Shown here: positions 1-64,000 of the stretch, one piece after another
Layout of the letters: every line of letters starts with the position of its first letter
Position numbering within the stretch: position 1 is the first letter of the stretch
Assembly: GCF_001883705.2 (NCBI RefSeq)
Contig: NZ_MDEQ02000007.1
Coordinates: 62,001-126,000, forward strand
Length of the DNA: 64,000 nt
Direction of reading: 5' to 3'
Source of the DNA: Burkholderia catarinensis
GTDB lineage: Bacteria > Pseudomonadota > Gammaproteobacteria > Burkholderiales > Burkholderiaceae
The notes under the pieces: model-generated
What the model was told of the DNA's origin: nothing
Seen by the model: only the letters and a program-made list of their open reading frames with translations
The model's database searches: none
Program-made: the position numbers and the translations under genes

Positions 1-824
1 GCCTGAAGGTCACGCCGCAGATGCTCGACCTCGCCCCGCGGCTGAAGGCGTGGTCGACGATCTCGGTCGGCTACGACAACTTCGACGTCGCGGATCTCAC
101 GCGGCGCGGCATCGTGCTTGCGCATACGCCCGACGTGCTGACCGAGTCGACCGCCGATACGGTGTTTTCGCTGATCCTCGCGTCCGCGCGACGCGTGGTC
201 GAGTTGGCCGAGTGGGTGAAGGCCGGCCACTGGCATCGCAGCATCGGCCCCGACCTGTACGGCACCGACGTGCAGGGCAAGACGCTCGGTATCGTGGGGC
301 TCGGGCGGATCGGCGGCGCGGTCGCGCGCCGCGCGGCGCTCGGCTTCCGGATGCAGGTGCTGTACGCGAACCGGTCCGCGCATGCGGAAGCCGAGACGCA
401 GTACGGCGCACGGCGCGTGACGCTCGACGAGCTGCTCGCGCAAGCGGATTTCGTGTGCGTGCAGGTGCCGCTGTCGCCGGAAACGCGCCACCTGATCGGC
501 GCGCCCGAATTCGCGAAGATGAAGCGCGGCGTGATCCTGATCAACGCGTCGCGCGGGCCCGTGGTCGACGAAGCCGCGCTGGTCGACGCGCTGCGCGCGG
601 GCACGATCCGCGGCGCGGGGCTCGACGTGTTCGAGAAGGAGCCGCTGCCGGCGGATTCGCCGCTGCTGCAGATGAAGAATGTCGTCGCGCTGCCGCATAT
701 CGGCTCGGCGACGCACGAGACGCGCCACGCGATGGCGCGCTGCGCTGCGGAAAACCTGGTCGGCGCGCTGGCCGGCACGCTGCGCACGAATCTCGTCAAT
801 CCGGACGCGCTCGCGCGGGCCTGA
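1..824 (+). CDS. kguD: 2-hydroxyacid dehydrogenase (2-ketogluconate / glyoxylate-hydroxypyruvate reductase type), 5' end outside window
   Basis: The reading frame is open from base 3, so the gene starts upstream and only its last ~273 codons are here. The protein is a D-isomer-specific NAD(P)-dependent 2-hydroxyacid dehydrogenase. The nucleotide-binding GxGxxG is visible in [15 protein letters not shown], followed by the catalytic Arg region ([11 protein letters not shown]), the Glu region ([10 protein letters not shown]) and the catalytic His in [13 protein letters not shown]. Sequence pattern and length match the GhrB/KguD branch, which reduces 2-ketogluconate(-6-phosphate) and related 2-ketoacids in the cytosol. 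The next gene is a PtxS-like LacI regulator, the usual neighbour of 2-ketogluconate genes, so KguD is the preferred reading. GhrB-like glyoxylate reductase is the alternative. Confidence 0.85.
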
Positions 825-1050
825 GCCGCGGCGGGTAACGGGTCGGCAATCGGGTCGGCAATCGGCCGGCGGGGTTAGAGGCGAGGGTCTTGGTGCCGGA
901 GGGCTGGCTGCGTTATGATCGCCCGCTTGTCGCATCGACGGCACGGCACCGCTGCCGGCGGCGTCCGGCGACGGGCATTCGCGCCAGGTCCGGTGCGGCC
1001 GACTGCTGTTGCACGTGACCGGAACGGGCGCCGACGCGCCGGTGCCGATC

Positions 1051-1246
1051 GACCGCGAAGCATGGGATCAGCGCAGGCGCTGAAGCGCGAACGTTGTTCG
1101 ACCGCGAAGCATGGGACCAGCGCAGGCGCTGAAGCGCGAACGCTGTTCGACCGCGAAGCATGGGACCCGCGTAAGCGCTGAAGCGCTAACGCTGGTCGAC
1201 CGCGAAGCATGGGATCAGCGTAAGCGCTAAAGCGCTAACGCTGATC
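1051..1246. repeat. Four tandem copies of a 49-bp repeat upstream of ptxS
   Basis: Four head-to-tail units occupy 1051-1099, 1100-1148, 1149-1197 and 1198-1246. Each begins GACCGCGAAGCATGGGA and ends in a TC that runs into the GAC of the next. Units differ at a few positions (for example AGCGC versus AGCGCT) but the 49-bp period is exact. Each unit contains self-complementary AGCGCT/GCGC motifs, so the array could fold or bind a regulator several times. It fills most of the 514-bp gap between the dehydrogenase gene and ptxS. Just before it, at about 840-867, there is a small direct duplication (GGGTCGGCAATC twice). No gene is seen in this gap. Confidence 0.95.
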
Positions 1247-1338
1247 GACAGGAGAGTCCGCCGGGTGGCTTACTTTTCCAACAACAAAGGTCCGTCTGCT
1301 CACAAAGCGGCGCGGATCGTACGCCGCGAGGCACGACA

Positions 1339-2382
1339 GTGACCGATTCGCAACCTACCCCGACGCGTCCGGCGACGATCAGCGATGTCGCGCGCGAGGC
1401 CGGCACGGGCAAGACCAGCGTGTCGCGCTACCTGAACGGCGAGACGCACGTGCTGTCCGCCGATCTGCGCCAGCGGATCGAGGTGGCCATCGCGCGGCTC
1501 AATTACCGGCCGAACCAGATGGCGCGCGGGCTCAAGCGCGGCCGCAACCGGCTGCTCGGCATGCTCGCGGCCGACCTGACCAATCCATACACCATCGAAG
1601 TGCTGCAAGGCGTCGAGGCCGCGTGCCATGCGCTTGGCTACATGCCGCTCATCTGTCACGCGGCGAACGAGGTCGAGATGGAGCGCCGCTTCCTGCAGCT
1701 GCTCACGACCTACCGTGTCGAAGGCCTGATCGTCAACGCGCTTGGCGCAGACGAAGACGTGCTGCGCCCGCTGCGCGGCGCCGGCATCCCGGCCGTGCTC
1801 GTCGACCGGACCGTCGAGGGCTTCGAGGCTGACCTGATCGGCCTCGACAACGCCGACGCGATCGAGACGGCGCTCGCGCACCTGGTCGAACACGGCTTCG
1901 ACGCGATCCATTTCGTCGTGCAACCGTTCGAGCGCGTCAGCTCGCGGCGCGTGCGCGAGGCTGCATTCCGCGCGGCGCTGGACGCGCGCGGGCTGCCGGT
2001 GCCGCCGACGGTCGTGCTCGACCTGAACGAGCCCGACGCGGCCGCGGCGGCGCTCGCCGACGTCGATGCCCGTATCGACGACGCGGCGCGGCGCGGCGTG
2101 CGCGCGGCGCTGTTTGCCGCGAACGCGCCGGTCGCGCTCGCGATCGCGCGCCACCTGCGCGCGCGTTTCGGCGCGGCATGGCAGCAGAAGGCGGCGCTGC
2201 TGTCGATCGACGATCCGGAATGGGCCGAGCTGATCGGCATCACGACGATCCGTCAGCCGACCTACGAAATCGGCTACAAGGCCGTCGAATTCGTGCACGA
2301 ACGGATCGACGGTGTGGCGGGCGACGTGCGCGTCGCGATGCTGCCGGGCGAGCTGATTGCGCGCGCGTCGACTGCAAGCTGA
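1339..2382 (+). CDS. ptxS: LacI-family transcriptional regulator, PtxS-like
   Basis: A 347-residue LacI/GalR repressor. The N-terminal helix-turn-helix is at about residues 12-35 (TISDVAREAGTGKTSVSRYL), with a hinge helix near residue 60 and a periplasmic-binding-like effector domain to the end. The start is a GTG preceded by a GAGG-containing stretch; the HTH begins at the expected distance from it. Position directly downstream of a KguD-like reductase gene on the same strand fits PtxS, which in Pseudomonas senses 2-ketogluconate and represses the kgu operon and itself. Family is certain; effector is inferred from context. The 49-bp repeat array lies immediately upstream and could be part of its control region. 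Confidence 0.85.
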   Translation: MTDSQPTPTRPATISDVAREAGTGKTSVSRYLNGETHVLSADLRQRIEVAIARLNYRPNQMARGLKRGRNRLLGMLAADLTNPYTIEVLQGVEAACHALGYMPLICHAANEVEMERRFLQLLTTYRVEGLIVNALGADEDVLRPLRGAGIPAVLVDRTVEGFEADLIGLDNADAIETALAHLVEHGFDAIHFVVQPFERVSSRRVREAAFRAALDARGLPVPPTVVLDLNEPDAAAAALADVDARIDDAARRGVRAALFAANAPVALAIARHLRARFGAAWQQKAALLSIDDPEWAELIGITTIRQPTYEIGYKAVEFVHERIDGVAGDVRVAMLPGELIARASTAS

Positions 2383-2436
2383 GTATCATGCGGGGCACGC
2401 AGCGCGTCAGGTGCGCTGCCCCGAACAAGGAAATAC

Positions 2437-3225
2437 ATGACTGTCGCTCCCGTCACGCTGGCGGTGCTGATTGCCGCCACGCTGATCATCGCGCTGCTGC
2501 CGCTCGTCCTCTATCGCATCCTGCGCAAGCCGCTTGCGCTCAACCGCCGCGACACGATCGTCGGCGTCGCCGTCTTCACGCTGTTCGCGATGATCGTCGA
2601 ACGCGCGTTCCACGGGCTCGTGCTGAGCCGGACGCCGCCGGATGGCTGGCTGACGCAGCCGCTCGCGTTCGTCGCGTACAGCGCGCTCGCGACCGCCGTG
2701 TTCGAGGAAGTCGGCCGCTATCTCGGGATGCGTTTCCTGAATCGCCGCTACGGCGCGTCGACCGGCGACGGCCGCGGAATCGGCTACGGGATTGGCCACG
2801 GCGGCGCCGAAGCGTGGTTCGTCGGCGTGCTCGTGTGGGGCCAGTGGTCGTATCTCGCGTGGCTCGCGAGCCGCGGCCAGCTCGAGACGCAGCTCTCCGA
2901 CCTGCCGGGCGATACCGTCGTGCGGCTGCACGTGATGCTCGCGACGCTGTCGGCGCAGTCGATCCTGCTGCTGCTGCTCGAACGTTGCTCGGCGTTCGTG
3001 CTGCAGCTTGCGCTGTCGGTGCTGGTCTGGCGCGGCGTGCGCGCCGGCCGCGCGGGCGTGTTGCCGCTCGCGATCGTGCTGCATGCGCTCGCGGCGGCAC
3101 CGGCGCTGCTGTATCAGGTGCGCGTGCTGCCGCCCGCCTGGGTCGAGGCCGGGTATTTCGTGCTGGCCGCGATCCTGGTCGTCGTGCTGGTGAAGGCGTG
3201 CCGGCCGTCGCGTACGGCTGCCTGA
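2437..3225 (+). CDS. YhfC-type intramembrane metalloprotease family protein
   Basis: A 262-residue inner-membrane protein with several hydrophobic segments (about residues 5-27, 40-60, 75-95, 125-145, 160-180 and 210-258). It carries a Glu-Glu pair at about 90-91 (FEEVGRYLG) and, in the next segments, His121 and Glu125 (GIGHGGAEAWF). This arrangement is typical of YhfC/CPBP-related putative metal-dependent intramembrane proteases. ATG start with an AAGGAA ribosome-binding site a few bases upstream. It lies 54 bp after ptxS and 13 bp before the next gene, so cotranscription with the DUF3022 gene is likely. Substrate unknown. Confidence 0.7.
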   Translation: MTVAPVTLAVLIAATLIIALLPLVLYRILRKPLALNRRDTIVGVAVFTLFAMIVERAFHGLVLSRTPPDGWLTQPLAFVAYSALATAVFEEVGRYLGMRFLNRRYGASTGDGRGIGYGIGHGGAEAWFVGVLVWGQWSYLAWLASRGQLETQLSDLPGDTVVRLHVMLATLSAQSILLLLLERCSAFVLQLALSVLVWRGVRAGRAGVLPLAIVLHALAAAPALLYQVRVLPPAWVEAGYFVLAAILVVVLVKACRPSRTAA

Positions 3226-3238
3226 CGGGAGAGACGGG

Positions 3239-3601
3239 ATGGACGACTATCTGATCGAATGCCAGAGCGCGGAATTCGACGCGCTCGCGCGCGTGATCTG
3301 CGATCTCTTTCCGGAGCAGACGCGCTTCGCCGAAAGCAGCGACGCGCGCGGACGGTTCCTGTCCGTGCACTGGCTCGCGATGCGTTTCGGCGCGACGCCG
3401 AAGCGGATGACGCTCGATATCCGCATCGTGCCGGCCGCGCTCGCGCGCTACCTGGCGCTCAAGCCGATGCAGCGTGCGCGCAGCCAGGCGGTACTGCATG
3501 CGTATACGGAAGCGATGCTCGGGTCGCTCGAGGAGCGGCATGCGGCAGGCGAAGCCGTCGAGCGCGACGCGGAACTCGAACTCGACGAAGACTTTGCGTG
3601 A
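3239..3601 (+). CDS. DUF3022-type small protein
   Basis: A 120-residue soluble, acidic-tailed protein. ATG start preceded by a purine-rich GGGAGAGACGGG. No signal peptide or membrane segment. The composition and pattern (N-terminal ECQSAEFDALARVICDLFP, then a beta-rich middle, acidic C-terminus ELELDEDFA) agree with the DUF3022 family found in Burkholderia. No function is established for that family. It follows the YhfC-like gene by 13 bp, which suggests one transcript; the gene after it is on the opposite strand (convergent ends, 33-bp gap). Confidence 0.6.
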   Translation: MDDYLIECQSAEFDALARVICDLFPEQTRFAESSDARGRFLSVHWLAMRFGATPKRMTLDIRIVPAALARYLALKPMQRARSQAVLHAYTEAMLGSLEERHAAGEAVERDAELELDEDFA

Positions 3602-3634
3602 ACGTTCGCGCCGGCGCGCTGCCGGTGCGCCGCA

Positions 3635-4066
3635 TTACGCGTCGCGGTAGACCTGCGCGAAGCGCTGCGCCTGCACGACGCCGTAGTCGCCGGGCGCGTA
3701 CTGCATCACCCAGTCGCCGGCAACGCCGCGCAGCGTGTCGCCGTTTTCCGAGCGGGCGATCGTAAACGGTTCGTCCATCCGGCGGGCGAGCACGACGGCA
3801 GGCCGGTTCCGGTAGGCGCCCGGTGTGCCGTGCGCGAGTGCCGGATCGGCGGGCAGGTATTTGGCGTCGAAGCGTGCGCGCGACACGACCCAGCGGTCGC
3901 CGGTCGAGCCGGTGATCAGCGCGTCGCCCGCGGCATAGCGGTTCGGGCCTTCGAGGCTCATCAGTTCGCCGTCGGCATCCGCGAAGGAAACGGCGACGGT
4001 TTCGTCCTTGACGACGCGACGAGCCTGCGGATCGGTGCGCAGATCGATGTGCTTGAGTTCGAGCAT
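3635..4066 (-). CDS. PGDYG-motif protein
   Basis: A 143-residue cytosolic protein with the diagnostic APGDYGVV near the C-terminus (about residues 124-131), which defines a small bacterial domain family of unknown function. Two related halves are suggested: each has a short beta-rich stretch with RWVVSRARF or FTIARSENG-like strands. ATG start at 4064-4066. It is convergent with the DUF3022 gene and separated by about 130 bp from the Spy-like gene downstream. No partner or pathway can be assigned from context. Confidence 0.65.
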   Translation of the reverse strand: MLELKHIDLRTDPQARRVVKDETVAVSFADADGELMSLEGPNRYAAGDALITGSTGDRWVVSRARFDAKYLPADPALAHGTPGAYRNRPAVVLARRMDEPFTIARSENGDTLRGVAGDWVMQYAPGDYGVVQAQRFAQVYRDA

Positions 4067-4194
4067 GGCGGGGGAAGTGCGGGAAAAGCCGGAGCTTATC
4101 CCGAATTCGGCGCGCCGTGTGACGCGCCGATCGCCTGGAGCGGGCGCGGCGCCGTTCGGCCCGGACGGGCAGCGCGGCGCCGGCGGGGAGAGGG

Positions 4195-4746
4195 TCAGGG
4201 CTGCGCCGGTGCGCTTGCGGCCGGCGCGGCTGCCGCCTTGCCTTCCTTGCCCTTCGTCTTGCCCTTGCCGCGATGCTCGCCGTCGTGGTGCAGCCAGCTG
4301 CGGAACGTCGTGTCGGCCAGCGCCTTCTGCTCGGCAGGGAATTTCTCGTAGAGCGGCGCGAATGCGTCGGCGAGCTTCTTCGCACCGTCGGCGTTCGCCT
4401 GCGACAGTTCCGCATACTGCTTGATGTCGTCGAGCGCGGAGACGTCGTGCTTGGCCATCCGTTCGCTATAGAGGCGGCCCATCGTGTCGCCGTTGTCGCG
4501 CATCGTATCGGCGAACGTCTTCCATTGCGGTTCCTGCGCCGACGTGATCTTCAACTGGTCGTGCAGGTACTTGATGCGCTGCTCGACGCGCGCTTCGTGG
4601 CGTGCCGCACGCTGCTCGGCGGTCGGTGCCGACGCCGCGGCCGCGGCCGGCGTGGCCTGAGCGGGCGCTTGCGGCTGCGCCGGGGTTTGCGCGAACGCGC
4701 TGGCTGCAACGACGAGCGTAGCGAGGGTGAGCGAGATTTTCTTCAT
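4195..4746 (-). CDS. Periplasmic Spy/LTXXQ-like protein
   Basis: A 183-residue exported protein. The start was placed at the ATG at 4744-4746, because it gives a clean signal peptide (MKKISLTLATLVVAASAFAQ, cleavage after AFA) and a GGAGAG-type ribosome-binding site. Longer upstream frames lack both. The mature part begins with a Pro/Ala/Gln-rich linker, then a helical region (about residues 55-150) with the LKITSAQEPQWKTFADTM pattern typical of the Spy/CpxP LTXXQ fold. The C-terminus is Lys/Ala-rich and low complexity. Spy-like proteins are periplasmic chaperones induced by envelope stress. It is divergent from the Lrp-type regulator gene. Confidence 0.7.
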   Translation of the reverse strand: MKKISLTLATLVVAASAFAQTPAQPQAPAQATPAAAAASAPTAEQRAARHEARVEQRIKYLHDQLKITSAQEPQWKTFADTMRDNGDTMGRLYSERMAKHDVSALDDIKQYAELSQANADGAKKLADAFAPLYEKFPAEQKALADTTFRSWLHHDGEHRGKGKTKGKEGKAAAAPAASAPAQP

Positions 4747-4873
4747 GGTTGGCTCTCCGGGGTGGTGTCTTGCGAGCGGGCACGGCGGCAACTGCCGCAA
4801 GCGCGCATCTCGCGTCGCCCACTATTAGTAGCATGTTGCGTGCGGCGCGGCAGAGAATGCGACACTTGCTTAC

Positions 4874-4911
4874 ATCCGATACGAATCGAAATTGAAAGGT
4901 TGATATCGGAT
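4874..4911. promoter_or_regulatory. Inverted repeat in the divergent spy-like / lrp-like promoter region
   Basis: ATCCGATA at 4874-4881 and TATCGGAT at 4904-4911 are perfect reverse complements separated by 22 bp. A second nested pair, GAATC / GATTC, lies just inside and overlapping. The region is noticeably AT-richer than its surroundings and lies between two divergent genes. A dyad operator, possibly autoregulation by the adjacent Lrp/AsnC protein, is an inference. Confidence 0.4.
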
Positions 4912-5001
4912 TCGGGCGATGCCGTTTGGGCGTGCCGGCGTTCGGCGCTATCATCGCGTCAACTTCCACTTAGCCGGCGCGTCGCGCGCCGGTCCGGCCT
5001 C

Positions 5002-5466
5002 ATGCGTCCACCCCGTCTCGACCAACTCGACGATCTCGACCGGCAGCTCGTTGCGCTGCTGCAAGCCGATGCGCGCGCCAGCGTCGCGGATCTCGCGCGC
5101 CAGCTCGACGTCGCGCGCACGACGGTCGTCGCACGCATCGCACGGCTCGAACGCACCAACGTGATCGCCGGCTACAGCGTCCGGCTCGGGCAGGACGTGC
5201 TCGACGCGAGCATCTACGCGTATGTCGGCATCATCCTCACGCCGAAGTTCGGCAAGGACGTATTGCGCAAGCTCGACCGGATGCCCGAAGTGCAGCTGCT
5301 GTGCGCGGTGAGCGGCGAGTACGATTACGTCGCGTGGCTGCGCGCCGATTCGCCCGAACGGCTCAACGACCTGCTCGACCAGATCGGCACGCTCGAAGGC
5401 GTCGAGCGCACGACGACGTCGATCATTCTTTCGCGCAAGATCGATCGCGGGACGATCGGCGGCTGA
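5002..5466 (+). CDS. Lrp/AsnC-family transcriptional regulator
   Basis: A 154-residue regulator with a winged HTH at residues 5-60 (LDDLDRQLVALLQADARAS, then VADLARQLDVARTTVVARI) and a C-terminal RAM ligand-binding/oligomerisation domain (about 75-145, with the SGEYDYVAWLR core). The ATG at 5002 gives the usual family length; the frame is open further upstream but that part has no HTH-like homology. Such proteins sense amino acids and act as dimers or octamers. The gene ends 3 bp before the stop of the convergent histidine kinase gene. Target unknown; divergence from the Spy-like gene makes that one candidate. Confidence 0.9.
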   Translation: MRPPRLDQLDDLDRQLVALLQADARASVADLARQLDVARTTVVARIARLERTNVIAGYSVRLGQDVLDASIYAYVGIILTPKFGKDVLRKLDRMPEVQLLCAVSGEYDYVAWLRADSPERLNDLLDQIGTLEGVERTTTSIILSRKIDRGTIGG

Positions 5467-5469
5467 CGC

Positions 5470-6894
5470 TCAGGTGCGGTGTACGTCGCGCGGCGCGTCT
5501 TGCGCTGGCGCATCGGCCCGGTTGTCGGGCTGCATCGTGCCGGGCGGCCGCGCGAGCGGAATCCGCACCGATACGCGCAACCCGCGCGAGGCCCGTTCGT
5601 CCGCATACGCGAGCGTGATGCCGGCACCCATCCGGTCCGCGAGGATCTTCACGATCGACAGGCCGAGCCCCGAGCCGATCTGCGCGTTGCCGGGCACCCG
5701 GTAGAACGGATCGAACACACGCTCGAGTTCATGCGGCGCGATGCCCGGCCCGGTGTCGGCGATCGTCACGCACGCGTGCGTGTCCGTGCGTTGCGCCGAC
5801 AGATCCACGCGTCCGCCGGGCGGCGTGTAGCGGATCGCGTTGTCGACGAGATTCATGACCAGCGACGCGAGTTCGAGCTCGTCGACGGGCACGCGGGTGT
5901 CCGGGCCGTCTTCGACGCCGATGTCGATCGCTTTCGCCTCGGCGAGCGGCATCAGGTCTTCCAGTACGCGGCGATAGATCGCATGCACCGACACGGCGCC
6001 GGGCGGTGCGGCCGGTGCGCTTTGCGCACGCGCGAGCGCGAGGAGCTGCCCGATCAGGTGGCGGCTGCGGTCGAGCCCGCCGCGCAGCGCGGCGAGCCGC
6101 GCGCGCGCATCGTCGGGCAGGTCGGTGTCGGCGAGGCGCTCGGCCTGCAGCGACATCGCGGTGAGCGGCGAGCGCAGCTCGTGCGCGGCATCGGCGACGA
6201 AGCGGCGCTGCGCGTCGACCGATTGCGCGACGCGCGCGAGCATCCGGTTGATCGCGACGACGAACGGCCGCACCTCGACCGGCACGCGATCGGCCGCCAC
6301 GGGGCGCAGGTCGTGCTCGTCGCGCGCGTCGATGCCGGCGGACAGCGCGGCCACCGGGCGGAACAGCTTGCGCACGAGATCGGCGACGAGCAGCAGCAGG
6401 ATCGGCACGAGGATCAAGAGCGGCAGCGCGGTGCGCCACGCGCTTTCGCGCGCCACGTCGTCGCGCATGCCGGCTTCCTGCGCGACCGCGATGCGCTCGC
6501 CGTTCGCGAATGTATGGACCATCACGCGATATACGTTGCCGCCGACATCGACGGTATGCAGCCCGTCGGCGAGCGTCGGCGGCAGCGCAAGCCGCGGCGC
6601 GCCGTCGGCGGCCGGCTGCGGAGCGCCGCCGAGCGGCTGCACGATCACGCGCGACAGTTCGTCGCTTTCGCGTGCGGGCCCGGCGCCGGCGGCACGGGGC
6701 GAAGGCGCACGCTCGCGGTCGAGCAGCGTCGCGACCTCGCGCAGCACGTCGTCCTGCAATTCGTGCGCTTCGTCGAATGCCGATGAAAACGAGAACGCGG
6801 CCGCGGCCGTCGCGACGACCAGGATCGCGGCCGACAGCGCGACCGACAGGCGGAACCCGATCGACTCGCTCAGGCGTTTCTTGAAACCATCCAT
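5470..6894 (-). CDS. Sensor histidine kinase, QseC/PmrB-like
   Basis: A 474-residue membrane histidine kinase. TM1 at about 14-38 and TM2 at about 153-172 flank a periplasmic sensor loop; a HAMP segment follows. The DHp domain contains the phosphoacceptor His238 (DAAHELRSPLTA), and the catalytic domain shows the N box (LVMNLVDNAIRYTP), G1 (DTGPGIA), F box (FDPFYRV) and G2 (GSGLGLS). The start ATG lies inside the last codons of the response regulator gene (25-nt overlap), so the two are translationally coupled. The signal is unknown; QseC-like kinases respond to metals, pH or envelope conditions. Confidence 0.92.
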   Translation of the reverse strand: MDGFKKRLSESIGFRLSVALSAAILVVATAAAAFSFSSAFDEAHELQDDVLREVATLLDRERAPSPRAAGAGPARESDELSRVIVQPLGGAPQPAADGAPRLALPPTLADGLHTVDVGGNVYRVMVHTFANGERIAVAQEAGMRDDVARESAWRTALPLLILVPILLLLVADLVRKLFRPVAALSAGIDARDEHDLRPVAADRVPVEVRPFVVAINRMLARVAQSVDAQRRFVADAAHELRSPLTAMSLQAERLADTDLPDDARARLAALRGGLDRSRHLIGQLLALARAQSAPAAPPGAVSVHAIYRRVLEDLMPLAEAKAIDIGVEDGPDTRVPVDELELASLVMNLVDNAIRYTPPGGRVDLSAQRTDTHACVTIADTGPGIAPHELERVFDPFYRVPGNAQIGSGLGLSIVKILADRMGAGITLAYADERASRGLRVSVRIPLARPPGTMQPDNRADAPAQDAPRDVHRT

Positions 6895-7535
6895 CCCGCC
6901 CCCCTGACGTTCTTGATCACGGTGCTGCCGAGCTTGCGGCGCAGCGAATGGATCAGGAACTCGACCGCGTTGCTTTCGACTTCCTCTCCCCAGCCGTACA
7001 GGCGATCCTCGAGCTCGCGACGCGACAGGATTGCGCCGGGGCGTACCAGCAGCGCGCGCAGCAGCGAGAACTCGCGATTCGACAGCGGCACCGGCGCGTG
7101 CCCGTCGACGGTGGCTTCGCGCGTCGCCGGGTCGAGCGACACGACCCCGTTGCTCAGCAGCGGCGCGGCCGAACCGGCCCGGCGCCGGATCGCGACGCGA
7201 ATCCGCGCGAGCAGCTCGGCCATCTCGAACGGCTTCACGATGTAGTCGTCGGCGCCGCCGTCGAGGCCGCGCAGGCGATCGTCGAGGCCGTCGCGCGCGG
7301 TGACGATCAGCAGCGGCGCGCTGGCGTCCTTCGCGCGTATGCCGGCCAGCACGTCGAACCCGTCGCGGCCGGGCAGGCCGAGGTCGAGCAGGACCAGGTC
7401 GTAGGGCTGCGCGGCGAACGCGGTCAACGCGTGCACGCCGTCGGTGACCCAGTCGGTGGCGTACGAAGCGTCCTTCAGCGCGGCATGGACTGCCTCGCCG
7501 ATCATCGGGTCGTCTTCGACGAGCAGTATTCGCAT
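6870..7535 (-). CDS. OmpR-family response regulator, QseB/PmrA-like
   Basis: A 221-residue regulator: receiver domain (1-115) with acidic pocket Glu7/Asp8/Asp9, phosphoacceptor Asp51 (VLLDLGLPG) and Lys in VKPF near residue 100, then an OmpR-type winged helix (about 130-218) with the LSRRELEDRLYGW and NVRGAGWMV elements. Start ATG at 7533-7535. It is the first gene of a two-gene operon and overlaps the kinase start by 25 nt. Its partner is the QseC-like kinase encoded next to it. The regulon cannot be read from the sequence. Confidence 0.93.
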   Translation of the reverse strand: MRILLVEDDPMIGEAVHAALKDASYATDWVTDGVHALTAFAAQPYDLVLLDLGLPGRDGFDVLAGIRAKDASAPLLIVTARDGLDDRLRGLDGGADDYIVKPFEMAELLARIRVAIRRRAGSAAPLLSNGVVSLDPATREATVDGHAPVPLSNREFSLLRALLVRPGAILSRRELEDRLYGWGEEVESNAVEFLIHSLRRKLGSTVIKNVRGAGWMVSRNA

Positions 7536-7617
7536 GCGTGTTCTCCGTGCCGCTCAAACGCCGCCAGCGTATGCGATTCCCGGGCGCGCGTCACGTGCCG
7601 CGCGCCCGCTGCGACGC

Positions 7618-8058
7618 CTATTTGCCGCTGAACCGGTCGAAGGCCGCGAGCAGGTTCTTCATCGCGGCGGCCGAATCGGCCTGGGTCGGATGGTCGGCGC
7701 GCAGCGCGCCGAGCGCACGGTCGATCTCTTGGTCGACCATGTGCCAGTCGGCGGCCGCGCGGGGCTTGAGGCCGGCCTCGGCCGAGTCCCACGCGATCTC
7801 GAGATCCTTGATGCGCGTTTTCGCGCCGGCCAGGTCGCCCTTGCCGACGAGCGTGTTGACGTCGGCGGCGATCGTACGGAACTGCGACAGGTCGCCGAGC
7901 TTCGATGCGCGGGCAGCCGAGGGCGATGCTGCAGCCGACGCGGGTACCGATGTCGATGCGTTCGCATCCTGCTGCTTCGAGCAGCCGGCGGCGGCGCTCA
8001 ACAGGGCAATCGCGGCCGCGGCAACGGCGAGACGGGAAACGGAATACGGGATGCGCAT
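7618..8058 (-). CDS. Putative lipoprotein of unknown function
   Basis: A 146-residue exported protein. The chosen ATG (8056-8058) gives a short basic start, a hydrophobic core and a lipobox ending LSAAAGC at Cys25, so the mature protein should be lipid-anchored. After an Ala/Ser-rich linker the rest is helical ([20 protein letters not shown], later [16 protein letters not shown]), resembling small periplasmic helical proteins. It lies 47 bp downstream of a COG4705-type membrane protein gene on the same strand, so a two-gene operon is likely. No function assigned. Confidence 0.7.
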
Positions 8059-8105
8059 GGGGTGTCCTCGATTCGATGAACGGAAAGAACGGAAGGGAAA
8101 GGGCG

Positions 8106-8888
8106 TCATTCGGCGGCGCCGGCACGCGAGCGCGGGCCGCTGCCGAACTGCGCGACGGCGACGAGCAGCACGATCACGGTCAGGAACAGCAGGCTCGTCC
8201 AGGCGGCGCCGAAGCCGAGCCCGCCGTATGCACGGTCCTGCGTGAGCAGGTCGCCGAGCGATGCGCCGAACGGGCGCGTCAGGATGTACGCGATCCAGAA
8301 CGCCAGCACCGCATTGACGCCGAGCCGCCACATCGCGAACACGGCCGCGATCAATGCGCCGAAGGAAAGCGCGCCGAGCGTGAAGCCGAGCCCGAGCGCT
8401 TCGGTCGCGAGATCGCCCGCGGCGGTGCCGAGCGCGAACGTGCAGAGGATCGCGGCCCAGTAGAACAGCTCGCGCCGCGGCGTGACGATCGTGTCGATCG
8501 ACAGCGTGCCTTCGACGCGATGCCACACGAAGAAGATCGCGGCGAGCGCGACGGCGAACGCGGCGGTACTCGCATACAGGCTGACGTTCAGGCCGTCGGT
8601 GAGCAGATCGGTGATCTGCGTGCCGACGATGCTGACCAGCACCACCGTGAGCCAGTAGATCCACGGCACGTATCGGCGCGTGCGCAACTGCAGCCACAGC
8701 GCGATCGCGAGCAGCGAGGCCATCCCGATGCGCGTGACGGTCTGGCCGAGGCCCGCGTTGACCGCGAGAAAGTCCGCGCCGGTTTCGCCGACCGTGGTCG
8801 ACATGATCTTGACGATCCAGAACGACAGTGCGACGTCGGGCACCTTGTTCAGCCAGTGCGACGCGCGATTGACGGGCAGGGATTGCAT
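8106..8888 (-). CDS. COG4705-type multi-pass membrane protein
   Basis: A 260-residue integral membrane protein with seven or eight predicted hydrophobic helices. A start at the ATG 8886-8888 is supported by an AAGGAGG ribosome-binding site; an upstream in-frame start lacks it. It opens with a conserved-looking [27 protein letters not shown] element, and a second half repeats the pattern around [15 protein letters not shown], suggesting an internal duplication typical of COG4705 proteins. These are annotated only as membrane proteins. Likely cotranscribed with the downstream lipoprotein gene. Confidence 0.75.
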
Positions 8889-9018
8889 GCGATGCCTCCT
8901 TGGAAATGGGGTGGTCGGCATGCAGTCTGAAACGGGAGACTTAGGCCAGCCATAGCGAGGCGGGCAGCAGGGAAAAAGCGTCGTTTCGACATTTCGACGA
9001 AATGCCTAGTCATAACGT

Positions 9019-9081
9019 CGAAATTCTAGGTCGTTTCGCATCATTCTTCGTCTTGGAACTGATTTTGCGCGTCCCTAAACT
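9019..9081 (+). promoter_or_regulatory. Sigma-70-type promoter with upstream TTTCG/CGAAA dyads
   Basis: TTGGAA at 9053-9058 and TAAACT at 9076-9081 are spaced by exactly 17 bp, a good sigma-70 promoter upstream of the ATG at 9137. Immediately upstream CGAAA (9019-9023) and TTTCG (9034-9038) form an inverted repeat; further TTTCG/CGAAA motifs occur at about 8983-9004. The repeated motif may be an operator; the regulator is not identified. Confidence 0.5.
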
Positions 9082-9136
9082 GTGTTCATGGCTCGACGCC
9101 GTACACAACACCAACCCATCTTCAGGAGATAAGCGC

Positions 9137-10237
9137 ATGAAAATCGCCATCGTCGGCGCAGGTCTGATCGGCCACACCATTGCCCATATGCTGCGTGAAA
9201 CGGGCGACTACGAAGTCGTGGCGTTCGACCGCGATGCGGACGCGCTCGCGAAGCTGTCGCGCGAAGGCATTGCGACGCAGCGGGTGGATTCGGCCGACGC
9301 GAACGCGATTCGCGAAGCGGTGAAGGGCTTCGATGCGCTCGTCAACGCGCTGCCTTACTACCTCGCGGTCAACGTCGCCGCCGCCGCGAAGGCTGCCGGC
9401 GTCCATTACTTCGACCTGACCGAAGACGTGCGCGCAACCCACGCGATCCGCGAACTGGCCGACGGCTCCGACCGTGCGTTCATGCCGCAGTGCGGCCTCG
9501 CGCCGGGCTTCATCGGCATCGCCGCGCACGAGCTGGTGAACGGCTTCAGCGAAGTGCGCGACGTGAAGATGCGCGTCGGCGCGCTGCCGGAGTATCCGAC
9601 CAACGCGCTGAAGTACAACCTGACGTGGAGCGTCGACGGCCTGATCAACGAATACTGCCAGCCGTGCGAGGCGATCCGCGACGGCCGCAAGCAGTGGGTG
9701 CAGCCGCTCGAAGGCCTCGAGCACTTCTCGCTCGACGGTACCGAATACGAAGCGTTCAACACGTCGGGCGGCCTCGGCACGCTGTGCGAGACGCTGTCGG
9801 GCAAGGTCGAGACGCTCGACTACAAGTCGGTGCGCTACCCGGGCCACCGCGAGCTCGTCCAGTTCCTGCTCGAGGACCTGCGCCTGTCGACCGACCGCGA
9901 CACGCTGAAGTCGATCATGCGCCGCGCGGTGCCGTCGACGAAGCAGGACGTCGTGCTCGTGTTCGTCACGGTGACGGGCGTGAAGGACGGCCAGCTCGTG
10001 CAGGACGTGTTCACGCGCAAGATCTTCGCGAAGGACGTGTGCGGGATGCACATGAGCGCGATCCAGATCACGACGGCCGGCGCGATGTGCGCGGTGCTGG
10101 ATCTGTTCCGCGAGAAGAAGCTGCCGCAGAGCGGTTTCATCCCGCAGGAAAAGGTGTCGCTGAAGGCGTTCCTGTCGAACCGCTTCGGCAAGCTGTACGA
10201 AGGCGGCACGATGGAGCGTGTGCACGCGGTCGCCTGA
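9137..10237 (+). CDS. Saccharopine dehydrogenase-family oxidoreductase
   Basis: A 366-residue NAD(P)-dependent enzyme. The ATG at 9137 has an AGGAGAT ribosome-binding site 7 bp upstream, and the Rossmann motif GAGLIGHTIAHML follows at residues 7-19. The rest has the saccharopine-dehydrogenase C-terminal pattern (MPQCGLAPGFIGIAAHEL, KYNLTWSVDGLINEY, KSVRYPGHRELVQFLLEDL). Family members act in lysine catabolism or as lysine/carboxynorspermidine dehydrogenases; the exact substrate cannot be told. It is monocistronic: own promoter upstream and a strong terminator after the stop. Confidence 0.85.
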   Translation: MKIAIVGAGLIGHTIAHMLRETGDYEVVAFDRDADALAKLSREGIATQRVDSADANAIREAVKGFDALVNALPYYLAVNVAAAAKAAGVHYFDLTEDVRATHAIRELADGSDRAFMPQCGLAPGFIGIAAHELVNGFSEVRDVKMRVGALPEYPTNALKYNLTWSVDGLINEYCQPCEAIRDGRKQWVQPLEGLEHFSLDGTEYEAFNTSGGLGTLCETLSGKVETLDYKSVRYPGHRELVQFLLEDLRLSTDRDTLKSIMRRAVPSTKQDVVLVFVTVTGVKDGQLVQDVFTRKIFAKDVCGMHMSAIQITTAGAMCAVLDLFREKKLPQSGFIPQEKVSLKAFLSNRFGKLYEGGTMERVHAVA

Positions 10238-10270
10238 CCACCCGCCAGCCTTTGGCACGAGGGCCGTACG

Positions 10271-10309
10271 ACGCCGGGAGCGCAGCAGCGCTTCCGGCGT
10301 TGTTTTTTT
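10271..10309 (+). terminator. Intrinsic terminator of the saccharopine dehydrogenase-like gene
   Basis: A 13-bp stem, ACGCCGGGAGCGC (10271-10283) pairing with GCGCTTCCGGCGT (10288-10300) with one G-T pair, has a 4-nt loop and is followed by TGTTTTTTT. It starts 34 bp after the stop codon. Confidence 0.9.
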
Positions 10310-10330
10310 GCGGGGAGAGAAGGGGGGCGG

Positions 10331-10948
10331 TCAGGCCGGCAGCGGCGGGACGATCGTTGCCGGTGGTGGAGGCGGCGCGATGCGGTAGAGCAGGGCGTCG
10401 ACGTCCGCGTCGGATGGCGCGGTGTTGTCGAACATCACGATGTCGTCGCATTCGTGGCCGGTCGGCACGAAGCGGCGCTGCCGGTATTCGTCCCAGTGCG
10501 CGAGCTTGTACGCATCGTTCGGGTTGCCGCGTGCGACGATCCGCTCGTGCGCGACGTCTTCCGACGTGTGGACCCAGACGACCGTCAGCGTGACGTCGGG
10601 CGAGATGCCGAGCCATGCGCGGTCGAGGATGCGCCGGTCGCGCACTTCGCGCGACAGCGGGCCGACGACGATCGTGCCGATGCCGAGCGCGAGATTTTCA
10701 CGGGCCGTGTCGAGCAGGCCTTGGTATTCGGGATCGCGCAGGTGCTTCAGGTAGAGTGGGCTGTCGCGGTCGTTGGGATCCTCGGTGAGCGCGCCCATCG
10801 CGGCCGAGCTGTAGCGGCCGTACAGCGTGTCCTTGTCGAGCAGGCAGAACGCCTCGCCGGTCGCGCGCATCAGCGGCCCGATGAGCCGCTTCGCGAGCGT
10901 GGTCTTGCCGGTGCCGGCGTGACCGCAGAAGAACACCAGGTGCGTCAC
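10331..10948 (-). CDS. P-loop kinase / AAA-type ATP-binding protein
   Basis: A 205-residue soluble protein with a Walker A motif GHAGTGKTT at residues 9-17, a LLDKDTLYGR segment typical of zeta-toxin/small-molecule kinase P-loop folds, and a TIVVGPLSREVRD core strand. The C-terminus is a Pro/Ala-rich tail. The start is GTG at 10946-10948, overlapping the stop of cydX by 3 nt (GTGA arrangement), so translation should be coupled to cydX. It probably phosphorylates a small molecule; the substrate is not known. Confidence 0.75.
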   Translation of the reverse strand: MTHLVFFCGHAGTGKTTLAKRLIGPLMRATGEAFCLLDKDTLYGRYSSAAMGALTEDPNDRDSPLYLKHLRDPEYQGLLDTARENLALGIGTIVVGPLSREVRDRRILDRAWLGISPDVTLTVVWVHTSEDVAHERIVARGNPNDAYKLAHWDEYRQRRFVPTGHECDDIVMFDNTAPSDADVDALLYRIAPPPPPATIVPPLPA

Positions 10949-11091
10949 GAATACTGGCTCCCCGACCCCTGGCTCGACGTGTCGTTACGCTTGTCGCCGC
11001 GCGAGAACACTTCCGCTTCCAGCCACATCACGTTGATGATGCCGAAGCCGAGCGCCACGCCGATGCCGAGTATCCACGAGAAATACCACAT
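10945..11091 (-). CDS. cydX: CydX-like small subunit of cytochrome bd oxidase
   Basis: A 48-residue single-pass membrane peptide beginning MWYFSWILGIGVALGFGIIN, closely matching the CydX/YbgT consensus (MWYF-WILG-...-FGIIN-WLE). The ATG at 11089-11091 has an AAGGAG ribosome-binding site 8 bp upstream; a longer frame adds 20 residues without similarity. CydX stabilises the haem site of CydAB in the inner membrane. Here no cydA or cydB is nearby: upstream is the divergent corA and downstream the coupled P-loop kinase gene. The C-terminal tail after the WLE motif is longer than in E. coli CydX (37 residues). Confidence 0.85.
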   Translation of the reverse strand: MWYFSWILGIGVALGFGIINVMWLEAEVFSRGDKRNDTSSQGSGSQYS

Positions 11092-11291
11092 AGATCTGTC
11101 TCCTTGACGGTGGGGCCGCACGGCCATTGCGCTTCGCGCAACGCGGGTCACGCGGGCCTGTCGAAGCGCCCCGGTGCGCGTGCTGCGGCGTACGCAGCAC
11201 GATCATGACCAATATCGCCGTGCCGCGCAAGCCGGGCCGCCCGCGCGACAAACCGGTAAACTGATGCGCAAACCGCAACATCACGGACACT

Positions 11292-12269
11292 ATGCTGATC
11301 AATTGTGCTGCATACCAGGACGGCCGCAAGCTGGCCGACATCGATATCGATGCCATCAGCGACTACGTGTCGAAGCCCGAATGCTTCGTGTGGGTCGCGC
11401 TGAAGGATCCGACGCCCGAGGAAATCGACCTGATGGGCGAGGAGTTCGCGCTGCACGAGCTGGCGCTCGAGGACGCCCGCAAGGGACATCAGCGGCCGAA
11501 GATCGAGGAGTATGGCGATTCGCTGTTCGCAGTGCTGCATATGGTCGAGCTCGACGAAGACGGCGAACTCAAGGTGGGCGAACTGAACGTGTTCGTTGGC
11601 CCGAACTACGTGCTGTCGATCCGCAACCATACCGAGCAGGACTTCCGCGACGTGCGCAAGCGCTGCGAGCGCGAGCCGCATCTGCTGCAGGAAGGCTCGG
11701 CGTTCGTGTTCTATGCGCTGATGGACCAGGTCGTCGACCGCTATTTCCCGATCCTCGAAACGCTCGGCGCCGAGCTCGAGGAACTCGAGGACCGCATCTT
11801 CACGAAGGCCACGCCTGCGTCGTCGCGCGCGATCATCGAGGATCTCTATTCGCTGAAGCGCCGGCTCGTGATGCTGCACCAGCACACGGCGCCGCTGGTC
11901 GAACCGCTCGCGAAGCTCACCGGCGGGCGCATCCCGCAGGTCTGCAGCGGGATGGAGCATTACTTTCGCGATGTGTACGACCATCTGCAGCGGATCGTGA
12001 AGACGATCGAAGGGCGGCGCGAGATGGTCGTGACGGCGATCCAGGTCAACCTCGGGATGATCTCGCTCGCGGAGAACGAGGTGACCAAACGGCTCGGCTC
12101 GTTCGCCGCGCTGTTCGCGATTCCGACGATGATCGCCGGCATCTACGGGATGAACTTCGCGAACATGCCCGAACTGCACCTGAAATACGGTTTCTACGGC
12201 TGCATCGCGGTGATGCTCGCGGCCGACCTCGGGCTGTGGTTGCGCTTCAAGCGGGCAGGGTGGCTGTAG
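11292..12269 (+). CDS. corA: CorA-family magnesium/cobalt channel
   Basis: A 325-residue CorA protein: a large N-terminal cytoplasmic alpha/beta domain, a long stalk helix (about 150-270) and two C-terminal TM helices (about 262-285 and 300-320). The selectivity signature GMN is present in GIYGMNFANMPELHLKYG. It forms homopentameric Mg2+ channels in the inner membrane. ATG start at 11292. The gene is divergent from cydX and convergent with the YciI-like gene (13-bp gap). Substrate Mg2+ is inferred from the family; Co2+/Zn2+ efflux variants exist. Confidence 0.93.
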   Translation: MLINCAAYQDGRKLADIDIDAISDYVSKPECFVWVALKDPTPEEIDLMGEEFALHELALEDARKGHQRPKIEEYGDSLFAVLHMVELDEDGELKVGELNVFVGPNYVLSIRNHTEQDFRDVRKRCEREPHLLQEGSAFVFYALMDQVVDRYFPILETLGAELEELEDRIFTKATPASSRAIIEDLYSLKRRLVMLHQHTAPLVEPLAKLTGGRIPQVCSGMEHYFRDVYDHLQRIVKTIEGRREMVVTAIQVNLGMISLAENEVTKRLGSFAALFAIPTMIAGIYGMNFANMPELHLKYGFYGCIAVMLAADLGLWLRFKRAGWL

Positions 12270-12282
12270 TCCTTCCTCGCGC

Positions 12283-12570
12283 CTAGCGCGGCGCGTGCGT
12301 GCCGATCACGACGCGCCACGGACGCACGCGCCACGATTTCACGAGGCCGTTCTGCACGTACGGATCGGCACGCGCGAACGACTCGGCCGCTTCCGGCGAA
12401 TCGCCTTCGAACACGAGCACGGCCTGGTCGGCCGGGTCCGCCAGCGCGCCGGCGAGCAGGAGTTCGCCGCGCTCGGTCGCGGCCTGCGCGAGTGCGAGGT
12501 GCTGGGCGCGGAACGGTTCGCGCCGCGACAGGTAATCGTCGACGAGGTCGTAAATCAGCTGGTAATGCAT
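12283..12570 (-). CDS. YciI-like protein
   Basis: A 95-residue dimeric ferredoxin-like alpha+beta protein of the YciI family. Typical elements are the first strand YQLIYDLVDDYLSRREPFRAQH with the conserved region near His23, a central LLLAGALADPADQAVLVFEG, and the terminal VRPWRVVIG strand. ATG start at 12568-12570. Function of the family is not well defined (possibly enzymatic, with His/Asp residues). It appears monocistronic. Confidence 0.85.
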   Translation of the reverse strand: MHYQLIYDLVDDYLSRREPFRAQHLALAQAATERGELLLAGALADPADQAVLVFEGDSPEAAESFARADPYVQNGLVKSWRVRPWRVVIGTHAPR

Positions 12571-12917
12571 GCGTTGCTCCGGGAAGAGTCGGCGGCAGCG
12601 GCCGGTGCGTCGGGTCGGCCGTCGGTCAGTCTGCTGCGGCCAGTATAGGACAGCCGGGCGGTCGCGGCGCGAGCGGAAGCGTATCCCCGTTCTCTTGAAT
12701 GCAACTAACGGTCAGATTTCCGTGCGCCCTGAAATTCCGGCCGCGAACGCGCCTTTGACGCACAGGCCTTTGCGGCTTATAGAACGAGGCGGCGGCACAT
12801 CGGCCGGGCATCCCGCGCCGCACCCGGCGGCGAGTCACGGTCAAGCCGCGGCGTCTCCCGCATGAACCGGCCGCAGCCGGGGGGCATGCGCCGGCGCCGG
12901 ATCGGGGCGGCCCGCGT
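12571..12917. other. Intergenic stretch without recognisable gene
   Basis: 347 bp between the start of the YciI-like gene and the stop of the adenosine-specific kinase gene, both on the minus strand. It should contain the YciI promoter and the kinase terminator. Short frames exist on both strands but show no family resemblance, codon bias or ribosome-binding site. No clear hairpin followed by T residues was found. Confidence 0.6.
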
Positions 12918-13406
12918 CTACGCCTTGTATCCGATCGTGCGCAGCAGGTCCTTGCGCCAGCGCTCGTCGTCGTCGTTTTCGATGCCGAGCGGCGGAAAGC
13001 CGTCGACGACGCCGACGATGCCGCGTCCTTGTGCGGTTTCCGCGACGATCACGTCGGTCGGGTTCGCGGTCGCGCAGTAGATCCGGCAGACCTCCGGCAC
13101 GGCCTTGATCGCATTGAGCACGTTGACCGGATAGAAACCGTCGCCGAGGAATACGATGAACGCGTGACCGGCGCCGATCGCGCGGGCGTTGCGGCACGCG
13201 AGTTCGACGAGCTCCGCATCGGTGCCGGAACGGCGCACAAGCCGCTTGCCCGATGCCTCGCAGAACGCGAGCCCGAAACGGATGCCGGGCACGGTGCCGA
13301 CCAGCGCCTCGTGAATGTCCTCGACGGACTTGATGAAATGCGACTGGCCGAGGATGAAATTCACGGCCTCGGGCTTGTCGACGGCGACGGTTTGCAATTG
13401 CAGCAT
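12918..13406 (-). CDS. Adenosine-specific kinase family protein
   Basis: A 162-residue protein matching the small adenosine-specific kinase family (PF04008), which is unrelated to PfkB-type adenosine kinases. Characteristic stretches are NFILGQSHFIKSVEDIHEAL at the N-terminus, KRLVRRSGTDAELVELA in the middle and IYCATANPTDVIVAETAQGR followed by GIVGVVDG near the C-terminus. The ATG at 13404-13406 gives the expected size; the frame extends upstream but without similarity. Biochemical evidence for the family comes from archaeal structures, so the exact bacterial role is uncertain. The gene is divergent from the cysteine synthase gene. Confidence 0.8.
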   Translation of the reverse strand: MLQLQTVAVDKPEAVNFILGQSHFIKSVEDIHEALVGTVPGIRFGLAFCEASGKRLVRRSGTDAELVELACRNARAIGAGHAFIVFLGDGFYPVNVLNAIKAVPEVCRIYCATANPTDVIVAETAQGRGIVGVVDGFPPLGIENDDDERWRKDLLRTIGYKA

Positions 13407-13548
13407 GGCGGACCTCGTCTGGCGATGCGGCGCGCGCGCCGCAATGGGCTCTCCAAGCTTAGTACGCGGCGACCGGCGCCGAAAGCGGCGGGCGCGTCCT
13501 ATCCTTCGTTGTGTATGGCGCGCGAGCGCGAATGCCGAGGAGGGGAAC

Positions 13549-14523
13549 ATGGACGTGCGACAAGGCTTCGTCGACTGCGTGGGGCGCACACCGCTGATCC
13601 GGCTGGCGAAGCTCAGCGCGGAAACGGGCTGCGAGATCCTGGGCAAGGCTGAATTCATGAATCCGGGCGGATCGGTGAAGGATCGCGCGGCGCTCTACAT
13701 CATCCGCGACGCCGAGCAGCGCGGCGCGCTGAAACCGGGCGGCACCGTCGTCGAGGGCACGGCGGGCAACACGGGAATCGGTCTTGCGCATATCTGCGCG
13801 GCGCGCGGTTATCGCTGCGTGATCGTGATTCCCGACACGCAATCGCCAGACAAGATGGCAATCCTGCGCACGCTCGGCGCCGATGTACGACCTGTGCCGG
13901 CGGCGCCGTACCGCGACCCGAACAACTATCAGAAGATTGCCGGGCGGCTTGCCGACGAACTCGACAACGCGGTGTGGGCCAACCAGTTCGACAACGTCGT
14001 CAACCGGCAGGCGCACTACGAGACGACCGGGCCGGAAATCTGGCACGACACGGCGGGCACGGTCGATGCGTTCGTCTGCGCGACCGGCACGGGCGGCACG
14101 CTGGCGGGGGTGAGTCGCTACCTGAAGGAGCAGAATCCGGAGGTCCGGATCGTGCTGGCCGATCCCCACGGCAGCGGGCTCTACGGTTACGTGAAAACGG
14201 GCGACCTCAGCGCCGAAGGCAACTCGATCACCGAAGGCATCGGCTCGACGCGCGTCACCGCGAATCTCGCCGGCGCGCCGATCGACGACGCCGTGCGGAT
14301 CGATGATCCGCTGTGCGTGAAGATGGTCTACCGGCTGCTGCGCGAGGAAGGGCTGTACGTGGGCGGATCGAGCGGCATCAACGTCGCGGCGGCGGTCTGG
14401 CTTGCCCGCCAGATGGGCTCGGGGCACACGATCGTGACCTTGCTGTGCGATCGCGGCGACATCTATCGAGCGCGGCTGTTCAACCGCGAATGGCTGCGCG
14501 AAAAGGGGTTGGATCCTGAATGA
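13549..14523 (+). CDS. PLP-dependent cysteine synthase family protein
   Basis: A 324-residue fold-type II PLP enzyme. The ATG at 13549 follows GAGGAGGGGAAC. Lys44 in NPGGSVKDRAA is the Schiff-base lysine; the substrate loop reads EGTAGNTGIGLA (TAGNTG instead of the TSGNTG of classical CysK), the phosphate-binding loop is CATGTGGTLAG, and the C-terminal VGGSSGIN binds the PLP pyridine. It should make cysteine from O-acetyl- or O-phosphoserine and sulfide, or act in related beta-replacement. The loop variant makes a CysK2/CBS-like specificity possible. No other sulfur genes are adjacent. Confidence 0.85.
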   Translation: MDVRQGFVDCVGRTPLIRLAKLSAETGCEILGKAEFMNPGGSVKDRAALYIIRDAEQRGALKPGGTVVEGTAGNTGIGLAHICAARGYRCVIVIPDTQSPDKMAILRTLGADVRPVPAAPYRDPNNYQKIAGRLADELDNAVWANQFDNVVNRQAHYETTGPEIWHDTAGTVDAFVCATGTGGTLAGVSRYLKEQNPEVRIVLADPHGSGLYGYVKTGDLSAEGNSITEGIGSTRVTANLAGAPIDDAVRIDDPLCVKMVYRLLREEGLYVGGSSGINVAAAVWLARQMGSGHTIVTLLCDRGDIYRARLFNREWLREKGLDPE

Positions 14524-14624
14524 GGAAGGGGCGATGCGGCGATTTCCATCAGCCCGAATGCGAACTATGCTGAACTAATCCGGAGCGAACTCCGTTCGCC
14601 CGATTCGCCCAGACGAGGTGAGCC

Positions 14625-15110
14625 ATGCCTGTATCAGCCACCCTGCAGGATTGCCTGCGCCAGAAGTCATCGCGGTACGAAGTCGTGTACCACCCCTATA
14701 GCCATACGAGCATGGAGACGGCCGCCGCCGCGCATATTCCCGGCGACCGCCTTGCAAAAACCGTGCTGCTCGAGGACGACGAGGGCTACGTCGCCGCTGT
14801 ATTGCCGACGACGCACGCCGTGCGCCTGTCGGATCTCTGGGTGAAGACGGGGCGCCATCTCGTGCTCGCCCGGGAGATCGAACTGCGCGAACTCTTCAAG
14901 GATTGCGACATGGGCGCGTTGCCGCCGGTCTGCATGGCGTACGGGATGAAGACGTTCCTCGAGGAACGCCTTGCGCAGCAGCCGGAAGTCTATTTCGAGG
15001 CCGGCGACCACGAAGCGCTGATCCACATGATGCAGGATGAATTCCTGGCGCTGATGGAGACGGCCGAGCGCGCGCATTTCTCGCACAAGATGCAGGGGAT
15101 GCAGTCCTGA
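14625..15110 (+). CDS. YbaK/aminoacyl-tRNA deacylase-domain protein
   Basis: A 161-residue protein of the YbaK/ProX/INS-domain family. Visible features are the N-terminal HTSMETAAAAHIPGDRLAKT helix-strand unit (the conserved Lys is in RLAKTVLLED) and the ALPPVCMAYGMKTFLEE segment near the C-terminus. Such proteins hydrolyse mischarged aminoacyl-tRNA in trans. The start ATG at 14625 is preceded by a purine-rich AGACGAGGTGAGCC. It is followed by the AT-rich block, so it marks the left edge of the differently composed DNA. Confidence 0.85.
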   Translation: MPVSATLQDCLRQKSSRYEVVYHPYSHTSMETAAAAHIPGDRLAKTVLLEDDEGYVAAVLPTTHAVRLSDLWVKTGRHLVLAREIELRELFKDCDMGALPPVCMAYGMKTFLEERLAQQPEVYFEAGDHEALIHMMQDEFLALMETAERAHFSHKMQGMQS

Positions 15111-15899
15111 ATGCTCGGCGCATGCTCGCGTGTCGACGCGTGAGCGGCATGGTCGTGCGCGTGGGTAGGTGGGTATTGTGTGCGGTGGTTGATTCGATGT
15201 GCGAAATTATTGTGCAAGGAATGTTGGTCGGTGATTTGGATCGGAATCCAGATTAAAATTTTTGGATATCAGTCATGCGTCGGGCGCGTGCGGAAGCGGT
15301 GTCGGCCGACTCGAGGCAGGTGACCGAGGGCATTGGACGATCGATGCCGGCGGTGGCATGGCGAAGGGATACATCCTGCCAGTTGCTTCCGGGGCGGATC
15401 AGTGTGGTGTGTCAAGGGAGATAAGCAGACGTATATGTTTGATATTGCTCAATATCCGGTTTGGCATATATCAATACAAATAAATTACAACTCAATAACA
15501 AAAGTTTGACTTGTCCTTGCGGGAATGTTTTCTCGAAGAAGCCCTCCAAACTTTGTATTCAGGCATCAAATAAAGTTTGACGTCAAAATTTTTTCCTTGC
15601 TATCTTCTACACCCAAGTGAACAGCGCCTTTGACACCACCGTGTAACGAACGGTGAATCGTCATCCGAAACACGAGGTGGCGCCAGCTCAACTGACAATT
15701 TCCATAGCCTGCGGGCACGTGGTTTTCCGGTGTGACACCGGGCCGCGCCGGCCGGAACGATTCCTTGAAAACGAATGAATTGAAATTCGAATTCATTCTT
15801 TCAATTCGGATTGCAAGTCGAATTTGAAATGAAATTTTCGGGTTGATGCGGCGGAGATTCCGATCTGGTTCCGCCGCAATCCTCGCTATTTCACGATAT
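15111..15899. other. AT-rich intergenic DNA with perfect dyads, no gene seen
   Basis: Composition drops well below that of the flanking genes. Two perfect palindromes stand out: GATATTGCTCAATATC (15441-15456, 7-bp arms) and TTTGACGTCAAA (15576-15587). A third imperfect dyad (GAATGAATT...AATTCATTC) is at about 15773-15798. Open frames here are short and have no ribosome-binding site or family resemblance. Such DNA is typical of decayed or acquired spacer next to mobile elements; the dyads could be operators or remnants of element ends. Confidence 0.5.
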
Positions 15900-16140
15900 T
15901 AACTCGGGTTGTCCATATATTGAGGGGGTTCATCAGCTACCTTCATTCGGCGGAACTGCGTACGCGTCATGTTGACGATCCGAGGCATTTCAGCCGGCGC
16001 CGCAAGCTGGACTTCGCCACACTGATCAGCTGGTCTATCGGCTGCAACCGGGCCTGCGTTCAGACTGAGCTCGACCGCTTCTTCGTGGTGGTGCATAACC
16101 AGGCCGAACTGGTGCAAGGCGCATATCGCTGATAATGTCA
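15900..16140 (+). pseudogene. Remnant of an IS4-type transposase N-terminus
   Basis: The plus-strand translation at about 15920-16132 contains DDPRHFSRRRKLDFATLISW and then VQTELDRFF. This follows the N-terminal pattern of IS4-family transposases (xPxxFTRxRKLxFxxLIxxxL ... LQxELDxFF). The frame has no convincing start and stops after about 70 codons, long before the DDE catalytic domain; nothing recognisable continues in the next 200 bp. It is a fragment. No intact terminal inverted repeats were found. It suggests that transposition shaped the left side of the TonB-Yej block. Confidence 0.6.
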
Positions 16141-16859
16141 TCCGCTTCATGCCCGAGCGTAGTCGACCTCGACCGCTGCAACCCAAACCACACAAGGCAT
16201 TCGCCTCCAAATCCGTCATGTAGCTCTCCTTAAGTTGCGAGGATTGCCGCCCACTGATCATCCGTTTTTTAGCTTCATACGCCACGGCACATGAAAACTT
16301 GTTTGCTTATATCAAACAAATTTTGACGGAGCGATTCTGTCTTGCTATGTTTCCGCCACCCGATAACAAGAAACGAGCCGCGGCAACAACGCGGACGATA
16401 AGGCATTTCCCGAGGAGCCGGTGAGGCAGTCGCCGAAGATGTCGACTGTCCTGGCTCGCACCTCGAGGTTGTCCCAGTCGGGCCAGCACAGCAAAAGTTC
16501 TAGAGCAATCAAGAAATAAACATTTAGGTATCCGAAAAATGCGTCTTGTGATTACGCAGGATATCGCTCGCGGAAAAAACATTATTCTGCTGGGCGACCG
16601 CGTTTTTGGCGATCGAAATGAATTGGAAAGTAATTTGTTTACTGTTCTGTAAGAAATAACGATTGCGATTTTAAGAAAGCTCAAGTGCCTATGTATTGCT
16701 GAATCATTTATGTGCATTTACGCGTTTTAGTGCATTGCACAGATTCGGGGCAACTTTTGCAAAAAGTGGTGCGTCGTCGCTGTAACTCAAGCGGAGAAGT
16801 TCACAAGACTTTTCTTTGCACAACAGGGTGTGGTCTTACTGACGAGTGAGAAGGGGAAA
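16141..16859. promoter_or_regulatory. AT-rich leader of the TonB receptor gene with short palindromes
   Basis: About 720 bp without a convincing gene. Near the receptor start it holds GTGCATTGCAC (16730-16740, perfect 5-bp arms) and ACTTTTGCAAAAAGT (16753-16767, near-perfect). These lie about 95-130 bp before the receptor ATG and are the best operator candidates. No 19-bp Fur-type box was recognised by eye, so iron control is not evident. Confidence 0.35.
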
Positions 16860-19562
16860 ATGAAACAAAGGGCATTGGCGTTGGCCATCAAAAGAATCCT
16901 TTGGGCTGAACTCGCGTTGTCGGCGGCTATCGCCGCTCCCGCGTTCGCGCAAAGCCAGCCGGCCACGACCGGTGGCACCGCTGCAACGACGACATCGGAA
17001 GCCGCACCGGCCGCGACGGACGCGGGCAACGTGACCAGAATGGAACGCGTGGAAGTCACCGGGTCGCTGATCCGCACGTCGGACAAGGTCGGCAACACGG
17101 AAGTGCAGACCATCACGCCGAAGGAGATCGAGCAGAGCGGCTACACGACGGTGGCGGACTTTCTGCGCGGCACGTCCGCGAACTCCGGCAGCAGCTGGGG
17201 ACAAACGACGATGAACAGCTCCGCGCAGGGCGGCGGCGGCATCGCGTTGCGCGGGCTCAGCGAGAAATACACGCTGGTGCTGGTGGACGGTCAGCGGGTG
17301 GCGAACTACGGCAAGGCGGTGAACTTCACCGACACGTTCTTCGACGTCAACTCGATTCCGCTCAACATGGTCGACCACATCGACATCGTGAAGACCGGCG
17401 CGGTTTCGGTGTACGGCTCCGATGCGATCGCAGGTGTGGTCAACATCATCACGAAGAAGAACTTTCAGGGCTTGCAGATCGACGGCCAGCTCGGCAAGGC
17501 GCAGCATCCCGGCGACGCGCAAGGGAGTTTCAGCGTGCTCGGCGGCATCGGCGATCTGAACTCGGACCGTTTCAACGTGACAGCCGCGGCCAGCTACTAC
17601 CGCGACAGCGGCTCGTCGCTCGCCGATCGCTCGCTTACCGCCAATCAGGACTTCAGCCAGTTCCCCGGCGGCCTCGCCGGCCCGCTCGGTCCGAACCAGC
17701 AGTCGTACTGGACGGCGCCCGACGGCACCAGGGTCGCGCTCAGCCCGTGCCCGCCCGGCAGCGTGTCGGCGAACGGCGGCTCGACGTGTAAATCGAATCC
17801 TGCCAGCACCACCTCGCTGGTTCCGGGCATCACGCGCTTGAACGCGAAAGTGCGCGGCACCTTCAAGATCAACGACGACGTGCAGGCCTACGCCGACTTG
17901 TGGGTGAGCCGCAACGAAACGGTGCAGAACGAAGGTCCGGCCGCGCTCTCCAGCACGACCAACGCGTTCAATCCAGCGACCGGTTCGGCGTTGCCGCTCT
18001 CGCGCACCGTCTCGGCGGGCAACCCGTACAACCCCTTCGGCGTCGCGACGCCGATCAGCTACACGTTCCCGAATACGGTTTCGGCCGATACGGTATCGAC
18101 TTTCTGGCGTGCCTCGACCGGCGTGAAGGGCTCGTTCACCACGAAGAAGTTCGGCGACTGGGACTGGTCCGCGGATTACGGCCACTCGCAAAGCACGGTC
18201 GACACCACCTACCAGAACATGCTGAACGTGGCGGGCGTGGAGAGCATCCTGCAGAACGGCAGCTTCAATTTCTCGAATCCGTCGGCCACGCCGAATGGCT
18301 TGAACGGCGTGTTCCAGAACGACTACGAGCAGGCGATCTCCAAGCTCGACAGCGTGACCGCCAAGACCTCGACCGGCAACCTGTTCAATCTGCCGGGCGG
18401 CCCGGTCGGCGTCGGCTTCGGCACGGAGTTCCGTCACGAGAGTTCGCTGATCAACTCGCGCACCTATACCTCGCAGGGCATCACCGCGCCGGCCAACATT
18501 CAGACGGTCAACGGTTCGCGCAACGTGGCCGCCGTTTACTACCAGGTCGACATTCCGATCATCCGCAACCTGACGTTCACGCAAGCGGGCCGTTACGACC
18601 ACTACAGCGATTTTGGCGGTGCGTTCTCGCCGAGCTTCGCGCTGCGTTTCCAGCCGGTGCAGGCGCTCACGACCTACGCGTCGTACAGTCGCGGCTTCCG
18701 TGCGCCGACGCTGGTTGAAAACTCGCAGGCGGTGTATCTCGGCCACCAGAACCTGGTCGATCCCAACGATCCGAGTGGCGTGCCGACCAAGCACTTCACG
18801 ACCGAGCAGACCAACGGCAATCCGAATCTGCAGCCTGAGCACACCAAGAACTACAACATCGGCTTCCAGCTCTCACCGGACTCGTCCACGGATATCGGCG
18901 CGGCGTTCTACAAGATTCACATCGACGGCGTGATCGGCGTCAACGATCCGAACGCGGTGATGGATGCGAACAACCCGGCCACGGTAATCCGCAATCCCGA
19001 CGGCACGGTGGCCTACATCAAGCAACAGTTCGTCAACCTCGGCTCGCTCGACACCGACGGCTTCGACATGAATTTCCGCAAGTCGGTCGGCACGAAGTAC
19101 GGCACCTTCACCCTGGCGGGCGACTGGGCGTACGTGTGGCACTTCAAGCTGAACAGCCCGGGCGCGCCGACCCAGGACTTCGCCGGCAACAACCTCGCGC
19201 TGCTGCAACCGTTCGGCGCCAGCAATCCGCGCTGGAAGGGCAATACGAGCTTGAGCTGGGACTACCGTAAGTTCACCACCACGCTGACCTGGCAATACAC
19301 CGGCCCGTACACCAATGCGGTGGCGGCCGAGTTCGGCGACGGCGGCACGTTGTCGGTCGCCTCGTATAGCCAGTTCAACCTGATGGCGACGTATCGCGGC
19401 TTCAAGCATTGGACGATCTACGGCGGCATCAACAACATTTTCGACCGCAAGCCGCCGTTCGACGTGGAGTGGCAGGCCACCCCGGATATCACCGGTTACG
19501 ACCAGTCGCTTTACACCAACATCGGCCGCTTCTTCCAGGTCGGCGCGACGTACCGCTTCTGA
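16860..19562 (+). CDS. TonB-dependent outer-membrane receptor
   Basis: A 900-residue receptor. The ATG at 16860 is preceded by AGAAGGGGAAAA and gives a signal peptide ending PAFAQ at about residue 31. A plug domain (about 50-190) contains a TonB-box-like segment near ERVEVTGSLIRTSD, then ADFLRGTSANSG, GGIALRGLSEKYTLVLVDGQ and the plug end SDAIAGVVNIITKK. A 22-stranded barrel follows, ending in an aromatic C-terminal residue (QVGATYRF) as needed for BAM recognition. It should import a large ligand across the outer membrane. exbB, exbD, tonB and a Yej-type importer follow on the same strand, suggesting a peptide or siderophore-peptide substrate; the ligand is unknown. Confidence 0.92.
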   Translation: MKQRALALAIKRILWAELALSAAIAAPAFAQSQPATTGGTAATTTSEAAPAATDAGNVTRMERVEVTGSLIRTSDKVGNTEVQTITPKEIEQSGYTTVADFLRGTSANSGSSWGQTTMNSSAQGGGGIALRGLSEKYTLVLVDGQRVANYGKAVNFTDTFFDVNSIPLNMVDHIDIVKTGAVSVYGSDAIAGVVNIITKKNFQGLQIDGQLGKAQHPGDAQGSFSVLGGIGDLNSDRFNVTAAASYYRDSGSSLADRSLTANQDFSQFPGGLAGPLGPNQQSYWTAPDGTRVALSPCPPGSVSANGGSTCKSNPASTTSLVPGITRLNAKVRGTFKINDDVQAYADLWVSRNETVQNEGPAALSSTTNAFNPATGSALPLSRTVSAGNPYNPFGVATPISYTFPNTVSADTVSTFWRASTGVKGSFTTKKFGDWDWSADYGHSQSTVDTTYQNMLNVAGVESILQNGSFNFSNPSATPNGLNGVFQNDYEQAISKLDSVTAKTSTGNLFNLPGGPVGVGFGTEFRHESSLINSRTYTSQGITAPANIQTVNGSRNVAAVYYQVDIPIIRNLTFTQAGRYDHYSDFGGAFSPSFALRFQPVQALTTYASYSRGFRAPTLVENSQAVYLGHQNLVDPNDPSGVPTKHFTTEQTNGNPNLQPEHTKNYNIGFQLSPDSSTDIGAAFYKIHIDGVIGVNDPNAVMDANNPATVIRNPDGTVAYIKQQFVNLGSLDTDGFDMNFRKSVGTKYGTFTLAGDWAYVWHFKLNSPGAPTQDFAGNNLALLQPFGASNPRWKGNTSLSWDYRKFTTTLTWQYTGPYTNAVAAEFGDGGTLSVASYSQFNLMATYRGFKHWTIYGGINNIFDRKPPFDVEWQATPDITGYDQSLYTNIGRFFQVGATYRF

Positions 19563-19589
19563 TGCACCAGCAGTCCGTTTAGTCAGTCG

Positions 19590-19623
19590 GCCGCTCCGGC
19601 TCCGTCATCGAGACCGGAGCGGC
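19590..19623 (+). terminator. Hairpin between receptor gene and exbB (possible partial terminator)
   Basis: GCCGCTCCGG (19590-19599) pairs perfectly with CCGGAGCGGC (19614-19623) over a 14-nt loop, followed by TTGCCTTTGTT. The T-tract is interrupted. It may reduce read-through so that receptor mRNA exceeds exbB-yej mRNA, or stabilise the receptor transcript 3' end. Confidence 0.55.
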
Positions 19624-19657
19624 TTGCCTTTGTTAGACACGTAATAAGGAGTTCCCC

Positions 19658-20269
19658 GTGATCAATACCCTTATCAACTATTCCGTTCAATCGATGGGCC
19701 TGATTCCCTTGCTGGCCTTCATCTTCCTGCTGGGCATCTCGATTATCGTCGAGCGCTTCATATTCTTCTCGCGAGCGGTCAAGGCGGGCAAGACGCTCGA
19801 ACATGATCTGAAGATGGTCGAGCCGGCCAATCTGGGCGACGCGCAGAAGGTCGCCGAACACTATAAGCAAACCGTGCAGGGCGAACTCGTCAAGAGCGCG
19901 CTGAAGGTGCAGGGCAAGCCGGAAGCGGTGGTGGAGCGCGAACTGGAGGAAACCATCATGTTCCAGATGCCGCGCCTCGACCGCAATCTGTGGATTCTCG
20001 ATACGGCGGTGACGCTCGGCCCGCTGCTCGGCCTGCTCGGCACGATCATCGGCATGGTCGAGTCGTTCAACGTGCTCGGCGCGAGCGGCACCTCGAACCC
20101 GAACGGCGTGACGGGCGGCATCGGCCACGCGCTGACGGCTACCGCGTGCGGGCTGACCATTGCGATCATCTGCGTGATCTTCCTGAACTACTTCAACAAG
20201 CGCATCCGCATGACGGTCAATCAGTTCGACCTGATCAAGTCGCTGCTCGTGTCGCGCTTCGCCGCCTGA
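19658..20269 (+). CDS. exbB: ExbB/TolQ/MotA-family proton channel subunit
   Basis: A 203-residue inner-membrane protein with three TM segments (about 13-33, 115-137 and 150-180) in the ExbB arrangement. The core TLGPLLGLLGTIIGMVESF and the following GGIGHALTATACGLTIAI match the proton-channel family. Together with ExbD it uses the proton gradient to energise TonB. The start follows TAATAAGGAGTTCCCC, a strong ribosome-binding site. It lies 95 bp after the receptor gene and 22 bp before exbD. A TolQ role is unlikely because tonB and a receptor are in the same operon. Confidence 0.92.
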   Translation: MINTLINYSVQSMGLIPLLAFIFLLGISIIVERFIFFSRAVKAGKTLEHDLKMVEPANLGDAQKVAEHYKQTVQGELVKSALKVQGKPEAVVERELEETIMFQMPRLDRNLWILDTAVTLGPLLGLLGTIIGMVESFNVLGASGTSNPNGVTGGIGHALTATACGLTIAIICVIFLNYFNKRIRMTVNQFDLIKSLLVSRFAA

Positions 20270-20291
20270 AGAACCGTCAAGGAGAAGGATC

Positions 20292-20711
20292 ATGCGTAAC
20301 CATCGCAGCCATTACCTGGGCGCGGAAGAGAAGGCGCGCATCGAGATCATTCCGATGATCGACATCATGATGTTCCTGCTGGTGTTCTTCATGCTCGCCA
20401 CGCTGAAGATGATTCAGGGCGCGGGCATCAAGCTCGATCTGCCGCAATCGAGCACGGCGGAGCAGTTGCAGCAGACGGTGAAGGTGTCGATCGGCGTCAC
20501 CAAAAGCGACGAGATTTATCTGGATGCGAAGCCCGTCACGCCGAACGAGTTGACCGCGCATCTGGAAGGGCTCGTCCACGATTCGAAGAAGGTCGACGTG
20601 GCGATCGCCGGCGACGAAGGCACGAGCTACAAGAACATCGTCAAGGTCATGGACCTGGTGCGCGCGGCGGGCATCAGCTCGGTAGCACTGGCGACCAATC
20701 CGACGACATGA
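20292..20711 (+). CDS. exbD: ExbD/TolR-family biopolymer transport protein
   Basis: A 139-residue single-pass protein. The TM segment (about 23-43) begins with the essential Asp24 in IIPMIDIMMFLLVFFMLATL, and a periplasmic domain of about 90 residues follows, as in ExbD. The start has AAGGAGAAGGATC upstream. Its last 4 bases overlap the start of tonB (ATGA), so the two are coupled. It works with the ExbB protein encoded just before it. Confidence 0.92.
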   Translation: MRNHRSHYLGAEEKARIEIIPMIDIMMFLLVFFMLATLKMIQGAGIKLDLPQSSTAEQLQQTVKVSIGVTKSDEIYLDAKPVTPNELTAHLEGLVHDSKKVDVAIAGDEGTSYKNIVKVMDLVRAAGISSVALATNPTT

Positions 20712-21481
20712 ACTCTCCGGTACTCGACATGAAAGACCCGCGAAGTCGCCTGAACGGCGCACTCTGGGCAGAGTCCACGCCGGCGCATCATGGCCGCATG
20801 TCCATGAAGACGGCCGTGGGAGTGGCGCTCGTGGTCGAGCTGCTGATCGTCGCCGGACTTTCGCAGGTGAGCTTCAAGCAGGAGCCGCCGCCCGCGCGCA
20901 AGGTGATGCAAGTGGAGATGGCCCCGCCGCCACCGCCGCCGCCGCCGGAAGTGAAGAAGATCGAGCCGCCGCCCGCGCCCACGCCGGTCAAGCCCGTGCC
21001 CAAGCAGGTGCAGCCGAAGCCGCTGCCGACGCCCAAGCCGCCGCCGGCGATGCCGTCGCCCACGCCGAAGCCCGCCAACATCGCACCGGCTGCCAATCCG
21101 AACGCGAATGCGCCCGCCCTCGCGACGGCGAACGCCACGCCCGGACCGGCCACGGCTCCGGCCGCGCCGCCCGTGCCCGCGGCGCCGCCAGCGCTGCATG
21201 GCGTGGTCGACGGCCGCGGCCATTGTCAGGCCGTGCAGCCGCAGATTCCGCGCCGCGCGTTGCAGGAGGGCATCTCGGCGACCGTGATCGCGCATCTGTC
21301 GATCAGCCCGGACGGCAGCGTGAACGACGTGAAGATCGTGCGCGTCACGCCACCCACCTCGGTGTTCAACGAGGCGGTCATCAGCGCGGCGAAGTCGTAT
21401 CGATGCGAGAAGAACGCGGAGGCTTACGTCGGTGAAGTGGCGTTCTCGTTCAAGACCGCCGCGAGCGACGACGACCAGTAA
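20708..21481 (+). CDS. tonB: TonB energy transducer
   Basis: A 257-residue protein with one N-terminal TM helix (about 34-55, TAVGVALVVELLIVAGLSQV), a long Pro/Lys-rich periplasm-spanning region (about 75-165, including a run of eight Pro and many PxP/KP units) and a C-terminal TonB domain (about 175-250, GRGHCQAVQPQIPRRALQEG). The 30-residue cytoplasmic extension before the TM helix is longer than usual. It links ExbBD to the receptor TonB box. Having its own tonB and exbBD makes the cluster independent of the host's housekeeping TonB. Confidence 0.92.
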   Translation: MNSPVLDMKDPRSRLNGALWAESTPAHHGRMSMKTAVGVALVVELLIVAGLSQVSFKQEPPPARKVMQVEMAPPPPPPPPEVKKIEPPPAPTPVKPVPKQVQPKPLPTPKPPPAMPSPTPKPANIAPAANPNANAPALATANATPGPATAPAAPPVPAAPPALHGVVDGRGHCQAVQPQIPRRALQEGISATVIAHLSISPDGSVNDVKIVRVTPPTSVFNEAVISAAKSYRCEKNAEAYVGEVAFSFKTAASDDDQ

Positions 21482-21640
21482 GCACGGCGCGCGGGCGGCA
21501 ACGCGCGTCTGTGAAGGGAGCGCGAGCGACGGCCGCAAGCCGTCCTTGCGCCGGTTCGGTGTAGTGCACGACGTACCAAGCCGGCCTGTGAGCCGGCGCC
21601 TATCCACACGCAATCACACGCATCCACACGCATTCCGAAG

Positions 21641-23566
21641 ATGAGACTTGTGAAGTTTCGCTGGCCGCGCGTCGTGCCCCCGCTAACGCGCGTGCCCCCA
21701 CTAACGCGCGTGCCACTGCCGAGCCTGAGCGCGGCATGGATGATGGCGCTAGCCGCGACTCTGGCTTTGAGCGCGGCGCCCGCGCAGGCGAGGCCGTCGA
21801 TTGCTCAATACGACGAGCCCAAATACCCGGCCGATTTCGCGCACTTCGACTACGCCGATCCCGGCGCGCCCGCCGACGGCGCGCTCAGCTTCCAGAACTA
21901 CGACGAGCTGCAAACCTACGATTCGCTGAATCCATTCCTCGTGCGCGGCGCGCCGGCTCCCGATATCCGGCACTTGATGTTCGACACGCTGATGCAGCGC
22001 AGTTGGGACGAACTGGCCTCCGAGTACCCGCTGATCGCGGATGACGTGGAAGTTGCCGCCGACCTGGGTTCGGCGACCTTCCACATCAACCCGGCCGCGC
22101 GCTTTTCGAACGGCGACCCGATCACCGCGGCGGATATCAAATACTCGTTCGATACGTTGACGAGTCCGCAGGCTTCGCCGATGTTCAACGCGGAGTTCGC
22201 GGCGATCAAACGCGCGGTCGTGGTGGACAACGCAACCGTCCGCTTCGACTTCAAGCATGCGGAACGCTCGGCGCCGCTGATTGCCGGCGACTTGCCGATC
22301 TTCTCGCGCAAGTGGGGTATGCGCGCCGACGGCACGCGCCCGCCGTTCGATCAGATCGCCTCGGAGGCGCCGATCGCGAGCGGCCCGTATCTGGTCGAGT
22401 CGCGCAAGAACGACAAGCAGATTACCTTCCGCCGCAATCCGAACTATTGGGCCGCGAATCTGCCGTCGCGGCGCGGCATGTACCGTTTCGCGAGTATCAC
22501 GTTCAAGCTGTACCGCGATCACTACACGCAACTCGAAGCCTTCAAGGCCGGCGACGCCGACGTGGTCGTCGAATACAGCGCGACGCAGTGGGCCCGCAAG
22601 TACGTCGGCAAGAACTTCACGAACGGCATGCTGAAAAAGGGCGAATTCGCTGACGGCCCCGCGCAGATGCAGGGCATGCTGATCAATCAGCGCAAGCCGA
22701 TGTTCCGGGACGTGCGCGTGCGCCACGCGCTGAGCATGGCCTTCGATTACGACTGGATGAACCGCATGATGTTTCACGGGCAATACCGGCGCACGCATAG
22801 CTATTTCGATGCGAGCCCGTTCGGCGCGACCGGCCTGCCCGGATACAAGGAACTCGCGCTGCTCGAACCGTATCGCGACAGCGTGCCGCCCGAGGTATTC
22901 GGGCCGATGACGAAGCAGCCCGACACCATCGCGCCGAATTCATTGCGCGGCAATCTGCGCGTCGCGCGCGATCTGCTTGCGCAAGCCGGCTGGCACTACC
23001 GCGACGGCGCGCTGCGCGACGCGAAGGGCACGCCGATGACCATCGAGATCATGGACGATCAGCCCGGTATGGATCGCCTGATCCTGCCGTACATGCAGGC
23101 GCTCGGCGTGCTCGGCATAGAGGCGCACATGCGCGAGATCGACAGCGCGTTGTACCAGAAGCGCCTCGACAACTTCGAATTCGACATGACGACCTTCATC
23201 TATCCGCCGGTGACGATTCCCGGCGCGGAGCTGCAACGCCGTTTCGGCAGCGCGGCGGCTTCGCAGATCGGTTCGGAAAACTATTCGGGCATCCGCTCGA
23301 AGGCGGTCGACGCGCTGATTCGCGCCGCGCTTGCCGCCACCACGATCGAAGACCTGCAAGCGGCGACTCGCGCGCTCGATCGCGTGCTCATCAACTCGTA
23401 TTACCTCGTGCCCGAGTACTACGCGCCGGGCGCACGCATCGGCTACAAGGCCAGGATGGGATTTCCAAAGATCGTGCCGGCGACCTACCAGTACGAGGAT
23501 TGGGTCATCAGCTACTGGTACGCGAAGCCGCAAGCGGCGCAGACCCCAGCGGCCAAGGCGCATTGA
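21641..23566 (+). CDS. yejA: ABC transporter periplasmic peptide-binding protein, YejA-like
   Basis: A 641-residue family-5 extracellular solute-binding protein of the YejA type. Features include FAHFDYADPGAPADGALSF and SLNPFLVRGAPAPDIRHLMF near the N-terminus and the YEDWVISYWY ending. The start ATG at 21641 gives a long signal region containing an 18-bp tandem duplication (PPLTRV twice); the ATGs at 21740/21743 (MMALAATLALSAAPAQA) would give a cleaner signal peptide and may be the true start. YejA binds oligopeptides, including microcin C in E. coli, for delivery to YejBEF. The gene begins 159 bp after tonB. Confidence 0.88.
   Translation: MRLVKFRWPRVVPPLTRVPPLTRVPLPSLSAAWMMALAATLALSAAPAQARPSIAQYDEPKYPADFAHFDYADPGAPADGALSFQNYDELQTYDSLNPFLVRGAPAPDIRHLMFDTLMQRSWDELASEYPLIADDVEVAADLGSATFHINPAARFSNGDPITAADIKYSFDTLTSPQASPMFNAEFAAIKRAVVVDNATVRFDFKHAERSAPLIAGDLPIFSRKWGMRADGTRPPFDQIASEAPIASGPYLVESRKNDKQITFRRNPNYWAANLPSRRGMYRFASITFKLYRDHYTQLEAFKAGDADVVVEYSATQWARKYVGKNFTNGMLKKGEFADGPAQMQGMLINQRKPMFRDVRVRHALSMAFDYDWMNRMMFHGQYRRTHSYFDASPFGATGLPGYKELALLEPYRDSVPPEVFGPMTKQPDTIAPNSLRGNLRVARDLLAQAGWHYRDGALRDAKGTPMTIEIMDDQPGMDRLILPYMQALGVLGIEAHMREIDSALYQKRLDNFEFDMTTFIYPPVTIPGAELQRRFGSAAASQIGSENYSGIRSKAVDALIRAALAATTIEDLQAATRALDRVLINSYYLVPEYYAPGARIGYKARMGFPKIVPATYQYEDWVISYWYAKPQAAQTPAAKAH
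21674..21709 (+). repeat. 18-bp tandem duplication in the yejA 5' end
   Basis: Two copies, 21674-21691 and 21692-21709, differ at one base (GTGCCCCCGCTAACGCGC / GTGCCCCCACTAACGCGC). A third, partial copy (GTGCCACTGCC) follows. Just upstream (21605-21634) lies a CACACGCAT-type repeat. Both suggest replication slippage around the yejA start. Confidence 0.8.
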
Positions 23567-23582
23567 GCGACAGAGGAACAGC

Positions 23583-24635
23583 ATGCTTGCCTACATTCTC
23601 AGACGATTGCTGTTGATGGTGCCCACGCTGCTCGGCGTGGTCACGCTGACCTTCGTCGTCACGCAGTTCGTGCCGGGTGGGCCGGTCGAGCAGGTGGTGA
23701 CGCAACTCCGCCACGGCACTGGCCGTGGCGGAGAGGCCGGGGCGGGCGGCGGCGGTTATCACGGCAGCCAGGGCGTCGATCCGCAGCAACTCGAGCAGAT
23801 CAAGAAACAGTTCGGTTTCGACAAGCCGCCGCTCGAACGCTATCTGCTGATGCTCAGGCACTACGCGACGTTCGACCTCGGCCAGTCCTACTACCAGCAC
23901 GACAGCGTGTGGCAGGTGATTCGCTCGAAGCTGCCGGTCTCGGTCACGCTCGGCCTGTGGACCGTGTTGCTCACGTATCTGATCTCGGTGCCGTTGGGGA
24001 TCGCCAAAGCGGTGCGCAACGGCTCGCGCTTCGATACCGTGACGAGTGTGCTGGTGCTGGCCGGTTACGCGATTCCGGGCTTCGTGCTGGGCGTCTTGCT
24101 GCTGATGCTGTTCGGCGGCGGCACGTTCTGGCAGGTGTTTCCGATGCGCGGCCTCACGTCGGATAACTTCGGCGAGTTGAGCGCATTGGGCAAGGCGCTG
24201 GATTATCTGTGGCACATCGTGATGCCGGTCACGGCCTCGGTGGTCGGCAACTTCGCGATCGTCACGATTCTGACCAAGAACACTTTTCTGGAAGAAATCG
24301 GCCGGCAGTATGTGCTGACCGCGCGCGCGAAGGGCGCGCCGCAGCGCGACGTGCTGTGGAAACACGTGCTGCGCAACGCCGCGATTCCGTTGCTGACCGG
24401 CTTGCCGGCGGCCTTCGTCGGCGCGTTCCTGAACGGCAATCTGCTGATCGAAACACTGTTCTCGCTCGACGGCATGGGACAACTCTCCTACGACTCGGTG
24501 ATTCGCCGCGATTACCCCGTGGTGCTCGGTTCGCTGTTTCTGTTCACGCTGATCGCCCTCATCACCAAACTCATTGCTGACGTCTGCTATGTCCTCGTCG
24601 ACCCCCGCATCCAATTCAACCGCCTGGACCGCTGA
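23583..24635 (+). CDS. yejB: ABC transporter permease, YejB-like
   Basis: A 350-residue permease of the binding-protein-dependent transport family. TM1 is at about 9-29 (LLLMVPTLLGVVTLTFVVTQFVP), and a Gly-rich loop (RGGEAGAGGGG, about 55-65) follows as in YejB. Five more TM helices come after residue 110. The EAA loop that contacts the ATPase is in LTARAKGAPQRDVLWKHVLRNA. The ATG at 23583 has AGAGGA upstream. It is 16 bp after yejA and overlaps yejE by 47 nt. It forms the channel with YejE. Confidence 0.92.
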   Translation: MLAYILRRLLLMVPTLLGVVTLTFVVTQFVPGGPVEQVVTQLRHGTGRGGEAGAGGGGYHGSQGVDPQQLEQIKKQFGFDKPPLERYLLMLRHYATFDLGQSYYQHDSVWQVIRSKLPVSVTLGLWTVLLTYLISVPLGIAKAVRNGSRFDTVTSVLVLAGYAIPGFVLGVLLLMLFGGGTFWQVFPMRGLTSDNFGELSALGKALDYLWHIVMPVTASVVGNFAIVTILTKNTFLEEIGRQYVLTARAKGAPQRDVLWKHVLRNAAIPLLTGLPAAFVGAFLNGNLLIETLFSLDGMGQLSYDSVIRRDYPVVLGSLFLFTLIALITKLIADVCYVLVDPRIQFNRLDR

Positions 24636-25704
24636 CGCGTCCGGCGCGGCGCACGCGGCATCGCCGTCTCCGTGGCGGCGCACGTGGCTGCGCTTCAGGC
24701 GGCAGCGTCTGGGCTACTGGAGCCTCGTGATCTTCGTGTCGCTGTTCGTGCTCAGCCTGCTTGGCGAGGTGCTGTCCAACGATCGCCCGCTCGTCGTGCG
24801 CTACGACGGCCACTACTATTTTCCGATCGTGAAGGACTATTCGGAGACCCTGTTCGGCGGCGATTTTCCGGCGCGCGCGAATTACCTCGATCCGTATATC
24901 CGTTCGCGGCTCGAATCGAACGGCAACTTCGCGATCTATCCGCCGAATCATTTTCACTACGACACCATCGACTACTTCGCCGCGCATCCGTATCCGGCGC
25001 CGCCCACGTCGAGCAACTGGCTCGGCACCGATCAGTACGGCCGCGATGTGCTCGCCCGTTTGCTGTATGGCTTCCGCTTGTCGGTACTGATGGCGCTGGC
25101 GTTGACCGTGTCCGGCGTGGTGATCGGCGTGACGGCGGGCGCCGTGCAGGGCTTTTACGGCGGACGCACCGATCTGATCGGCCAGCGTCTGATCGAAATC
25201 TGGAGTTCGATGCCCGACCTGTACCTGCTGATCATTTTCGGGTCGATCTTCGAGCCGACCTTATGGCTGCTGTTCATCCTGCTTTCGTTGTTCGGCTGGC
25301 TCGTGCTGTCGGACTACGTGCGCGCCGAATTCCTGCGCAACCGCTCGCTCGATTACGTGAAAGCGGCGCGCACGATGGGTCTCGGCAACTGGCAGATCAT
25401 GTGGCGTCATGTGTTGCCGAACAGTCTCACGCCGGTGATTACGTTTCTGCCGTTTCGCATGAGCGCGGCGATTCTCTCGCTGACGAGCCTCGACTTTCTC
25501 GGCCTGGGCGTGCCGCCGCCGACGCCGAGCCTCGGCGAGTTGCTGCAGGAAGGCAAGAACAATCTGGACGCGTGGTGGATTTCGATGTCCGCGTTCGCCG
25601 CGCTGGTGATCACGTTGCTGCTGCTGACCTTCATGGGCGACGCGTTGCGCAATGCGCTCGACACGCGCTCGCGCGGTTCGGCGTTCGGCGGAGGTCCGCG
25701 ATGA
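24589..25704 (+). CDS. yejE: ABC transporter permease, YejE-like
   Basis: A 371-residue permease. A cytoplasmic N-terminus (about 1-38) precedes TM1 (about 39-60), then a large periplasmic region (65-145, YFPIVKDYSETLFGGDF) diagnostic of YejE. The WLGTDQYGRDVLARLLYG signature and the EAA loop (DYVKAARTMGLGNWQIMWRH) follow. The ATG at 24589 is preferred over an upstream TTG. It overlaps yejB by 47 nt and shares ATGA with yejF, so the three are coupled. Confidence 0.92.
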   Translation: MSSSTPASNSTAWTADASGAAHAASPSPWRRTWLRFRRQRLGYWSLVIFVSLFVLSLLGEVLSNDRPLVVRYDGHYYFPIVKDYSETLFGGDFPARANYLDPYIRSRLESNGNFAIYPPNHFHYDTIDYFAAHPYPAPPTSSNWLGTDQYGRDVLARLLYGFRLSVLMALALTVSGVVIGVTAGAVQGFYGGRTDLIGQRLIEIWSSMPDLYLLIIFGSIFEPTLWLLFILLSLFGWLVLSDYVRAEFLRNRSLDYVKAARTMGLGNWQIMWRHVLPNSLTPVITFLPFRMSAAILSLTSLDFLGLGVPPPTPSLGELLQEGKNNLDAWWISMSAFAALVITLLLLTFMGDALRNALDTRSRGSAFGGGPR

Positions 25705-27350
25705 GCGATGCAGTGCCGAGCCGCCCCTTGCTGGAAATCGACCGTTTCTCCGTGCGTTTCGGCGACACGATCGCGGTGCATGAATTGAGCCTCTCGATCG
25801 CGCGCGGCGAGCGCGTGGCCCTGGTCGGCGAGTCGGGTTCGGGCAAGAGCGTGACCGCGTTATCCATCTTGCGTCTCGTGGAGCAAGCCGAATTGAGCGG
25901 CCGCATATTGCTCGACGGCGACGACCTGCTGCAAAAAACCGAGCAGCAGATGCGCGGCATTCGCGGCGCCGATGTGGCGATGGTGTTTCAGGAGCCGATG
26001 ACGGCGCTCAATCCGCTCTTCACGATCGGCAAGCAGATCGCCGAGAGTCTGCGCCTGCACGAAGGCTTGCGGCCGAACGAGGCGCGCGAACGCGGGATCG
26101 AGTTGCTCAGGCGCACCGGCATTCCCGAGCCGGAACGACGCATCGACAGTTTTCCGCATCAACTGTCGGGCGGCCAGCGGCAGCGCGCGATGATCGCGAT
26201 GGCGCTCGCGTGCCGTCCGCGTTTGCTGCTCGCCGACGAGCCGACCACCGCGCTCGACGTCACCGTGCGCCAGCAAATCGTCGATCTGTTGCTCGCGTTG
26301 CAGGAACAGGAAGCCGCCGACCGCGGCATGGCCGTACTGCTGATCACGCATGATCTGAACCTGGTGAAGCGCTTCGCGCAGCGCGTGGCCGTGATGGAAA
26401 AGGGCGTGCTGGTGGAGACCAACACGACCGGCGCGTTGTTCGCCGCGCCGCAGCATGCGTATACGCGCCGGCTGCTCGACAGCGCGCCGCAACGGGCCGT
26501 CGAGCCGGTCGCCGCCGGCGCGCAGACGATCCTCGATGTGCAGGATCTCGCGGTCGATTACCGCATTGCGGGGAAGGGCTGGCGCGCGGCGCTCGGCAAG
26601 ACGACGTTCCGGGCTGTACACGGCGTGAAGCTGAACCTGAAGCGCGGCGAAACACTCGGGATCGTCGGCGAGTCGGGCTCGGGGAAATCGACGCTGGCGG
26701 CGACCGTGCTCGGCCTGCAGCGGCCGGCGGCCGGCTCGATCGAGATCGACGGCATGCCGCTCGACGCGCTGCGGACGACGGGCGGCCGGCGCGCGCTGTA
26801 CGGCAGGATGCAGGTCGTGTTCCAGGACCCGTTCGGCTCGCTGTCGCCGCGGATGACGGTCGAGCAGATCGTCGGCGAGGGACTCGCGGTGCACCAGCCG
26901 CAGATGGCCGGAGACGCGCGGCGTGCGCGGATCGCCGCGTTGCTTCAGGAGGTCGGCCTGCCGGCCGAGTCGATGCTGCGTTATCCGCATGAATTCTCCG
27001 GCGGCCAGCGGCAGCGGATCGCGATCGCGCGCGCGCTGGCGGTGGAGCCGGAACTGCTGGTGCTGGACGAACCGACGAGCGCGCTCGACGTGTCGATCCA
27101 GAAGCAGGTGCTGAATCTGCTGACGAATCTGCAAAAGAAGTACAAACTCAGCTACCTGTTCATCACGCACGATCTGGCGGTGATGCGCGCGATGGCCCAC
27201 CGGGTCGTCGTGATGAAAGCGGGGCGCGTGGTCGAGGAGGGCGATACGCTCGACGTACTGCATGCGCCGTCCCATCCTTATACACGCGCGCTGCTTGCAT
27301 CGTCGATGCCGGCTCCGGTGCGCGGCTCGCAAGAGAGAACCGATGATTGA
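25701..27350 (+). CDS. yejF: ABC transporter ATP-binding protein with two ATPase domains, YejF-like
   Basis: A 549-residue protein with two complete nucleotide-binding domains: Walker A GESGSGKS at about 42-49 and again at about 324-331, signature LSGGQRQR and FSGGQRQR, and Walker B LLADEPTTALD and LVLDEPTSALD. It powers uptake through YejBE. Codon use is split: the first ~260 codons use TTG/TTA for Leu twelve times, while the last ~285 use TTG only once. Its 3' half therefore resembles the surrounding chromosome and its 5' half the imported block. No stop or frameshift interrupts it. Confidence 0.92.
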   Translation: MSDAVPSRPLLEIDRFSVRFGDTIAVHELSLSIARGERVALVGESGSGKSVTALSILRLVEQAELSGRILLDGDDLLQKTEQQMRGIRGADVAMVFQEPMTALNPLFTIGKQIAESLRLHEGLRPNEARERGIELLRRTGIPEPERRIDSFPHQLSGGQRQRAMIAMALACRPRLLLADEPTTALDVTVRQQIVDLLLALQEQEAADRGMAVLLITHDLNLVKRFAQRVAVMEKGVLVETNTTGALFAAPQHAYTRRLLDSAPQRAVEPVAAGAQTILDVQDLAVDYRIAGKGWRAALGKTTFRAVHGVKLNLKRGETLGIVGESGSGKSTLAATVLGLQRPAAGSIEIDGMPLDALRTTGGRRALYGRMQVVFQDPFGSLSPRMTVEQIVGEGLAVHQPQMAGDARRARIAALLQEVGLPAESMLRYPHEFSGGQRQRIAIARALAVEPELLVLDEPTSALDVSIQKQVLNLLTNLQKKYKLSYLFITHDLAVMRAMAHRVVVMKAGRVVEEGDTLDVLHAPSHPYTRALLASSMPAPVRGSQERTDD

Positions 27351-27450
27351 CGTGAATCGGGCGCAGCGCGCCCAGGCCGCCCGCGCGCCGTGCGGCGGTG
27401 CCGATGCCCTCGTGCGGTCCCGCGCCGGAACGCTGGCGGTTCGCTGACGC

Positions 27451-30400
27451 ATGTCGATGCCGTCATTCTTCATCGATCGTCCCGTCTTTGCGTGGATCGT
27501 CGCGCTCGCGATCGTCGTCGCGGGCGTGCTCGCGATTCCGCAGCTTCCGATCGCACAATATCCGCGCCTTGCGCCGCCGCGGGTCGTGATCACGGCCGCG
27601 TATCCGGGCGCGTCGACCGAGACGGTCGACGGCGACGTCGGCAGCATCATCGAGGAAAGTCTCGACGGCGCCGACGGGCTCCTGTACTACGAGACGAGCA
27701 GCGACGGTCACGGCAACCTCGAGATCGACGTGACGTTTTCGCCCGGCACCGATCCGGACATCGCGCTCGTCGACGTGAACAACCGGCTGAAGCAGGTCGA
27801 GTCGCGGTTGCCGCAGCAGGTCGTCCAGCAGGGGATCGGCGTGTTCAAGGCCGCGAACACGTTCCTGATGCTCGTCACGCTGACGTCGACCGACGGCACG
27901 CGCGATTCCGCGCAGCTCGGCGATTACCTGAACCGCTACGTGCTGCGCGAGCTGAAGCGTGCGCCGGGCGTCGGCGCGGCCGAGCTGTGGGACGCCGACC
28001 AGGCGCTGCGGGTCTGGCTCGATCCGCACAAGCTGCGCGAATACGGTGTCGGCGCCGACGACGTGATCGCGGCGATCGGTACGCAGAACGCGACGGTGAC
28101 GGCCGGTGCGATCGGCGACGCGCCGTTCCCGGGCGGCCAGCAGCTCACCGCGTCGATCGTCGTCAAGGGACAGCTCGCGTCGCCGGACGAGTTCGGCCGG
28201 ATCGTGCTGAAGTCGAAGACGGACGGTTCGGCGGTGCGCGTCGCCGACGTCGCGCGTGTCGAAATCGGTCGCGACGACTACTCGTTCTATTCGCGGCTGA
28301 ACGGCCGGCCGGCGGCGACCGTCGGCATCCAGCTCGGCCCGCGCGGCAACGCGCTCGAAACGTCGAACGCGATTCGTGCGCGGCTCGCCGAACTGTCGAG
28401 GGTGTTGCCGCCGGGCGTGGCGATCGAGATTCCGTTCGATGGTGCGCATTTCGTGAAGATCGCGATCCGGGAGGTCGTGCTGACGCTCGTCGAGGCGGTC
28501 GTGCTGGTGTTCTGCGTGATGTGGCTGTTCCTGCGCGACCTGCGTTACACGCTGGTGCCGACCGTCGTGATTCCCGTCACGCTGATGGGCGCGTTCGTCG
28601 CGATGTGGGCGTTCGGACTGTCGATCAACGTGTTCACGATGTTCGGTCTCGTGCTGGCGATCGGCATCCTCGTCGACGACGCGATCGTCGTCGTCGAGAG
28701 CGTGCACCGGGTGATGGAGGAGGGCGTGTCGCCGCGAGACGCCACGCGCCAGGCAATGAAGCGGATCGGCGGGGCGATCGTCGGCGTGACCGCGGTGCTG
28801 ACCGCCGTATTCGTGCCGATGGCGTTCTTTCCGGGCACCGTAGGCGGCATCTACCGGCAGTTCGCGGTGGCGATGATCGCGTCGATGCTGGTGTCGTCGT
28901 TCATGGCGCTGTCGCTCACGCCCGCGCTGTGCGCGAACCTGCTGAAGCCGGTCGCGCGACACGACGGCGGAACCGGCCGCGCGCGACGACGCGGCATCGG
29001 CGCGCGTCTGGCCGACCGGTTCGGCGCGGCCTTCGCACGCGTCGAAACCGGTTATCGCCGCATCGCCGTGTTCGCCGTGCGCCGCACCGGCCTGGTCGTG
29101 GCGGTCTATGCGGCGCTCGTGATCGCATGCGGGCTGCTGTACTGGATGATGCCGGGCGGCTTCCTGCCGACCGAGGACCAGGGGCAACTGCAGGTGATGA
29201 TCCAGTTGCCGGCGGGCGCCACGCAGGCGCGCACGCTCGCGGTCGCCGAGCGTGTCGAGGCGATCCTGCACGCGGAGCCGGCGATCGCGAACGTGACGAG
29301 CGTGATCGGCTGGAGTTTCGCGGGCAGCGGGCAGAACGTCGGGATGGCGTTCGTGGAGCTGAAGGACTGGGCGCAGCGCGACGTCGACGCGATGGCGTTG
29401 CGCGACCGGCTCAACGGGCGTTTCGGCACGATCCTCGACGGCGATGTCGAGGCGTCGCTGCCGCCGTCGGTGCGCGGCATCGGGCATTCCGACGGATTCA
29501 CGTTCCGGCTCGAGGATCGGGGCGGCGTCGGGCTCGACGCGTTGAAGGCGGCTCGCGAGCAGCTATCCGAACGCGCGAAGGCGGATTCGTTGCTCGCCGC
29601 CGTGCATTTCGAAGACCTGCCGGACGCGCCGCGTATCGAACTCGATGTCGATCGCGCGAAGGCGTATGCGCTCGGCGTACCGTTCGAACGGATCGCGGGG
29701 TTGCTGGGCGGCACGTTCGGCTCGAACTACATCAACGATTTTCCGGCGTCGGGCCGGATGCGGAGGGTGATCATCGAGGCCGACCCGGCCGCACGCGCGA
29801 CCGATGCGCAACTGATGGCGCTGACGGTGCCGAACCGCACCGGCGACATGGTTCCGCTGTCGGCCATCGCAGCGCCGCACTGGACGATCGGCCCGGTGAT
29901 GTTGAATCGTTACAACGGCTATCCGTCGCTCGACATCAGCGGCCGGGCGGCGCCCGGCACGAGTTCGGGCGCGGCGATGGCGGAGATGGAGCGGCTTGCC
30001 GGTGCGCTGCCGGCCGGGATCGGCTTCGACTGGGTCGACGCGGCGCGCGAGGAGCAGGTTGCCGCGCGGCAAACGCCGTTGCTCGTCGGGCTGTCCGTGC
30101 TCGCGGTTTTCATGGCGCTTGCCGCCCTGTACGAAAGCTGGTCGATTCCGCTGTCCGTGCTGACGATCGTGCCGCTCGGCATGATCGGCGCGATCGCGGC
30201 GGCGCTCGCGCGCGGCATGCCGAACGACGTGTACTTCAAGGTCGGGATGATCACGGTGGTCGGGCTGGCAGCGAAGAACGCGATCCTGATCGTGCAGTAC
30301 GCGCGCGATCTGGCCGGGCGCGGCGCGCCACTGCGGCAGGCGGTGATCGACGCGGCCGCCGCGCGGTTCCGGCCGATCGTGATGACGTCGATGGCATTCC

Positions 30401-30630
30401 TGCTCGGGGTCGTGCCGCTCGTGCTGGCGACGGGCGCGGGTGCGGAAAGCCGGCGTTCGATCGGCACGGGCGCGTTCGGAGGCGTGCTCGCGGCGACGAT
30501 GTTCGGGCTCGTGTTCGCGCCGGTGGCGTTTCGGGTGGTGGTGTCCGTCGGCCGGCGCGGCCGGCACGCCGCGGTGACGAGGCGCGAGACGCGGCGGGCG
30601 GGAACGGTTGGGGATCTGGAGACTGATTGA
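27451..30630 (+). CDS. RND efflux permease (HAE-1 type) without adaptor
   Basis: A 1059-residue inner-membrane proton-driven efflux pump subunit of the AcrB/MexB class. It begins FFIDRPVFAWIVALAIVVAG, has 12 TM helices in two groups (about 10-30, 340-550, 565-590, 870-1030), and two large periplasmic loops. The proton-relay Asp pair is in GILVDDAIVVVESV (TM4), and FFPGTVGGIYRQFAVAM is conserved after TM6. The start ATG (27451) is preceded by GGTTCGCTGACGC, a weak site; an in-frame ATG also occurs two codons later. Pumps of this class usually have a membrane-fusion-protein gene directly upstream; here the upstream neighbour is yejF, 100 bp away. Confidence 0.88.
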   Translation: MSMPSFFIDRPVFAWIVALAIVVAGVLAIPQLPIAQYPRLAPPRVVITAAYPGASTETVDGDVGSIIEESLDGADGLLYYETSSDGHGNLEIDVTFSPGTDPDIALVDVNNRLKQVESRLPQQVVQQGIGVFKAANTFLMLVTLTSTDGTRDSAQLGDYLNRYVLRELKRAPGVGAAELWDADQALRVWLDPHKLREYGVGADDVIAAIGTQNATVTAGAIGDAPFPGGQQLTASIVVKGQLASPDEFGRIVLKSKTDGSAVRVADVARVEIGRDDYSFYSRLNGRPAATVGIQLGPRGNALETSNAIRARLAELSRVLPPGVAIEIPFDGAHFVKIAIREVVLTLVEAVVLVFCVMWLFLRDLRYTLVPTVVIPVTLMGAFVAMWAFGLSINVFTMFGLVLAIGILVDDAIVVVESVHRVMEEGVSPRDATRQAMKRIGGAIVGVTAVLTAVFVPMAFFPGTVGGIYRQFAVAMIASMLVSSFMALSLTPALCANLLKPVARHDGGTGRARRRGIGARLADRFGAAFARVETGYRRIAVFAVRRTGLVVAVYAALVIACGLLYWMMPGGFLPTEDQGQLQVMIQLPAGATQARTLAVAERVEAILHAEPAIANVTSVIGWSFAGSGQNVGMAFVELKDWAQRDVDAMALRDRLNGRFGTILDGDVEASLPPSVRGIGHSDGFTFRLEDRGGVGLDALKAAREQLSERAKADSLLAAVHFEDLPDAPRIELDVDRAKAYALGVPFERIAGLLGGTFGSNYINDFPASGRMRRVIIEADPAARATDAQLMALTVPNRTGDMVPLSAIAAPHWTIGPVMLNRYNGYPSLDISGRAAPGTSSGAAMAEMERLAGALPAGIGFDWVDAAREEQVAARQTPLLVGLSVLAVFMALAALYESWSIPLSVLTIVPLGMIGAIAAALARGMPNDVYFKVGMITVVGLAAKNAILIVQYARDLAGRGAPLRQAVIDAAAARFRPIVMTSMAFLLGVVPLVLATGAGAESRRSIGTGAFGGVLAATMFGLVFAPVAFRVVVSVGRRGRHAAVTRRETRRAGTVGDLETD

Positions 30631-30669
30631 CGGTCGCGACGGGTTGTTGGCGGCGGGATCAGGGGTTTG

Positions 30670-30831
30670 GGGACGTGATTATTATATTTGACATAATCAT
30701 AATTATCGATAATTTTAACGGGGTCGATGTTATAATTGAAGTGACTCTACACCGGCCGTGCTTGTCGGTTGCCGGCTCCGCCGAGATAATTTCCTTTCGG
30801 GCGCGACAGCCGATGCCCGCCAACGAAACAC
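30670..30831 (+). promoter_or_regulatory. AT-rich leader of the YhcG-type nuclease gene
   Basis: The composition changes abruptly to AT-rich at about 30675-30745. It contains a TTGACA (30688-30693), a hairpin GATTAT/ATAATC (30678-30683 with 30693-30698), the perfect 14-bp palindrome AATTATCGATAATT (30701-30714) and a TATAAT (30731-30736). TTGACA and TATAAT are not correctly spaced to each other, so the promoter cannot be fixed. The palindrome is a candidate operator. Confidence 0.45.
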
Positions 30832-31881
30832 ATGACCAAAGATCTGCGCAAGCCCGCGTGGGCTGAAGATTATCGTCACTGGTTCACCGAGCTCAAGCAG
30901 CGCGTCGAGCGCGCGCGGCAGCGCGCCGTGGCCAGCGCGAATCGCGAACTGGTCTCACTGTACTGGCAGATCGGTCGCGACATTCTCGACCGGCAGCAAA
31001 AACAAGGCTGGGGTGCCGGCGTCGTCGACCAGCTCGCGCGTGATCTCAAGGCCGCGTTTCCTGACATGCGTGGGTTTTCGCCGCGCAACCTCAAGTACAT
31101 GCGCGCCCTCGCCCAAGCTTTTCCGCAGCCGGAATTTGTGCAACAGCCCGTTGCACAATTACCGTGGTCGCACGTTGTGACACTGCTCGACAAGCTTGAC
31201 GACGCCCCGCAGCGGCTTTGGTATGCGGAAAAGTCGCTCGAGCACGGTTGGTCGCGCAGTGTGCTGACCATGCAGATCGAGACGGCCGCCCATGCGCGCG
31301 CCGGCAACGCCGTGACAAATTTCGCCGACCGGCTGCCGCCTCCACAGTCGGATCTCGCCCACGACGCACTCAAGGACCCCTATATCTTCGACTTCCTCGG
31401 CCTGACCGAGAATGCCCAGGAGCGCGACATCGAACGTGCGCTCACGCAGCACATCACACGTTTCCTTCTCGAACTAGGTGCCGGGTTCGCATTCGTCGGG
31501 CGTCAGTACCGGCTGGAGGTAGGTGGCGACGAGTTTTTCATCGATCTGCTCTTCTACCATCTCAAGCTTCGCTGTTACGTCGTTGTCGAACTGAAAACGA
31601 CGCCGTTCAGACCCGAATACGCGGGGCAACTGAACTTCTACCTTTCCGCGCTCGATGCGCAGGTCAAGGCGCCGGAGGATCAACCAACTATCGGTCTGCT
31701 GCTGTGCAAGGAGAAAAATCGGCTTGTCGCGGAGTATGCGCTGCGCGGCGCGGCCAAACCGATGGGAGTGGCCGAGTACCAGCTTATGCGCGAGGTACCA
31801 CCGTCGCTGGAGACAGGTCTCCCGACTATCGATCAGATCGAGGCCGAACTGCGTCCCGATCTTCCGGATCGCGCGGAATGA
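30832..31881 (+). CDS. YhcG / DUF1016-type PDDEXK nuclease domain protein
   Basis: A 349-residue protein. The N-terminal winged-helix-like DUF1016 region (about 10-160) has LVSLYWQIGRDILDRQQKQGWG and GFSPRNLKYMRALAQAFP. The C-terminal PDDEXK nuclease core (about 180-330) has the catalytic FFIDLLFYHLKLRCYVVVELK (Asp ... Glu-x-Lys), followed by PEYAGQLNFYLSALD. Family members occur in accessory islands near restriction or toxin genes and are thought to cleave or bind nucleic acid. ATG start at 30832. The gene stands alone, convergent with the helicase-topoisomerase operon. Confidence 0.88.
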   Translation: MTKDLRKPAWAEDYRHWFTELKQRVERARQRAVASANRELVSLYWQIGRDILDRQQKQGWGAGVVDQLARDLKAAFPDMRGFSPRNLKYMRALAQAFPQPEFVQQPVAQLPWSHVVTLLDKLDDAPQRLWYAEKSLEHGWSRSVLTMQIETAAHARAGNAVTNFADRLPPPQSDLAHDALKDPYIFDFLGLTENAQERDIERALTQHITRFLLELGAGFAFVGRQYRLEVGGDEFFIDLLFYHLKLRCYVVVELKTTPFRPEYAGQLNFYLSALDAQVKAPEDQPTIGLLLCKEKNRLVAEYALRGAAKPMGVAEYQLMREVPPSLETGLPTIDQIEAELRPDLPDRAE

Positions 31882-32056
31882 TTCGTTGGCCGGCGGCCTG
31901 CCTGCCGGTCGAGTTGAACTAGGCATTGGCTTCGACAAAAAGGCAGATACCAATGAATTATTCCTACCACGCCAAGGTTTTTTGTTATCTCGAGATAGGC
32001 AACATTAAACTGCACACCAACATGCCGCTCCCCGTCCGGCTTGCTCGAGTGGCCAC

Positions 32057-32431
32057 TCAAGTCGCGACGATCAACAGGTCGCTGCGCCTCCAGCGAGCTT
32101 CGCGGACGGCATCGTCGATCGCATTTGAGAGATCACGTAGTGCCTCATCGGCTACCGTAGAAATCTTGAGTCCAGCTGCGAACGCTAGTAGCAAGTCGAA
32201 ATCCGCTCTGGCCACGAGAGTCGCGCGTTCAGGCGCGTTGGCGTCACCGGCCAACGCCGATATCGGTGATGCGGCTAGCACGCCATACACATCTCCGACC
32301 TTGCTCGAATTGATCGAGATGACGGCGACTTGCACGGCTCCAGCGGCATTGGCTGCTGCGTGGGCGTCAACGCGCAATGGCGTCGCGAGCGAATTGGGTC
32401 CAACCGACAGAAATTCTATGATCACGCCCAT
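32057..32431 (-). CDS. Operon protein E: small protein of unknown function
   Basis: A 124-residue soluble protein, last gene of the five-gene operon. The ATG at 32429-32431 overlaps the preceding stop by 10 nt; an in-frame GTG at 32449 would add six Gly-rich residues. It is Ala/Val-rich with a beta-rich first half (AAGAVQVAVISINSSKVGDV) and helices in the second half (STVADEALRDLSNAIDDAVR). No signal peptide, membrane helix or known motif was recognised. Location and overlap imply coordinated expression with the helicase-topoisomerase protein. Confidence 0.6.
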   Translation of the reverse strand: MGVIIEFLSVGPNSLATPLRVDAHAAANAAGAVQVAVISINSSKVGDVYGVLAASPISALAGDANAPERATLVARADFDLLLAFAAGLKISTVADEALRDLSNAIDDAVREARWRRSDLLIVAT

Positions 32432-33225
32432 CCCGCCCCCGCCATCCACCGGTGATCAAGAAAATGAGTATCGAGCAGCCGTGCTCGAACTGCTCGGGCG
32501 ACGCGAGCGTTCGCGATCGCGGCCAGTGCGGCGCCGGGCAGATCAATCAGATCGTTTGCTGTGATGGCGGTCGAGCCGCCCTGCTGCATACGTACCAATT
32601 CCGGTTCAACAAGTGCGCATCGGGCGGCATCCATCTTCTCCAGACAGGCGGGCAGGCGTTCGACGTCAGCAGTGTTGACTCGCAATACCGTCACGGCGAA
32701 TGTTGCCAGCACGCGGGTGTCCCGACGTGGATATTGGCGATCGAGGCAGGCATGCAGCAGGCGAGTCGCCTCGCGAGTGGCGAGCGAGTTGTCGAGATTG
32801 CTGGTGGCTGCGAGGATACGCGCCAAAATGCCTGACGTGTCGTCGTCAGCGATAGTGCCGCCATGGGTGAGAATCGCCGCGACAAGCATGCGACGTGTCG
32901 GCGCGGGACCATGGATCAGCGACAGGCATAGATCGGCCAGCAGATTGCCAGGCGGCGGATCGAAGCGACGTACGATCCAGCCGACAAGCCGCTGGTGCGC
33001 CGTGACGGCGTTGCGGAATGCCACCGCGTCACGCAAGTAGTAGGCGCCTGCGAGATAACACTCCAGTCCACCATACAGTTCCATGATCGGACCCAGGTCA
33101 TCGAGCGACAATGCCGTCGCACGTGCTTCGTCGACACGATCGATGAGATCGGCGTACATCGCCATGTCCTCGCTGCTCACCCGGCGGGCCAATGCATCGA
33201 GCGGTGGATCGAGAATCACTGGCAC
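32422..33225 (-). CDS. Operon protein D: alpha-helical protein of unknown function
   Basis: A 267-residue protein, probably all helical. The GTG start (33223-33225) overlaps the preceding stop by 10 nt. Repeated helix patterns (DLGPIMELYGGLECYLAGAY, TREATRLLHACLDRQYPRRD, TADVERLPACLEKMDAARCA) resemble HEAT/TPR-like solenoids but no repeat consensus is clear. No catalytic motif, signal peptide or TM helix is visible. It sits between the possible nuclease gene and the last small gene of the operon, which suggests an adaptor or regulatory subunit; this is inference only. Confidence 0.6.
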   Translation of the reverse strand: MPVILDPPLDALARRVSSEDMAMYADLIDRVDEARATALSLDDLGPIMELYGGLECYLAGAYYLRDAVAFRNAVTAHQRLVGWIVRRFDPPPGNLLADLCLSLIHGPAPTRRMLVAAILTHGGTIADDDTSGILARILAATSNLDNSLATREATRLLHACLDRQYPRRDTRVLATFAVTVLRVNTADVERLPACLEKMDAARCALVEPELVRMQQGGSTAITANDLIDLPGAALAAIANARVARAVRARLLDTHFLDHRWMAGAGWA

Positions 33226-34148
33226 TCGAGATAATCCCTCTGGATGATGGGGATGGCGGTCGTCGCAAGATCACCTCGAGCCGCGACGAACGTGAGCCGA
33301 TTGTCGACCGCCGCGCTTTCGATCATGTCACCGGCCTGCTTTCGGGCCAACTGATAAGCCTTCGTGCCGGTTTCCCGTCGCATGTAGGCCGCTCTCGTTC
33401 TCGCATACAACAGCGATCGCTGCGATACCGGGGGTTTGACCTTCAACGCATTGAGGAGGGACGCAGGGCCTTTGACCGTACCATAGGTGCTGTTGCCCCC
33501 TTTCGCCTCGCCGGCCATGACGAGTGGCCCCTTACCGCCTGGAATGTCGACGCTTATCACGATGTTGACATTGTAGGACGCTCCGGTTTCGAGATAGTCG
33601 AGTTTCGTGTTGATCGGAGGATTCATATAGTGTGCGGCCCAGTTGGCGTGCATTGTGTTCGCGTTGCCAGCGGCGCCGGCCGAAAGATCGGCACCGAGCA
33701 GCGCAGACGCCTCGTAAAGCCATGCGACCAACCCGATCTCCTCCTTGAAGCCGCGCAGCTGGGTAGCTGTCGTGGCTGCATTGGCGCCATTGAAGGCAGC
33801 CGTTGCGCGTGCGACGAAGCCGGTATTGGCAAACGGCGTCGTGATGCGGAACGCATCAGCGCAGATGGTCATGGCCCGAGAATGATGTTGATGCGTCAGG
33901 TGACCGTGTGAACGAGCGGCGAACAACGCATCGCGTACCTCGACCGCAACCGAAATAATCGCTGCGTGCGTACCCTGCTTCGTCTGGTCACTGGCGAACG
34001 ACTCGAGCGCCGTGATCAGTTGCGCTGCGTAGCGATTGTTGGCGCTCGGCGTGCTCGAATTCAGGCGTGCTATTAGCCGCCGAATCGTCGCTAACTGCGA
34101 GCCACCGCCACCGCTCGTACGCGGATATGAGGCAAGACCGCCGCTCAA
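33216..34148 (-). CDS. Operon protein C: possible restriction-endonuclease-fold protein
   Basis: A 310-residue soluble protein. Its TTG start (34146-34148) overlaps the helicase gene's stop (TTGA). The N-terminal half is helical. The C-terminal half holds KEEIGLVAWLYEASALLG, then a strand region NVNIVISVDIPGGKGPLVMAGEAKGGNS. The Asp ... Glu-x-Lys spacing with the preceding helix Glu resembles PDDEXK/REase-fold toxins and nucleases, in which EAKGG is common. A conserved Gln/Tyr helix (KAYQLARKQAGDMIESA) follows. The fold is inferred by eye, without alignment. If correct, it would be the nuclease effector of the operon. Confidence 0.5.
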   Translation of the reverse strand: MSGGLASYPRTSGGGGSQLATIRRLIARLNSSTPSANNRYAAQLITALESFASDQTKQGTHAAIISVAVEVRDALFAARSHGHLTHQHHSRAMTICADAFRITTPFANTGFVARATAAFNGANAATTATQLRGFKEEIGLVAWLYEASALLGADLSAGAAGNANTMHANWAAHYMNPPINTKLDYLETGASYNVNIVISVDIPGGKGPLVMAGEAKGGNSTYGTVKGPASLLNALKVKPPVSQRSLLYARTRAAYMRRETGTKAYQLARKQAGDMIESAAVDNRLTFVAARGDLATTAIPIIQRDYLECQ

Positions 34149-37100
34149 TCACCCGGCTCCACGTCTGTCTTGCGTCCGGGCGCGTGACGCGATTCGTTCG
34201 CCGCCGGCGTGATGAGAGCGCCTGGTCGCGTTATCGCAGGTGGGCGCATCGCGCTTTCGAGTTCTGCCAGTGTGTTCCAGATTCTCGGCTCGATTTCGCG
34301 CATGGCTTTTCGCGACATGAAGCAGGCACCTAGCCATGCAAGTACGTCGGACGGTCGAGCCTGACCGTGCTCGATCTCGTCCAGACGATCCGCGAGCATC
34401 GCTGTGAATCCCGGATCCGACAGTTCGTCGGCCGACAACTCCTCGCGCCTCTCCTCCAGCGTCAGTGCTGCCTGCACGCCACTTACGGTCAGGCAGACCG
34501 AGCCGCCAGCCACCGGCATCTTGATCAGTTGTCTTTCCGCAAGGCTCTGCAGTGAGCGCGCGAGCGTTGAGGGGCGGCCGATCCCGGCAAATTCGAGATC
34601 GAGTAGCAAGCGATCGACCGGCATGTTCCACAATGTTGCAGCTTCCAGTGACCACTGCGGCACGATAGTGTCGAACGCATTGGCTTGCCAAGCATCTAGC
34701 AACGCATCGACGGAGTTAATTTGGGCGTCCTCGCCCAGCAGTAGCTCGGCGACGTACGGTACGACCTCGCGATCCTGCACCGTGCCCGACGCCGAGTTAC
34801 ACGACGTTGCCTGGATCCGTAGACGCACTTTCGCAGCACGAGCGGATTCGAACGGCAGGTCGAGCGAGGCATGTCGAACCAGATATGGTCCCTGCTCTGC
34901 AGCGATAAAGTGTTCCCAGACGAGCGTATAGACATCGCGATAATCTGGATGTGCGAATACGCCAGCAAGCGTCTCTGGCGATGCGCTGCGATCGAGAGGG
35001 GTGACGGGAGGATGACCTTCGCGGGAGCCCGGATCGATCGGCTCGAGCGGATCGAAGGCTCGTCCCGTGACCCCGTTGTTCGACCAGGTGCCGTCGTAAA
35101 GCGCCTGCAGCGCGTCCATCGTCCGCCACGGTAACAAACCGAAGCGACGCCACGCTTGCGCCATCAGCAAGATGGTGCCGGCCGCTGGCAGGTCAGCTGT
35201 TTCGTGTGTTACCACGGGCGGTTCGTCGGGCATCAGACGCAGTGTCTGCAGCGTGCGAAGCACTTTGGGGGCGTCGGCAGCGGGCGTCGTCGCCCGGTTC
35301 TGCTGCACCTGTACGACTTCACCTCGCAGCGTGATGCCGTCCACCTCGAGGCGAGCGACGATTCTCTGCGAGTCGGCCATTGAGCGTGTTTGGCGTGCCG
35401 TATCCAGTAGCATGCGTAGCACCGCGCCCTGCACACGGCCGATCATGATGCTGCGTGCTGCGGGCATGTGCTCCAGATCCACAGCGCCCAGCGGGGCGAG
35501 CTCCTCACACACCGCCAAGCATGCGTCGTCAGCCACCGGCTGTTGCATCACGGCGTGGAACCGTGCGGTGATGAGGTTGTCGGCGATCTCGCGGACGATT
35601 TCGGCCATCACCTTGTTTTCGTCGAGCGCGCCGGGCGAGGCCAGCGCCGCCTCGACGGCTGGGTGCGTGATCGCACCCAGCCGCGCGCGCACGACCCGCT
35701 TGCTCGCGAGCGGCTCGCGCAACAGCCGCAGGATCTGCCATCCGATGTATTCGCCCATCCGGTCGTCGTCGGTCGCTATTACGATATCGTCGACCGATTC
35801 GACGAGGGGCGTTGCGTTAGCGACGAACGCCGCGGCATGGTCCTGGGGTACGGGGCGCGGCACGAAGCCGGCATTGATGTCGACGCCACCTTCGAGCGGC
35901 AGCGTGGTCAGGGCGCCTGCCGTCGCTATCACCCCCGAAGCCTTGCCGAGTAGCTCGCCAAGGCTTGTCTGTTTGTTCGGCGCTTCAATCAACACGGCAC
36001 GCTGCGGGTAGAGCGGCCGCGCGGTGGTGCGATGGCGCAGATGCACGCCAAGTTGCTCTACGGGCGACATCGAGACGAGCGCTTCGCGATCGGCGATCTC
36101 GTTGCGTGGCACAAATCGGTCTACGTTGCCAGAGAACAGGCGGGTAGGATGCGCGAACACGATGAATGAGCGTTTCGCGCGCGAGACGGCGACATTCAAC
36201 AGACTGGCATCAGCGTCAATGAAGCTGCCGCCGCCCTGCTCCGGCCCCTCCACGAGACTGAAACAGACGATTGGCCGCTCGGCCCCCTGCAGCTTATGGA
36301 CGGTGCCCACCACCACTTTGGCCACGTCGTCCGGCGCGGGCCATGTTCCAGCGCGCGACTCGCGGGCGTCGTCGAACGCTTGCTGGATTCTCTCCTTCAA
36401 CAGGTCGGCCTGGGGACGATATGGCGTGATCAGCGCGACGATCTCCCGCAACGGCTTGCCCGCCGTGGCGGCGTTGGCTTGCCATGCTGGCCAACGCTCG
36501 ACGACCCAGGCAACGATCTCTTCAACCTCGCGAGGATTGCGCCACGAGCCGCCTGCCGGCAACGGCTCGGCATTCACCGATACCCAGGCAATCGTAGGCT
36601 CCGGCCCCTTGTCGTCTTCCTCGGTTGTGATCTTGAGCCGATTTCCGTAAGCAAGCGTGTTGCAGTAACGGATGATGTCGGGCTTGCAGCGATAGTGGTA
36701 TTTCAGCGTGACGCCGAGGTCGTCCGCTTCGCGCCAGCGTGACAGCAGTCGCGCGATGTCGAGCATGCTGCCCGATGCCACCGAACGGTGCGACCGAACG
36801 ATATCATCGAGATACGGCAGCGTGTCGGTTTGAGCCGCAATGCCGAATTCTGTCAGCGGTGTGTTATTCCAGATTGGCGCCAGCTGTTTCCGATCGCCGA
36901 CAACGGCGGCGCGGCGCGCAAGCGCGAAGATCGCAGCGGTGAGTTCCGGTGGCGCTTGCCCGGCCTCATCGACGACCAGCAAATCGACCTTCCCGAGCAC
37001 ATGTGTGACCGGGCTTGCCGGGTTGACGAGTGTCGGCTCGATGGCAAACAAGCGCGGTGCGCTGTGCAGCGTAGAGACAATGCAGGGCGTCAGCATGCAG

Positions 37101-39004
37101 AGGCGCCGCAGCGCATCCTCGACGTTCGCCGGGTGGCGCGTCACGAGCCGTTCGCGTTGCGCGAGCAAGAAGCGCCCTTCCCAGTAGCGCGCCGCCCAAT
37201 GGAAGGCATCGGCGCGCCACAACAGATCGGCGATGTCTTCGGCTGCCCAGGCGTCGTGCTCCCGATTGAGTCTATCGATACGATCCTGCAGGACTTCGAT
37301 CCGCTTCTCTGTCCACTGATCGCGTGCAGCTTCGAACGCCCTCTCGACACGGTGATGCCAAGGACCACCTTCGCGCCACTCCCGCTCGAAGCTGGCTTGG
37401 GCATCCATCACGAGATCGAGTCGGTGCCAGACATGCTCAATCGCAGCTTCAAGCGTCGTCAGCTCGGGATCGTTCAGAGCATGCCGCGCATGGATGAGAT
37501 AGGCTTCTTCATATTCGATTGCACGAAGCGGATCGAGTACATCCTGCCGGTTCCAGTAGCGGTAAAGAAAGCCACCTTTGGTCTCCTGGAGGCAGACGAA
37601 TCGCTCCGCTTCCGCGCGCGTGGAAGCGTCGGTGAGGCGTGAGCTGGCCGGCAGGTAAGCGCCGTAGCTGCTTGCATCTGCAATCCAACGCTGGGCGTGG
37701 GTGAGCGTCGCGTCCGGATGTGGTGCGTTGCCGAACGCCTCAATCACGTTGGTGACGGACTGGTTGGTCGCGCCGCAAGCAAGCGTGATAGGACACGGCG
37801 CCTGCTGCAGTGCCGCGTTGATCCACTGGCTAGCGACGACGGCACGCAGCATCGACGTCTTACCGCTTCCCGGCGGTCCGTTGACCGCCTGTAGTTCGCC
37901 CTCCTTGAGCGACAGGATCGCACCGACTGCCGTGCGCTGTGTGGCATCGAGAGGGAATAACCCGCGTCGCGCAACGCCGCCGTCATATTCATCGATGTGG
38001 CCCGTCATGGCCTGATTGATCGAAGGTGGAGCTTGTTCGATCCACGCCGCGTTTTCGCCGCCGCCCAGTCGCTCGAATAGCGGCAGCCGTCCATTCTCGC
38101 GTTGTAGCTCGGTGAGCGCAGCCGCGTACGTGGCATTCAGCTGACCGCGTCCGCTGCCCTCGGCGGGTAACGTTACGGCGTAAAGTTGCCAAGAGCGGCG
38201 TTGGCCAGAACCGCGGCGGGTGCTCGTCTTCCGATCTCTGGGTAATCTCGCGATCAGTTCCGTCAGCAACGCAACGTCATCGTCGACTCCAAGCAAGCCG
38301 CGCAACACGGCCATCGAGGTACGCCACCAGGTGTCCCACCCCGGTGCCACGGTTGGATCGGTCACCATGGCGCTGAGCTGTTGCGTCATCGCCGCATTCG
38401 CCTCGTCTCGATGCGCGATCCGGAAACCGTAAGACTCGACGTCGGGATCGAGATACTTACCGTTGAAGATCGGCGGTGCGTCGGTACGAGGAGCCAGCAG
38501 ATTGTCCTCGGTAAGGATGGCCGGCACTGCCAACAACATGTGCATCCGGTTCTTCAACTGTGGCACGTGGTTCGCGTCGGCCTCCCAAAGCGCCAGGACC
38601 ACCTGTACATTGTTGCCGGTCGATGTTTGCCCCTCTGCGTCGGGGCTGGCGCCGTGCCGATGCGCATCTGCAGCGAGCAACGTGAGCTCCGGCAGCTTCC
38701 CACTCTTGCGAAGCCGATCGCGCAAGTCGTCGAACGACACGTAATCGAGTGCCGAACACCAGTATTGCGCAAGCGCCTCGACGGGGATTTCTGGCACCCG
38801 GATGGTTACAGCGGTCCGACGGTAGATACGATGCGGTCCAGAGACGGGTTCCGGTGCTATCGGGATGGCAGGCGGAGCGGCTGTGGAAGCGCGCGGGACA
38901 CTTGATTGAGCGTCGATTGCACCGTGCGTGGGAGATAGTGTGACGTCACCGCTAACGGCCTTCGCAAGCGAGACTAGGAATTTACTGAGCCAGGGCCGAA
39001 TCAT
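34145..39004 (-). CDS. Operon protein B: SF1 helicase fused to a topoisomerase-IA-like region
   Basis: A 1619-residue protein; the ATG at 39002-39004 overlaps the upstream stop by 23 nt (a longer frame to 39166 lacks support). Residues 350-960 form an SF1 Upf1/Dna2-like helicase: Walker A GPPGSGKT (376-383), Walker B DEAGQ (679-683), motif III VVGDRKQLAP (701-710), LITPYRPQ (858-865), motif V GTVHKLQGAE (900-909) and motif VI NVAVSRAKRSF (936-946). Residues 1000-1390 resemble topoisomerase IA: Toprim with Glu1007 and ATDDDRMGEYIGW (1077-1089), GRVQ (1189-1192), GHPPVTP (1330-1336) and DVYTLVWEHFIAA (1357-1369). The segment aligning with the active-site ITYxR reads VTGR (1312-1315), so the catalytic Tyr appears absent. 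The C-terminal 230 residues are helical and unrecognised. Confidence 0.85.
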   Translation of the reverse strand: MIRPWLSKFLVSLAKAVSGDVTLSPTHGAIDAQSSVPRASTAAPPAIPIAPEPVSGPHRIYRRTAVTIRVPEIPVEALAQYWCSALDYVSFDDLRDRLRKSGKLPELTLLAADAHRHGASPDAEGQTSTGNNVQVVLALWEADANHVPQLKNRMHMLLAVPAILTEDNLLAPRTDAPPIFNGKYLDPDVESYGFRIAHRDEANAAMTQQLSAMVTDPTVAPGWDTWWRTSMAVLRGLLGVDDDVALLTELIARLPRDRKTSTRRGSGQRRSWQLYAVTLPAEGSGRGQLNATYAAALTELQRENGRLPLFERLGGGENAAWIEQAPPSINQAMTGHIDEYDGGVARRGLFPLDATQRTAVGAILSLKEGELQAVNGPPGSGKTSMLRAVVASQWINAALQQAPCPITLACGATNQSVTNVIEAFGNAPHPDATLTHAQRWIADASSYGAYLPASSRLTDASTRAEAERFVCLQETKGGFLYRYWNRQDVLDPLRAIEYEEAYLIHARHALNDPELTTLEAAIEHVWHRLDLVMDAQASFEREWREGGPWHHRVERAFEAARDQWTEKRIEVLQDRIDRLNREHDAWAAEDIADLLWRADAFHWAARYWEGRFLLAQRERLVTRHPANVEDALRRLCMLTPCIVSTLHSAPRLFAIEPTLVNPASPVTHVLGKVDLLVVDEAGQAPPELTAAIFALARRAAVVGDRKQLAPIWNNTPLTEFGIAAQTDTLPYLDDIVRSHRSVASGSMLDIARLLSRWREADDLGVTLKYHYRCKPDIIRYCNTLAYGNRLKITTEEDDKGPEPTIAWVSVNAEPLPAGGSWRNPREVEEIVAWVVERWPAWQANAATAGKPLREIVALITPYRPQADLLKERIQQAFDDARESRAGTWPAPDDVAKVVVGTVHKLQGAERPIVCFSLVEGPEQGGGSFIDADASLLNVAVSRAKRSFIVFAHPTRLFSGNVDRFVPRNEIADREALVSMSPVEQLGVHLRHRTTARPLYPQRAVLIEAPNKQTSLGELLGKASGVIATAGALTTLPLEGGVDINAGFVPRPVPQDHAAAFVANATPLVESVDDIVIATDDDRMGEYIGWQILRLLREPLASKRVVRARLGAITHPAVEAALASPGALDENKVMAEIVREIADNLITARFHAVMQQPVADDACLAVCEELAPLGAVDLEHMPAARSIMIGRVQGAVLRMLLDTARQTRSMADSQRIVARLEVDGITLRGEVVQVQQNRATTPAADAPKVLRTLQTLRLMPDEPPVVTHETADLPAAGTILLMAQAWRRFGLLPWRTMDALQALYDGTWSNNGVTGRAFDPLEPIDPGSREGHPPVTPLDRSASPETLAGVFAHPDYRDVYTLVWEHFIAAEQGPYLVRHASLDLPFESARAAKVRLRIQATSCNSASGTVQDREVVPYVAELLLGEDAQINSVDALLDAWQANAFDTIVPQWSLEAATLWNMPVDRLLLDLEFAGIGRPSTLARSLQSLAERQLIKMPVAGGSVCLTVSGVQAALTLEERREELSADELSDPGFTAMLADRLDEIEHGQARPSDVLAWLGACFMSRKAMREIEPRIWNTLAELESAMRPPAITRPGALITPAANESRHAPGRKTDVEPGD

Positions 39005-40253
39005 CGTCGAGTGTGTTGGAAAGGTGGGGCATGGCACGATGCAGGTGCGACGCGCTCCAGTACTGGCCTCTCGATACGAGACGCACAATGATCGGGACGC
39101 CAGGGGCAAGCCCTGCGCTCCTCGATACCGATTCGGCAACGAAAGCGCGGCTCGTGCCGCGGCCAAGTCGTTCGTCGCTGAACTGGAGGGTGACCATCAT
39201 GAATGGCTCGGTATGCTTGGCGGCGTCGGCCGTATCCGACGAGAGGGTGAGCGACGTCATCGGCTCAGACTGCGGATCGCCCCCCGGTCCCGAAGCCTGA
39301 AAGGCGGGCCCGGCTTGCTGACGCGGCACGTGAACTTTGATCGAATCAACAGTCGCGGCAACCCAGTCGATCACCTCACCGTCGGCGGTCGGTACGCGGA
39401 ACATGCCGGGCGCCAGCAATCGCAGGAAATTCCATCGAGTCTCCTCGCCTGCCGACTCGATCCACATAAGCACGCGATCTATCGACAGTGCCTCGGCATC
39501 CTCACGTGGGCCACGCAATATTGCCGACCACGAATCGATTAACGCACGACTTTGCTCGTCGGTGTCGGATTCCGGCAACGAGGCGCGATGTACCGCCTGG
39601 ATGCCAAGCGCGCGCAACGCGCTCGATTTCACCCAAATCCTCGCTGAAACCGGTGCTCCCTCTTCGTGCGTGGCGAACGGAACGGCTTTTGCGCCCGATG
39701 CGGACCACGTATTCAGTGCGAATGCCACGACAGGCTGCTGCGCTGCGCCGGCATGGCGTCCACCGGGAAATGCCTGACCGGCGTGCGGCGCATGCAATAC
39801 CGTGGCTTCGAAACGCGAGCCGTTTCGTTGCGCATCGACGAGCACCTCGGTGCCTGTACGAATGAACGCAATGCTGGCACTTTCTACGATCGATTGCGGT
39901 AGCACCAGAGCCGCGCCATCTAAGTCGAGATCAGGGTCCAGCGGTGTCAGCAAATATTCACGCACGCCTTTCGTGGGCCCCACCAGCACGCTTGCTCTCA
40001 CCGACTGCAGCGTGGATGGCAGATGGTCCATTAGCACCGACACGACGCTCCATCGATTGTTTACGATGGCGATTTCACAATGAAAGCGTTTGCCCGCCAC
40101 CGGCTGGATCCCGAGCCTCTTGACGCTGAAGGTCGCCTCCGTGGCGGGCGCCTGAGTGACGATGACTGCGTTCGCCCAAGTGCCATAACGGCCCTCTTTC
40201 CACTCATGGACGACCGCTTCGACCTGGATCGATCCGATTGGCTGATTGTTCAT
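38982..40253 (-). CDS. Operon protein A: possible OB-fold/cold-shock-like nucleic-acid-binding protein
   Basis: A 423-residue protein and first gene of the operon (ATG 40251-40253). Three segments of about 65 residues look like divergent OB/cold-shock modules. Each starts with a beta strand, has a central Gly-rich turn and ends with a G-x-V-x-V then Arg/Ser-x-x-A-x-x-L pattern. They lie at about 8-75, 83-155 (VRASVLVGPTKGVREYLLTP) and 345-410 (VTLQFSDERLGRGTSRAFVA). The linker carries DRVLMWIESAGEETRWNFLRLL. No known family was recognised with certainty. Nucleic-acid binding would suit a partner of the helicase-topoisomerase. Confidence 0.55.
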   Translation of the reverse strand: MNNQPIGSIQVEAVVHEWKEGRYGTWANAVIVTQAPATEATFSVKRLGIQPVAGKRFHCEIAIVNNRWSVVSVLMDHLPSTLQSVRASVLVGPTKGVREYLLTPLDPDLDLDGAALVLPQSIVESASIAFIRTGTEVLVDAQRNGSRFEATVLHAPHAGQAFPGGRHAGAAQQPVVAFALNTWSASGAKAVPFATHEEGAPVSARIWVKSSALRALGIQAVHRASLPESDTDEQSRALIDSWSAILRGPREDAEALSIDRVLMWIESAGEETRWNFLRLLAPGMFRVPTADGEVIDWVAATVDSIKVHVPRQQAGPAFQASGPGGDPQSEPMTSLTLSSDTADAAKHTEPFMMVTLQFSDERLGRGTSRAFVAESVSRSAGLAPGVPIIVRLVSRGQYWSASHLHRAMPHLSNTLDDDSALAQ

Positions 40254-40786
40254 CGAGGGAATCGAACTCGACCCAATTGGGCACTCCCCTCATGCCTGTC
40301 CCTGCCAACTCGCGTCATCGTGAGTACGGTTCGAACTGTTGGTTGGTCGAATTGCACTCCCATTCGCGGGTTCAGCGCAGAAGCACGCCGTGCGGTGAAA
40401 AGACAAGCAGACGCTCCGATCTTGTACATGTATCTGGTCCTGAATCTGTCAGTCTGCCTCTGGGTTGCACGTATCGACCGCCCAGGTGATCGACAGTCGA
40501 AATTATCAAATTCCAACTGGGTAATCAGTTGCCAAAATCTAAACGGTTTTCCGAGATCACAGCTAGCATCCCGGAGTTAGCAGCTTGTGCTGCCGGGGGC
40601 GAAAGCGCGCCCAGAGCACCTTCCGTCCTATACGGAACTTTACATTACGCCTCCCAAGCGGAGACTGACTCGCTTTGCATCAGTCATCGCGTAAACTCGG
40701 CGGCAGAAGTTCATCTACTACGTCGGAATGTCCAGGACGAATTGGTTGCCCAGGCTCGGTCGACAGTGCGCCGAGCCGGGGGGCAG
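40254..40786. promoter_or_regulatory. Upstream region of the helicase-topoisomerase operon
   Basis: 533 bp separate the operon start from the nuclease remnant; no convincing gene is seen on either strand. An inverted repeat TTCGA (40330-40334) / TCGAA (40347-40351) lies 80-100 bp upstream of the first start codon and could be an operator. No well-spaced -35/-10 pair was identified. The stretch is less GC-rich than the housekeeping regions. Confidence 0.35.
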
Positions 40787-41198
40787 TTATTTCAGGTTTC
40801 TAAGCTTCTTGATCGCATCTGTCAGCAGCGAAGGTACAGAAAGGCCATGATGATCTACAAGCTTCTGAATTTGAACTACCGAAAGATCCCTGAAGTGAAT
40901 CGCCTCGAAAGTCTTAAATAATTCGTTCAACTGTTTCGTTAATCGTTTGATTTCAACCTTCCGCATTGCCTCGACTTCGTGTGTGAACGAAGCTGTTCTG
41001 GCCGCAACGTTGCTCGGATGAATGATGATACGTTTGACCTCCATTCCCCTATAGTGTTTTTTTGAACCTCGCACTTAAACGGTTCATCTGCTCAGCTTCT
41101 CGCTTGTTGATCTCGGCAGGATCAATTTCGACTTCGTTCTTGCACTCCCACAAGATGTACTGGGTATCCTTTTCCTCGCTTAGGTTCCTACGCCACAA
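40787..41198 (-). pseudogene. Frameshifted C-terminal remnant of a PDDEXK nuclease
   Basis: Two adjacent minus-strand frames form one protein. The upstream frame (about 41198-41052) encodes QYILWECKNEVEIDPAEINK then REAEQMNRLSARFKK and stops at 41049-41051. The downstream frame continues KKHYRGMEVKRIIIHPSNVA through to a stop at 40787. They join in register if one base is removed from a seven-A run (T7 on the plus strand, 41057-41063). The WECKNE segment is a typical E-x-K nuclease strand. The 5' part is missing, cut by the Osa/FiwA-like gene. A separate start at ATG 41042-41044 (85 residues) with an AGGGG site is possible but would lack the nuclease core. Confidence 0.6.
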
Positions 41199-41629
41199 TG
41201 CTTGCGGAGCAGCATGGCTTCCGATTCATGGACCTCGACTGGCATGATCACGGCACCAGCATATTGGAGATACCTCGCGCGATGCCGGCCGTTTGTAAAG
41301 CCGGCTACGGGCACCTTCTCGATTTCAGGCTTCAATATCCCCCAGAGCCTGCGACGCTTGACGGCCCGGAGCGAAAATCCAACGACCGGCATATCACACG
41401 CGCCTCCCTCAGGGTTCAGAAAATCGCGAATGCCTTCGAGCTTCCCCTGCTTCCACTCGATTGGACATGGAATTACGAGCTTGTCGCGTTCAAAGCAAGT
41501 CATGAACCGATCGACGTCGACCGTAACGACAGTGTAGCCATCTACGTGGTCATGGCTACGCTTGAAATCGACATGAGCATAAGGTGTATGGTCGAGGCCA
41601 AGTCGCACCTGCCAGATCTTTCCTGTCAT
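41180..41629 (-). CDS. Plasmid fertility-inhibition-like protein (Osa/FiwA type)
   Basis: About 149 residues from the ATG at 41627-41629; the frame is open far upstream (to about 42208), so the start is uncertain. The C-terminal half shows VPVAGFTNGRHRARYLQYAG followed by PVEVHESEAMLLRKHCG. This Gly-Arg-His-Arg pattern with a closing Leu-Cys-Gly is that of plasmid fertility-inhibition proteins such as Osa and FiwA, which have a ParB/sulfiredoxin-like fold and block conjugative transfer of other elements. An isolated copy on a chromosome implies a degraded plasmid or integrative element. Its 3' end overlaps the nuclease remnant by about 20 bp. Confidence 0.55.
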   Translation of the reverse strand: MTGKIWQVRLGLDHTPYAHVDFKRSHDHVDGYTVVTVDVDRFMTCFERDKLVIPCPIEWKQGKLEGIRDFLNPEGGACDMPVVGFSLRAVKRRRLWGILKPEIEKVPVAGFTNGRHRARYLQYAGAVIMPVEVHESEAMLLRKHCGVGT

Positions 41630-41785
41630 TTGAGTATCTATCTCGTGTGATGCTTTCCTGTTTATCGGCCTGTACCGACTTTTCTTGAGCAACGGCTTCT
41701 CGGCGACCTTCGAGGCCGTTGCGTCGAAAGTAGCTATGTACTCGCACTCGAATGCATGGCCAAAACGCCCAATTGGGTACTTGGC

Positions 41786-41905
41786 GGACTCAGTCACACG
41801 CATACCGCATGTGATGCCGAGCCACAGGATTAGTGTCGCGTGTTGGAACGCGACTGCTCGATTCTGTGACACGCAGGACATGGCGAAATCGCGTCGGGGT
41901 GAGGA
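41786..41905 (-). pseudogene. Tyrosine-integrase fragment
   Basis: In the frame upstream of the Osa/FiwA-like gene, the translation RAVAFQHATLILWLG followed by ITCGMRVTESA matches the box around the first catalytic Arg of tyrosine recombinases (xxLWLGxTCGMRVTEIA). The preceding SPRRDFAMSCVSQN is also reminiscent of island integrases. Similarity ends abruptly on both sides and the remaining catalytic residues (H-x-x-R, Tyr) are absent. It is a small scar, not a gene. It supports past integration of a mobile element here. Confidence 0.45.
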
Positions 41906-42169
41906 TTTTGCGTGCTGGGCTTCATGCTTCCAGATCTCATAACGCGCTCGATAATCGAGTCTGTTCCGAGAGGGGGAGCGATTGATGCTCCTTTCCAGTG
42001 TAAGCCGTGGAGAGGCTCCCCTCATCGGGAAAGCCGGCGCCCCTTGCCACCGCAAAATGTGACCCCGCGGCATTTTCATTGCCACGCCGGCTGTTCTCAG
42101 TTTCGACCGGCGCAAGCCTTGCCCAATGCAATGGCGGTGGAACGTACAGACGACGTGCGTGGGATGTAG

Positions 42170-42370
42170 ACCGAAGCCACTAACGTTCTCAGCTACCACG
42201 CCGCACATGCCAACTTATCGGCCTGGAAATACTCACCGTCCGGATGGCAGGACGGGCTGATCACGCTGGCGGACTATCGCCGCACCGGCCTACGCCGAAT
42301 TCGGACACGCTTGTTGTGCAAGCCGATCACCCTGCTCGGGCGGCGGTTTCTAGTCAGGCGAACATTCTGA
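42170..42370 (+). pseudogene. Open fragment of unknown protein
   Basis: 66 uninterrupted plus-strand codons run from a TAG (42167-42169) to a TGA (42368-42370), with no start codon at the 5' side. The translation is protein-like and basic: SAWKYSPSGWQDGLITLADY then RRTGLRRIRTRLLCKPITLL. No family was recognised. It could be the 3' end of a gene lost from the island edge. The next 190 bp (to 42559) hold AT-rich DNA without a gene. Confidence 0.3.
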
Positions 42371-42559
42371 ACAGTGAGTTTTGCATGGAAATAAATCTAT
42401 TGTGATAAGAAAAGTTATCTTTCTAGAACGCCACAGTAGCCACGACTTCGCAGCGTCCAGTCCGTCATAGGTCCGCGGGCCACGCACGCAGTCTTCCGGA
42501 AGGTTCGCCCGGCGTCATGAGCGACCTCCTCGGCGTCCGCCATCACGCGCGATCCACCC

Positions 42560-43150
42560 TCATCGAGTCAGGTTCGTCCGGATGACCGATGCGATATCGC
42601 GGCTCACCGACGCCAGCGCGCGGTCGTGCGCCGTGACGAGCGCGTCGTAGCCCTGCCCCTGCACTAGCTCATGCACGACGGAGCGCCCCCTCACCACGTC
42701 CGGCTTCCCCGGCGGCCGAATCGTCCACTGCGCGTCGATCGTGACCGAATCACCCGGCATCGAATCGAAGCGCATCACGTCCACACGCACGCGCCACGCC
42801 GGTGCAGTACCCGCTCCGGAATCGAACACGTTCACCTGTGCCGAACCCAGCAGCGTGCCGAGATCGGCCGCGATTACACGTGCGATATCCGTCTTCAGCG
42901 GCTCGGCCCAGCGCGCGAATTCGTCGATTTCCACGCGGCTGCCGGCCGCGCGCGTGACGATCTGCGGACGGTCGATCAGATCCGGAACCGTGACCGGGCC
43001 GATCACGACACGGACCGGCGTGGTGTTGTCGGTGCTCGCGAGCGTCGCATCCGGGGCCAGCGTGTAGAAGCTGGCCTTCGGCGAACTGCCGCAGCCGCCC
43101 AGCGATCCGGCGGCCACGATGGCGACGACGATTACGTCAATGCGTCTCAC
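42560..43150 (-). CDS. pqiC: PqiC-like ABC-type transport auxiliary lipoprotein
   Basis: A 196-residue lipoprotein. The GTG start (43148-43150) overlaps the pqiB stop (GTGA). The signal peptide ends at a lipobox GSLGGC, followed by GSSPKASFYTLAPDAT, the conserved SxxYTL entry of the PqiC/YmbA domain. Later elements are PDLIDRPQIVTR and FARWAEPLKTDIARVIAADL. PqiC sits in the outer membrane and forms a ring at the tip of the PqiB tube in lipid trafficking. It is the last gene of a six-gene operon. Confidence 0.88.
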   Translation of the reverse strand: MRRIDVIVVAIVAAGSLGGCGSSPKASFYTLAPDATLASTDNTTPVRVVIGPVTVPDLIDRPQIVTRAAGSRVEIDEFARWAEPLKTDIARVIAADLGTLLGSAQVNVFDSGAGTAPAWRVRVDVMRFDSMPGDSVTIDAQWTIRPPGKPDVVRGRSVVHELVQGQGYDALVTAHDRALASVSRDIASVIRTNLTR

Positions 43151-44766
43151 TGCGTGCCCTCCGTCTTGCCGCGCACCAGCGCTTCCGGATGCCGCTCCAG
43201 GTAATCGGCGAGCGTCCGGAACGCGGCGGCCGTGCGCGCGATCTCGCGCATCGCGTCGCCCGTGTTTTGCTGCAGTTCCGTGCCCGGCTGCAGCGCACTG
43301 TTCGCGGAATCGAGTGCGGAATGGGCCGACGCCAGCGTATCGCGCGCCTGCGGCACCACGTCGGAATCGAGCTGCTTGAGCAGCAGGTTGGCGCTGGCGA
43401 GCGTCTGCTGCGCGTTCTTGCCGATCGCGTCGAGCGGAACGCCGTTGAGCTTCGCCATGACGCGCGTCACCGAATCCTGCAACGATTGCAACGTCCCGGG
43501 AATCGCCGGTATCTCGGGCGGATTGGCCGCCCAGTTGATGGTCGCCTTCTGCGCATCGGGAAAGAAATCGAGCGCGACATAGAGTTGTCCGGACAGCAGG
43601 TTGCCGGTCCTCAGTTGCGCGCGCAATCCGTGCTCCACGAGCGTGTTCGCCAGTTGTTCGGGGTGCTGGGACAGTCGCCCGCCCTTCGCGCCCGTTCGGT
43701 ATCGCGACGTGAAGCGCTCCGGATACAGGTTGATTTCGACGGGAATGCTGAACTTGCGGGTTTCGCGATCGAAGCGCGTATAGATGCCGGTCACTTCGCC
43801 GACCGTCACGCCGCGGAAATCGACCGGGGCGCCGACCGCCAGCCCGCGCACCGAATCGGTAAAGTTCACCAGGAACTTCTCGACGATGGTGTCGTGGCGC
43901 TTCATCGCCTCCGCGCGATCGTGGTACAGCGTGAACGTCATGTCGATCGGCGCCGCTGCCTGTTCGAGCGGCTCGCCGGGCGTCTCGAACGCGATGCCGC
44001 CGATCATGATCGACACCAGCGACTGCGTCTCGACGCGCACGCCCGTGGCATCCAGCGCGACATCGATGCCGCTCGCATGCCAGAACCGCGAATCCGTATT
44101 CACGAACCGGTCGTAGGGCGTGTTGACGAACGCATGCACCGTCACGCCCTTGCCGTCCGAATCGAGCGTGTAGGAAATGATCTGCCCGACCTGGAGCCGC
44201 CGGAAAAAGACCGGCGTGCCGACGTCGATCGATCCCATGTCCGCGCCTTTCAGCACGAACGTCCGGCCCGGCTCGTCGCTCGTGAATACCGGCGGCGTCT
44301 CGAGGCCGGTGAAGTCGCGGCGCGCCGGCTTCGCGTCGCCGACGTCCGTGCCGATGAACGAGCCTGACAACAACGTGTTGAGGCCCGACACCGTCCCGCC
44401 GGAAATGCGCGGGCGCACGACCCAGAAACGGGTGTTGTCGACCAGCAGCGACGTGGCGTCCTTGGTGATGTCCGCGGTCGCCAGCACGCGCTTGTGATCG
44501 GCGGACAGCACCACCGACTTGACCACGCCGATATCGACGTTCTTGAACTTGATCTTCGTCTTGCCGGCTTCGAGCCCTTCGCCGGTCTTGAAGCTGATCG
44601 TGATCGTCGGACCCTGCTCGATCACCGCCTTCACGGCCAGCCACCCGCCGATCAGCACGGCGACGATCGGCACGAGCCACACGACCTGCAAGCGCCAGCG
44701 CGAACGCGCGGTGACAACGGCGTCCGGAACGTCGGGGACGTCAGGCTTCTGTTCGGGGCCGGCCAT
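43147..44766 (-). CDS. pqiB: PqiB-like MCE-domain intermembrane transport protein
   Basis: A 539-residue protein: an N-terminal TM helix (about 27-48, VVWLVPIVAVLIGGWLAVKAV), three MCE/MlaD domains (starting near GPTITISFKTGEGLEAGKTK, about residue 165, and at about 285 in MTFTLYHDRAEAM), and a long coiled-coil/Ala-rich C-terminal region (about 430-530) that builds the periplasm-spanning tube. The start overlaps pqiA by 26 nt. It should carry lipids between membranes together with PqiA and PqiC. Confidence 0.92.
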   Translation of the reverse strand: MAGPEQKPDVPDVPDAVVTARSRWRLQVVWLVPIVAVLIGGWLAVKAVIEQGPTITISFKTGEGLEAGKTKIKFKNVDIGVVKSVVLSADHKRVLATADITKDATSLLVDNTRFWVVRPRISGGTVSGLNTLLSGSFIGTDVGDAKPARRDFTGLETPPVFTSDEPGRTFVLKGADMGSIDVGTPVFFRRLQVGQIISYTLDSDGKGVTVHAFVNTPYDRFVNTDSRFWHASGIDVALDATGVRVETQSLVSIMIGGIAFETPGEPLEQAAAPIDMTFTLYHDRAEAMKRHDTIVEKFLVNFTDSVRGLAVGAPVDFRGVTVGEVTGIYTRFDRETRKFSIPVEINLYPERFTSRYRTGAKGGRLSQHPEQLANTLVEHGLRAQLRTGNLLSGQLYVALDFFPDAQKATINWAANPPEIPAIPGTLQSLQDSVTRVMAKLNGVPLDAIGKNAQQTLASANLLLKQLDSDVVPQARDTLASAHSALDSANSALQPGTELQQNTGDAMREIARTAAAFRTLADYLERHPEALVRGKTEGTQ

Positions 44767-46090
44767 GATCGTGCTCCGCTGTGTCCCAGATCAGGCGTGG
44801 GTCGAACGTCATCGCCGCGAACATCGTCAGGACGACCACCGCGCCGAAGGCAATCGCCGCCGGGCCGGCCTTGATCGTCGCGAGCGCCTGGAACTGCACC
44901 AGCGCGACGAGCATCGTGATTACGTAGATGTCGAGCATCGACCAGCGCCCGACGAATTCGACCATGCGATAGATGCGCGTACGCTGCTCCGGCAGCCATC
45001 GCGAACGCCGCTGCGCCGTGAACGCGAGGTACGCGAGCGCCAGGATCTTGAGCATCGGCACCGCGACGCTCGCGACGAACACCACGACCGCGAGCGGCCA
45101 CGATCCGGAGATCCAAAGATAGACGACACCGCTCATGATCGTGTCCGTCTGCGCGCCGAACAGCGAACTCGTGTACATCACCGGCAGCACGTTCGCGGGC
45201 AGGTACAGCACGATCGCGGCAATCAGCAGCGCCCAGGTGCGCGAAACGCTCGCGGGCTTGCGTACATGCAGCGCGGCGCCGCAACGCGGACACGCGAGAT
45301 CGTGTGCATGGCCCGGCACCTTTGCGAGCAGTCCGCAATCGTGGCAAAGCACGAGGCCGCATTCGGCCGCGGTGACGATGCCGGACGGGTAACGCATGTG
45401 CGTCTCGCCCTCGCCCTCGCCCTCGCCCTCGCCCTCGCCCGCGCCCTCGCCTTCACGTTCGCCCATGCCCTCACCCGCCACGCCGCGCATCGCGCCGATG
45501 CGTGACCACAGTTCGCGCGCGTCGAATGCCGCGCGGGCGGCCGCGAGCACCAGCATCAGCGCGCCGAACGAATACAGCGCGACACCGATCACGATGCTCG
45601 CGATATGCGCGAGCTTGACCAGCGCCACCAGCAGGCCGAGGATCAGCACTTCCGTCATCCCCCACGGCTCGGCGAGATGGCATAGGCGAAACACGAGCGC
45701 CGCGCGCGCGGGCACGCGCTTCGCCCGCAGCGGCAACAGCAGCCACAGCATGCCCGCGATCTGCACGAGCGGCATCAGGATCGTCGTCGCGAACACGAGC
45801 CCGGCAAGCGGCCACATGCCGTCCTCGTACAGCACGCGCACGGCGCCTGCCAGCGTCGTCTCGACGAGCGTCCCGCTGACCGACAGGCCAACGATCGGAT
45901 AGAGGTTGGAAATCACGAACAGCACGATCGATGCAACCGTGAACGCGAGCGCGCGTTCGAGGCTGTCGGTGCGGTTGCGGTAAAGCTGCCCGTGGCAGCG
46001 ACGGCAGCGCAGCGTGCCGCCGGGCGGCACCGGCACGTCGCGCTGGAGCAGGTCGCATTCGTGGCAGGCGACGAGACGGACGCGGCTCAT
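44741..46090 (-). CDS. pqiA: PqiA-like membrane protein, two paraquat-inducible domains in one chain
   Basis: A 449-residue inner-membrane protein with two PqiA domains. Each starts with a zinc-ribbon (CHECDLLQ...CRRCHGQL near residue 9; CHDCGLLA...CPRCGAAL near residue 248) followed by four TM helices. The link between them (about 205-230) is a Gly-Glu repeat encoded by a hexanucleotide array. The ATG at 46088-46090 shares ATGA with the upstream outer-membrane protein gene, and the 3' end overlaps pqiB by 26 nt. PqiA is the inner-membrane partner of PqiB. Confidence 0.92.
   Translation of the reverse strand: MSRVRLVACHECDLLQRDVPVPPGGTLRCRRCHGQLYRNRTDSLERALAFTVASIVLFVISNLYPIVGLSVSGTLVETTLAGAVRVLYEDGMWPLAGLVFATTILMPLVQIAGMLWLLLPLRAKRVPARAALVFRLCHLAEPWGMTEVLILGLLVALVKLAHIASIVIGVALYSFGALMLVLAAARAAFDARELWSRIGAMRGVAGEGMGEREGEGAGEGEGEGEGEGETHMRYPSGIVTAAECGLVLCHDCGLLAKVPGHAHDLACPRCGAALHVRKPASVSRTWALLIAAIVLYLPANVLPVMYTSSLFGAQTDTIMSGVVYLWISGSWPLAVVVFVASVAVPMLKILALAYLAFTAQRRSRWLPEQRTRIYRMVEFVGRWSMLDIYVITMLVALVQFQALATIKAGPAAIAFGAVVVLTMFAAMTFDPRLIWDTAEHDHGRPRTEA
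45404..45451. repeat. Hexanucleotide tandem repeat in the pqiA linker
   Basis: Eight CTCGCC units on the plus strand (six perfect, one CGCGCC, one perfect). On the coding strand they encode alternating Gly-Glu. The unit is a multiple of three, so changes in copy number keep the frame and alter only linker length. Confidence 0.95.
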
Positions 46091-47565
46091 TGCGGCACCC
46101 CAGCGCCTGGCGCGGCGGCGACAGGCCCGCCGGCGGCGGGCTGCGGCACGGTCATTCGTTCGGCCGTGACGACCCAGCCCCCGCCCATCGCCATGTAGAG
46201 GTTGACGAGCGACGTGAGCGTCGCGCCGCGCGTCTGCGTGTAGGACAGCTCCGCATTGAACAGCGTGCGCTCCGCGTCGAGCACTTCGATATAGCTCGTA
46301 TAGCCCTCCTCGTAACGCATCCGCGCGAGGTGCTCGTATGTGCGCAGTGCTTCGATCTGCCGGCCCTGCGTGTCCAGCTGCTCGCGCGATTTCTGCAGCG
46401 TGATGAGCGCGTCCTCGACCTGCTGGAACGCGACCTCGATCGCCTTCCGGTAGCTGTAGAGCGCTTGCTGCTGCCGCGCATTCGCTTGGCGCACCTGTCC
46501 CGCGATGTTGCCGCCAGTGAAGATCGGCACCGTCACCGAGCCGGCGAACGACCATACGCGCGCGGGCCCGGTGAAGAGATTCGAGAACCGCGAGCTGACC
46601 GAGCCGAACAGCCCGGTGAGCGAAATCGACGGGAAGTACAGCGCGCGCGCCGCGCCGATCAGCGCGTTCTGCGCGACCAGGTTCTGCTCGGCCTGAAGCA
46701 GGTCCGGCCGGCGTTCGAGCAGGTCCGACGGCAGGCCCGCGGGCACCGCCGGCGTCGCAAGCTCGGCCAGCTCGCGGCCGCGCACGATCGCGCCGGGATT
46801 GCGCCCGAGCAGCACGGACAGCGCGTCCTCCTGCTGCGCGATCTGCGATTCGAGCTGCGGGATGGACGCCTGTGTCGCCTCATACTCGGACTGGCTCTGC
46901 GCCAGCTCCATCTGCGACACCTCGCCGCCCTTGAAGCGAGCGGTGAACACGCGGACGGATTCGGCACGGCTCGCGGTCGTGGCTTTCGCGATCTCGAGCT
47001 GGTGATCGAGGCTGCGCAGCGTGATGTAGGACGATGCGACCGACGCCACCAGCGTGAGGATCGTCGCGCGGCGCGCGTCCTCGCTCGCGCGCAGGTTCGC
47101 GCGCGCGGCCTCGGTCTCACGCCGGACCTTGCCGAACAGGTCGATGTCCCACGACGCGGACAGGCTCGCCTGGAACTGGTTGGAGACCGGCGAAACGGTC
47201 GACGGCAGCGGGACCGGACCGCTTTGCGACGAACGCTGGCGCGTCGCGTCGAAGCCCGCGCTGACCTGCGGGAACAATGCCGAGCGGGTCGACTCGAACT
47301 GGCCGAGGAACTCGTCGACGCGCGCGGCCGCGACCTTGACGTCGAGGTTTTCCGCGAGCGCGGCCGCGATCAGCGCGTTCAGCGCCGGATCCTGGAACTG
47401 CTCCCACCACGCGGCATTGGCGACGTCCGCCGGCTCGGCGGGCTGGAAGCGGAACGTCGCCGGCACCTCCACTTTCGGCCGCACGTAGTCCGGGCCGAGC
47501 AGGCAGCCACTCAACCCCGCCAGCAGGATCGGCGCACCGAGGCGCCACAGTGCAGCGCGGCGCAT
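46087..47565 (-). CDS. Outer-membrane efflux lipoprotein, OprM/NodT family
   Basis: A 492-residue outer-membrane factor. The lipobox LLAGLSGC gives an acylated N-terminal Cys, followed by LLGPDYVRPKVEVP, the classic NodT/OprM start. Two internally repeated outer-membrane-efflux domains follow (VAAARVDEFLGQFESTRSAL and later LIGAARALYFPSISLTGLFG). It forms a trimeric channel-tunnel docking with the adaptor and the RND pump encoded just upstream in the operon. The start is 1 nt after the RND stop; the end overlaps pqiA (ATGA). An Ala/Pro-rich tail ends the protein. Confidence 0.92.
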   Translation of the reverse strand: MRRAALWRLGAPILLAGLSGCLLGPDYVRPKVEVPATFRFQPAEPADVANAAWWEQFQDPALNALIAAALAENLDVKVAAARVDEFLGQFESTRSALFPQVSAGFDATRQRSSQSGPVPLPSTVSPVSNQFQASLSASWDIDLFGKVRRETEAARANLRASEDARRATILTLVASVASSYITLRSLDHQLEIAKATTASRAESVRVFTARFKGGEVSQMELAQSQSEYEATQASIPQLESQIAQQEDALSVLLGRNPGAIVRGRELAELATPAVPAGLPSDLLERRPDLLQAEQNLVAQNALIGAARALYFPSISLTGLFGSVSSRFSNLFTGPARVWSFAGSVTVPIFTGGNIAGQVRQANARQQQALYSYRKAIEVAFQQVEDALITLQKSREQLDTQGRQIEALRTYEHLARMRYEEGYTSYIEVLDAERTLFNAELSYTQTRGATLTSLVNLYMAMGGGWVVTAERMTVPQPAAGGPVAAAPGAGVPQ

Positions 47566-47566
47566 G

Positions 47567-50500
47567 TCAGTCGTCCTTGCGCCGCGCCGACGGCGCGGCG
47601 TGCGGCGAACCCGGCCCCGACTCGGACGGAGGCGGCGCGGCGTGGTCGCGCGAACGCGACGACATCGCTTCGAGCAGGTAGTAGAACATCGGGATGAAGA
47701 ACACGGCGATGGCCGTCGCCCCGAGCATCCCGCCGATGACGCCCGTGCCGATCGAGTGGCGGCTGTTCGCCGACGCGCCCAGTGCGATCGCGAGCGGTAC
47801 GACGCCGAGGATGAACGCCAGCGAGGTCATGATGATTGGCCGCAGGCGTTCCTCCGACGCCACGAGCGCCGCGTCGAAGGGCGACGCGCCCGCTTCCCGG
47901 TTGATCACGGCGAACTCGAAGATCAGGATTGCGTTCTTGGCGGCCAGCGCCACCAGCATCGTCAGCCCGATCTGGAAGTAGACGTCGTTGTTGAGCCCAC
48001 GCAGCATGATGGCGATCAGCGCGCCGAAAATCGCGAACGGCACGGCCATCAGCACGCCGAACGGCAGCGTCCACTTCTCGTATTGCGCCGCCAGGATCAG
48101 GAACACCATGATCAAGCCGAACACGAACACGAGCCCGGACGTGCCGCCCGACTTGCGCGCCTCGTACGCTTCGCCGCTCCACGCGACGTCGTAGCCGGGC
48201 GGCATCTGCGCGGCAATCTCGTCCAGCGTGGCGATCACCTGGCCCGAGCTGTAGCCGGGCGCCGCGTTGGCGGTGATCTTGACCGCGGGGAAATTGTTGA
48301 AGCGCGTAATCAGGTCGGGACCGGTGACGTACTTGTAGGTCACCACGGACTTGAGCGGCACCATCTTGCCATTGGTGCTGCGCACGAAAATCTGGTCGAG
48401 GTCCTGCGGCTTGAGCCGGTATGACGGTTCGGCCTGCAGGATGACCTGCCAGAGCCGGCTCGCGCGGTTGAACTGCGACACATAGAGCGAGCCGAACATC
48501 GTCTGCATTGAACTGTATACGTCCTGGACCGGCACGCCGAGCGTCTCGGACTTGTCGCGATCCACGTCCACCAGCAACTGCTGCGACGATGCATTGAAGG
48601 TCGACGTCACGCCGGCCAGCTCGGGCCGCGCCTTCGCCTTGCGCACGAAATCGTCCACGACGCCGGCAAGCTGCGCGATCGACGCATCGCCCTTGCTCTG
48701 CACCCATACCTCGGTGCCGCCCGTCGTGCCCAGCCCCGGAATGGACGGCGGATTCACCGGAATGATGATTCCCTCCCGGACCCGCGACAGCGTCTCGTAT
48801 GCGTCGATCAGCACCGCACGCGCATTCTGTGTCTTGATGTTCGCGAACTTGTAGCGCTCGTCGAACCCCTTCAGGCCGACGAAGAAGGTGCCGGCGTTGT
48901 TCTTGTTCTGGCTGTCGAGCAGGCTGAAGCCGTCCACCGTCGTGATGCTGCTCACCGCGGGCTGCTTCATGAAGTAGTCCGCGACGCGTGCCGACACGTC
49001 GCCCGTGCGATCGAGGCTCGCCGCATCCGGCATGATGACCGCGCCGAGCAGGTAGCCCTGGTCCTCCGGCGGCAGGAACGCGCCCGGGACCGTCCTGAAC
49101 ATCACCACCGTCAGCGCGATCATGCCGCCGAACAGGATGAGCGCAATCACGAAACGCTTGAGGATGAACCTGACCGCGCGCGTATAACCGGCCGTCATCC
49201 TCGTGAACACGCGCTCGAACCACCGGAAGAACCCCTTCTTCTCATGGTGCCCGCTTTTGAGCAACAGCGCGGCGAGCGCCGGCGACAGCGTCAGCGCGAC
49301 GATGCCCGAGATCACGACCGATATCGCGATCGTGATCGCGAACTGCTTGTAAAGCTGCCCTGTGATGCCGCCGAGAAACGCCACCGGCACGAACACCGCA
49401 CACAGCACCAGCACGATCGCCACCACCGGCCCGGCCACCTCGTCCATTGCGCGCTTCGCGGCCGCCTTCGGGGCGAGCTTGTGCACCGTCATGTTGCGCT
49501 CGACGTTCTCGATCACCACGATCGCGTCGTCAACCACGATGCCGATCGCGAGCACCATGCCGAACAGCGTCAGCATGTTGATCGAGAAGCCGAGCACGGC
49601 CATGCCCATCGCCGTGCCGAGGATCGACACCGGCACGGCCAGCACCGGGATGATGGTCGCGCGCAGGCTTTGCAGGAACACGAACACGACGATCACCACC
49701 AGCACCAGCGCTTCGAAGAAAGTGTGCACGACGTCGGTAATCGACGCGCGCGTGAACTCCGTCGTGTCCATCGCGATCCGGTAGTCGAGCCCTTCCGGGA
49801 ACGACTTCTTCATCTCCGCGAGCGCCGCGCGCACATCGCGCGACACGTTGAGCGCATTCGCACCCGGCTGCTGGTACACCGCGATGATCGTGGCCGGCTT
49901 GCCCTGGAAGCGGCTGCGGATCGAATAATCCTTCTGTCCGAGCTCGGCGCGCCCGACGTCCTTCAGGCGGACGATCGCCGCGCCCTGGCTCGCGGCGCGG
50001 ATGATGATGTTGTCGAAGTCGGCAGGCTCCGCCAGGCGCCCCGGCGTCGTCACCGCGAACGATTGCTCGACCGGGTTGCCCGTCGGCGCCTGGCCGAGTC
50101 GCCCGACCGCGAACTGCTGGTTCTGGTTGGCCACCGCCCGCTGGATGTCCGAGGCCGTGATGCCCAGTTGCGCCATGCGGTCCGGCTTCAGCCAGATCCG
50201 CATCGCGTAGTCCGGCGTGCCGAAGATCGACGACTGGTTGGCGCCGCCAATGCGCTTGATCGCATCGAGCACGTAGATGTTCGCGTAGTTCGCGATGTAG
50301 GTCGCGTCATACCGCTGCTCCGGCGAGTAGATCGCGATCACCATCATGAACGCGGACGATTTCTTCTGGATCTGCACGCCCTGCGACTGGACCGACTGCG
50401 GCAGTTGCGGCAGCGCCAGGTTCACGCGGTTCTGCACGTCGACCTGCGCGAGTTCCGGGTTGGTGCCGATCTCGAAGTACGCATTGATCGTCAGCGCGCC

Positions 50501-50761
50501 CGTCGACGAGCTCGACGAGTTCATGTAGATCATGTTGTCCGCGCCGTTGACCTGCTGCTCGATCGGCGCGGCCACGTTGTTGGCCACGACGTCGGCGCTG
50601 GCGCCCGGGTACGACGCGGCGATCGTGATTTGCGGCGGCGTGACGTCAGGGTACTGCGCAACCGGCAGTGCGAGCATCGTCAGCGCGCCGCCGAGCGTGA
50701 TGACGATCGAGATGACGGACGCGAAGATCGGCCGGTCGATGCAGTAGTGGGAGATGCTCAT
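47567..50761 (-). CDS. RND multidrug efflux permease (HAE-1, AcrB/MexB-like)
   Basis: A 1064-residue pump subunit beginning SHYCIDRPIFASVISIVITL. Twelve TM helices in the AcrB arrangement; proton-relay Asp pair in GIVVDDAIVVIENVERNM; the conserved FLGGITGQLYKQFAITIA segment; FVFGLIMVFLILAAQYEKWTLP in the second half. ATG at 50759-50761. Located 12 nt after the adaptor and 1 nt before the outer-membrane factor, it forms a complete tripartite pump. Likely exports hydrophobic drugs or amphiphiles; specificity cannot be read. Confidence 0.93.
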   Translation of the reverse strand: MSISHYCIDRPIFASVISIVITLGGALTMLALPVAQYPDVTPPQITIAASYPGASADVVANNVAAPIEQQVNGADNMIYMNSSSSSTGALTINAYFEIGTNPELAQVDVQNRVNLALPQLPQSVQSQGVQIQKKSSAFMMVIAIYSPEQRYDATYIANYANIYVLDAIKRIGGANQSSIFGTPDYAMRIWLKPDRMAQLGITASDIQRAVANQNQQFAVGRLGQAPTGNPVEQSFAVTTPGRLAEPADFDNIIIRAASQGAAIVRLKDVGRAELGQKDYSIRSRFQGKPATIIAVYQQPGANALNVSRDVRAALAEMKKSFPEGLDYRIAMDTTEFTRASITDVVHTFFEALVLVVIVVFVFLQSLRATIIPVLAVPVSILGTAMGMAVLGFSINMLTLFGMVLAIGIVVDDAIVVIENVERNMTVHKLAPKAAAKRAMDEVAGPVVAIVLVLCAVFVPVAFLGGITGQLYKQFAITIAISVVISGIVALTLSPALAALLLKSGHHEKKGFFRWFERVFTRMTAGYTRAVRFILKRFVIALILFGGMIALTVVMFRTVPGAFLPPEDQGYLLGAVIMPDAASLDRTGDVSARVADYFMKQPAVSSITTVDGFSLLDSQNKNNAGTFFVGLKGFDERYKFANIKTQNARAVLIDAYETLSRVREGIIIPVNPPSIPGLGTTGGTEVWVQSKGDASIAQLAGVVDDFVRKAKARPELAGVTSTFNASSQQLLVDVDRDKSETLGVPVQDVYSSMQTMFGSLYVSQFNRASRLWQVILQAEPSYRLKPQDLDQIFVRSTNGKMVPLKSVVTYKYVTGPDLITRFNNFPAVKITANAAPGYSSGQVIATLDEIAAQMPPGYDVAWSGEAYEARKSGGTSGLVFVFGLIMVFLILAAQYEKWTLPFGVLMAVPFAIFGALIAIMLRGLNNDVYFQIGLTMLVALAAKNAILIFEFAVINREAGASPFDAALVASEERLRPIIMTSLAFILGVVPLAIALGASANSRHSIGTGVIGGMLGATAIAVFFIPMFYYLLEAMSSRSRDHAAPPPSESGPGSPHAAPSARRKDD

Positions 50762-50773
50762 GTGGCCGTCCCG

Positions 50774-51949
50774 TCATTGCGTCGCCGCGCTGCCCGACCC
50801 GTTCGAGGATGACGACTGCGCCGCCGGCGCCGACACGATCTTCAGCAGCGTGTCGGGCGCGACGCGTATCGCGCCGTCCACGACGACACGCTCGCCCGCC
50901 TTGAGCCCGTCGGTGATGAACCAGTCGTCGCCATGCCACTCGCCGACTTCGACGACGCGCTGGTGCGCCTTCGATTCGTTATCGACGACCCACACGAAAT
51001 GGCTCCTCGCGCCCTGCAGCACCGCGCGTTGCGGCACGAGCACCGCCGCGGGACGCGTCGCGCCCGACACGCGCGCGCGCACGAACTGCCCGGGCCGCAG
51101 CGTACCCTTCGGGTTGTCGAACACCGCGCGCACGAGGAACGTGCCGGTTTCGGTGCTGAATGCCGGGTTCGCGAAGTTGATCCGCCCGCGCTCCGGGAAC
51201 TCGGAGCCGTCCGCGAGCACGAGCGTCACCACGAACTCGTCATTCGGCGGAAAGCGCAGCTTCCCGCGCGTGATCTCGTCCCGGTACTTCAGCAACTCGT
51301 TTTCCGAAATGCTGAAATTCACCCACATCGGATCGAGCTGATACACATAGGTCAGCAGCCCGGTGGCCGCGGCCGTCACGTAGCTGCCGTCTTGCTGCCG
51401 GGCGAAGCTCGACAGCCCGGTGATCGGCGACTTGATCGTCGTGTAGCCAAGATTGAGCTGCGCGGTCTGCACCTGCCCCTGCACGGCGATCACCGCGGCT
51501 TCCGCCTGCTGCATGTTGCCGACCGCGTCGTCGAGATCCTTCTTGCTCAATGCGTTCTGCGCGGCGAGCGGCCTGACCCTGGCGAGGTTTTCCTTCGCGA
51601 CGTTGAGCCTCGCCTGCTGCTGCGCCAACTGGCCTTTCGCCGTCTGGAGCGCGGCCTCGAACGGTTTGTGGTCCATCTGGAACAGCGTTTCGCCGGCCTT
51701 CACCATCTGGCCTTCCACATAGGTGCGCTTGTCGAGAAAGCCGTCCACGCGCGCGCGGATCTCGACTTCGTGCGAGCTCTGCGTCTGCGCGGTGAATGCG
51801 AAATCGACCGGCGTGTCGCGCTGCGCGACCGTGACGATCGTCACCTGGGGCGCGCCGGGCGCCGGGATGCCAGCCTGCTTCTTGCATCCCGCGCAGAACG
51901 CGAGCGCCACGACCAGCGGCAGTGAACAGAGGATGGATACGGGCTTCAT
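50774..51949 (-). CDS. RND periplasmic adaptor (membrane fusion protein)
   Basis: A 391-residue adaptor. The ATG at 51947-51949 gives a signal peptide with lipobox (VVALAFCAGC), anchoring it in the inner membrane. The order is barrel-sandwich (VEIRARVDGFLDKRTYVEGQ, YTTIKSPITGLSS), hairpin coiled coil (about 100-165), beta-barrel (about 200-280) and membrane-proximal domain. It bridges the RND pump and the OprM-like channel encoded downstream. It follows a small envelope-protein gene by 17 nt, so transcription probably starts further upstream. Confidence 0.92.
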   Translation of the reverse strand: MKPVSILCSLPLVVALAFCAGCKKQAGIPAPGAPQVTIVTVAQRDTPVDFAFTAQTQSSHEVEIRARVDGFLDKRTYVEGQMVKAGETLFQMDHKPFEAALQTAKGQLAQQQARLNVAKENLARVRPLAAQNALSKKDLDDAVGNMQQAEAAVIAVQGQVQTAQLNLGYTTIKSPITGLSSFARQQDGSYVTAAATGLLTYVYQLDPMWVNFSISENELLKYRDEITRGKLRFPPNDEFVVTLVLADGSEFPERGRINFANPAFSTETGTFLVRAVFDNPKGTLRPGQFVRARVSGATRPAAVLVPQRAVLQGARSHFVWVVDNESKAHQRVVEVGEWHGDDWFITDGLKAGERVVVDGAIRVAPDTLLKIVSAPAAQSSSSNGSGSAATQ

Positions 51950-51966
51950 GGGTTGATCGCCGATCG

Positions 51967-52362
51967 CTACTTCGCCATGCAGTTGCCGAATACCACCACG
52001 GCATCGTCGCGATTGACGAGCGTCGCGGTCATCGTCCCGTCGCGCGTATCGAGCACGAGCGTCCACGCGTAGCCGAGTTCGGTGCCTTGCATGGCAATCT
52101 GGGTTGGATTCTTCTCCATGAACTGAATCGGCGAGCTTCGGGCGGGCCCGGCAATCGTCTTCTTCGCGAAGTCGATCGACACGAATCTCGGCGCGCCGAG
52201 CTCTGCTGGCAACGCACGCGCACACAGGAGGCCCGGGTCGCATGCGTGCGCGTCGATCGTCGCGCACAGCAACGGCCTGCTTCCATCGAAATCGCCTGCC
52301 GAGGCGCCCGCGCAAACCAGCAAGGAGAGCGCCGCCAGCGCTGCAAACCGAAGCTTCTTCAT
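51967..52362 (-). CDS. Exported small protein of unknown function
   Basis: A 131-residue periplasmic protein. The ATG at 52360-52362 has GAGG upstream and gives a signal peptide ending CAGASAGD. The mature part has four Cys (CATIDAHACDPGLLCARA and the final FGNC), suggesting two disulfides, and a beta-rich C-terminal half (TELGYAWTLVLDTRDGTMTA). No family function recognised. It lies between the Gly-zipper gene (27-nt gap) and the RND adaptor gene (17-nt gap), so it is likely part of the same transcript. Confidence 0.7.
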   Translation of the reverse strand: MKKLRFAALAALSLLVCAGASAGDFDGSRPLLCATIDAHACDPGLLCARALPAELGAPRFVSIDFAKKTIAGPARSSPIQFMEKNPTQIAMQGTELGYAWTLVLDTRDGTMTATLVNRDDAVVVFGNCMAK

Positions 52363-52389
52363 GGCTGCCTCATCCACTCGGCTCCGATG

Positions 52390-52929
52390 CTATTGGCTCG
52401 TGTAACCGCGCCCGTTCATGCAGGCGGTCACCGCTCGGGTAAACGTCGACAGCTGGGTCGCTGTGCTGCCCTGCGTGGCCTGCTGCTGATAGGCCGCCGC
52501 CTCTTCCCGGCGATGCCGGCGCATCATGCCGCCCGCCGTGCCGGTGATCGCGCCGATCGCCGCGCCCTTGCCCGCGTCGCCGGCGATCGCGCCGATCGCG
52601 GCACCCGCCGCGGCGCCGCCCGCGGCGCCTCGGAGCGTGCCGCCCTGCGGCGGCGGAGCGGGCGCGTACGCGCTGCGCTGCGCGAGCGCCACCGGGTCGA
52701 CGCCCGTGGTCTGCTTCGCCCACACCTGGCATTCCGCCGTGTCGGTCTGCTGCGTCTGAGCGCTCTGGCCCTTGGCGGGGTAGTAGATCGGCTGCTGCTG
52801 CGCGGATACCGCACTGATGATCGTCAGTGCGACGACGCCGGCCACGACGCGCGTGAACCGCCAGGTGCGCACGACGCTCGCATGCGCACCCTGCCGCGTC
52901 CCTTTCGCTCGCTGTCGTGCGGATGCCAT
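52390..52929 (-). CDS. Glycine-zipper membrane/envelope protein
   Basis: About 179 residues from the ATG at 52927-52929; the frame is open 28 codons further. A hydrophobic signal/TM stretch (about 24-42, VVAGVVALTIISAVSAQ) precedes a Gln-rich region, then a glycine-zipper (LRGAAGGAAAGAAIGAIAGD and AGKGAAIGAITGTAGG), which often inserts in or associates with membranes. A conserved-looking AVTACMNGRGYTSQ ends it. Such proteins are exported envelope components in Burkholderia; function unknown. Confidence 0.7.
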   Translation of the reverse strand: MASARQRAKGTRQGAHASVVRTWRFTRVVAGVVALTIISAVSAQQQPIYYPAKGQSAQTQQTDTAECQVWAKQTTGVDPVALAQRSAYAPAPPPQGGTLRGAAGGAAAGAAIGAIAGDAGKGAAIGAITGTAGGMMRRHRREEAAAYQQQATQGSTATQLSTFTRAVTACMNGRGYTSQ

Positions 52930-53017
52930 GTCCGGCCTCGCTTCCGTCCGATCATTCCGTCGACCTGCCAGTCGTCGCGTGCGCGTGGATCGCGGCATCA
53001 CGACAAATGACATGCCG

Positions 53018-53584
53018 TTATCGCCGATTGAGGCGGGTAATCTTCGATCCCCTGAGGCCGATCCCGGCCATCAGCCCTTTCTGATCGAAGATGAACGCAT
53101 AAATGTCGGATTGAAGCGTCGCCGTCGTCAGGTTCTTCGCGGCGCCCGCGTCCCCGATCACCACCGTCGGCGCCATGCCGACCTCGAAGCCGGAACTCGT
53201 CTTCAGGTTGTCGAGCGCCTTGTCCGACATGAACATCATCACGTAGCCATAGGTCTGCACCCCGGCCTGGAGACCGTAGGTTACCGAGGTGGTTGCGTAG
53301 TAGCCCGTAACCTTGCCGTTCTCGATCAACTCGCCGGTGCCGTGTGACGCGCCGGCAATGAATCCGGCTCGTACCACACTCGGAAACACCAGGATGCCCT
53401 TGGCCTTTTGCGCGACGTCCTTGGCCTGCTGCGTACCGGCATAGAGATTCGCCAGCGCGGCCTGCACGTCCTGGTCGAGCACGGCATCCTCCGACGACGA
53501 ACCGGATGACGATTGCCCGGTCGAGCAGGCGGCCATCACGGCGAACAGGGAAACCATCGCCAGCTTGCGAACACAATCGAACAT
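53018..53584 (-). CDS. SYLF (Ysc84-like) lipoprotein
   Basis: A 188-residue lipoprotein. The start (ATG 53582-53584) gives a lipobox AVMAAC. The SYLF/Ysc84 domain follows (AKGILVFPSVVRAGFIAGAS, ATTSVTYGLQAGVQTYGYVM, ending AGIGLRGSKITRL). In eukaryotes the domain binds phosphoinositides and actin; in bacteria it is an outer-membrane lipoprotein of unknown role, possibly lipid-binding. It lies 88 bp upstream of the Gly-zipper gene and may open the envelope-protein/efflux/Pqi operon. Confidence 0.85.
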   Translation of the reverse strand: MFDCVRKLAMVSLFAVMAACSTGQSSSGSSSEDAVLDQDVQAALANLYAGTQQAKDVAQKAKGILVFPSVVRAGFIAGASHGTGELIENGKVTGYYATTSVTYGLQAGVQTYGYVMMFMSDKALDNLKTSSGFEVGMAPTVVIGDAGAAKNLTTATLQSDIYAFIFDQKGLMAGIGLRGSKITRLNRR

Positions 53585-53736
53585 GATGCGTACTCCCGTT
53601 GATATCCGACCCTCGATCGAGCGCGTGCGACGCGTTCGCCGACCATGCGCGCGTTGTCGCAATTCAGTGTGGTTGCCGTGCCGGTTGAAGACAATCGGAC
53701 TTTGGTCCGATATCACATCGCCGCACCGAAAAGCAC

Positions 53737-54123
53737 TCAAGGCGGCGAAGGGATGCCCAGCGCCGCCTGCACGGTTCTGATCAGCAGCGCGTCGTTGAAT
53801 GGCTTGCGCAGATAGGCGGCCGCGCCGGACGCGAGCCCCTGTTCGCGCACGGCGACGTCGTCGTAGGCCGTGATCAGGATGACGGGCATGCCGCTCCCGG
53901 CGAGGCGCCGCTGCACCTCGAGGCCGTTGAGGCCGGGCATCTGGATGTCGAGAATCACGCAGGACGGTCGGTATGCCGGCATGGCCGCCAGCGCGTCGAG
54001 AAAATCGTCGCCGCTCAAGAACGTGTCCGAGCCGATACCGACGGAGCGCAACAGGCGCTTGATCGCCCGGCCAACCGATTCATCGTCGTCGACCACCGCA
54101 ACGAATGGCTTGACGTTACCCAT
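53737..54123 (-). CDS. Single-domain response regulator (receiver only)
   Basis: A 128-residue receiver protein: acidic pocket VVDDDES (residues 10-16), phosphoacceptor Asp59 (VILDIQMPG), Thr/Ala switch in ILITAYDD, and Lys in LRKPFND. There is no output domain. ATG at 54121-54123. It lies downstream of a FixJ-like regulator gene (128-bp gap) on the same strand and may be phosphorylated by the same kinase, acting as a phosphate sink or signalling adaptor like CheY/DivK proteins. Confidence 0.85.
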   Translation of the reverse strand: MGNVKPFVAVVDDDESVGRAIKRLLRSVGIGSDTFLSGDDFLDALAAMPAYRPSCVILDIQMPGLNGLEVQRRLAGSGMPVILITAYDDVAVREQGLASGAAAYLRKPFNDALLIRTVQAALGIPSPP

Positions 54124-54251
54124 TGTGATCTTTCCGGATTCGGCAATTGACCGCGTCACTGCGATCCCGCAGATTGAGGCTATCAGCCGCGGGGCGAAAC
54201 CGGTATAGGACTTTGGTCCACCGTTGCGATGGGCGTGTGCCGCACCTGTGC

Positions 54252-54887
54252 TCAGCGAAGTGCGCGGGCGTTCCGTGTCGCGCCGACACCGGCCTTGTCG
54301 GCGAGTCGCACCAGGTCCGCCAGCGACGCCGCCTCCATTTTTTCCATCACGCGTGCGCGGTGGATCTTGATCGTCTTCTCGGCGATGCCGAGATCGTCCG
54401 CGACCTGCTTGTTCAGGCGTCCGCTCACCACGAGCGCCATCACTTCCCGCTCGCGCGGCGTCAGGCGGTCCACGCGGGCCTGGATGGTCTCGAGTTCCCG
54501 GCGGTGCGCACCCATCTGCGTCGACCGTTCGAGCGCGCGCGCGATCGCGTCGAGGAGCACCGTGTCGCCGACCGGCTTCGGCAGGAAGTCGGTCGCGCCG
54601 GCTCTCATCGCGTCCACCGTCTTGCCGATGTCGCCGTGCCCCGTGACGAAGACGATCGGCAGCACCGCGTTCAGTACACGCTGCAGTTCGAGCCCGCTCA
54701 CGTCGGGCAGTTCGAGGTCCAGCAGCAAGCACGCGGGGCAACCTGTCAGGTCGGCGCCGGTCAGGAACGCGCGCGCCGACTGGAACGACTCGGCACGATA
54801 ACCGGCCGAACGCGCGAGCCGCGTCAGCGCGCGACACACCGATGGGTCGTCATCCACGACAAACACGATTCCGGCGGTGTCGTTCAT
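54252..54887 (-). CDS. FixJ/NarL-type response regulator
   Basis: A 211-residue regulator: receiver with VVDDDPSVCR and phosphoacceptor Asp57 (LLLDLELPD), Lys in FLPKPVG, a linker, then a LuxR/FixJ HTH (about 140-195, LTPREREVMALVVSGRLNKQ, EKTIKIHRARVMEKM). This is the FixJ/TtrR/TodT subgroup. The start ATG shares ATGA with the sensor kinase gene, so they form a coupled pair. Targets could include the transporter genes upstream on the same strand; not shown by sequence. Confidence 0.9.
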   Translation of the reverse strand: MNDTAGIVFVVDDDPSVCRALTRLARSAGYRAESFQSARAFLTGADLTGCPACLLLDLELPDVSGLELQRVLNAVLPIVFVTGHGDIGKTVDAMRAGATDFLPKPVGDTVLLDAIARALERSTQMGAHRRELETIQARVDRLTPREREVMALVVSGRLNKQVADDLGIAEKTIKIHRARVMEKMEAASLADLVRLADKAGVGATRNARALR

Positions 54888-56329
54888 GGTTCGCGACCCG
54901 CGCGGTCCGCGGCCGCGGCGTCCTCCGACGGCAATGCAACGTAGAACGATGCACCGCGTTCCGCATGGTTTTCCGCCCAGAGACGGCCGCCGTGCGCGCT
55001 GACGATCGTGCGGCTGATCGACAGGCCAAGCCCCAGTCCTTGCGGCTTCGACGTATAGAACGGCTTGAAGATCCGGTCGATCTGATCGACCGTCAGCCCG
55101 TGTCCCCGATCCCGTACGCCAATGCGCACCGTTGCGTCCGGCTCGGCCCACACGCGCACCGCGACGATCCGATCCGATGCGAACCCGTCGTGCACCGCAT
55201 CGAACGCATTGAGCAGGAGATTGAGCACGACCTGTTGCAACTGCACCTTGTCGCCGCGCACGGCCGGCAGGTCGTCGTCGACTTCGAACGTCGTCCGCAC
55301 GCCGCGCAGCATCGCATCGCTGTGCACGAGCAGCATGACGTCGCGGACGACGCCGCCGAGGTCGAGCGGCTGAAGGTCCACGTCGCCCTTGCGGACGAGC
55401 GCGCGCATCTTGCGGATGATTTCGCCTGCGCGACAGTTGTCCGCCACGATGTCTTTCAGCGTCTCGCGAATCTCGGACAGGTTGATCGGGTCCGCGTCCA
55501 TGAAACGCTGCGCGGCCTGGGCATTGCTCAGGATCGCGGTGAGCGGCTGATTCAGTTCGTGCGCGAGCGATCCCGCCAGTTCGCCCAATGCCGAGATGCG
55601 GGTGAGATGCGCGAGCTCGCGCCGGTTGCGGTTCAGTTCGACCCGCTCGCTGCAATCGACGATCACCGCGAGCCGCGTCGGCATGCCATCGACGCGGCTC
55701 ATGCTCGTCGTGACCTCGGCCGGGAATTCGCCGCCGTCGCGGCGCTTCGCGACGACCGTCTGCGTCATTTGACCGGCTGACGCCAGCGCATGCGGCATGA
55801 CGGGCTCCCGTGCGTCGGGTGCCGTGTCCGCAAGCGATCCGGGAAACAGGTCGCGCTCCGATCTGCCGATCAGCTCGTCGGCGCGGTAGCCGAACATCGC
55901 CCTCGCCTGCGCATTCGCGAAACCGATCCCTGCCCGCACGTCGAAGCCGACAATGGCCACCGGCACGAGTTCGAGCGCATCGCGCACGGAAGCCGCCGTC
56001 TCCCGGCTGCCGCCCCCCGGCCTGAAGCGTTTGCCGAGCCACGGAATGTAGCCCGCCGCGCGGGTCGCGCGAAGCAGCGTTGGCGCGATGTGCCGACCGG
56101 ACACCGACAGGATCCTGTCGCTGCGCCGTTTCCGGTGCGGCGCGGCGCAAGGCAGCGTGACGATCGCGCCGCATGCATCGGGTACCGGCGACGTCGGGAC
56201 CGCCGGATCGGTTGCCGCGTCGCGCGATGAGGAACCTGGGCGGTGCCAGTTAAGTAACCGCCACACTAATGACGGCAGCCGATCCGCCAGAACGAGCCCG
56301 GTACGCAGCGTGGACAAAGCCATAGCCAT
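54884..56329 (-). CDS. PAS-domain sensor histidine kinase, FixL-like
   Basis: A 481-residue kinase: N-terminal basic linker without obvious TM helices, a PAS domain (about 115-225, VPVAIVGFDVRAGIGFANAQ, GYRADELIGRSERDLFPG), then DHp with His257 (LAHELNQPLTA), N box LLNAFDAV, G1 DRGHGL, F box FKPFYTSK and G2 GLGLGLS. The HELNQPLTAI form is typical of FixL/DctB-like cytoplasmic kinases. It overlaps its regulator gene (ATGA). No haem-binding His was identified in the PAS domain, so the signal is unknown. Confidence 0.9.
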   Translation of the reverse strand: MAMALSTLRTGLVLADRLPSLVWRLLNWHRPGSSSRDAATDPAVPTSPVPDACGAIVTLPCAAPHRKRRSDRILSVSGRHIAPTLLRATRAAGYIPWLGKRFRPGGGSRETAASVRDALELVPVAIVGFDVRAGIGFANAQARAMFGYRADELIGRSERDLFPGSLADTAPDAREPVMPHALASAGQMTQTVVAKRRDGGEFPAEVTTSMSRVDGMPTRLAVIVDCSERVELNRNRRELAHLTRISALGELAGSLAHELNQPLTAILSNAQAAQRFMDADPINLSEIRETLKDIVADNCRAGEIIRKMRALVRKGDVDLQPLDLGGVVRDVMLLVHSDAMLRGVRTTFEVDDDLPAVRGDKVQLQQVVLNLLLNAFDAVHDGFASDRIVAVRVWAEPDATVRIGVRDRGHGLTVDQIDRIFKPFYTSKPQGLGLGLSISRTIVSAHGGRLWAENHAERGASFYVALPSEDAAAADRAGREP

Positions 56330-56654
56330 GTTTCTCCGTGGCGACGCACGGGCAATCCGGCACCTGTCGAGCGTTCCTCGGTGCGCAACGGCGATGGCTG
56401 CGCGCGTGATCGATGCGACGAACCGGCAGCCTTAATGGCCTCAGCATGCCGGAATCCGGATCGACGTATTGATGATTTGGTCTCGCGCGACAGACCGCCT
56501 GGACATCGGCGTCAGGGGCCGCTATTCACGGCGCACCCGGAATCAATTCTAGGTATACGCGTGCATTGCATGCCAGTCCAACCAGAATAATTTGACGTTG
56601 ACACGCGCACGATGCGCGGATTTTGTCTATGTAATCACTTCGACAGGATTCCTG
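56330..56654. other. Intergenic region between kinase and transporter genes
   Basis: 325 bp. It should contain the kinase promoter (reading left) and the terminator of the ion transporter gene. The part from about 56430 to 56650 is moderately less GC-rich. No gene, strong hairpin or well-spaced promoter was recognised. Confidence 0.4.
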
Positions 56655-57995
56655 CTAACGCATCAGTCGCGACACCGCCATCACATAAAGCGCCGACGCG
56701 GCCAGTTGACAAAGCGTGACAGGCAGCCCGAAGCGCAGGAACCGCGCGAACGTCACCGGCGTGCCGTTGCGCGCGCACACGCCAGCCGCGACGATGTTTG
56801 CGGACGCACCGATCAGCGTGGCGTTGCCGCCGAGCGTCGCGCCGAACATCATCGCGATGAACACCGGAATCGTCGCGGACGGCCATTGCGTGAAGTGCGC
56901 GGACAGCGCAGTCTCGGGCACGACCTCGGCCGCCACCAGATAGCCCTTGATCATCACGACGGACGCGGCGGCCACCGGCACGTTGGCGAGCAGGCTCGAC
57001 AGGAAGCCGACCCCCGCGATCACCGTCAGCGCGACGAGCATCAACTGCGTGCCGAACAGGTCATGCAGCCGCAACGCCATCATCTGAAGCATGCCCGTCT
57101 TGACCGTCGCCTGAACGAGACAGAAGATGCTCGCCAGAAAGACGAGCGTCTTCCAGTCGACATCGCGCAACACGTTGTCGGTCGGCTCGATATGGGCCGC
57201 GAACCCGACGAGCAGCGCCAGCGCGCTGGCGATCAGCGCGGCGGCCGGCGGAACGATTGGCGCGGGCAAATGCTCGCCGAAGATGAACAGCATCACCATC
57301 GCGGCCAGCACGGCGAGCGTGATGCCCGCATAGATCGGCCGCGCAACGCGCGTCACCGTCTCGCGCGGCGGCAACGCGCGCCGCAGGTTCCATACGCGCG
57401 GCATCAGGCGGGGCAGCAGCGGCACGATGATCGCAAGCGCCATCATGCCACCGAGGCTCACGTGACGCAGATACGACGCGAACGTCATGCCGATCGAGCT
57501 GCCGACGAGGTAGGTCGCCGGATCGCCGACGAGCGTCAGCAGGCCGGCGGAATTGCTGACGATCGCAGTCAGGATCATCGGCTCGGCGATGTCCACGTCG
57601 AGCGCCTTCGCGACGCGAATGATGACAGGCGCGAGCAGTACGACCGTGGTCGCATTCGGCAGGACGGCGCACAAGGGCGCGACGATCGCGATCAGGAGCA
57701 GCAGGAAGCGCCGGCCGCTCCCGCCCGTCGCGTGCAGGTAGTAGTCGCCGAGCAGATCGAACACGCCCGTCGTGCCGAGGATGCGAGCGACGACCATGCC
57801 GCCGAACAACAGGCTCAGCGGCCCGTTCGAACTGCCGAACGCGGCGGCGATGTCCTGCGCGGTCAGGATGCCGAGCGCGACGAGCAGGCACGTGCCGACC
57901 AGCGCGGCGACCGCCATGTCGATCAGATTGAACGCGATGGCGAGAATGACCGCCGCGAAGACGGCCAGCGCGATGACGATCTGTACTTCGCTCAT
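56655..57995 (-). CDS. ArsB/NhaD/SLC13-type ion transporter
   Basis: A 446-residue membrane protein with about 11-12 TM helices in the ion-transporter (SLC13/ArsB/NhaD) arrangement. The two inverted repeats carry hairpin signatures VAPLCAVLPNATTVVLLAP and LGGNATLIGASANIVAAGV, close to the GNAT-type substrate sites. NS-A-x-L segments (VSNSAGLLTLVGDPATYLVG) fit the family. It likely moves an anion or dicarboxylate, or exchanges Na+/H+; substrate undetermined. The start is 16 nt after the stop of a binding-protein gene, so the two may be cotranscribed. Confidence 0.85.
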   Translation of the reverse strand: MSEVQIVIALAVFAAVILAIAFNLIDMAVAALVGTCLLVALGILTAQDIAAAFGSSNGPLSLLFGGMVVARILGTTGVFDLLGDYYLHATGGSGRRFLLLLIAIVAPLCAVLPNATTVVLLAPVIIRVAKALDVDIAEPMILTAIVSNSAGLLTLVGDPATYLVGSSIGMTFASYLRHVSLGGMMALAIIVPLLPRLMPRVWNLRRALPPRETVTRVARPIYAGITLAVLAAMVMLFIFGEHLPAPIVPPAAALIASALALLVGFAAHIEPTDNVLRDVDWKTLVFLASIFCLVQATVKTGMLQMMALRLHDLFGTQLMLVALTVIAGVGFLSSLLANVPVAAASVVMIKGYLVAAEVVPETALSAHFTQWPSATIPVFIAMMFGATLGGNATLIGASANIVAAGVCARNGTPVTFARFLRFGLPVTLCQLAASALYVMAVSRLMR

Positions 57996-58011
57996 GCGTT
58001 GCCCCCTTCGC

Positions 58012-59046
58012 CTATCGCACCGGTGGCGCGACCATCAGGCCGCCAACGGACTCGAGCGCATTGAGCCCGCGCTCGAGTCCGAGCGGGCTGTGCTGCCCGA
58101 GATTGCGGTCGAACATTTCGCCGTAGTTGCCGGCGGCCTGCACGGCGCGCAGCATCCACCCGGATGTGACGCCGAGGTTGCGGTTGACCGCGTCGTCGGC
58201 GAGCAGCGCGGCCTGCACGGCGGCTTCGTGCGAACGCTGCGCCACGTTTGCCCGCGTGACGCCGAGCTGTTCGGCGCGCACCAGTGCGATCAGCACCCAG
58301 CGCACGAGCACGAACCACTTCGGGTCGTCGTCGCGTACGACGGGCCCGAGCGGCTCCTGCGAAATGCGTTCCGGCATGATCAGCCAGGATGACGCACCGC
58401 CGGGCGCGGTCAGGCGCGCGGCGCCGAGCTGCGACGCATCGCTCGTCCATGCGCGGCATCGTCCGGAGAACAAGGCAGTGCTCGCTTCGCCTGTCGATGC
58501 GACGACGACTGGCCGCAGGTTCAGGCCATGCGCCGCCGAATAAGCGGTCAGATGATCCCGGCTCGTCGTATCCTGCTTCACGCACACGAGCGCATCCTTG
58601 AGGTCGCCGGCTGTCCGCAGTCCGCCCTGCGTCCTGACCATGAACGCCTGACCGTCGTAGAAGAGCACACCGGCGAATTGCACACCGAGCGCGCCCTCGC
58701 GCAGCAGCGTCCAGGTCGTGTTGCGGGCAAGCAGGTCGATCGCGCCTTCGCGCAGTGCCGGGAAGCGCTCCGACGCGCGCAGCGGCACGAAGTCGACCTT
58801 GTTCGGGCTTCCGAGTGCCGCGGCCGCGACCGCACGGCAGAAATCGACGTCGATCCCGGTCCACGTGCCGGCCGCATCGCGCGCGGAAAACCCCCCGATG
58901 CCTTCGCTGACGCCACAGCGCAGCACGCCGCGCGCGCTTGCCTGCGCAAGCGTGGCACCATCCGCCGCACGCGCGCCGGGGAGCGCGACGATCAGCAGCG
59001 CGCAGGTCGCGACGATCCGTCCGAGCAATCGATCCACGCGCGTCAT
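58012..59046 (-). CDS. Amino-acid ABC transporter substrate-binding protein (AapJ-like), without ABC partners
   Basis: A 344-residue periplasmic binding protein of family 3. The ATG (59044-59046) gives a signal peptide ending PGARAAD. It has the general amino-acid permease AapJ/YhdW pattern: GVLRCGVSEGIGGFSARDAA, GIDVDFCRAVAAAALG, RNTTWTLLREGALGVQF, DDDPKWFVLVRWVLIALV and AAGNYGEMFDRNLG. No permease or ATPase gene is near. It stands between an ion transporter gene and a Na+/H+ antiporter-like gene, close to gltS, so it may deliver acidic or neutral amino acids to a carrier elsewhere. Confidence 0.88.
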   Translation of the reverse strand: MTRVDRLLGRIVATCALLIVALPGARAADGATLAQASARGVLRCGVSEGIGGFSARDAAGTWTGIDVDFCRAVAAAALGSPNKVDFVPLRASERFPALREGAIDLLARNTTWTLLREGALGVQFAGVLFYDGQAFMVRTQGGLRTAGDLKDALVCVKQDTTSRDHLTAYSAAHGLNLRPVVVASTGEASTALFSGRCRAWTSDASQLGAARLTAPGGASSWLIMPERISQEPLGPVVRDDDPKWFVLVRWVLIALVRAEQLGVTRANVAQRSHEAAVQAALLADDAVNRNLGVTSGWMLRAVQAAGNYGEMFDRNLGQHSPLGLERGLNALESVGGLMVAPPVR

Positions 59047-59096
59047 GTTTCTGCCCTTCTTCAAGTCGGCTGTCGGGCAACCGGGCCGTGCCCCTG

Positions 59097-60362
59097 TCAA
59101 AGCATCAACAGCGCCGCCGACGCCACGCATGTCGGGGCGATAGCGGCCAGAAGCAGCGCCCCCATGCTGACCGATTCGTCCGCAAAGCCGGCGCGGACGA
59201 TGGCAATCCCTGCCGGGTTCGGCGCATTCGCGATGACGGTCAGACCGCCGCCGGCTACCGCGCCCGCGACGAGCAAGTATTTCGCCTGATCGGACATGCC
59301 CGTGATCAGCGATCCAAGGTACGTGATGGCTGCGTTGTCCATCACCGCCGTCAGGCCCAGCGCACCGACATACAGGACGTGGGCGTTCATCGATTCGACG
59401 ATCGGTTGTAGCCACCACTGCTGCAGGCCACCCAGCACGACAAGGCCGCCCAGGAAGAACGCGACCAGCAGGCTCTCGCGCAACATCAAAGGCGACTGAT
59501 ACCGCTCGTAGGCCAGCGTGAAACCCAGAAAGAAGAGAAGCAGCCCCGCGAACAGCACCGGATGATGCGCGCAAAGCACGACCGCCGCCAGGAAACCGAA
59601 ATGTATCAGCGTGACGCCCCAGGGTAGCGGCGCGGTATCGCGAACGTCGACATCACCGTCCGCGGCACTGGCCACCGGCAGCACGTGGCGCATCGCGACA
59701 AGCAGGCCCGTCGCGTTCACCAGCACGGCGATGGCCGCCTTCCAGCCGAACTGCATGGCCATGAAGGTGCTGTCCCAACTCCACGCCGAGGCGACCATCA
59801 GCACCGGCGGCGCCGCATAGGCGGTCAGTGTGCCGCCCACCGACACGTTGACGAGCAGCACGCCCAGCGCCAGATACTTCCAGCGCTCGCCGATCCGCGT
59901 GCAAAACAGGCGCGGCTTCAGAATCAGCGCCGCGAGCGTCATGGCAGCCGGTTCCGTGACAAGCGAGCCCAGCAGCGGAATCAGCGTCAGCGACAGCCAG
60001 ATGACGGCGAGATCGGCCTCGACCGGCAGCACGCGCGCGATCCGCTGCACGAGCGACGTCATCACCTCGAGAATCGGCCGGCTCGCCGCGATCACCATGA
60101 TGGCGAACACGAACATCGGCTCGGTGTACTCGCGCGATTCGGCATAGGTCACCGCGTGTTTCCATCCGGCCAGCATGCCGATCGCGAGCACCAGCACCAT
60201 CGCCCAGAAGCCGAACACGACTTCCACTTCGCCGAGCAGATGGAACAAGCCTCCATGGTGCTCATGCCGGTGCGCGAGCCGCTCGAAGCGTTTCGCAAGG
60301 AACGTATGCAACAGCGCGCAAGCGAAGATGAACGCACCGGCAATCTCGATCGAATGTGGCAT
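59097..60362 (-). CDS. Putative Na+/H+ antiporter family protein (PF07399 type)
   Basis: A 421-residue membrane protein with about 11 TM helices. The N-terminus has a His-rich loop (RLAHRHEHHGG). The core has SLVTEPAAMTLAALILKPRL and NVSVGGTLTAYAAPPVLMVA, two inverted-repeat hairpins, and VMDNAAITYLGSLITGMSD near the C-terminus. These match the putative Na+/H+ antiporter family PF07399 within the ion-transporter superfamily. ATG at 60360-60362. It follows gltS by 21 nt, so the two are probably in one operon. Confidence 0.8.
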   Translation of the reverse strand: MPHSIEIAGAFIFACALLHTFLAKRFERLAHRHEHHGGLFHLLGEVEVVFGFWAMVLVLAIGMLAGWKHAVTYAESREYTEPMFVFAIMVIAASRPILEVMTSLVQRIARVLPVEADLAVIWLSLTLIPLLGSLVTEPAAMTLAALILKPRLFCTRIGERWKYLALGVLLVNVSVGGTLTAYAAPPVLMVASAWSWDSTFMAMQFGWKAAIAVLVNATGLLVAMRHVLPVASAADGDVDVRDTAPLPWGVTLIHFGFLAAVVLCAHHPVLFAGLLLFFLGFTLAYERYQSPLMLRESLLVAFFLGGLVVLGGLQQWWLQPIVESMNAHVLYVGALGLTAVMDNAAITYLGSLITGMSDQAKYLLVAGAVAGGGLTVIANAPNPAGIAIVRAGFADESVSMGALLLAAIAPTCVASAALLML

Positions 60363-60383
60363 GGTCGCCCTCCCCGGGCGCTG

Positions 60384-61589
60384 CTAGCCGTAGAGCGGAA
60401 GCAGCAGGAACAGCTTGATGACGATTGCATTGGCGATGTCGATAAAGAACGCGCCAACCATCGGGACGACCAGAAAGGCCAGATGCGACGGCCCGAAGCG
60501 CGCGGTGATTGCCTGCATGTTGGCGATCGCCGTGGGCGTCGCGCCCAGTCCGAATCCGCAATGCCCGGCCGCCAGGACAGCCGCGTCGTAGTTGCGCCCC
60601 ATCACGCGAAATGTGACGAAGATCGCGTACGCGGCAATGGCGAGCGCCTGTGCCGCCAGAATGACCACAACCGGCAGCGCGAGCGCGGCCATTTCCCACA
60701 AGCGCAGGCTCATCAGCGCCATCGCCAGGAATAGCGCGAGACTGACATTGCCGACCAGTTCGGCAGCACGCGCGAAGACCTGATACCAGCCGAAAAAAGA
60801 CAGCAGGTTGCGCAGGACGACGCCGACAAACAGCACACACACGAACGCGGGCAATTCGAGTGCCGTTCCGTTGAGCCACGCACCGAGCGCCGAGCCCGCG
60901 GTGATGCAGATCGCCACGAGCGCAAGCGTCTCGATGAAGGTGTCGGGGGTGATCAGCCGCACCGCCTTGGGTTGCTCGAAGCCGATGGCATCCTCGGCAG
61001 CGGGCGCGGCGGCATGGCCGGCAAGCTTGTGACGGCTGATCAGCAGCCGGGCAACGGGCCCGCCGACCAGACCGCCGAGGACCAGGCCGAATGTCGCACA
61101 CGCGATCGCGATTTCCGTGGCCGACTCGAGTCCATGACGCTCCGCGAACACGCGGCTCCACGCCGCGCCGGTCCCATGACCGCCTGACAGCGTGATCGAG
61201 CCACCCAGCAGGCCGATCAGTGGATCGAGGCCGAGCGTCTTCGCCAATGCGATGCCCAGCGCATCCTGCATGACCAGTTGCCCGACAACGACTGCCAGAA
61301 AGATGGCCAGCGAGCGTCCGCCGGCCTTCAGACTGGCAAGGTCGGCGCCGAGGCCGATCGTCGCGAAGAACGCGAGCATCAACGGGGTCTGTTGAACGGT
61401 ATCGAAACGGATTTCGACATCTGCCGCGATTCGCAGCACGAAAACCAGCAGCGCGACGATCAGGCCGCCGACAACCGGCTCCGGGATGGTGTAGGCCTGA
61501 AGCACCGGCGCGCGGAGGATGATCCGGCGGCCGGCAAGCAGGACAAGGGACGCGGCGACCAGGGTTTCCAGCGAGTTCAGGTTGACCAT
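60384..61589 (-). CDS. gltS: Sodium/glutamate symporter GltS
   Basis: A 401-residue inner-membrane protein with about 10-12 TM helices and two re-entrant loops. The signatures GGSITLSGGHGTGAAWSR and GHCGFGLGATPTAIANMQAI are the GltS hairpin motifs. The ATG at 61587-61589 was chosen because it gives the standard length and N-terminus (NLNSLETLVAASLVLLAGR). It imports glutamate with Na+. The first gene of a minus-strand transporter series; the Na+/H+ antiporter-like gene follows directly and could recycle sodium. Confidence 0.92.
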   Translation of the reverse strand: MVNLNSLETLVAASLVLLAGRRIILRAPVLQAYTIPEPVVGGLIVALLVFVLRIAADVEIRFDTVQQTPLMLAFFATIGLGADLASLKAGGRSLAIFLAVVVGQLVMQDALGIALAKTLGLDPLIGLLGGSITLSGGHGTGAAWSRVFAERHGLESATEIAIACATFGLVLGGLVGGPVARLLISRHKLAGHAAAPAAEDAIGFEQPKAVRLITPDTFIETLALVAICITAGSALGAWLNGTALELPAFVCVLFVGVVLRNLLSFFGWYQVFARAAELVGNVSLALFLAMALMSLRLWEMAALALPVVVILAAQALAIAAYAIFVTFRVMGRNYDAAVLAAGHCGFGLGATPTAIANMQAITARFGPSHLAFLVVPMVGAFFIDIANAIVIKLFLLLPLYG

Positions 61590-61982
61590 GTTCTTGCCCC
61601 GGGATGACGTCGGCCGGCGGTCCGGCGCGATGGCGCATGGGCCCGGCACCCGGCCCGCCACGCGCGGCCGACCGGGGATCGACGGTTGGATTCCCTCGCG
61701 AATATAGTATCGAATCGCCGATCGCCAAATGACAATAGGCCCTTGGTCCCATGCCCGGCGGTCGTTCCGGCGACACGCATCCGACAGGACTTTTACCTCG
61801 GAAGAATGCGGCGGCTTGCGGTCGTCCGATCGCGGCGTAGAATCGGGATGCATCGCGCCGTGCTGCCCGAACGTTGCTCATGCCCGCGCTTGCGGTGGCC
61901 GCGTCGAGCCGCGGCCGAACCGGACGCCGCGTCGGCGAATGGCTCCCTCCCCGGCCGGTCTTCCGAAAGGACCGTCACGATC
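61590..61982. promoter_or_regulatory. Divergent promoter region between gltS and nuoN paralogue
   Basis: 393 bp between two divergent starts. A TATAGTAT stretch (about 61703-61710) is the most AT-rich part but has no well-spaced -35 partner. The frame of the nuoN-like gene is open upstream of its chosen ATG but that part is Arg-rich and unrelated. No other gene was seen. Confidence 0.4.
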
Positions 61983-63458
61983 ATGCAGAACGCACCGATG
62001 CATGTGCTGTTGCCCGACGCGCTGGTCGTGCTCGCCATCGTGATCGCCTCCCGGGTCGGGGACTTCAGTTCCGAAGCAACGAACCGGCGCCTGACTTACC
62101 TCATCGCGCTCCTGTCATCGACCGCGTCGGGCGTGTGGTTCGCGGTGCAGGCGCTCGACCCGCAGCAGTACTACTTCTTCTCGCGGATGATCGTCGTCGA
62201 TCCGTTCGCCAGTGTGATGAAGGCAGTCGTATCGCTCGGTTTCGCCGTCACGCTCGTCTATTCGCGCCGATACCTCGAAGAGCACGACCTGTTTCGCGAT
62301 CACGTGTTCCTGCTCGCCATGTTCTCGCTGCTCGGCCAGTTGATCATGATCTCGGGCAACCACTTCCTGATGCTGTACCTCGGTCTCGAACTGATGTCGT
62401 TGCCGCTGTACGCGATGGTCGCGTTGCGCCAGGACGTCGCGAAATCGAGCGAAGCAGCGATGAAGTACTACGTGCTGGGTGCGCTGGCGACGGGTTTCTT
62501 GCTGTACGGCATCTCGATGCTCTACGGCGCGACCGGTTCGCTCGAACTGAACGACGTGCTGAAGATAGCGGCGTCAGGCCACGTCAACCGCGCGGTGCTG
62601 CTGCTCGGTGTCGTATTCATCGTCGCGGGCGTGGCATTCAAGATGGGCGCGGCGCCATTCCACATGTGGGTGCCGGACGTCTACCACGGTGCACCGACCG
62701 CGATGACGCTGTTCGTCGGTGGCGGTCCGAAGGTTGCCGCGTTCGCGTGGGGCCTGCGCTTCCTGGTGATGGGCCTGCTGCCGCTCGCGACCCACTGGCA
62801 GGCGATGCTGGTGATCCTCGCAGTGCTGTCGCTGATCGTCGGCAACATCACGGGTATCGTCCAGCGCAACATCAAGCGGATGCTCGCGTACTCGGCGATC
62901 TCGAACATGGGCTTCGTGCTGCTCGGCCTGCTGGCGGGCGTCGTCAACGGGGATCCAGCCGGCGCGGCGAACGCTTACAGTTCGGCGATGTTCTATACGA
63001 TCGTTTACTTGATCACGACGCTAGGTTCGTTCGGTGTGGTGATGCTGCTGGCACGCCGCGACTTCGAAGCGGAAATGATTGATGACTTCAAGGGCCTCAA
63101 CAAGCGCAGCCCGGTGTTCGCGTTCGTGATGATGGTGACGATGTTCTCGTTCGCGGGCATCCCGCCGACCGTCGGCTTCTACGCGAAGCTCGCAGTGCTC
63201 GAGGCGACGGTCAACGCGGGCCTCACGTGGCTCGCCGTGCTGGCCGTGATCACGTCGTTGTTCGGCGCGTTCTTCTATGTGCGTATCGTCAAGCTGATCT
63301 ACTTCGACGTGCCGCCGGACATGGCGCCGATCCCGGACGGTGCGCTCAACCGCACGGTGCTTGCGCTGAACGGCGTGGCGGTGCTGGTGCTCGGCATTAT
63401 TCCGGGGCCGCTGATGGGGGGCTGCCTGAAAGCGATCTCGCACACGCTGACGCTCTGA
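61983..63458 (+). CDS. nuoN: NuoN-like NADH:quinone oxidoreductase subunit N, isolated paralogue
   Basis: A 491-residue membrane protein of the antiporter-like complex I subunits, normal length for NuoN, with about 14 TM helices. GVAFKMGAAPFHMWVPDVYH carries the conserved Lys and His of the proton channel, and NIKRMLAYSAISNMGFVLLG is the second conserved block. The ATG at 61983 is chosen; an AAGGA lies about 13 bp upstream. No other nuo gene is nearby (gltS upstream, a dehydrogenase gene downstream). It may be a second copy, or part of a partial hydrogenase/antiporter module. Confidence 0.88.
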   Translation: MQNAPMHVLLPDALVVLAIVIASRVGDFSSEATNRRLTYLIALLSSTASGVWFAVQALDPQQYYFFSRMIVVDPFASVMKAVVSLGFAVTLVYSRRYLEEHDLFRDHVFLLAMFSLLGQLIMISGNHFLMLYLGLELMSLPLYAMVALRQDVAKSSEAAMKYYVLGALATGFLLYGISMLYGATGSLELNDVLKIAASGHVNRAVLLLGVVFIVAGVAFKMGAAPFHMWVPDVYHGAPTAMTLFVGGGPKVAAFAWGLRFLVMGLLPLATHWQAMLVILAVLSLIVGNITGIVQRNIKRMLAYSAISNMGFVLLGLLAGVVNGDPAGAANAYSSAMFYTIVYLITTLGSFGVVMLLARRDFEAEMIDDFKGLNKRSPVFAFVMMVTMFSFAGIPPTVGFYAKLAVLEATVNAGLTWLAVLAVITSLFGAFFYVRIVKLIYFDVPPDMAPIPDGALNRTVLALNGVAVLVLGIIPGPLMGGCLKAISHTLTL

Positions 63459-63730
63459 TTCGATCATGAACAGGATTTGACTGACATGACTATCACCATC
63501 CGAAAACGCCACCGCTCACGGCCGCACCAGATCGCCTCGCTTGCCCCGCGTCTCGACCGGCCAGTCTGACAGGAGACAGCCGCCCCTCCCCGCATTTGTT
63601 CCCGCGACGCAAGACTGTTGCTCCACGGTGGGTGTTCGAAATCGTGATCGGCGCGCCTACAGTTTGCCCATCGGATTCATCGATCCGGTCGGCGCTGAAG
63701 CCGAACACCATTCACCTATCGAGGCACATC
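63459..63730. promoter_or_regulatory. Leader of the SDR gene
   Basis: 271 bp after nuoN without a gene. A GAGGCAC ribosome-binding-site-like stretch sits just before the SDR ATG. TACAGT at about 63658-63663 could be a -10 element, but no clear -35 was found. Confidence 0.3.
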
Positions 63731-64000
63731 ATGAGCGCATCCAAAGTCATCATCGTCACCGGCGCATCGCAAGGCATCGGCGCGGAAGCGGTCAACGCAT
63801 TCCGGGCCCGCGGCCATCGCGTCGTCGCGACTTCCCGTTCGATCGGACCGTCGAACGACCCCGATCTCGTCACCGTCGCGGGCGACATTGGCGATCCGGC
63901 CGTCGCGCGACGCGTGATCGATGCCGCGATCGAACGCTTCGGCCGCGTCGACACGCTCGTCAACAACGCAGGCGTGTTCATCGCGAAGCCGTTCACGCAG
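63731..64000 (+). CDS. Short-chain dehydrogenase/reductase, 3' end outside window
   Basis: The first 90 codons of an SDR-family oxidoreductase; the gene runs past the end of the window. The cofactor motif TGASQGIG (residues 10-17), basic residues after beta-2 (TSRSIGPSND, suggesting NADP preference), Asp in VAGDIGD, and LVNNAG (residues 77-82) are present. ATG at 63731 preceded by GAGGCAC. The catalytic Ser-Tyr-Lys lies beyond the window; substrate unknown. Confidence 0.9.
   Translation, partial: MSASKVIIVTGASQGIGAEAVNAFRARGHRVVATSRSIGPSNDPDLVTVAGDIGDPAVARRVIDAAIERFGRVDTLVNNAGVFIAKPFTQ

Follow-up and report, generated by a model that had tools for sequence, protein, structure and literature searches.

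Results

A five-gene operon around a helicase–topoisomerase protein

What does a protein that joins a superfamily 1 (SF1) helicase to a type IA topoisomerase do in a bacterial operon, and is it a complete topoisomerase? The question arises from a window of 64,000 nucleotides of Burkholderia catarinensis, the whole stretch of DNA analyzed here, in which ORF calling gave five co-directional ORFs on the minus strand at 32057–40253, in the order A-B-C-D-E:

38982–40253, minus strand: gene A, 423 aa, the upstream gene
34145–39004, minus strand: gene B, 1619 aa from the ATG at 39004, an MkoC-like SF1 helicase with Toprim and a type IA topoisomerase domain that lacks the tyrosine loop
33216–34148, minus strand: gene C, 310 aa with a TTG start; tyrosine peptide, Gly-rich linker, helical bundle and an alpha/beta domain with GEAKGG
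32422–33225, minus strand: gene D, 267 aa, candidate immunity or accessory protein
32057–32431, minus strand: gene E, 124 aa from the ATG (130 from the GTG at 32449), candidate immunity or accessory protein

The A/B, B/C and C/D overlaps are 23, 4 and 10 nt, and D and E overlap by 28 nt if E starts at the GTG at 32449, or by 10 nt if it starts at the ATG at 32431, in agreement with an earlier sequence-only reading that had described one overlapping, co-directional operon. Homologues of E start at the ATG at 32431, as residue 7 in the window aligns with residue 1 in loci L005, L006 and L007. These three loci, each in another genome, have the same A-B-C-D-E order; the genes treated as a set by that reading do stay together elsewhere. 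Similarity at equivalent positions is clear for A, B and C in all three (for A, E = 6e-30, 5e-34 and 4e-7 in L005, L006 and L007, respectively). For D and E it is clear in L005 and L006 only (D, 9e-12 and 2e-14; E, 1e-11 and 3e-16), with E-values of 0.60 and 0.12 in L007. Gene order varies among relative loci.

The operon is also rare. C was present in one of 299 family genomes, its own, and full-length B among 101 genomes occurred in its own genome only, with two others matching the helicase alone. Neither unlinked homologues nor conservation as housekeeping genes was seen in the genome samples examined. Searches of Pfam, PADLOC, NCBIfam and PHROG gave no match for gene A at the limits used, so that the possible OB fold of the earlier reading, taken to be that of A, has no family match behind it. 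D had no Pfam match up to E 1, and E gave sub-threshold family matches only; no toxin or immunity family matched C, D or E of the window.

B lacks the tyrosine loop of a type IA topoisomerase

Within B, the following regions were distinguished:

36146–37957, minus strand: SF1 (UPF1-like) helicase core, residues ~350–953 (AAA_11, AAA_30, AAA_12; PADLOC MkoC, PDLC03924, E 8.7e-159)
35675–36007, minus strand: Toprim domain, residues ~1000–1110, with E1007, K1011, D1079 and D1081 (Pfam Toprim 2.1e-7; 2gai alignment)
35015–35095, minus strand: short linker at the tyrosine-loop site, residues ~1304–1330, from LYDG to GHPP
34370–35014, minus strand: rest of the topoisomerase domain (H1331, IGRPST), residues ~1331–1545, a separate gene T in other loci

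The best Pfam Topoisom_bac stretch covers profile positions 328–410 (residues ~1465–1555), and the best solved relative is 2gai, a 'DNA topoisomerase I' that we take to be a Thermotoga maritima protein. AAA_11/AAA_12 and Toprim/Topoisom_bac matches thus confirm that a single 1619-aa protein combines an SF1 helicase with Toprim and topoisomerase IA parts, as first read. In alignment A2, 12 of the 21 positions tallied are invariant and the other nine are conserved in 36–38 of 39 rows. The putative catalytic residues E1007, K1011, D1079, D1081, E1085, R1106, R1190 and H1331 are each present in 39/39, and B has, as a type IA enzyme should, a Toprim domain with the catalytic Glu and the DxD pair. 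The window family carries Met at the Glu115-equivalent position.

The active-site tyrosine is the residue by which topoisomerases grip DNA. No Y-x-R-T was found between LYDG and GHPP in any of the 39 rows of A2, and the 2gai stretch between the aligned pieces (282–330) has no counterpart in B. The motif of the Tyr-x-Arg loop expected in the same polypeptide lies instead at the start of C. Because the loop is missing from B and its motif is on C, B is not self-sufficient; the idea of a complete, one-chain SF1 version of reverse gyrase, which the sequence-only reading had invited, is ruled out.

The missing motif forms the N-terminus of C

The N-terminus of C (MSGGLASYPRTSGGGG) carries the tyrosine-loop motif that B lacks:

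34113–34148, minus strand: tyrosine peptide MSGGLASYPRTS at the start of C, with Tyr8 and Arg10 ([ST]YPRT; weak Topoisom_bac match at profile positions 157–221, E 0.066)

In 22 of 23 rows, among them that of the window, residues 7–11 of C read [ST]YPRT, and the 23rd row is truncated; in 20 of those 22, SGG directly follows the start residue. In an AlphaFold2 model of C (pLDDT 89.4), residues 1–15 fall below 50, so that the tail is disordered in the model yet conserved. The body of C in the window holds no recognised toxin domain. Its predicted alpha-beta topology and GEAKGG motif are compatible with a possible PD-(D/E)XK nuclease, which gives the earlier suggestion of an REase-fold partner support from motif and topology; the fold comparison speaks neither for nor against it, with generic helical matches and no PD-(D/E)XK chain among the matches listed.

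The tyrosine peptide is linked to helicase–Toprim genes

For a control, the regular expression [TSA]Y[PS]R[TS], written after the motif was seen, was required within 20 residues of the start. It was carried by 15 of 1265 ORFs in 97 loci; all 15 are C genes, one per locus, which rules out a chance N-terminal motif. A separate scan, which looked for single frames with both Toprim and helicase motifs, returned exactly the same 15 loci, and none of the four Toprim-only frames (L096–L099) has a neighbour with an N-terminal tyrosine motif. At the level of sequence, therefore, the absence of the loop from B, the motif at the start of C and their one-to-one linkage in 15 loci are established.

Where T is a separate gene, B ends at LYEG or within ~30 residues of it, T starts at an AHEAIRP-like motif, and C starts with the tyrosine. 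The T proteins of L012 and L009 match Topoisom_bac at profile positions 212–409 and 213–405. In L028, tyrosine and T are in one protein (profile 157–383), and no toxin domain was recognised in this two-piece split. Since T or another gene separates B and C in several loci, and spacing varies, joining of B and C by frameshift is unlikely as a general rule.

More distant relatives of B show the same boundary. The Toprim motif is present in 84 of the proteins P0001–P0121. Among the 29 distant B proteins with this motif in P0060–P0093, 28 end no more than 60 residues from LYxG. The 29th, P0081, is a natural fusion that runs from helicase through Toprim, LYEG and TYPRVDG to an HNH-like stretch, and is the sole exception to tyrosine loss among relatives of B. 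In P0015, P0017, P0024, P0031, P0056, P0080 and P0096, a Tyr pattern is present but lies away from the topoisomerase site. These results constitute strong sequence evidence for a split active site.

Some sister-locus C proteins match toxin domains beside immunity-type genes

Residues 104–239 of the L093 C protein match the end of a Bacillus subtilis LXG toxin (3e-13), and the genes after both are annotated as YrhA family. The C protein of L020 contains Endonuclea_NS_2 (7.6e-32), a domain that occurs in FHA-type and LXG toxins as well, and the next gene is a YezG-like immunity gene. L020 is from Marinomonas and L093 from a Polaromonas plasmid, and L012 is from Psychrobacter, all of them environmental relatives. 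In L019 and L095, the neighbouring YrhA genes score over the cut-off, and the HNH matches of C are weak (E 0.14–0.22 and 0.046). As in polymorphic toxins, a variable C-terminal part follows a shared N-terminus: the C proteins of L012 and L020 align over residues 1–119 only (E 2e-13), and the window-type and L008-type C profiles over residues 1–29 only (E 4e-4, probability 35%). The Pfam matches of the C proteins that were scanned include no secretion domain; where one would be expected, at the N-terminus, there is the topoisomerase peptide.

Genomic context and wider searches

A YhcG-type nuclease adjoins the window operon, and Gabija, restriction or PDC-S73 genes lie beside three relatives. 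Together with the MkoC match of B, a known defence family, and the rarity of C, these neighbours uphold the earlier view of a linked, uncommon operon near a YhcG nuclease in a defence-type setting. The sequences themselves show that some sister loci encode toxin and immunity domains, and that the surroundings include mobile and defence genes.

A genome-contig scan with B alone found no relative. The DNA pattern MSGxxSYPRT occurred in none of 369 genomes of the class, and also misses the window because C there starts with TTG; two such patterns gave no hit in viral contigs. When the class was searched with the L009 Toprim part, four of 369 were returned, namely L096–L099, which resemble ordinary TopA and show Toprim but no helicase motifs, and a word search with the start of the L009 C protein returned seven close relatives only. 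Sixteen phage records matching the Toprim part of L012 look like ordinary topoisomerases, and the nine loci from a viral scan with A2 all match in the helicase region only. No description of such a system was found in the literature searched, whose scope excluded subscription papers and bioRxiv and so does not establish absence from print.

Discussion

Relation to known systems

The helicase of B matches that of Mokosh type II: besides the window protein, six other B proteins match MkoC (2.5e-85 to 4.9e-161). However, the match ends at 944/1136 in the window and at 941–955 in the six others, and in B a Toprim/topoisomerase part follows, to which the operon adds a separate tyrosine effector. 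Mokosh II carries a PLD-like domain, according to PMC10952713. No PLD family is among the Pfam matches of B, which rules out an ordinary Mokosh II with a C-terminal PLD-like effector.

B shares Toprim, the catalytic residues and the IGRPST region with TopA, TopB and reverse gyrase, but lacks their tyrosine loop, the motif being carried by another protein. Its helicase is SF1 (AAA_11/AAA_12, MkoC), whereas that of reverse gyrase is SF2; NCBIfam rgy scores best in the topoisomerase part of B, below the cut-off (69.3 vs 471.7 bits). Split topoisomerases are known. PMC2063514 places the tyrosine of Leishmania topoisomerase IB on a small subunit, and PMC8185306 describes reverse gyrase split in two archaea, M. 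kandleri and N. equitans. In each of those cases a single enzyme is divided, whereas in most arrangements here the tyrosine peptide does not follow chain order, and the bodies to which it is fused vary and include toxins accompanied by immunity-type genes. The nuclease domains of sister loci are of the same kinds as in LXG/T7SS and FHA-type polymorphic toxins and adjoin YrhA or YezG-like genes, but the N-terminus of C is a topoisomerase tyrosine peptide and no delivery domain was recognised.

A plausible mechanism

Based on these findings, we propose, with the balance leaning modestly in its favour, that the product of the operon is a type IA topoisomerase whose active site is split, with effector C supplying the tyrosine in trans, and which arms invader DNA. 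B, together with T where T is separate, would contribute the helicase, of SF1 type, along with the Toprim metal site and the remainder of the DNA gate, while the nucleophile would be the tyrosine on the short flexible peptide at the N-terminus of C. First, the tail of C would enter the empty site of B, and the enzyme would cut one strand. Since the tyrosine is borne in trans by an effector, cleavage would leave the 5′ end covalently linked to C and not to B. Should the parts then separate, for example under helicase translocation, the effector would stay bolted to the DNA. Finally, invading phage or plasmid DNA would be armed with a nuclease, and immunity would protect the host. Because the effector in several loci is a nuclease with an adjoining immunity-type gene, arming invader DNA would be the simplest purpose. 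We infer that the site assembles in trans, that a covalent link forms, that the window's own C is a nuclease and that the operon serves in defence; the role is probably one of anti-invader defence.

Alternative readings

The same toxin and immunity domains, being of kinds found in LXG and FHA-type toxins, would also suit a weapon carried by DNA, in which the toxin is attached to DNA that leaves the cell, whether by conjugation, with a phage or by some other kind of transfer, and kin are protected by immunity as they are from exported polymorphic toxins. One operon copy does lie on a conjugative MOBH plasmid; other loci, however, are beside restriction systems or integrases, or inside a Tn7-like element, and inspection by eye found no transfer gene common to the operons. 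We regard this account as unlikely.

Also unlikely, in our estimate, is docking without cutting, whereby the SYPRT tail would sit in the empty pocket of B, and B would hold the toxin inactive and free it when the helicase senses invading DNA. Such a leash would fit the conserved, disordered tail, the toxin–immunity cassettes and the Met of the window family at the Glu115-equivalent position. Docking should nonetheless need less than the Tyr and Arg of the motif together with the metal, Lys, Arg and His positions, all of which are retained, and in L028 and P0081 the tyrosine follows the usual order of the chain, joined to T in the one and to B in the other.

A split topoisomerase under regulation that serves element maintenance, with C bodies acting mainly as docking or regulatory subunits, has precedent in known split enzymes and would suit the window and L028, where no toxin domain is recognised, but is improbable given the nuclease domains with immunity-type genes in L020 and L093, the weaker HNH matches beside YrhA genes in L019 and L095, and the HNH-like fusion P0081.

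Implications

The preferred reading, a tyrosine supplied in trans by the effector, points to a machine for bolting toxins onto DNA. In its broadest form, to which we give slightly less than an even chance, this would be a new immune machine in which a topoisomerase acts as a protein–DNA conjugase: the empty tyrosine pocket would take interchangeable toxins with an N-terminal tyrosine tag and link them to invader 5′ ends, and the toxin–immunity cassette would be swapped as in polymorphic toxins, with the nucleophile serving as the delivery domain. If true, a catalytic nucleophile has moved onto interchangeable cargo, and the transient DNA–protein bond of a topoisomerase has become a route of toxin delivery, which would amount to a new principle of defence or conflict. 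The operon would also be a case in which complementation of a type IA active site in trans can be tested, and would provide a tool from nature for coupling proteins of choice to DNA 5′ ends, and a short N-terminal SYPRT-like peptide after a helicase–Toprim gene may serve as a signature in seeking hidden toxin–immunity pairs.

A putative type IA topoisomerase site divided between B and C

The operon consists of five minus-strand genes, A to E (40253-32057), whose junctions overlap by 23 (A/B), 4 (B/C), 10 (C/D) and 10-28 nt (D/E). It is read here as encoding a type IA topoisomerase with a split active site, in which the effector C would supply the tyrosine in trans; as judged by sequence, the tyrosine motif is separated from the pocket and the two are linked in 15/15 loci. 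Models for SF1 helicases, Toprim and Topoisom_bac all match B (1619 aa), whose helicase region corresponds to that of MkoC, from the Mokosh defence family (E 8.7e-159). When B was aligned to 38 relatives (39 rows in all, picked from the best 120 of 451), E1007, K1011, D1079, D1081, E1085, R1106, R1190 and H1331 were each present in 39/39 rows; 12/21 tallied positions are invariant and the remaining ones are retained in 36-38 of 39. By their correspondence to E. coli numbering, these eight are putative lining residues of a type IA active site. The match of B to 2gai, a solved topoisomerase I, runs in pieces up to 281, just past the LYEG helix, and restarts at 331, at the AHEAIRP motif; the skipped 2gai stretch presumably holds the tyrosine loop. 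No Y-x-R-T was found in the corresponding short linker of B in any of the 39 rows. Elsewhere, the host genome retains a single complete Topoisom_bac domain (profile 6-411).

Residue 1083 of B (gene 34145-39004), equivalent to Glu115 of E. coli TopA, is Met in 39/39 window-type rows and Glu in the relative locus L095; the metal site of B may be altered.

The N-terminus of C reads MSGGLASYPRTSGGGGS. [ST]YPRT occupies residues 7-11 in 22/23 rows, the window among them (row 23 is truncated), and SGG directly follows the start residue in 20/22. The C body was modeled with a pLDDT of 89.4 and a pTM of 0.88, with residues 1-15 disordered; these residues are a conserved flexible tail. Scanning 97 loci with [TSA]Y[PS]R[TS], a regular expression composed once the motif was known, placed it within the first 20 residues of 15/1265 ORFs. 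The ORFs were the longest non-overlapping ones with a minimum of 100 aa, and 13 loci that were fragmentary or duplicates had been excluded by name. A second scan for Toprim and helicase motifs in one open frame returned the identical 15 loci (window, L005-L010, L012, L019, L020, L027-L029, L093, L095), with only the Walker motif matched in L007 and only the C-terminal helicase motif in L012, whose contig starts inside the gene. Seventy-nine loci had been retained from 549 relatives, 12/79 with Toprim; the others came from a viral-contig scan, one plasmid (L093), one genome out of 399, and flank and TopA searches.

Gene orders around a single cut

The gene arrangements, ARRANGEMENTS, have a single cut; T denotes a separate gene for the rest of the topoisomerase domain.

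Gene orders in the 15 loci
Window type (window, L005-L007): A-B-C-D-E, rest of topoisomerase within B
Group II (L008-L010, L012, L020, L029, L095): B, T (starting at an AHEAIRP-like motif), C
Group III (L019, L093): B, C, immunity-type gene, T
Group III (L027): B, unassigned gene, C, T
L028: B, then tyrosine and T as a single protein

Residues 3-242 of the L028 protein match Topoisom_bac profile 157-383, while the T proteins cover 213-405 (L009) and 212-409 (L012) of the profile; these coordinates confirm the borders of the split pieces. Of 29 remoter B proteins that carry a Toprim motif, 28 stop at most 60 residues from LYxG. The 29th, P0081 (residues 1440-1704), is a natural fusion, a single chain with helicase, Toprim, LYEG, TYPRVDG and an HNH-like stretch (HHIIPLDDGGEN).

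L028 (8954-14535) is a two-piece form, in which a protein distinct from B unites the tyrosine with the remaining topoisomerase domain; this may be the ancestral layout, predating the insertion of toxin cassettes. Midpoint-rooted, a tree of 50 B proteins clusters the window type with T-fused proteins and two unfused ones (node support 0.33), most group II loci form a sister clade, and L095 is placed with group III. A larger protein lies upstream of B in several group II loci (L008-L010, L020, L029) and on the L093 plasmid; hhalign detected no convincing similarity between window-type A and the upstream proteins of L008/L009/L029 or L020.

Interchangeable bodies of C

As judged by sequence, the bodies of C are interchangeable across loci, some of which have nuclease and immunity-type genes, and in some the cargo is toxin-like by family match. 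C of L020 contains Endonuclea_NS_2 (7.6e-32), a domain that plasmid-borne toxins of the FHA and LXG types also have; a YezG-like immunity gene comes next (5.7e-7, above its cut-off). C of L093, named 'HNH endonuclease signature motif' in RefSeq, matches over residues 104-239 the end of an LXG polymorphic toxin from B. subtilis (3e-13), and also SP-beta-like phage proteins (3e-14). Both in L093 and at the B. subtilis toxin, RefSeq assigns the following gene to the YrhA family; in one Cytobacillus example, the toxin match and the YrhA gene are separated by two transposase genes. With the YrhA model, whose cut-off is 55 bits, the genes that follow C score 69.0 (L019), 64.9 (L095) and 61.1 (L093), and these YrhA pairs occur in two orders, C-immunity-T and T-C-immunity, in separate subclades.

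Alignment of C from L012 and L020 is confined to residues 1-119, and that of the window-type and L008-type C profiles to 1-29 (probability 35%). Scanning 23 window-type members of C revealed no toxin family, which counts against a toxin in the window; Topoisom_bac was weak in 3/23 (best 0.0083), and Ntox15 (0.054) and MafB (0.099) gave single sub-threshold matches. The positions of GEAKGG, Gln and Tyr in the window's C, with its modeled strand-helix order, would suit a PD-(D/E)XK nuclease. Pfam gave nothing convincing for C of L009, L010, L012 and L027, and no plasmid homologues of the L027 or window C were found. NCBI names the L009 C (12538-13692, P0147) 'PAAR-like protein'; its body and the following 172 aa gene had no Pfam match.

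Genomic setting

A, C, D and E had no family match above curated cut-offs in Pfam or NCBIfam; PADLOC and PHROGs gave no match either. Immediately beside the operon, on the opposite strand, lies one nuclease gene:

30832-31881, plus strand, YhcG/DUF1016 PDDEXK nuclease (PADLOC PDC-S02, E 3e-163)

DNA homology with three related genomes ends at 30.6-30.7 kb, past the RND gene (one contig ends there and is not informative), so the operon lies in DNA that the compared relatives do not share. In another of the three (L108), the RND gene is followed by DNA with homology to window 17.1-19.6 kb, at the place where the window has the YhcG gene and the operon, a sign of rearrangement. C was present in 1/299 family genomes and full-length B in 1/101, each time its own. 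Among named sequences, proteins of Burkholderia come closest (87% for B, 78% for C); C has a nearer match at 91%.

In the subset of loci whose flanks were scanned with defence models, L007 adjoins Gabija and a type IIG enzyme, L006 PDC-S73, and L020 a type I restriction enzyme. An integrase lies beside L020 and L029 and a serine recombinase beside L019; L093 is on a conjugative MOBH plasmid. In Pseudoalteromonas, the L010 system looks like transposon cargo, with upstream:

1147-6041, minus strand, Tn7-like genes (TniB, TniQ, rve)

Comparison with known enzymes and proposed mechanism

In gyrase, tyrosine and Toprim are on different subunits, and in the split reverse gyrase of M. kandleri the tyrosine is on the small subunit. 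To our knowledge, none of Leishmania topoisomerase IB, the split reverse gyrases and gyrase carries its tyrosine peptide on exchangeable toxins. Topoisomerase splitting as such is already known: the Leishmania enzyme has its tyrosine on the small subunit (PMC2063514), and reverse gyrase is split in M. kandleri and N. equitans (PMC8185306). No description of such a system was found in a search of open-access literature other than preprints.

A composite model built for tail docking (pTM 0.33) is neutral for docking. We propose that the C tail would enter the B pocket and attack DNA, and a 5'-phosphotyrosine would thus form with C. The helicase would position or pull the complex, the nuclease would degrade the DNA attached to it, and D and E may serve as immunity or accessory proteins in the window.
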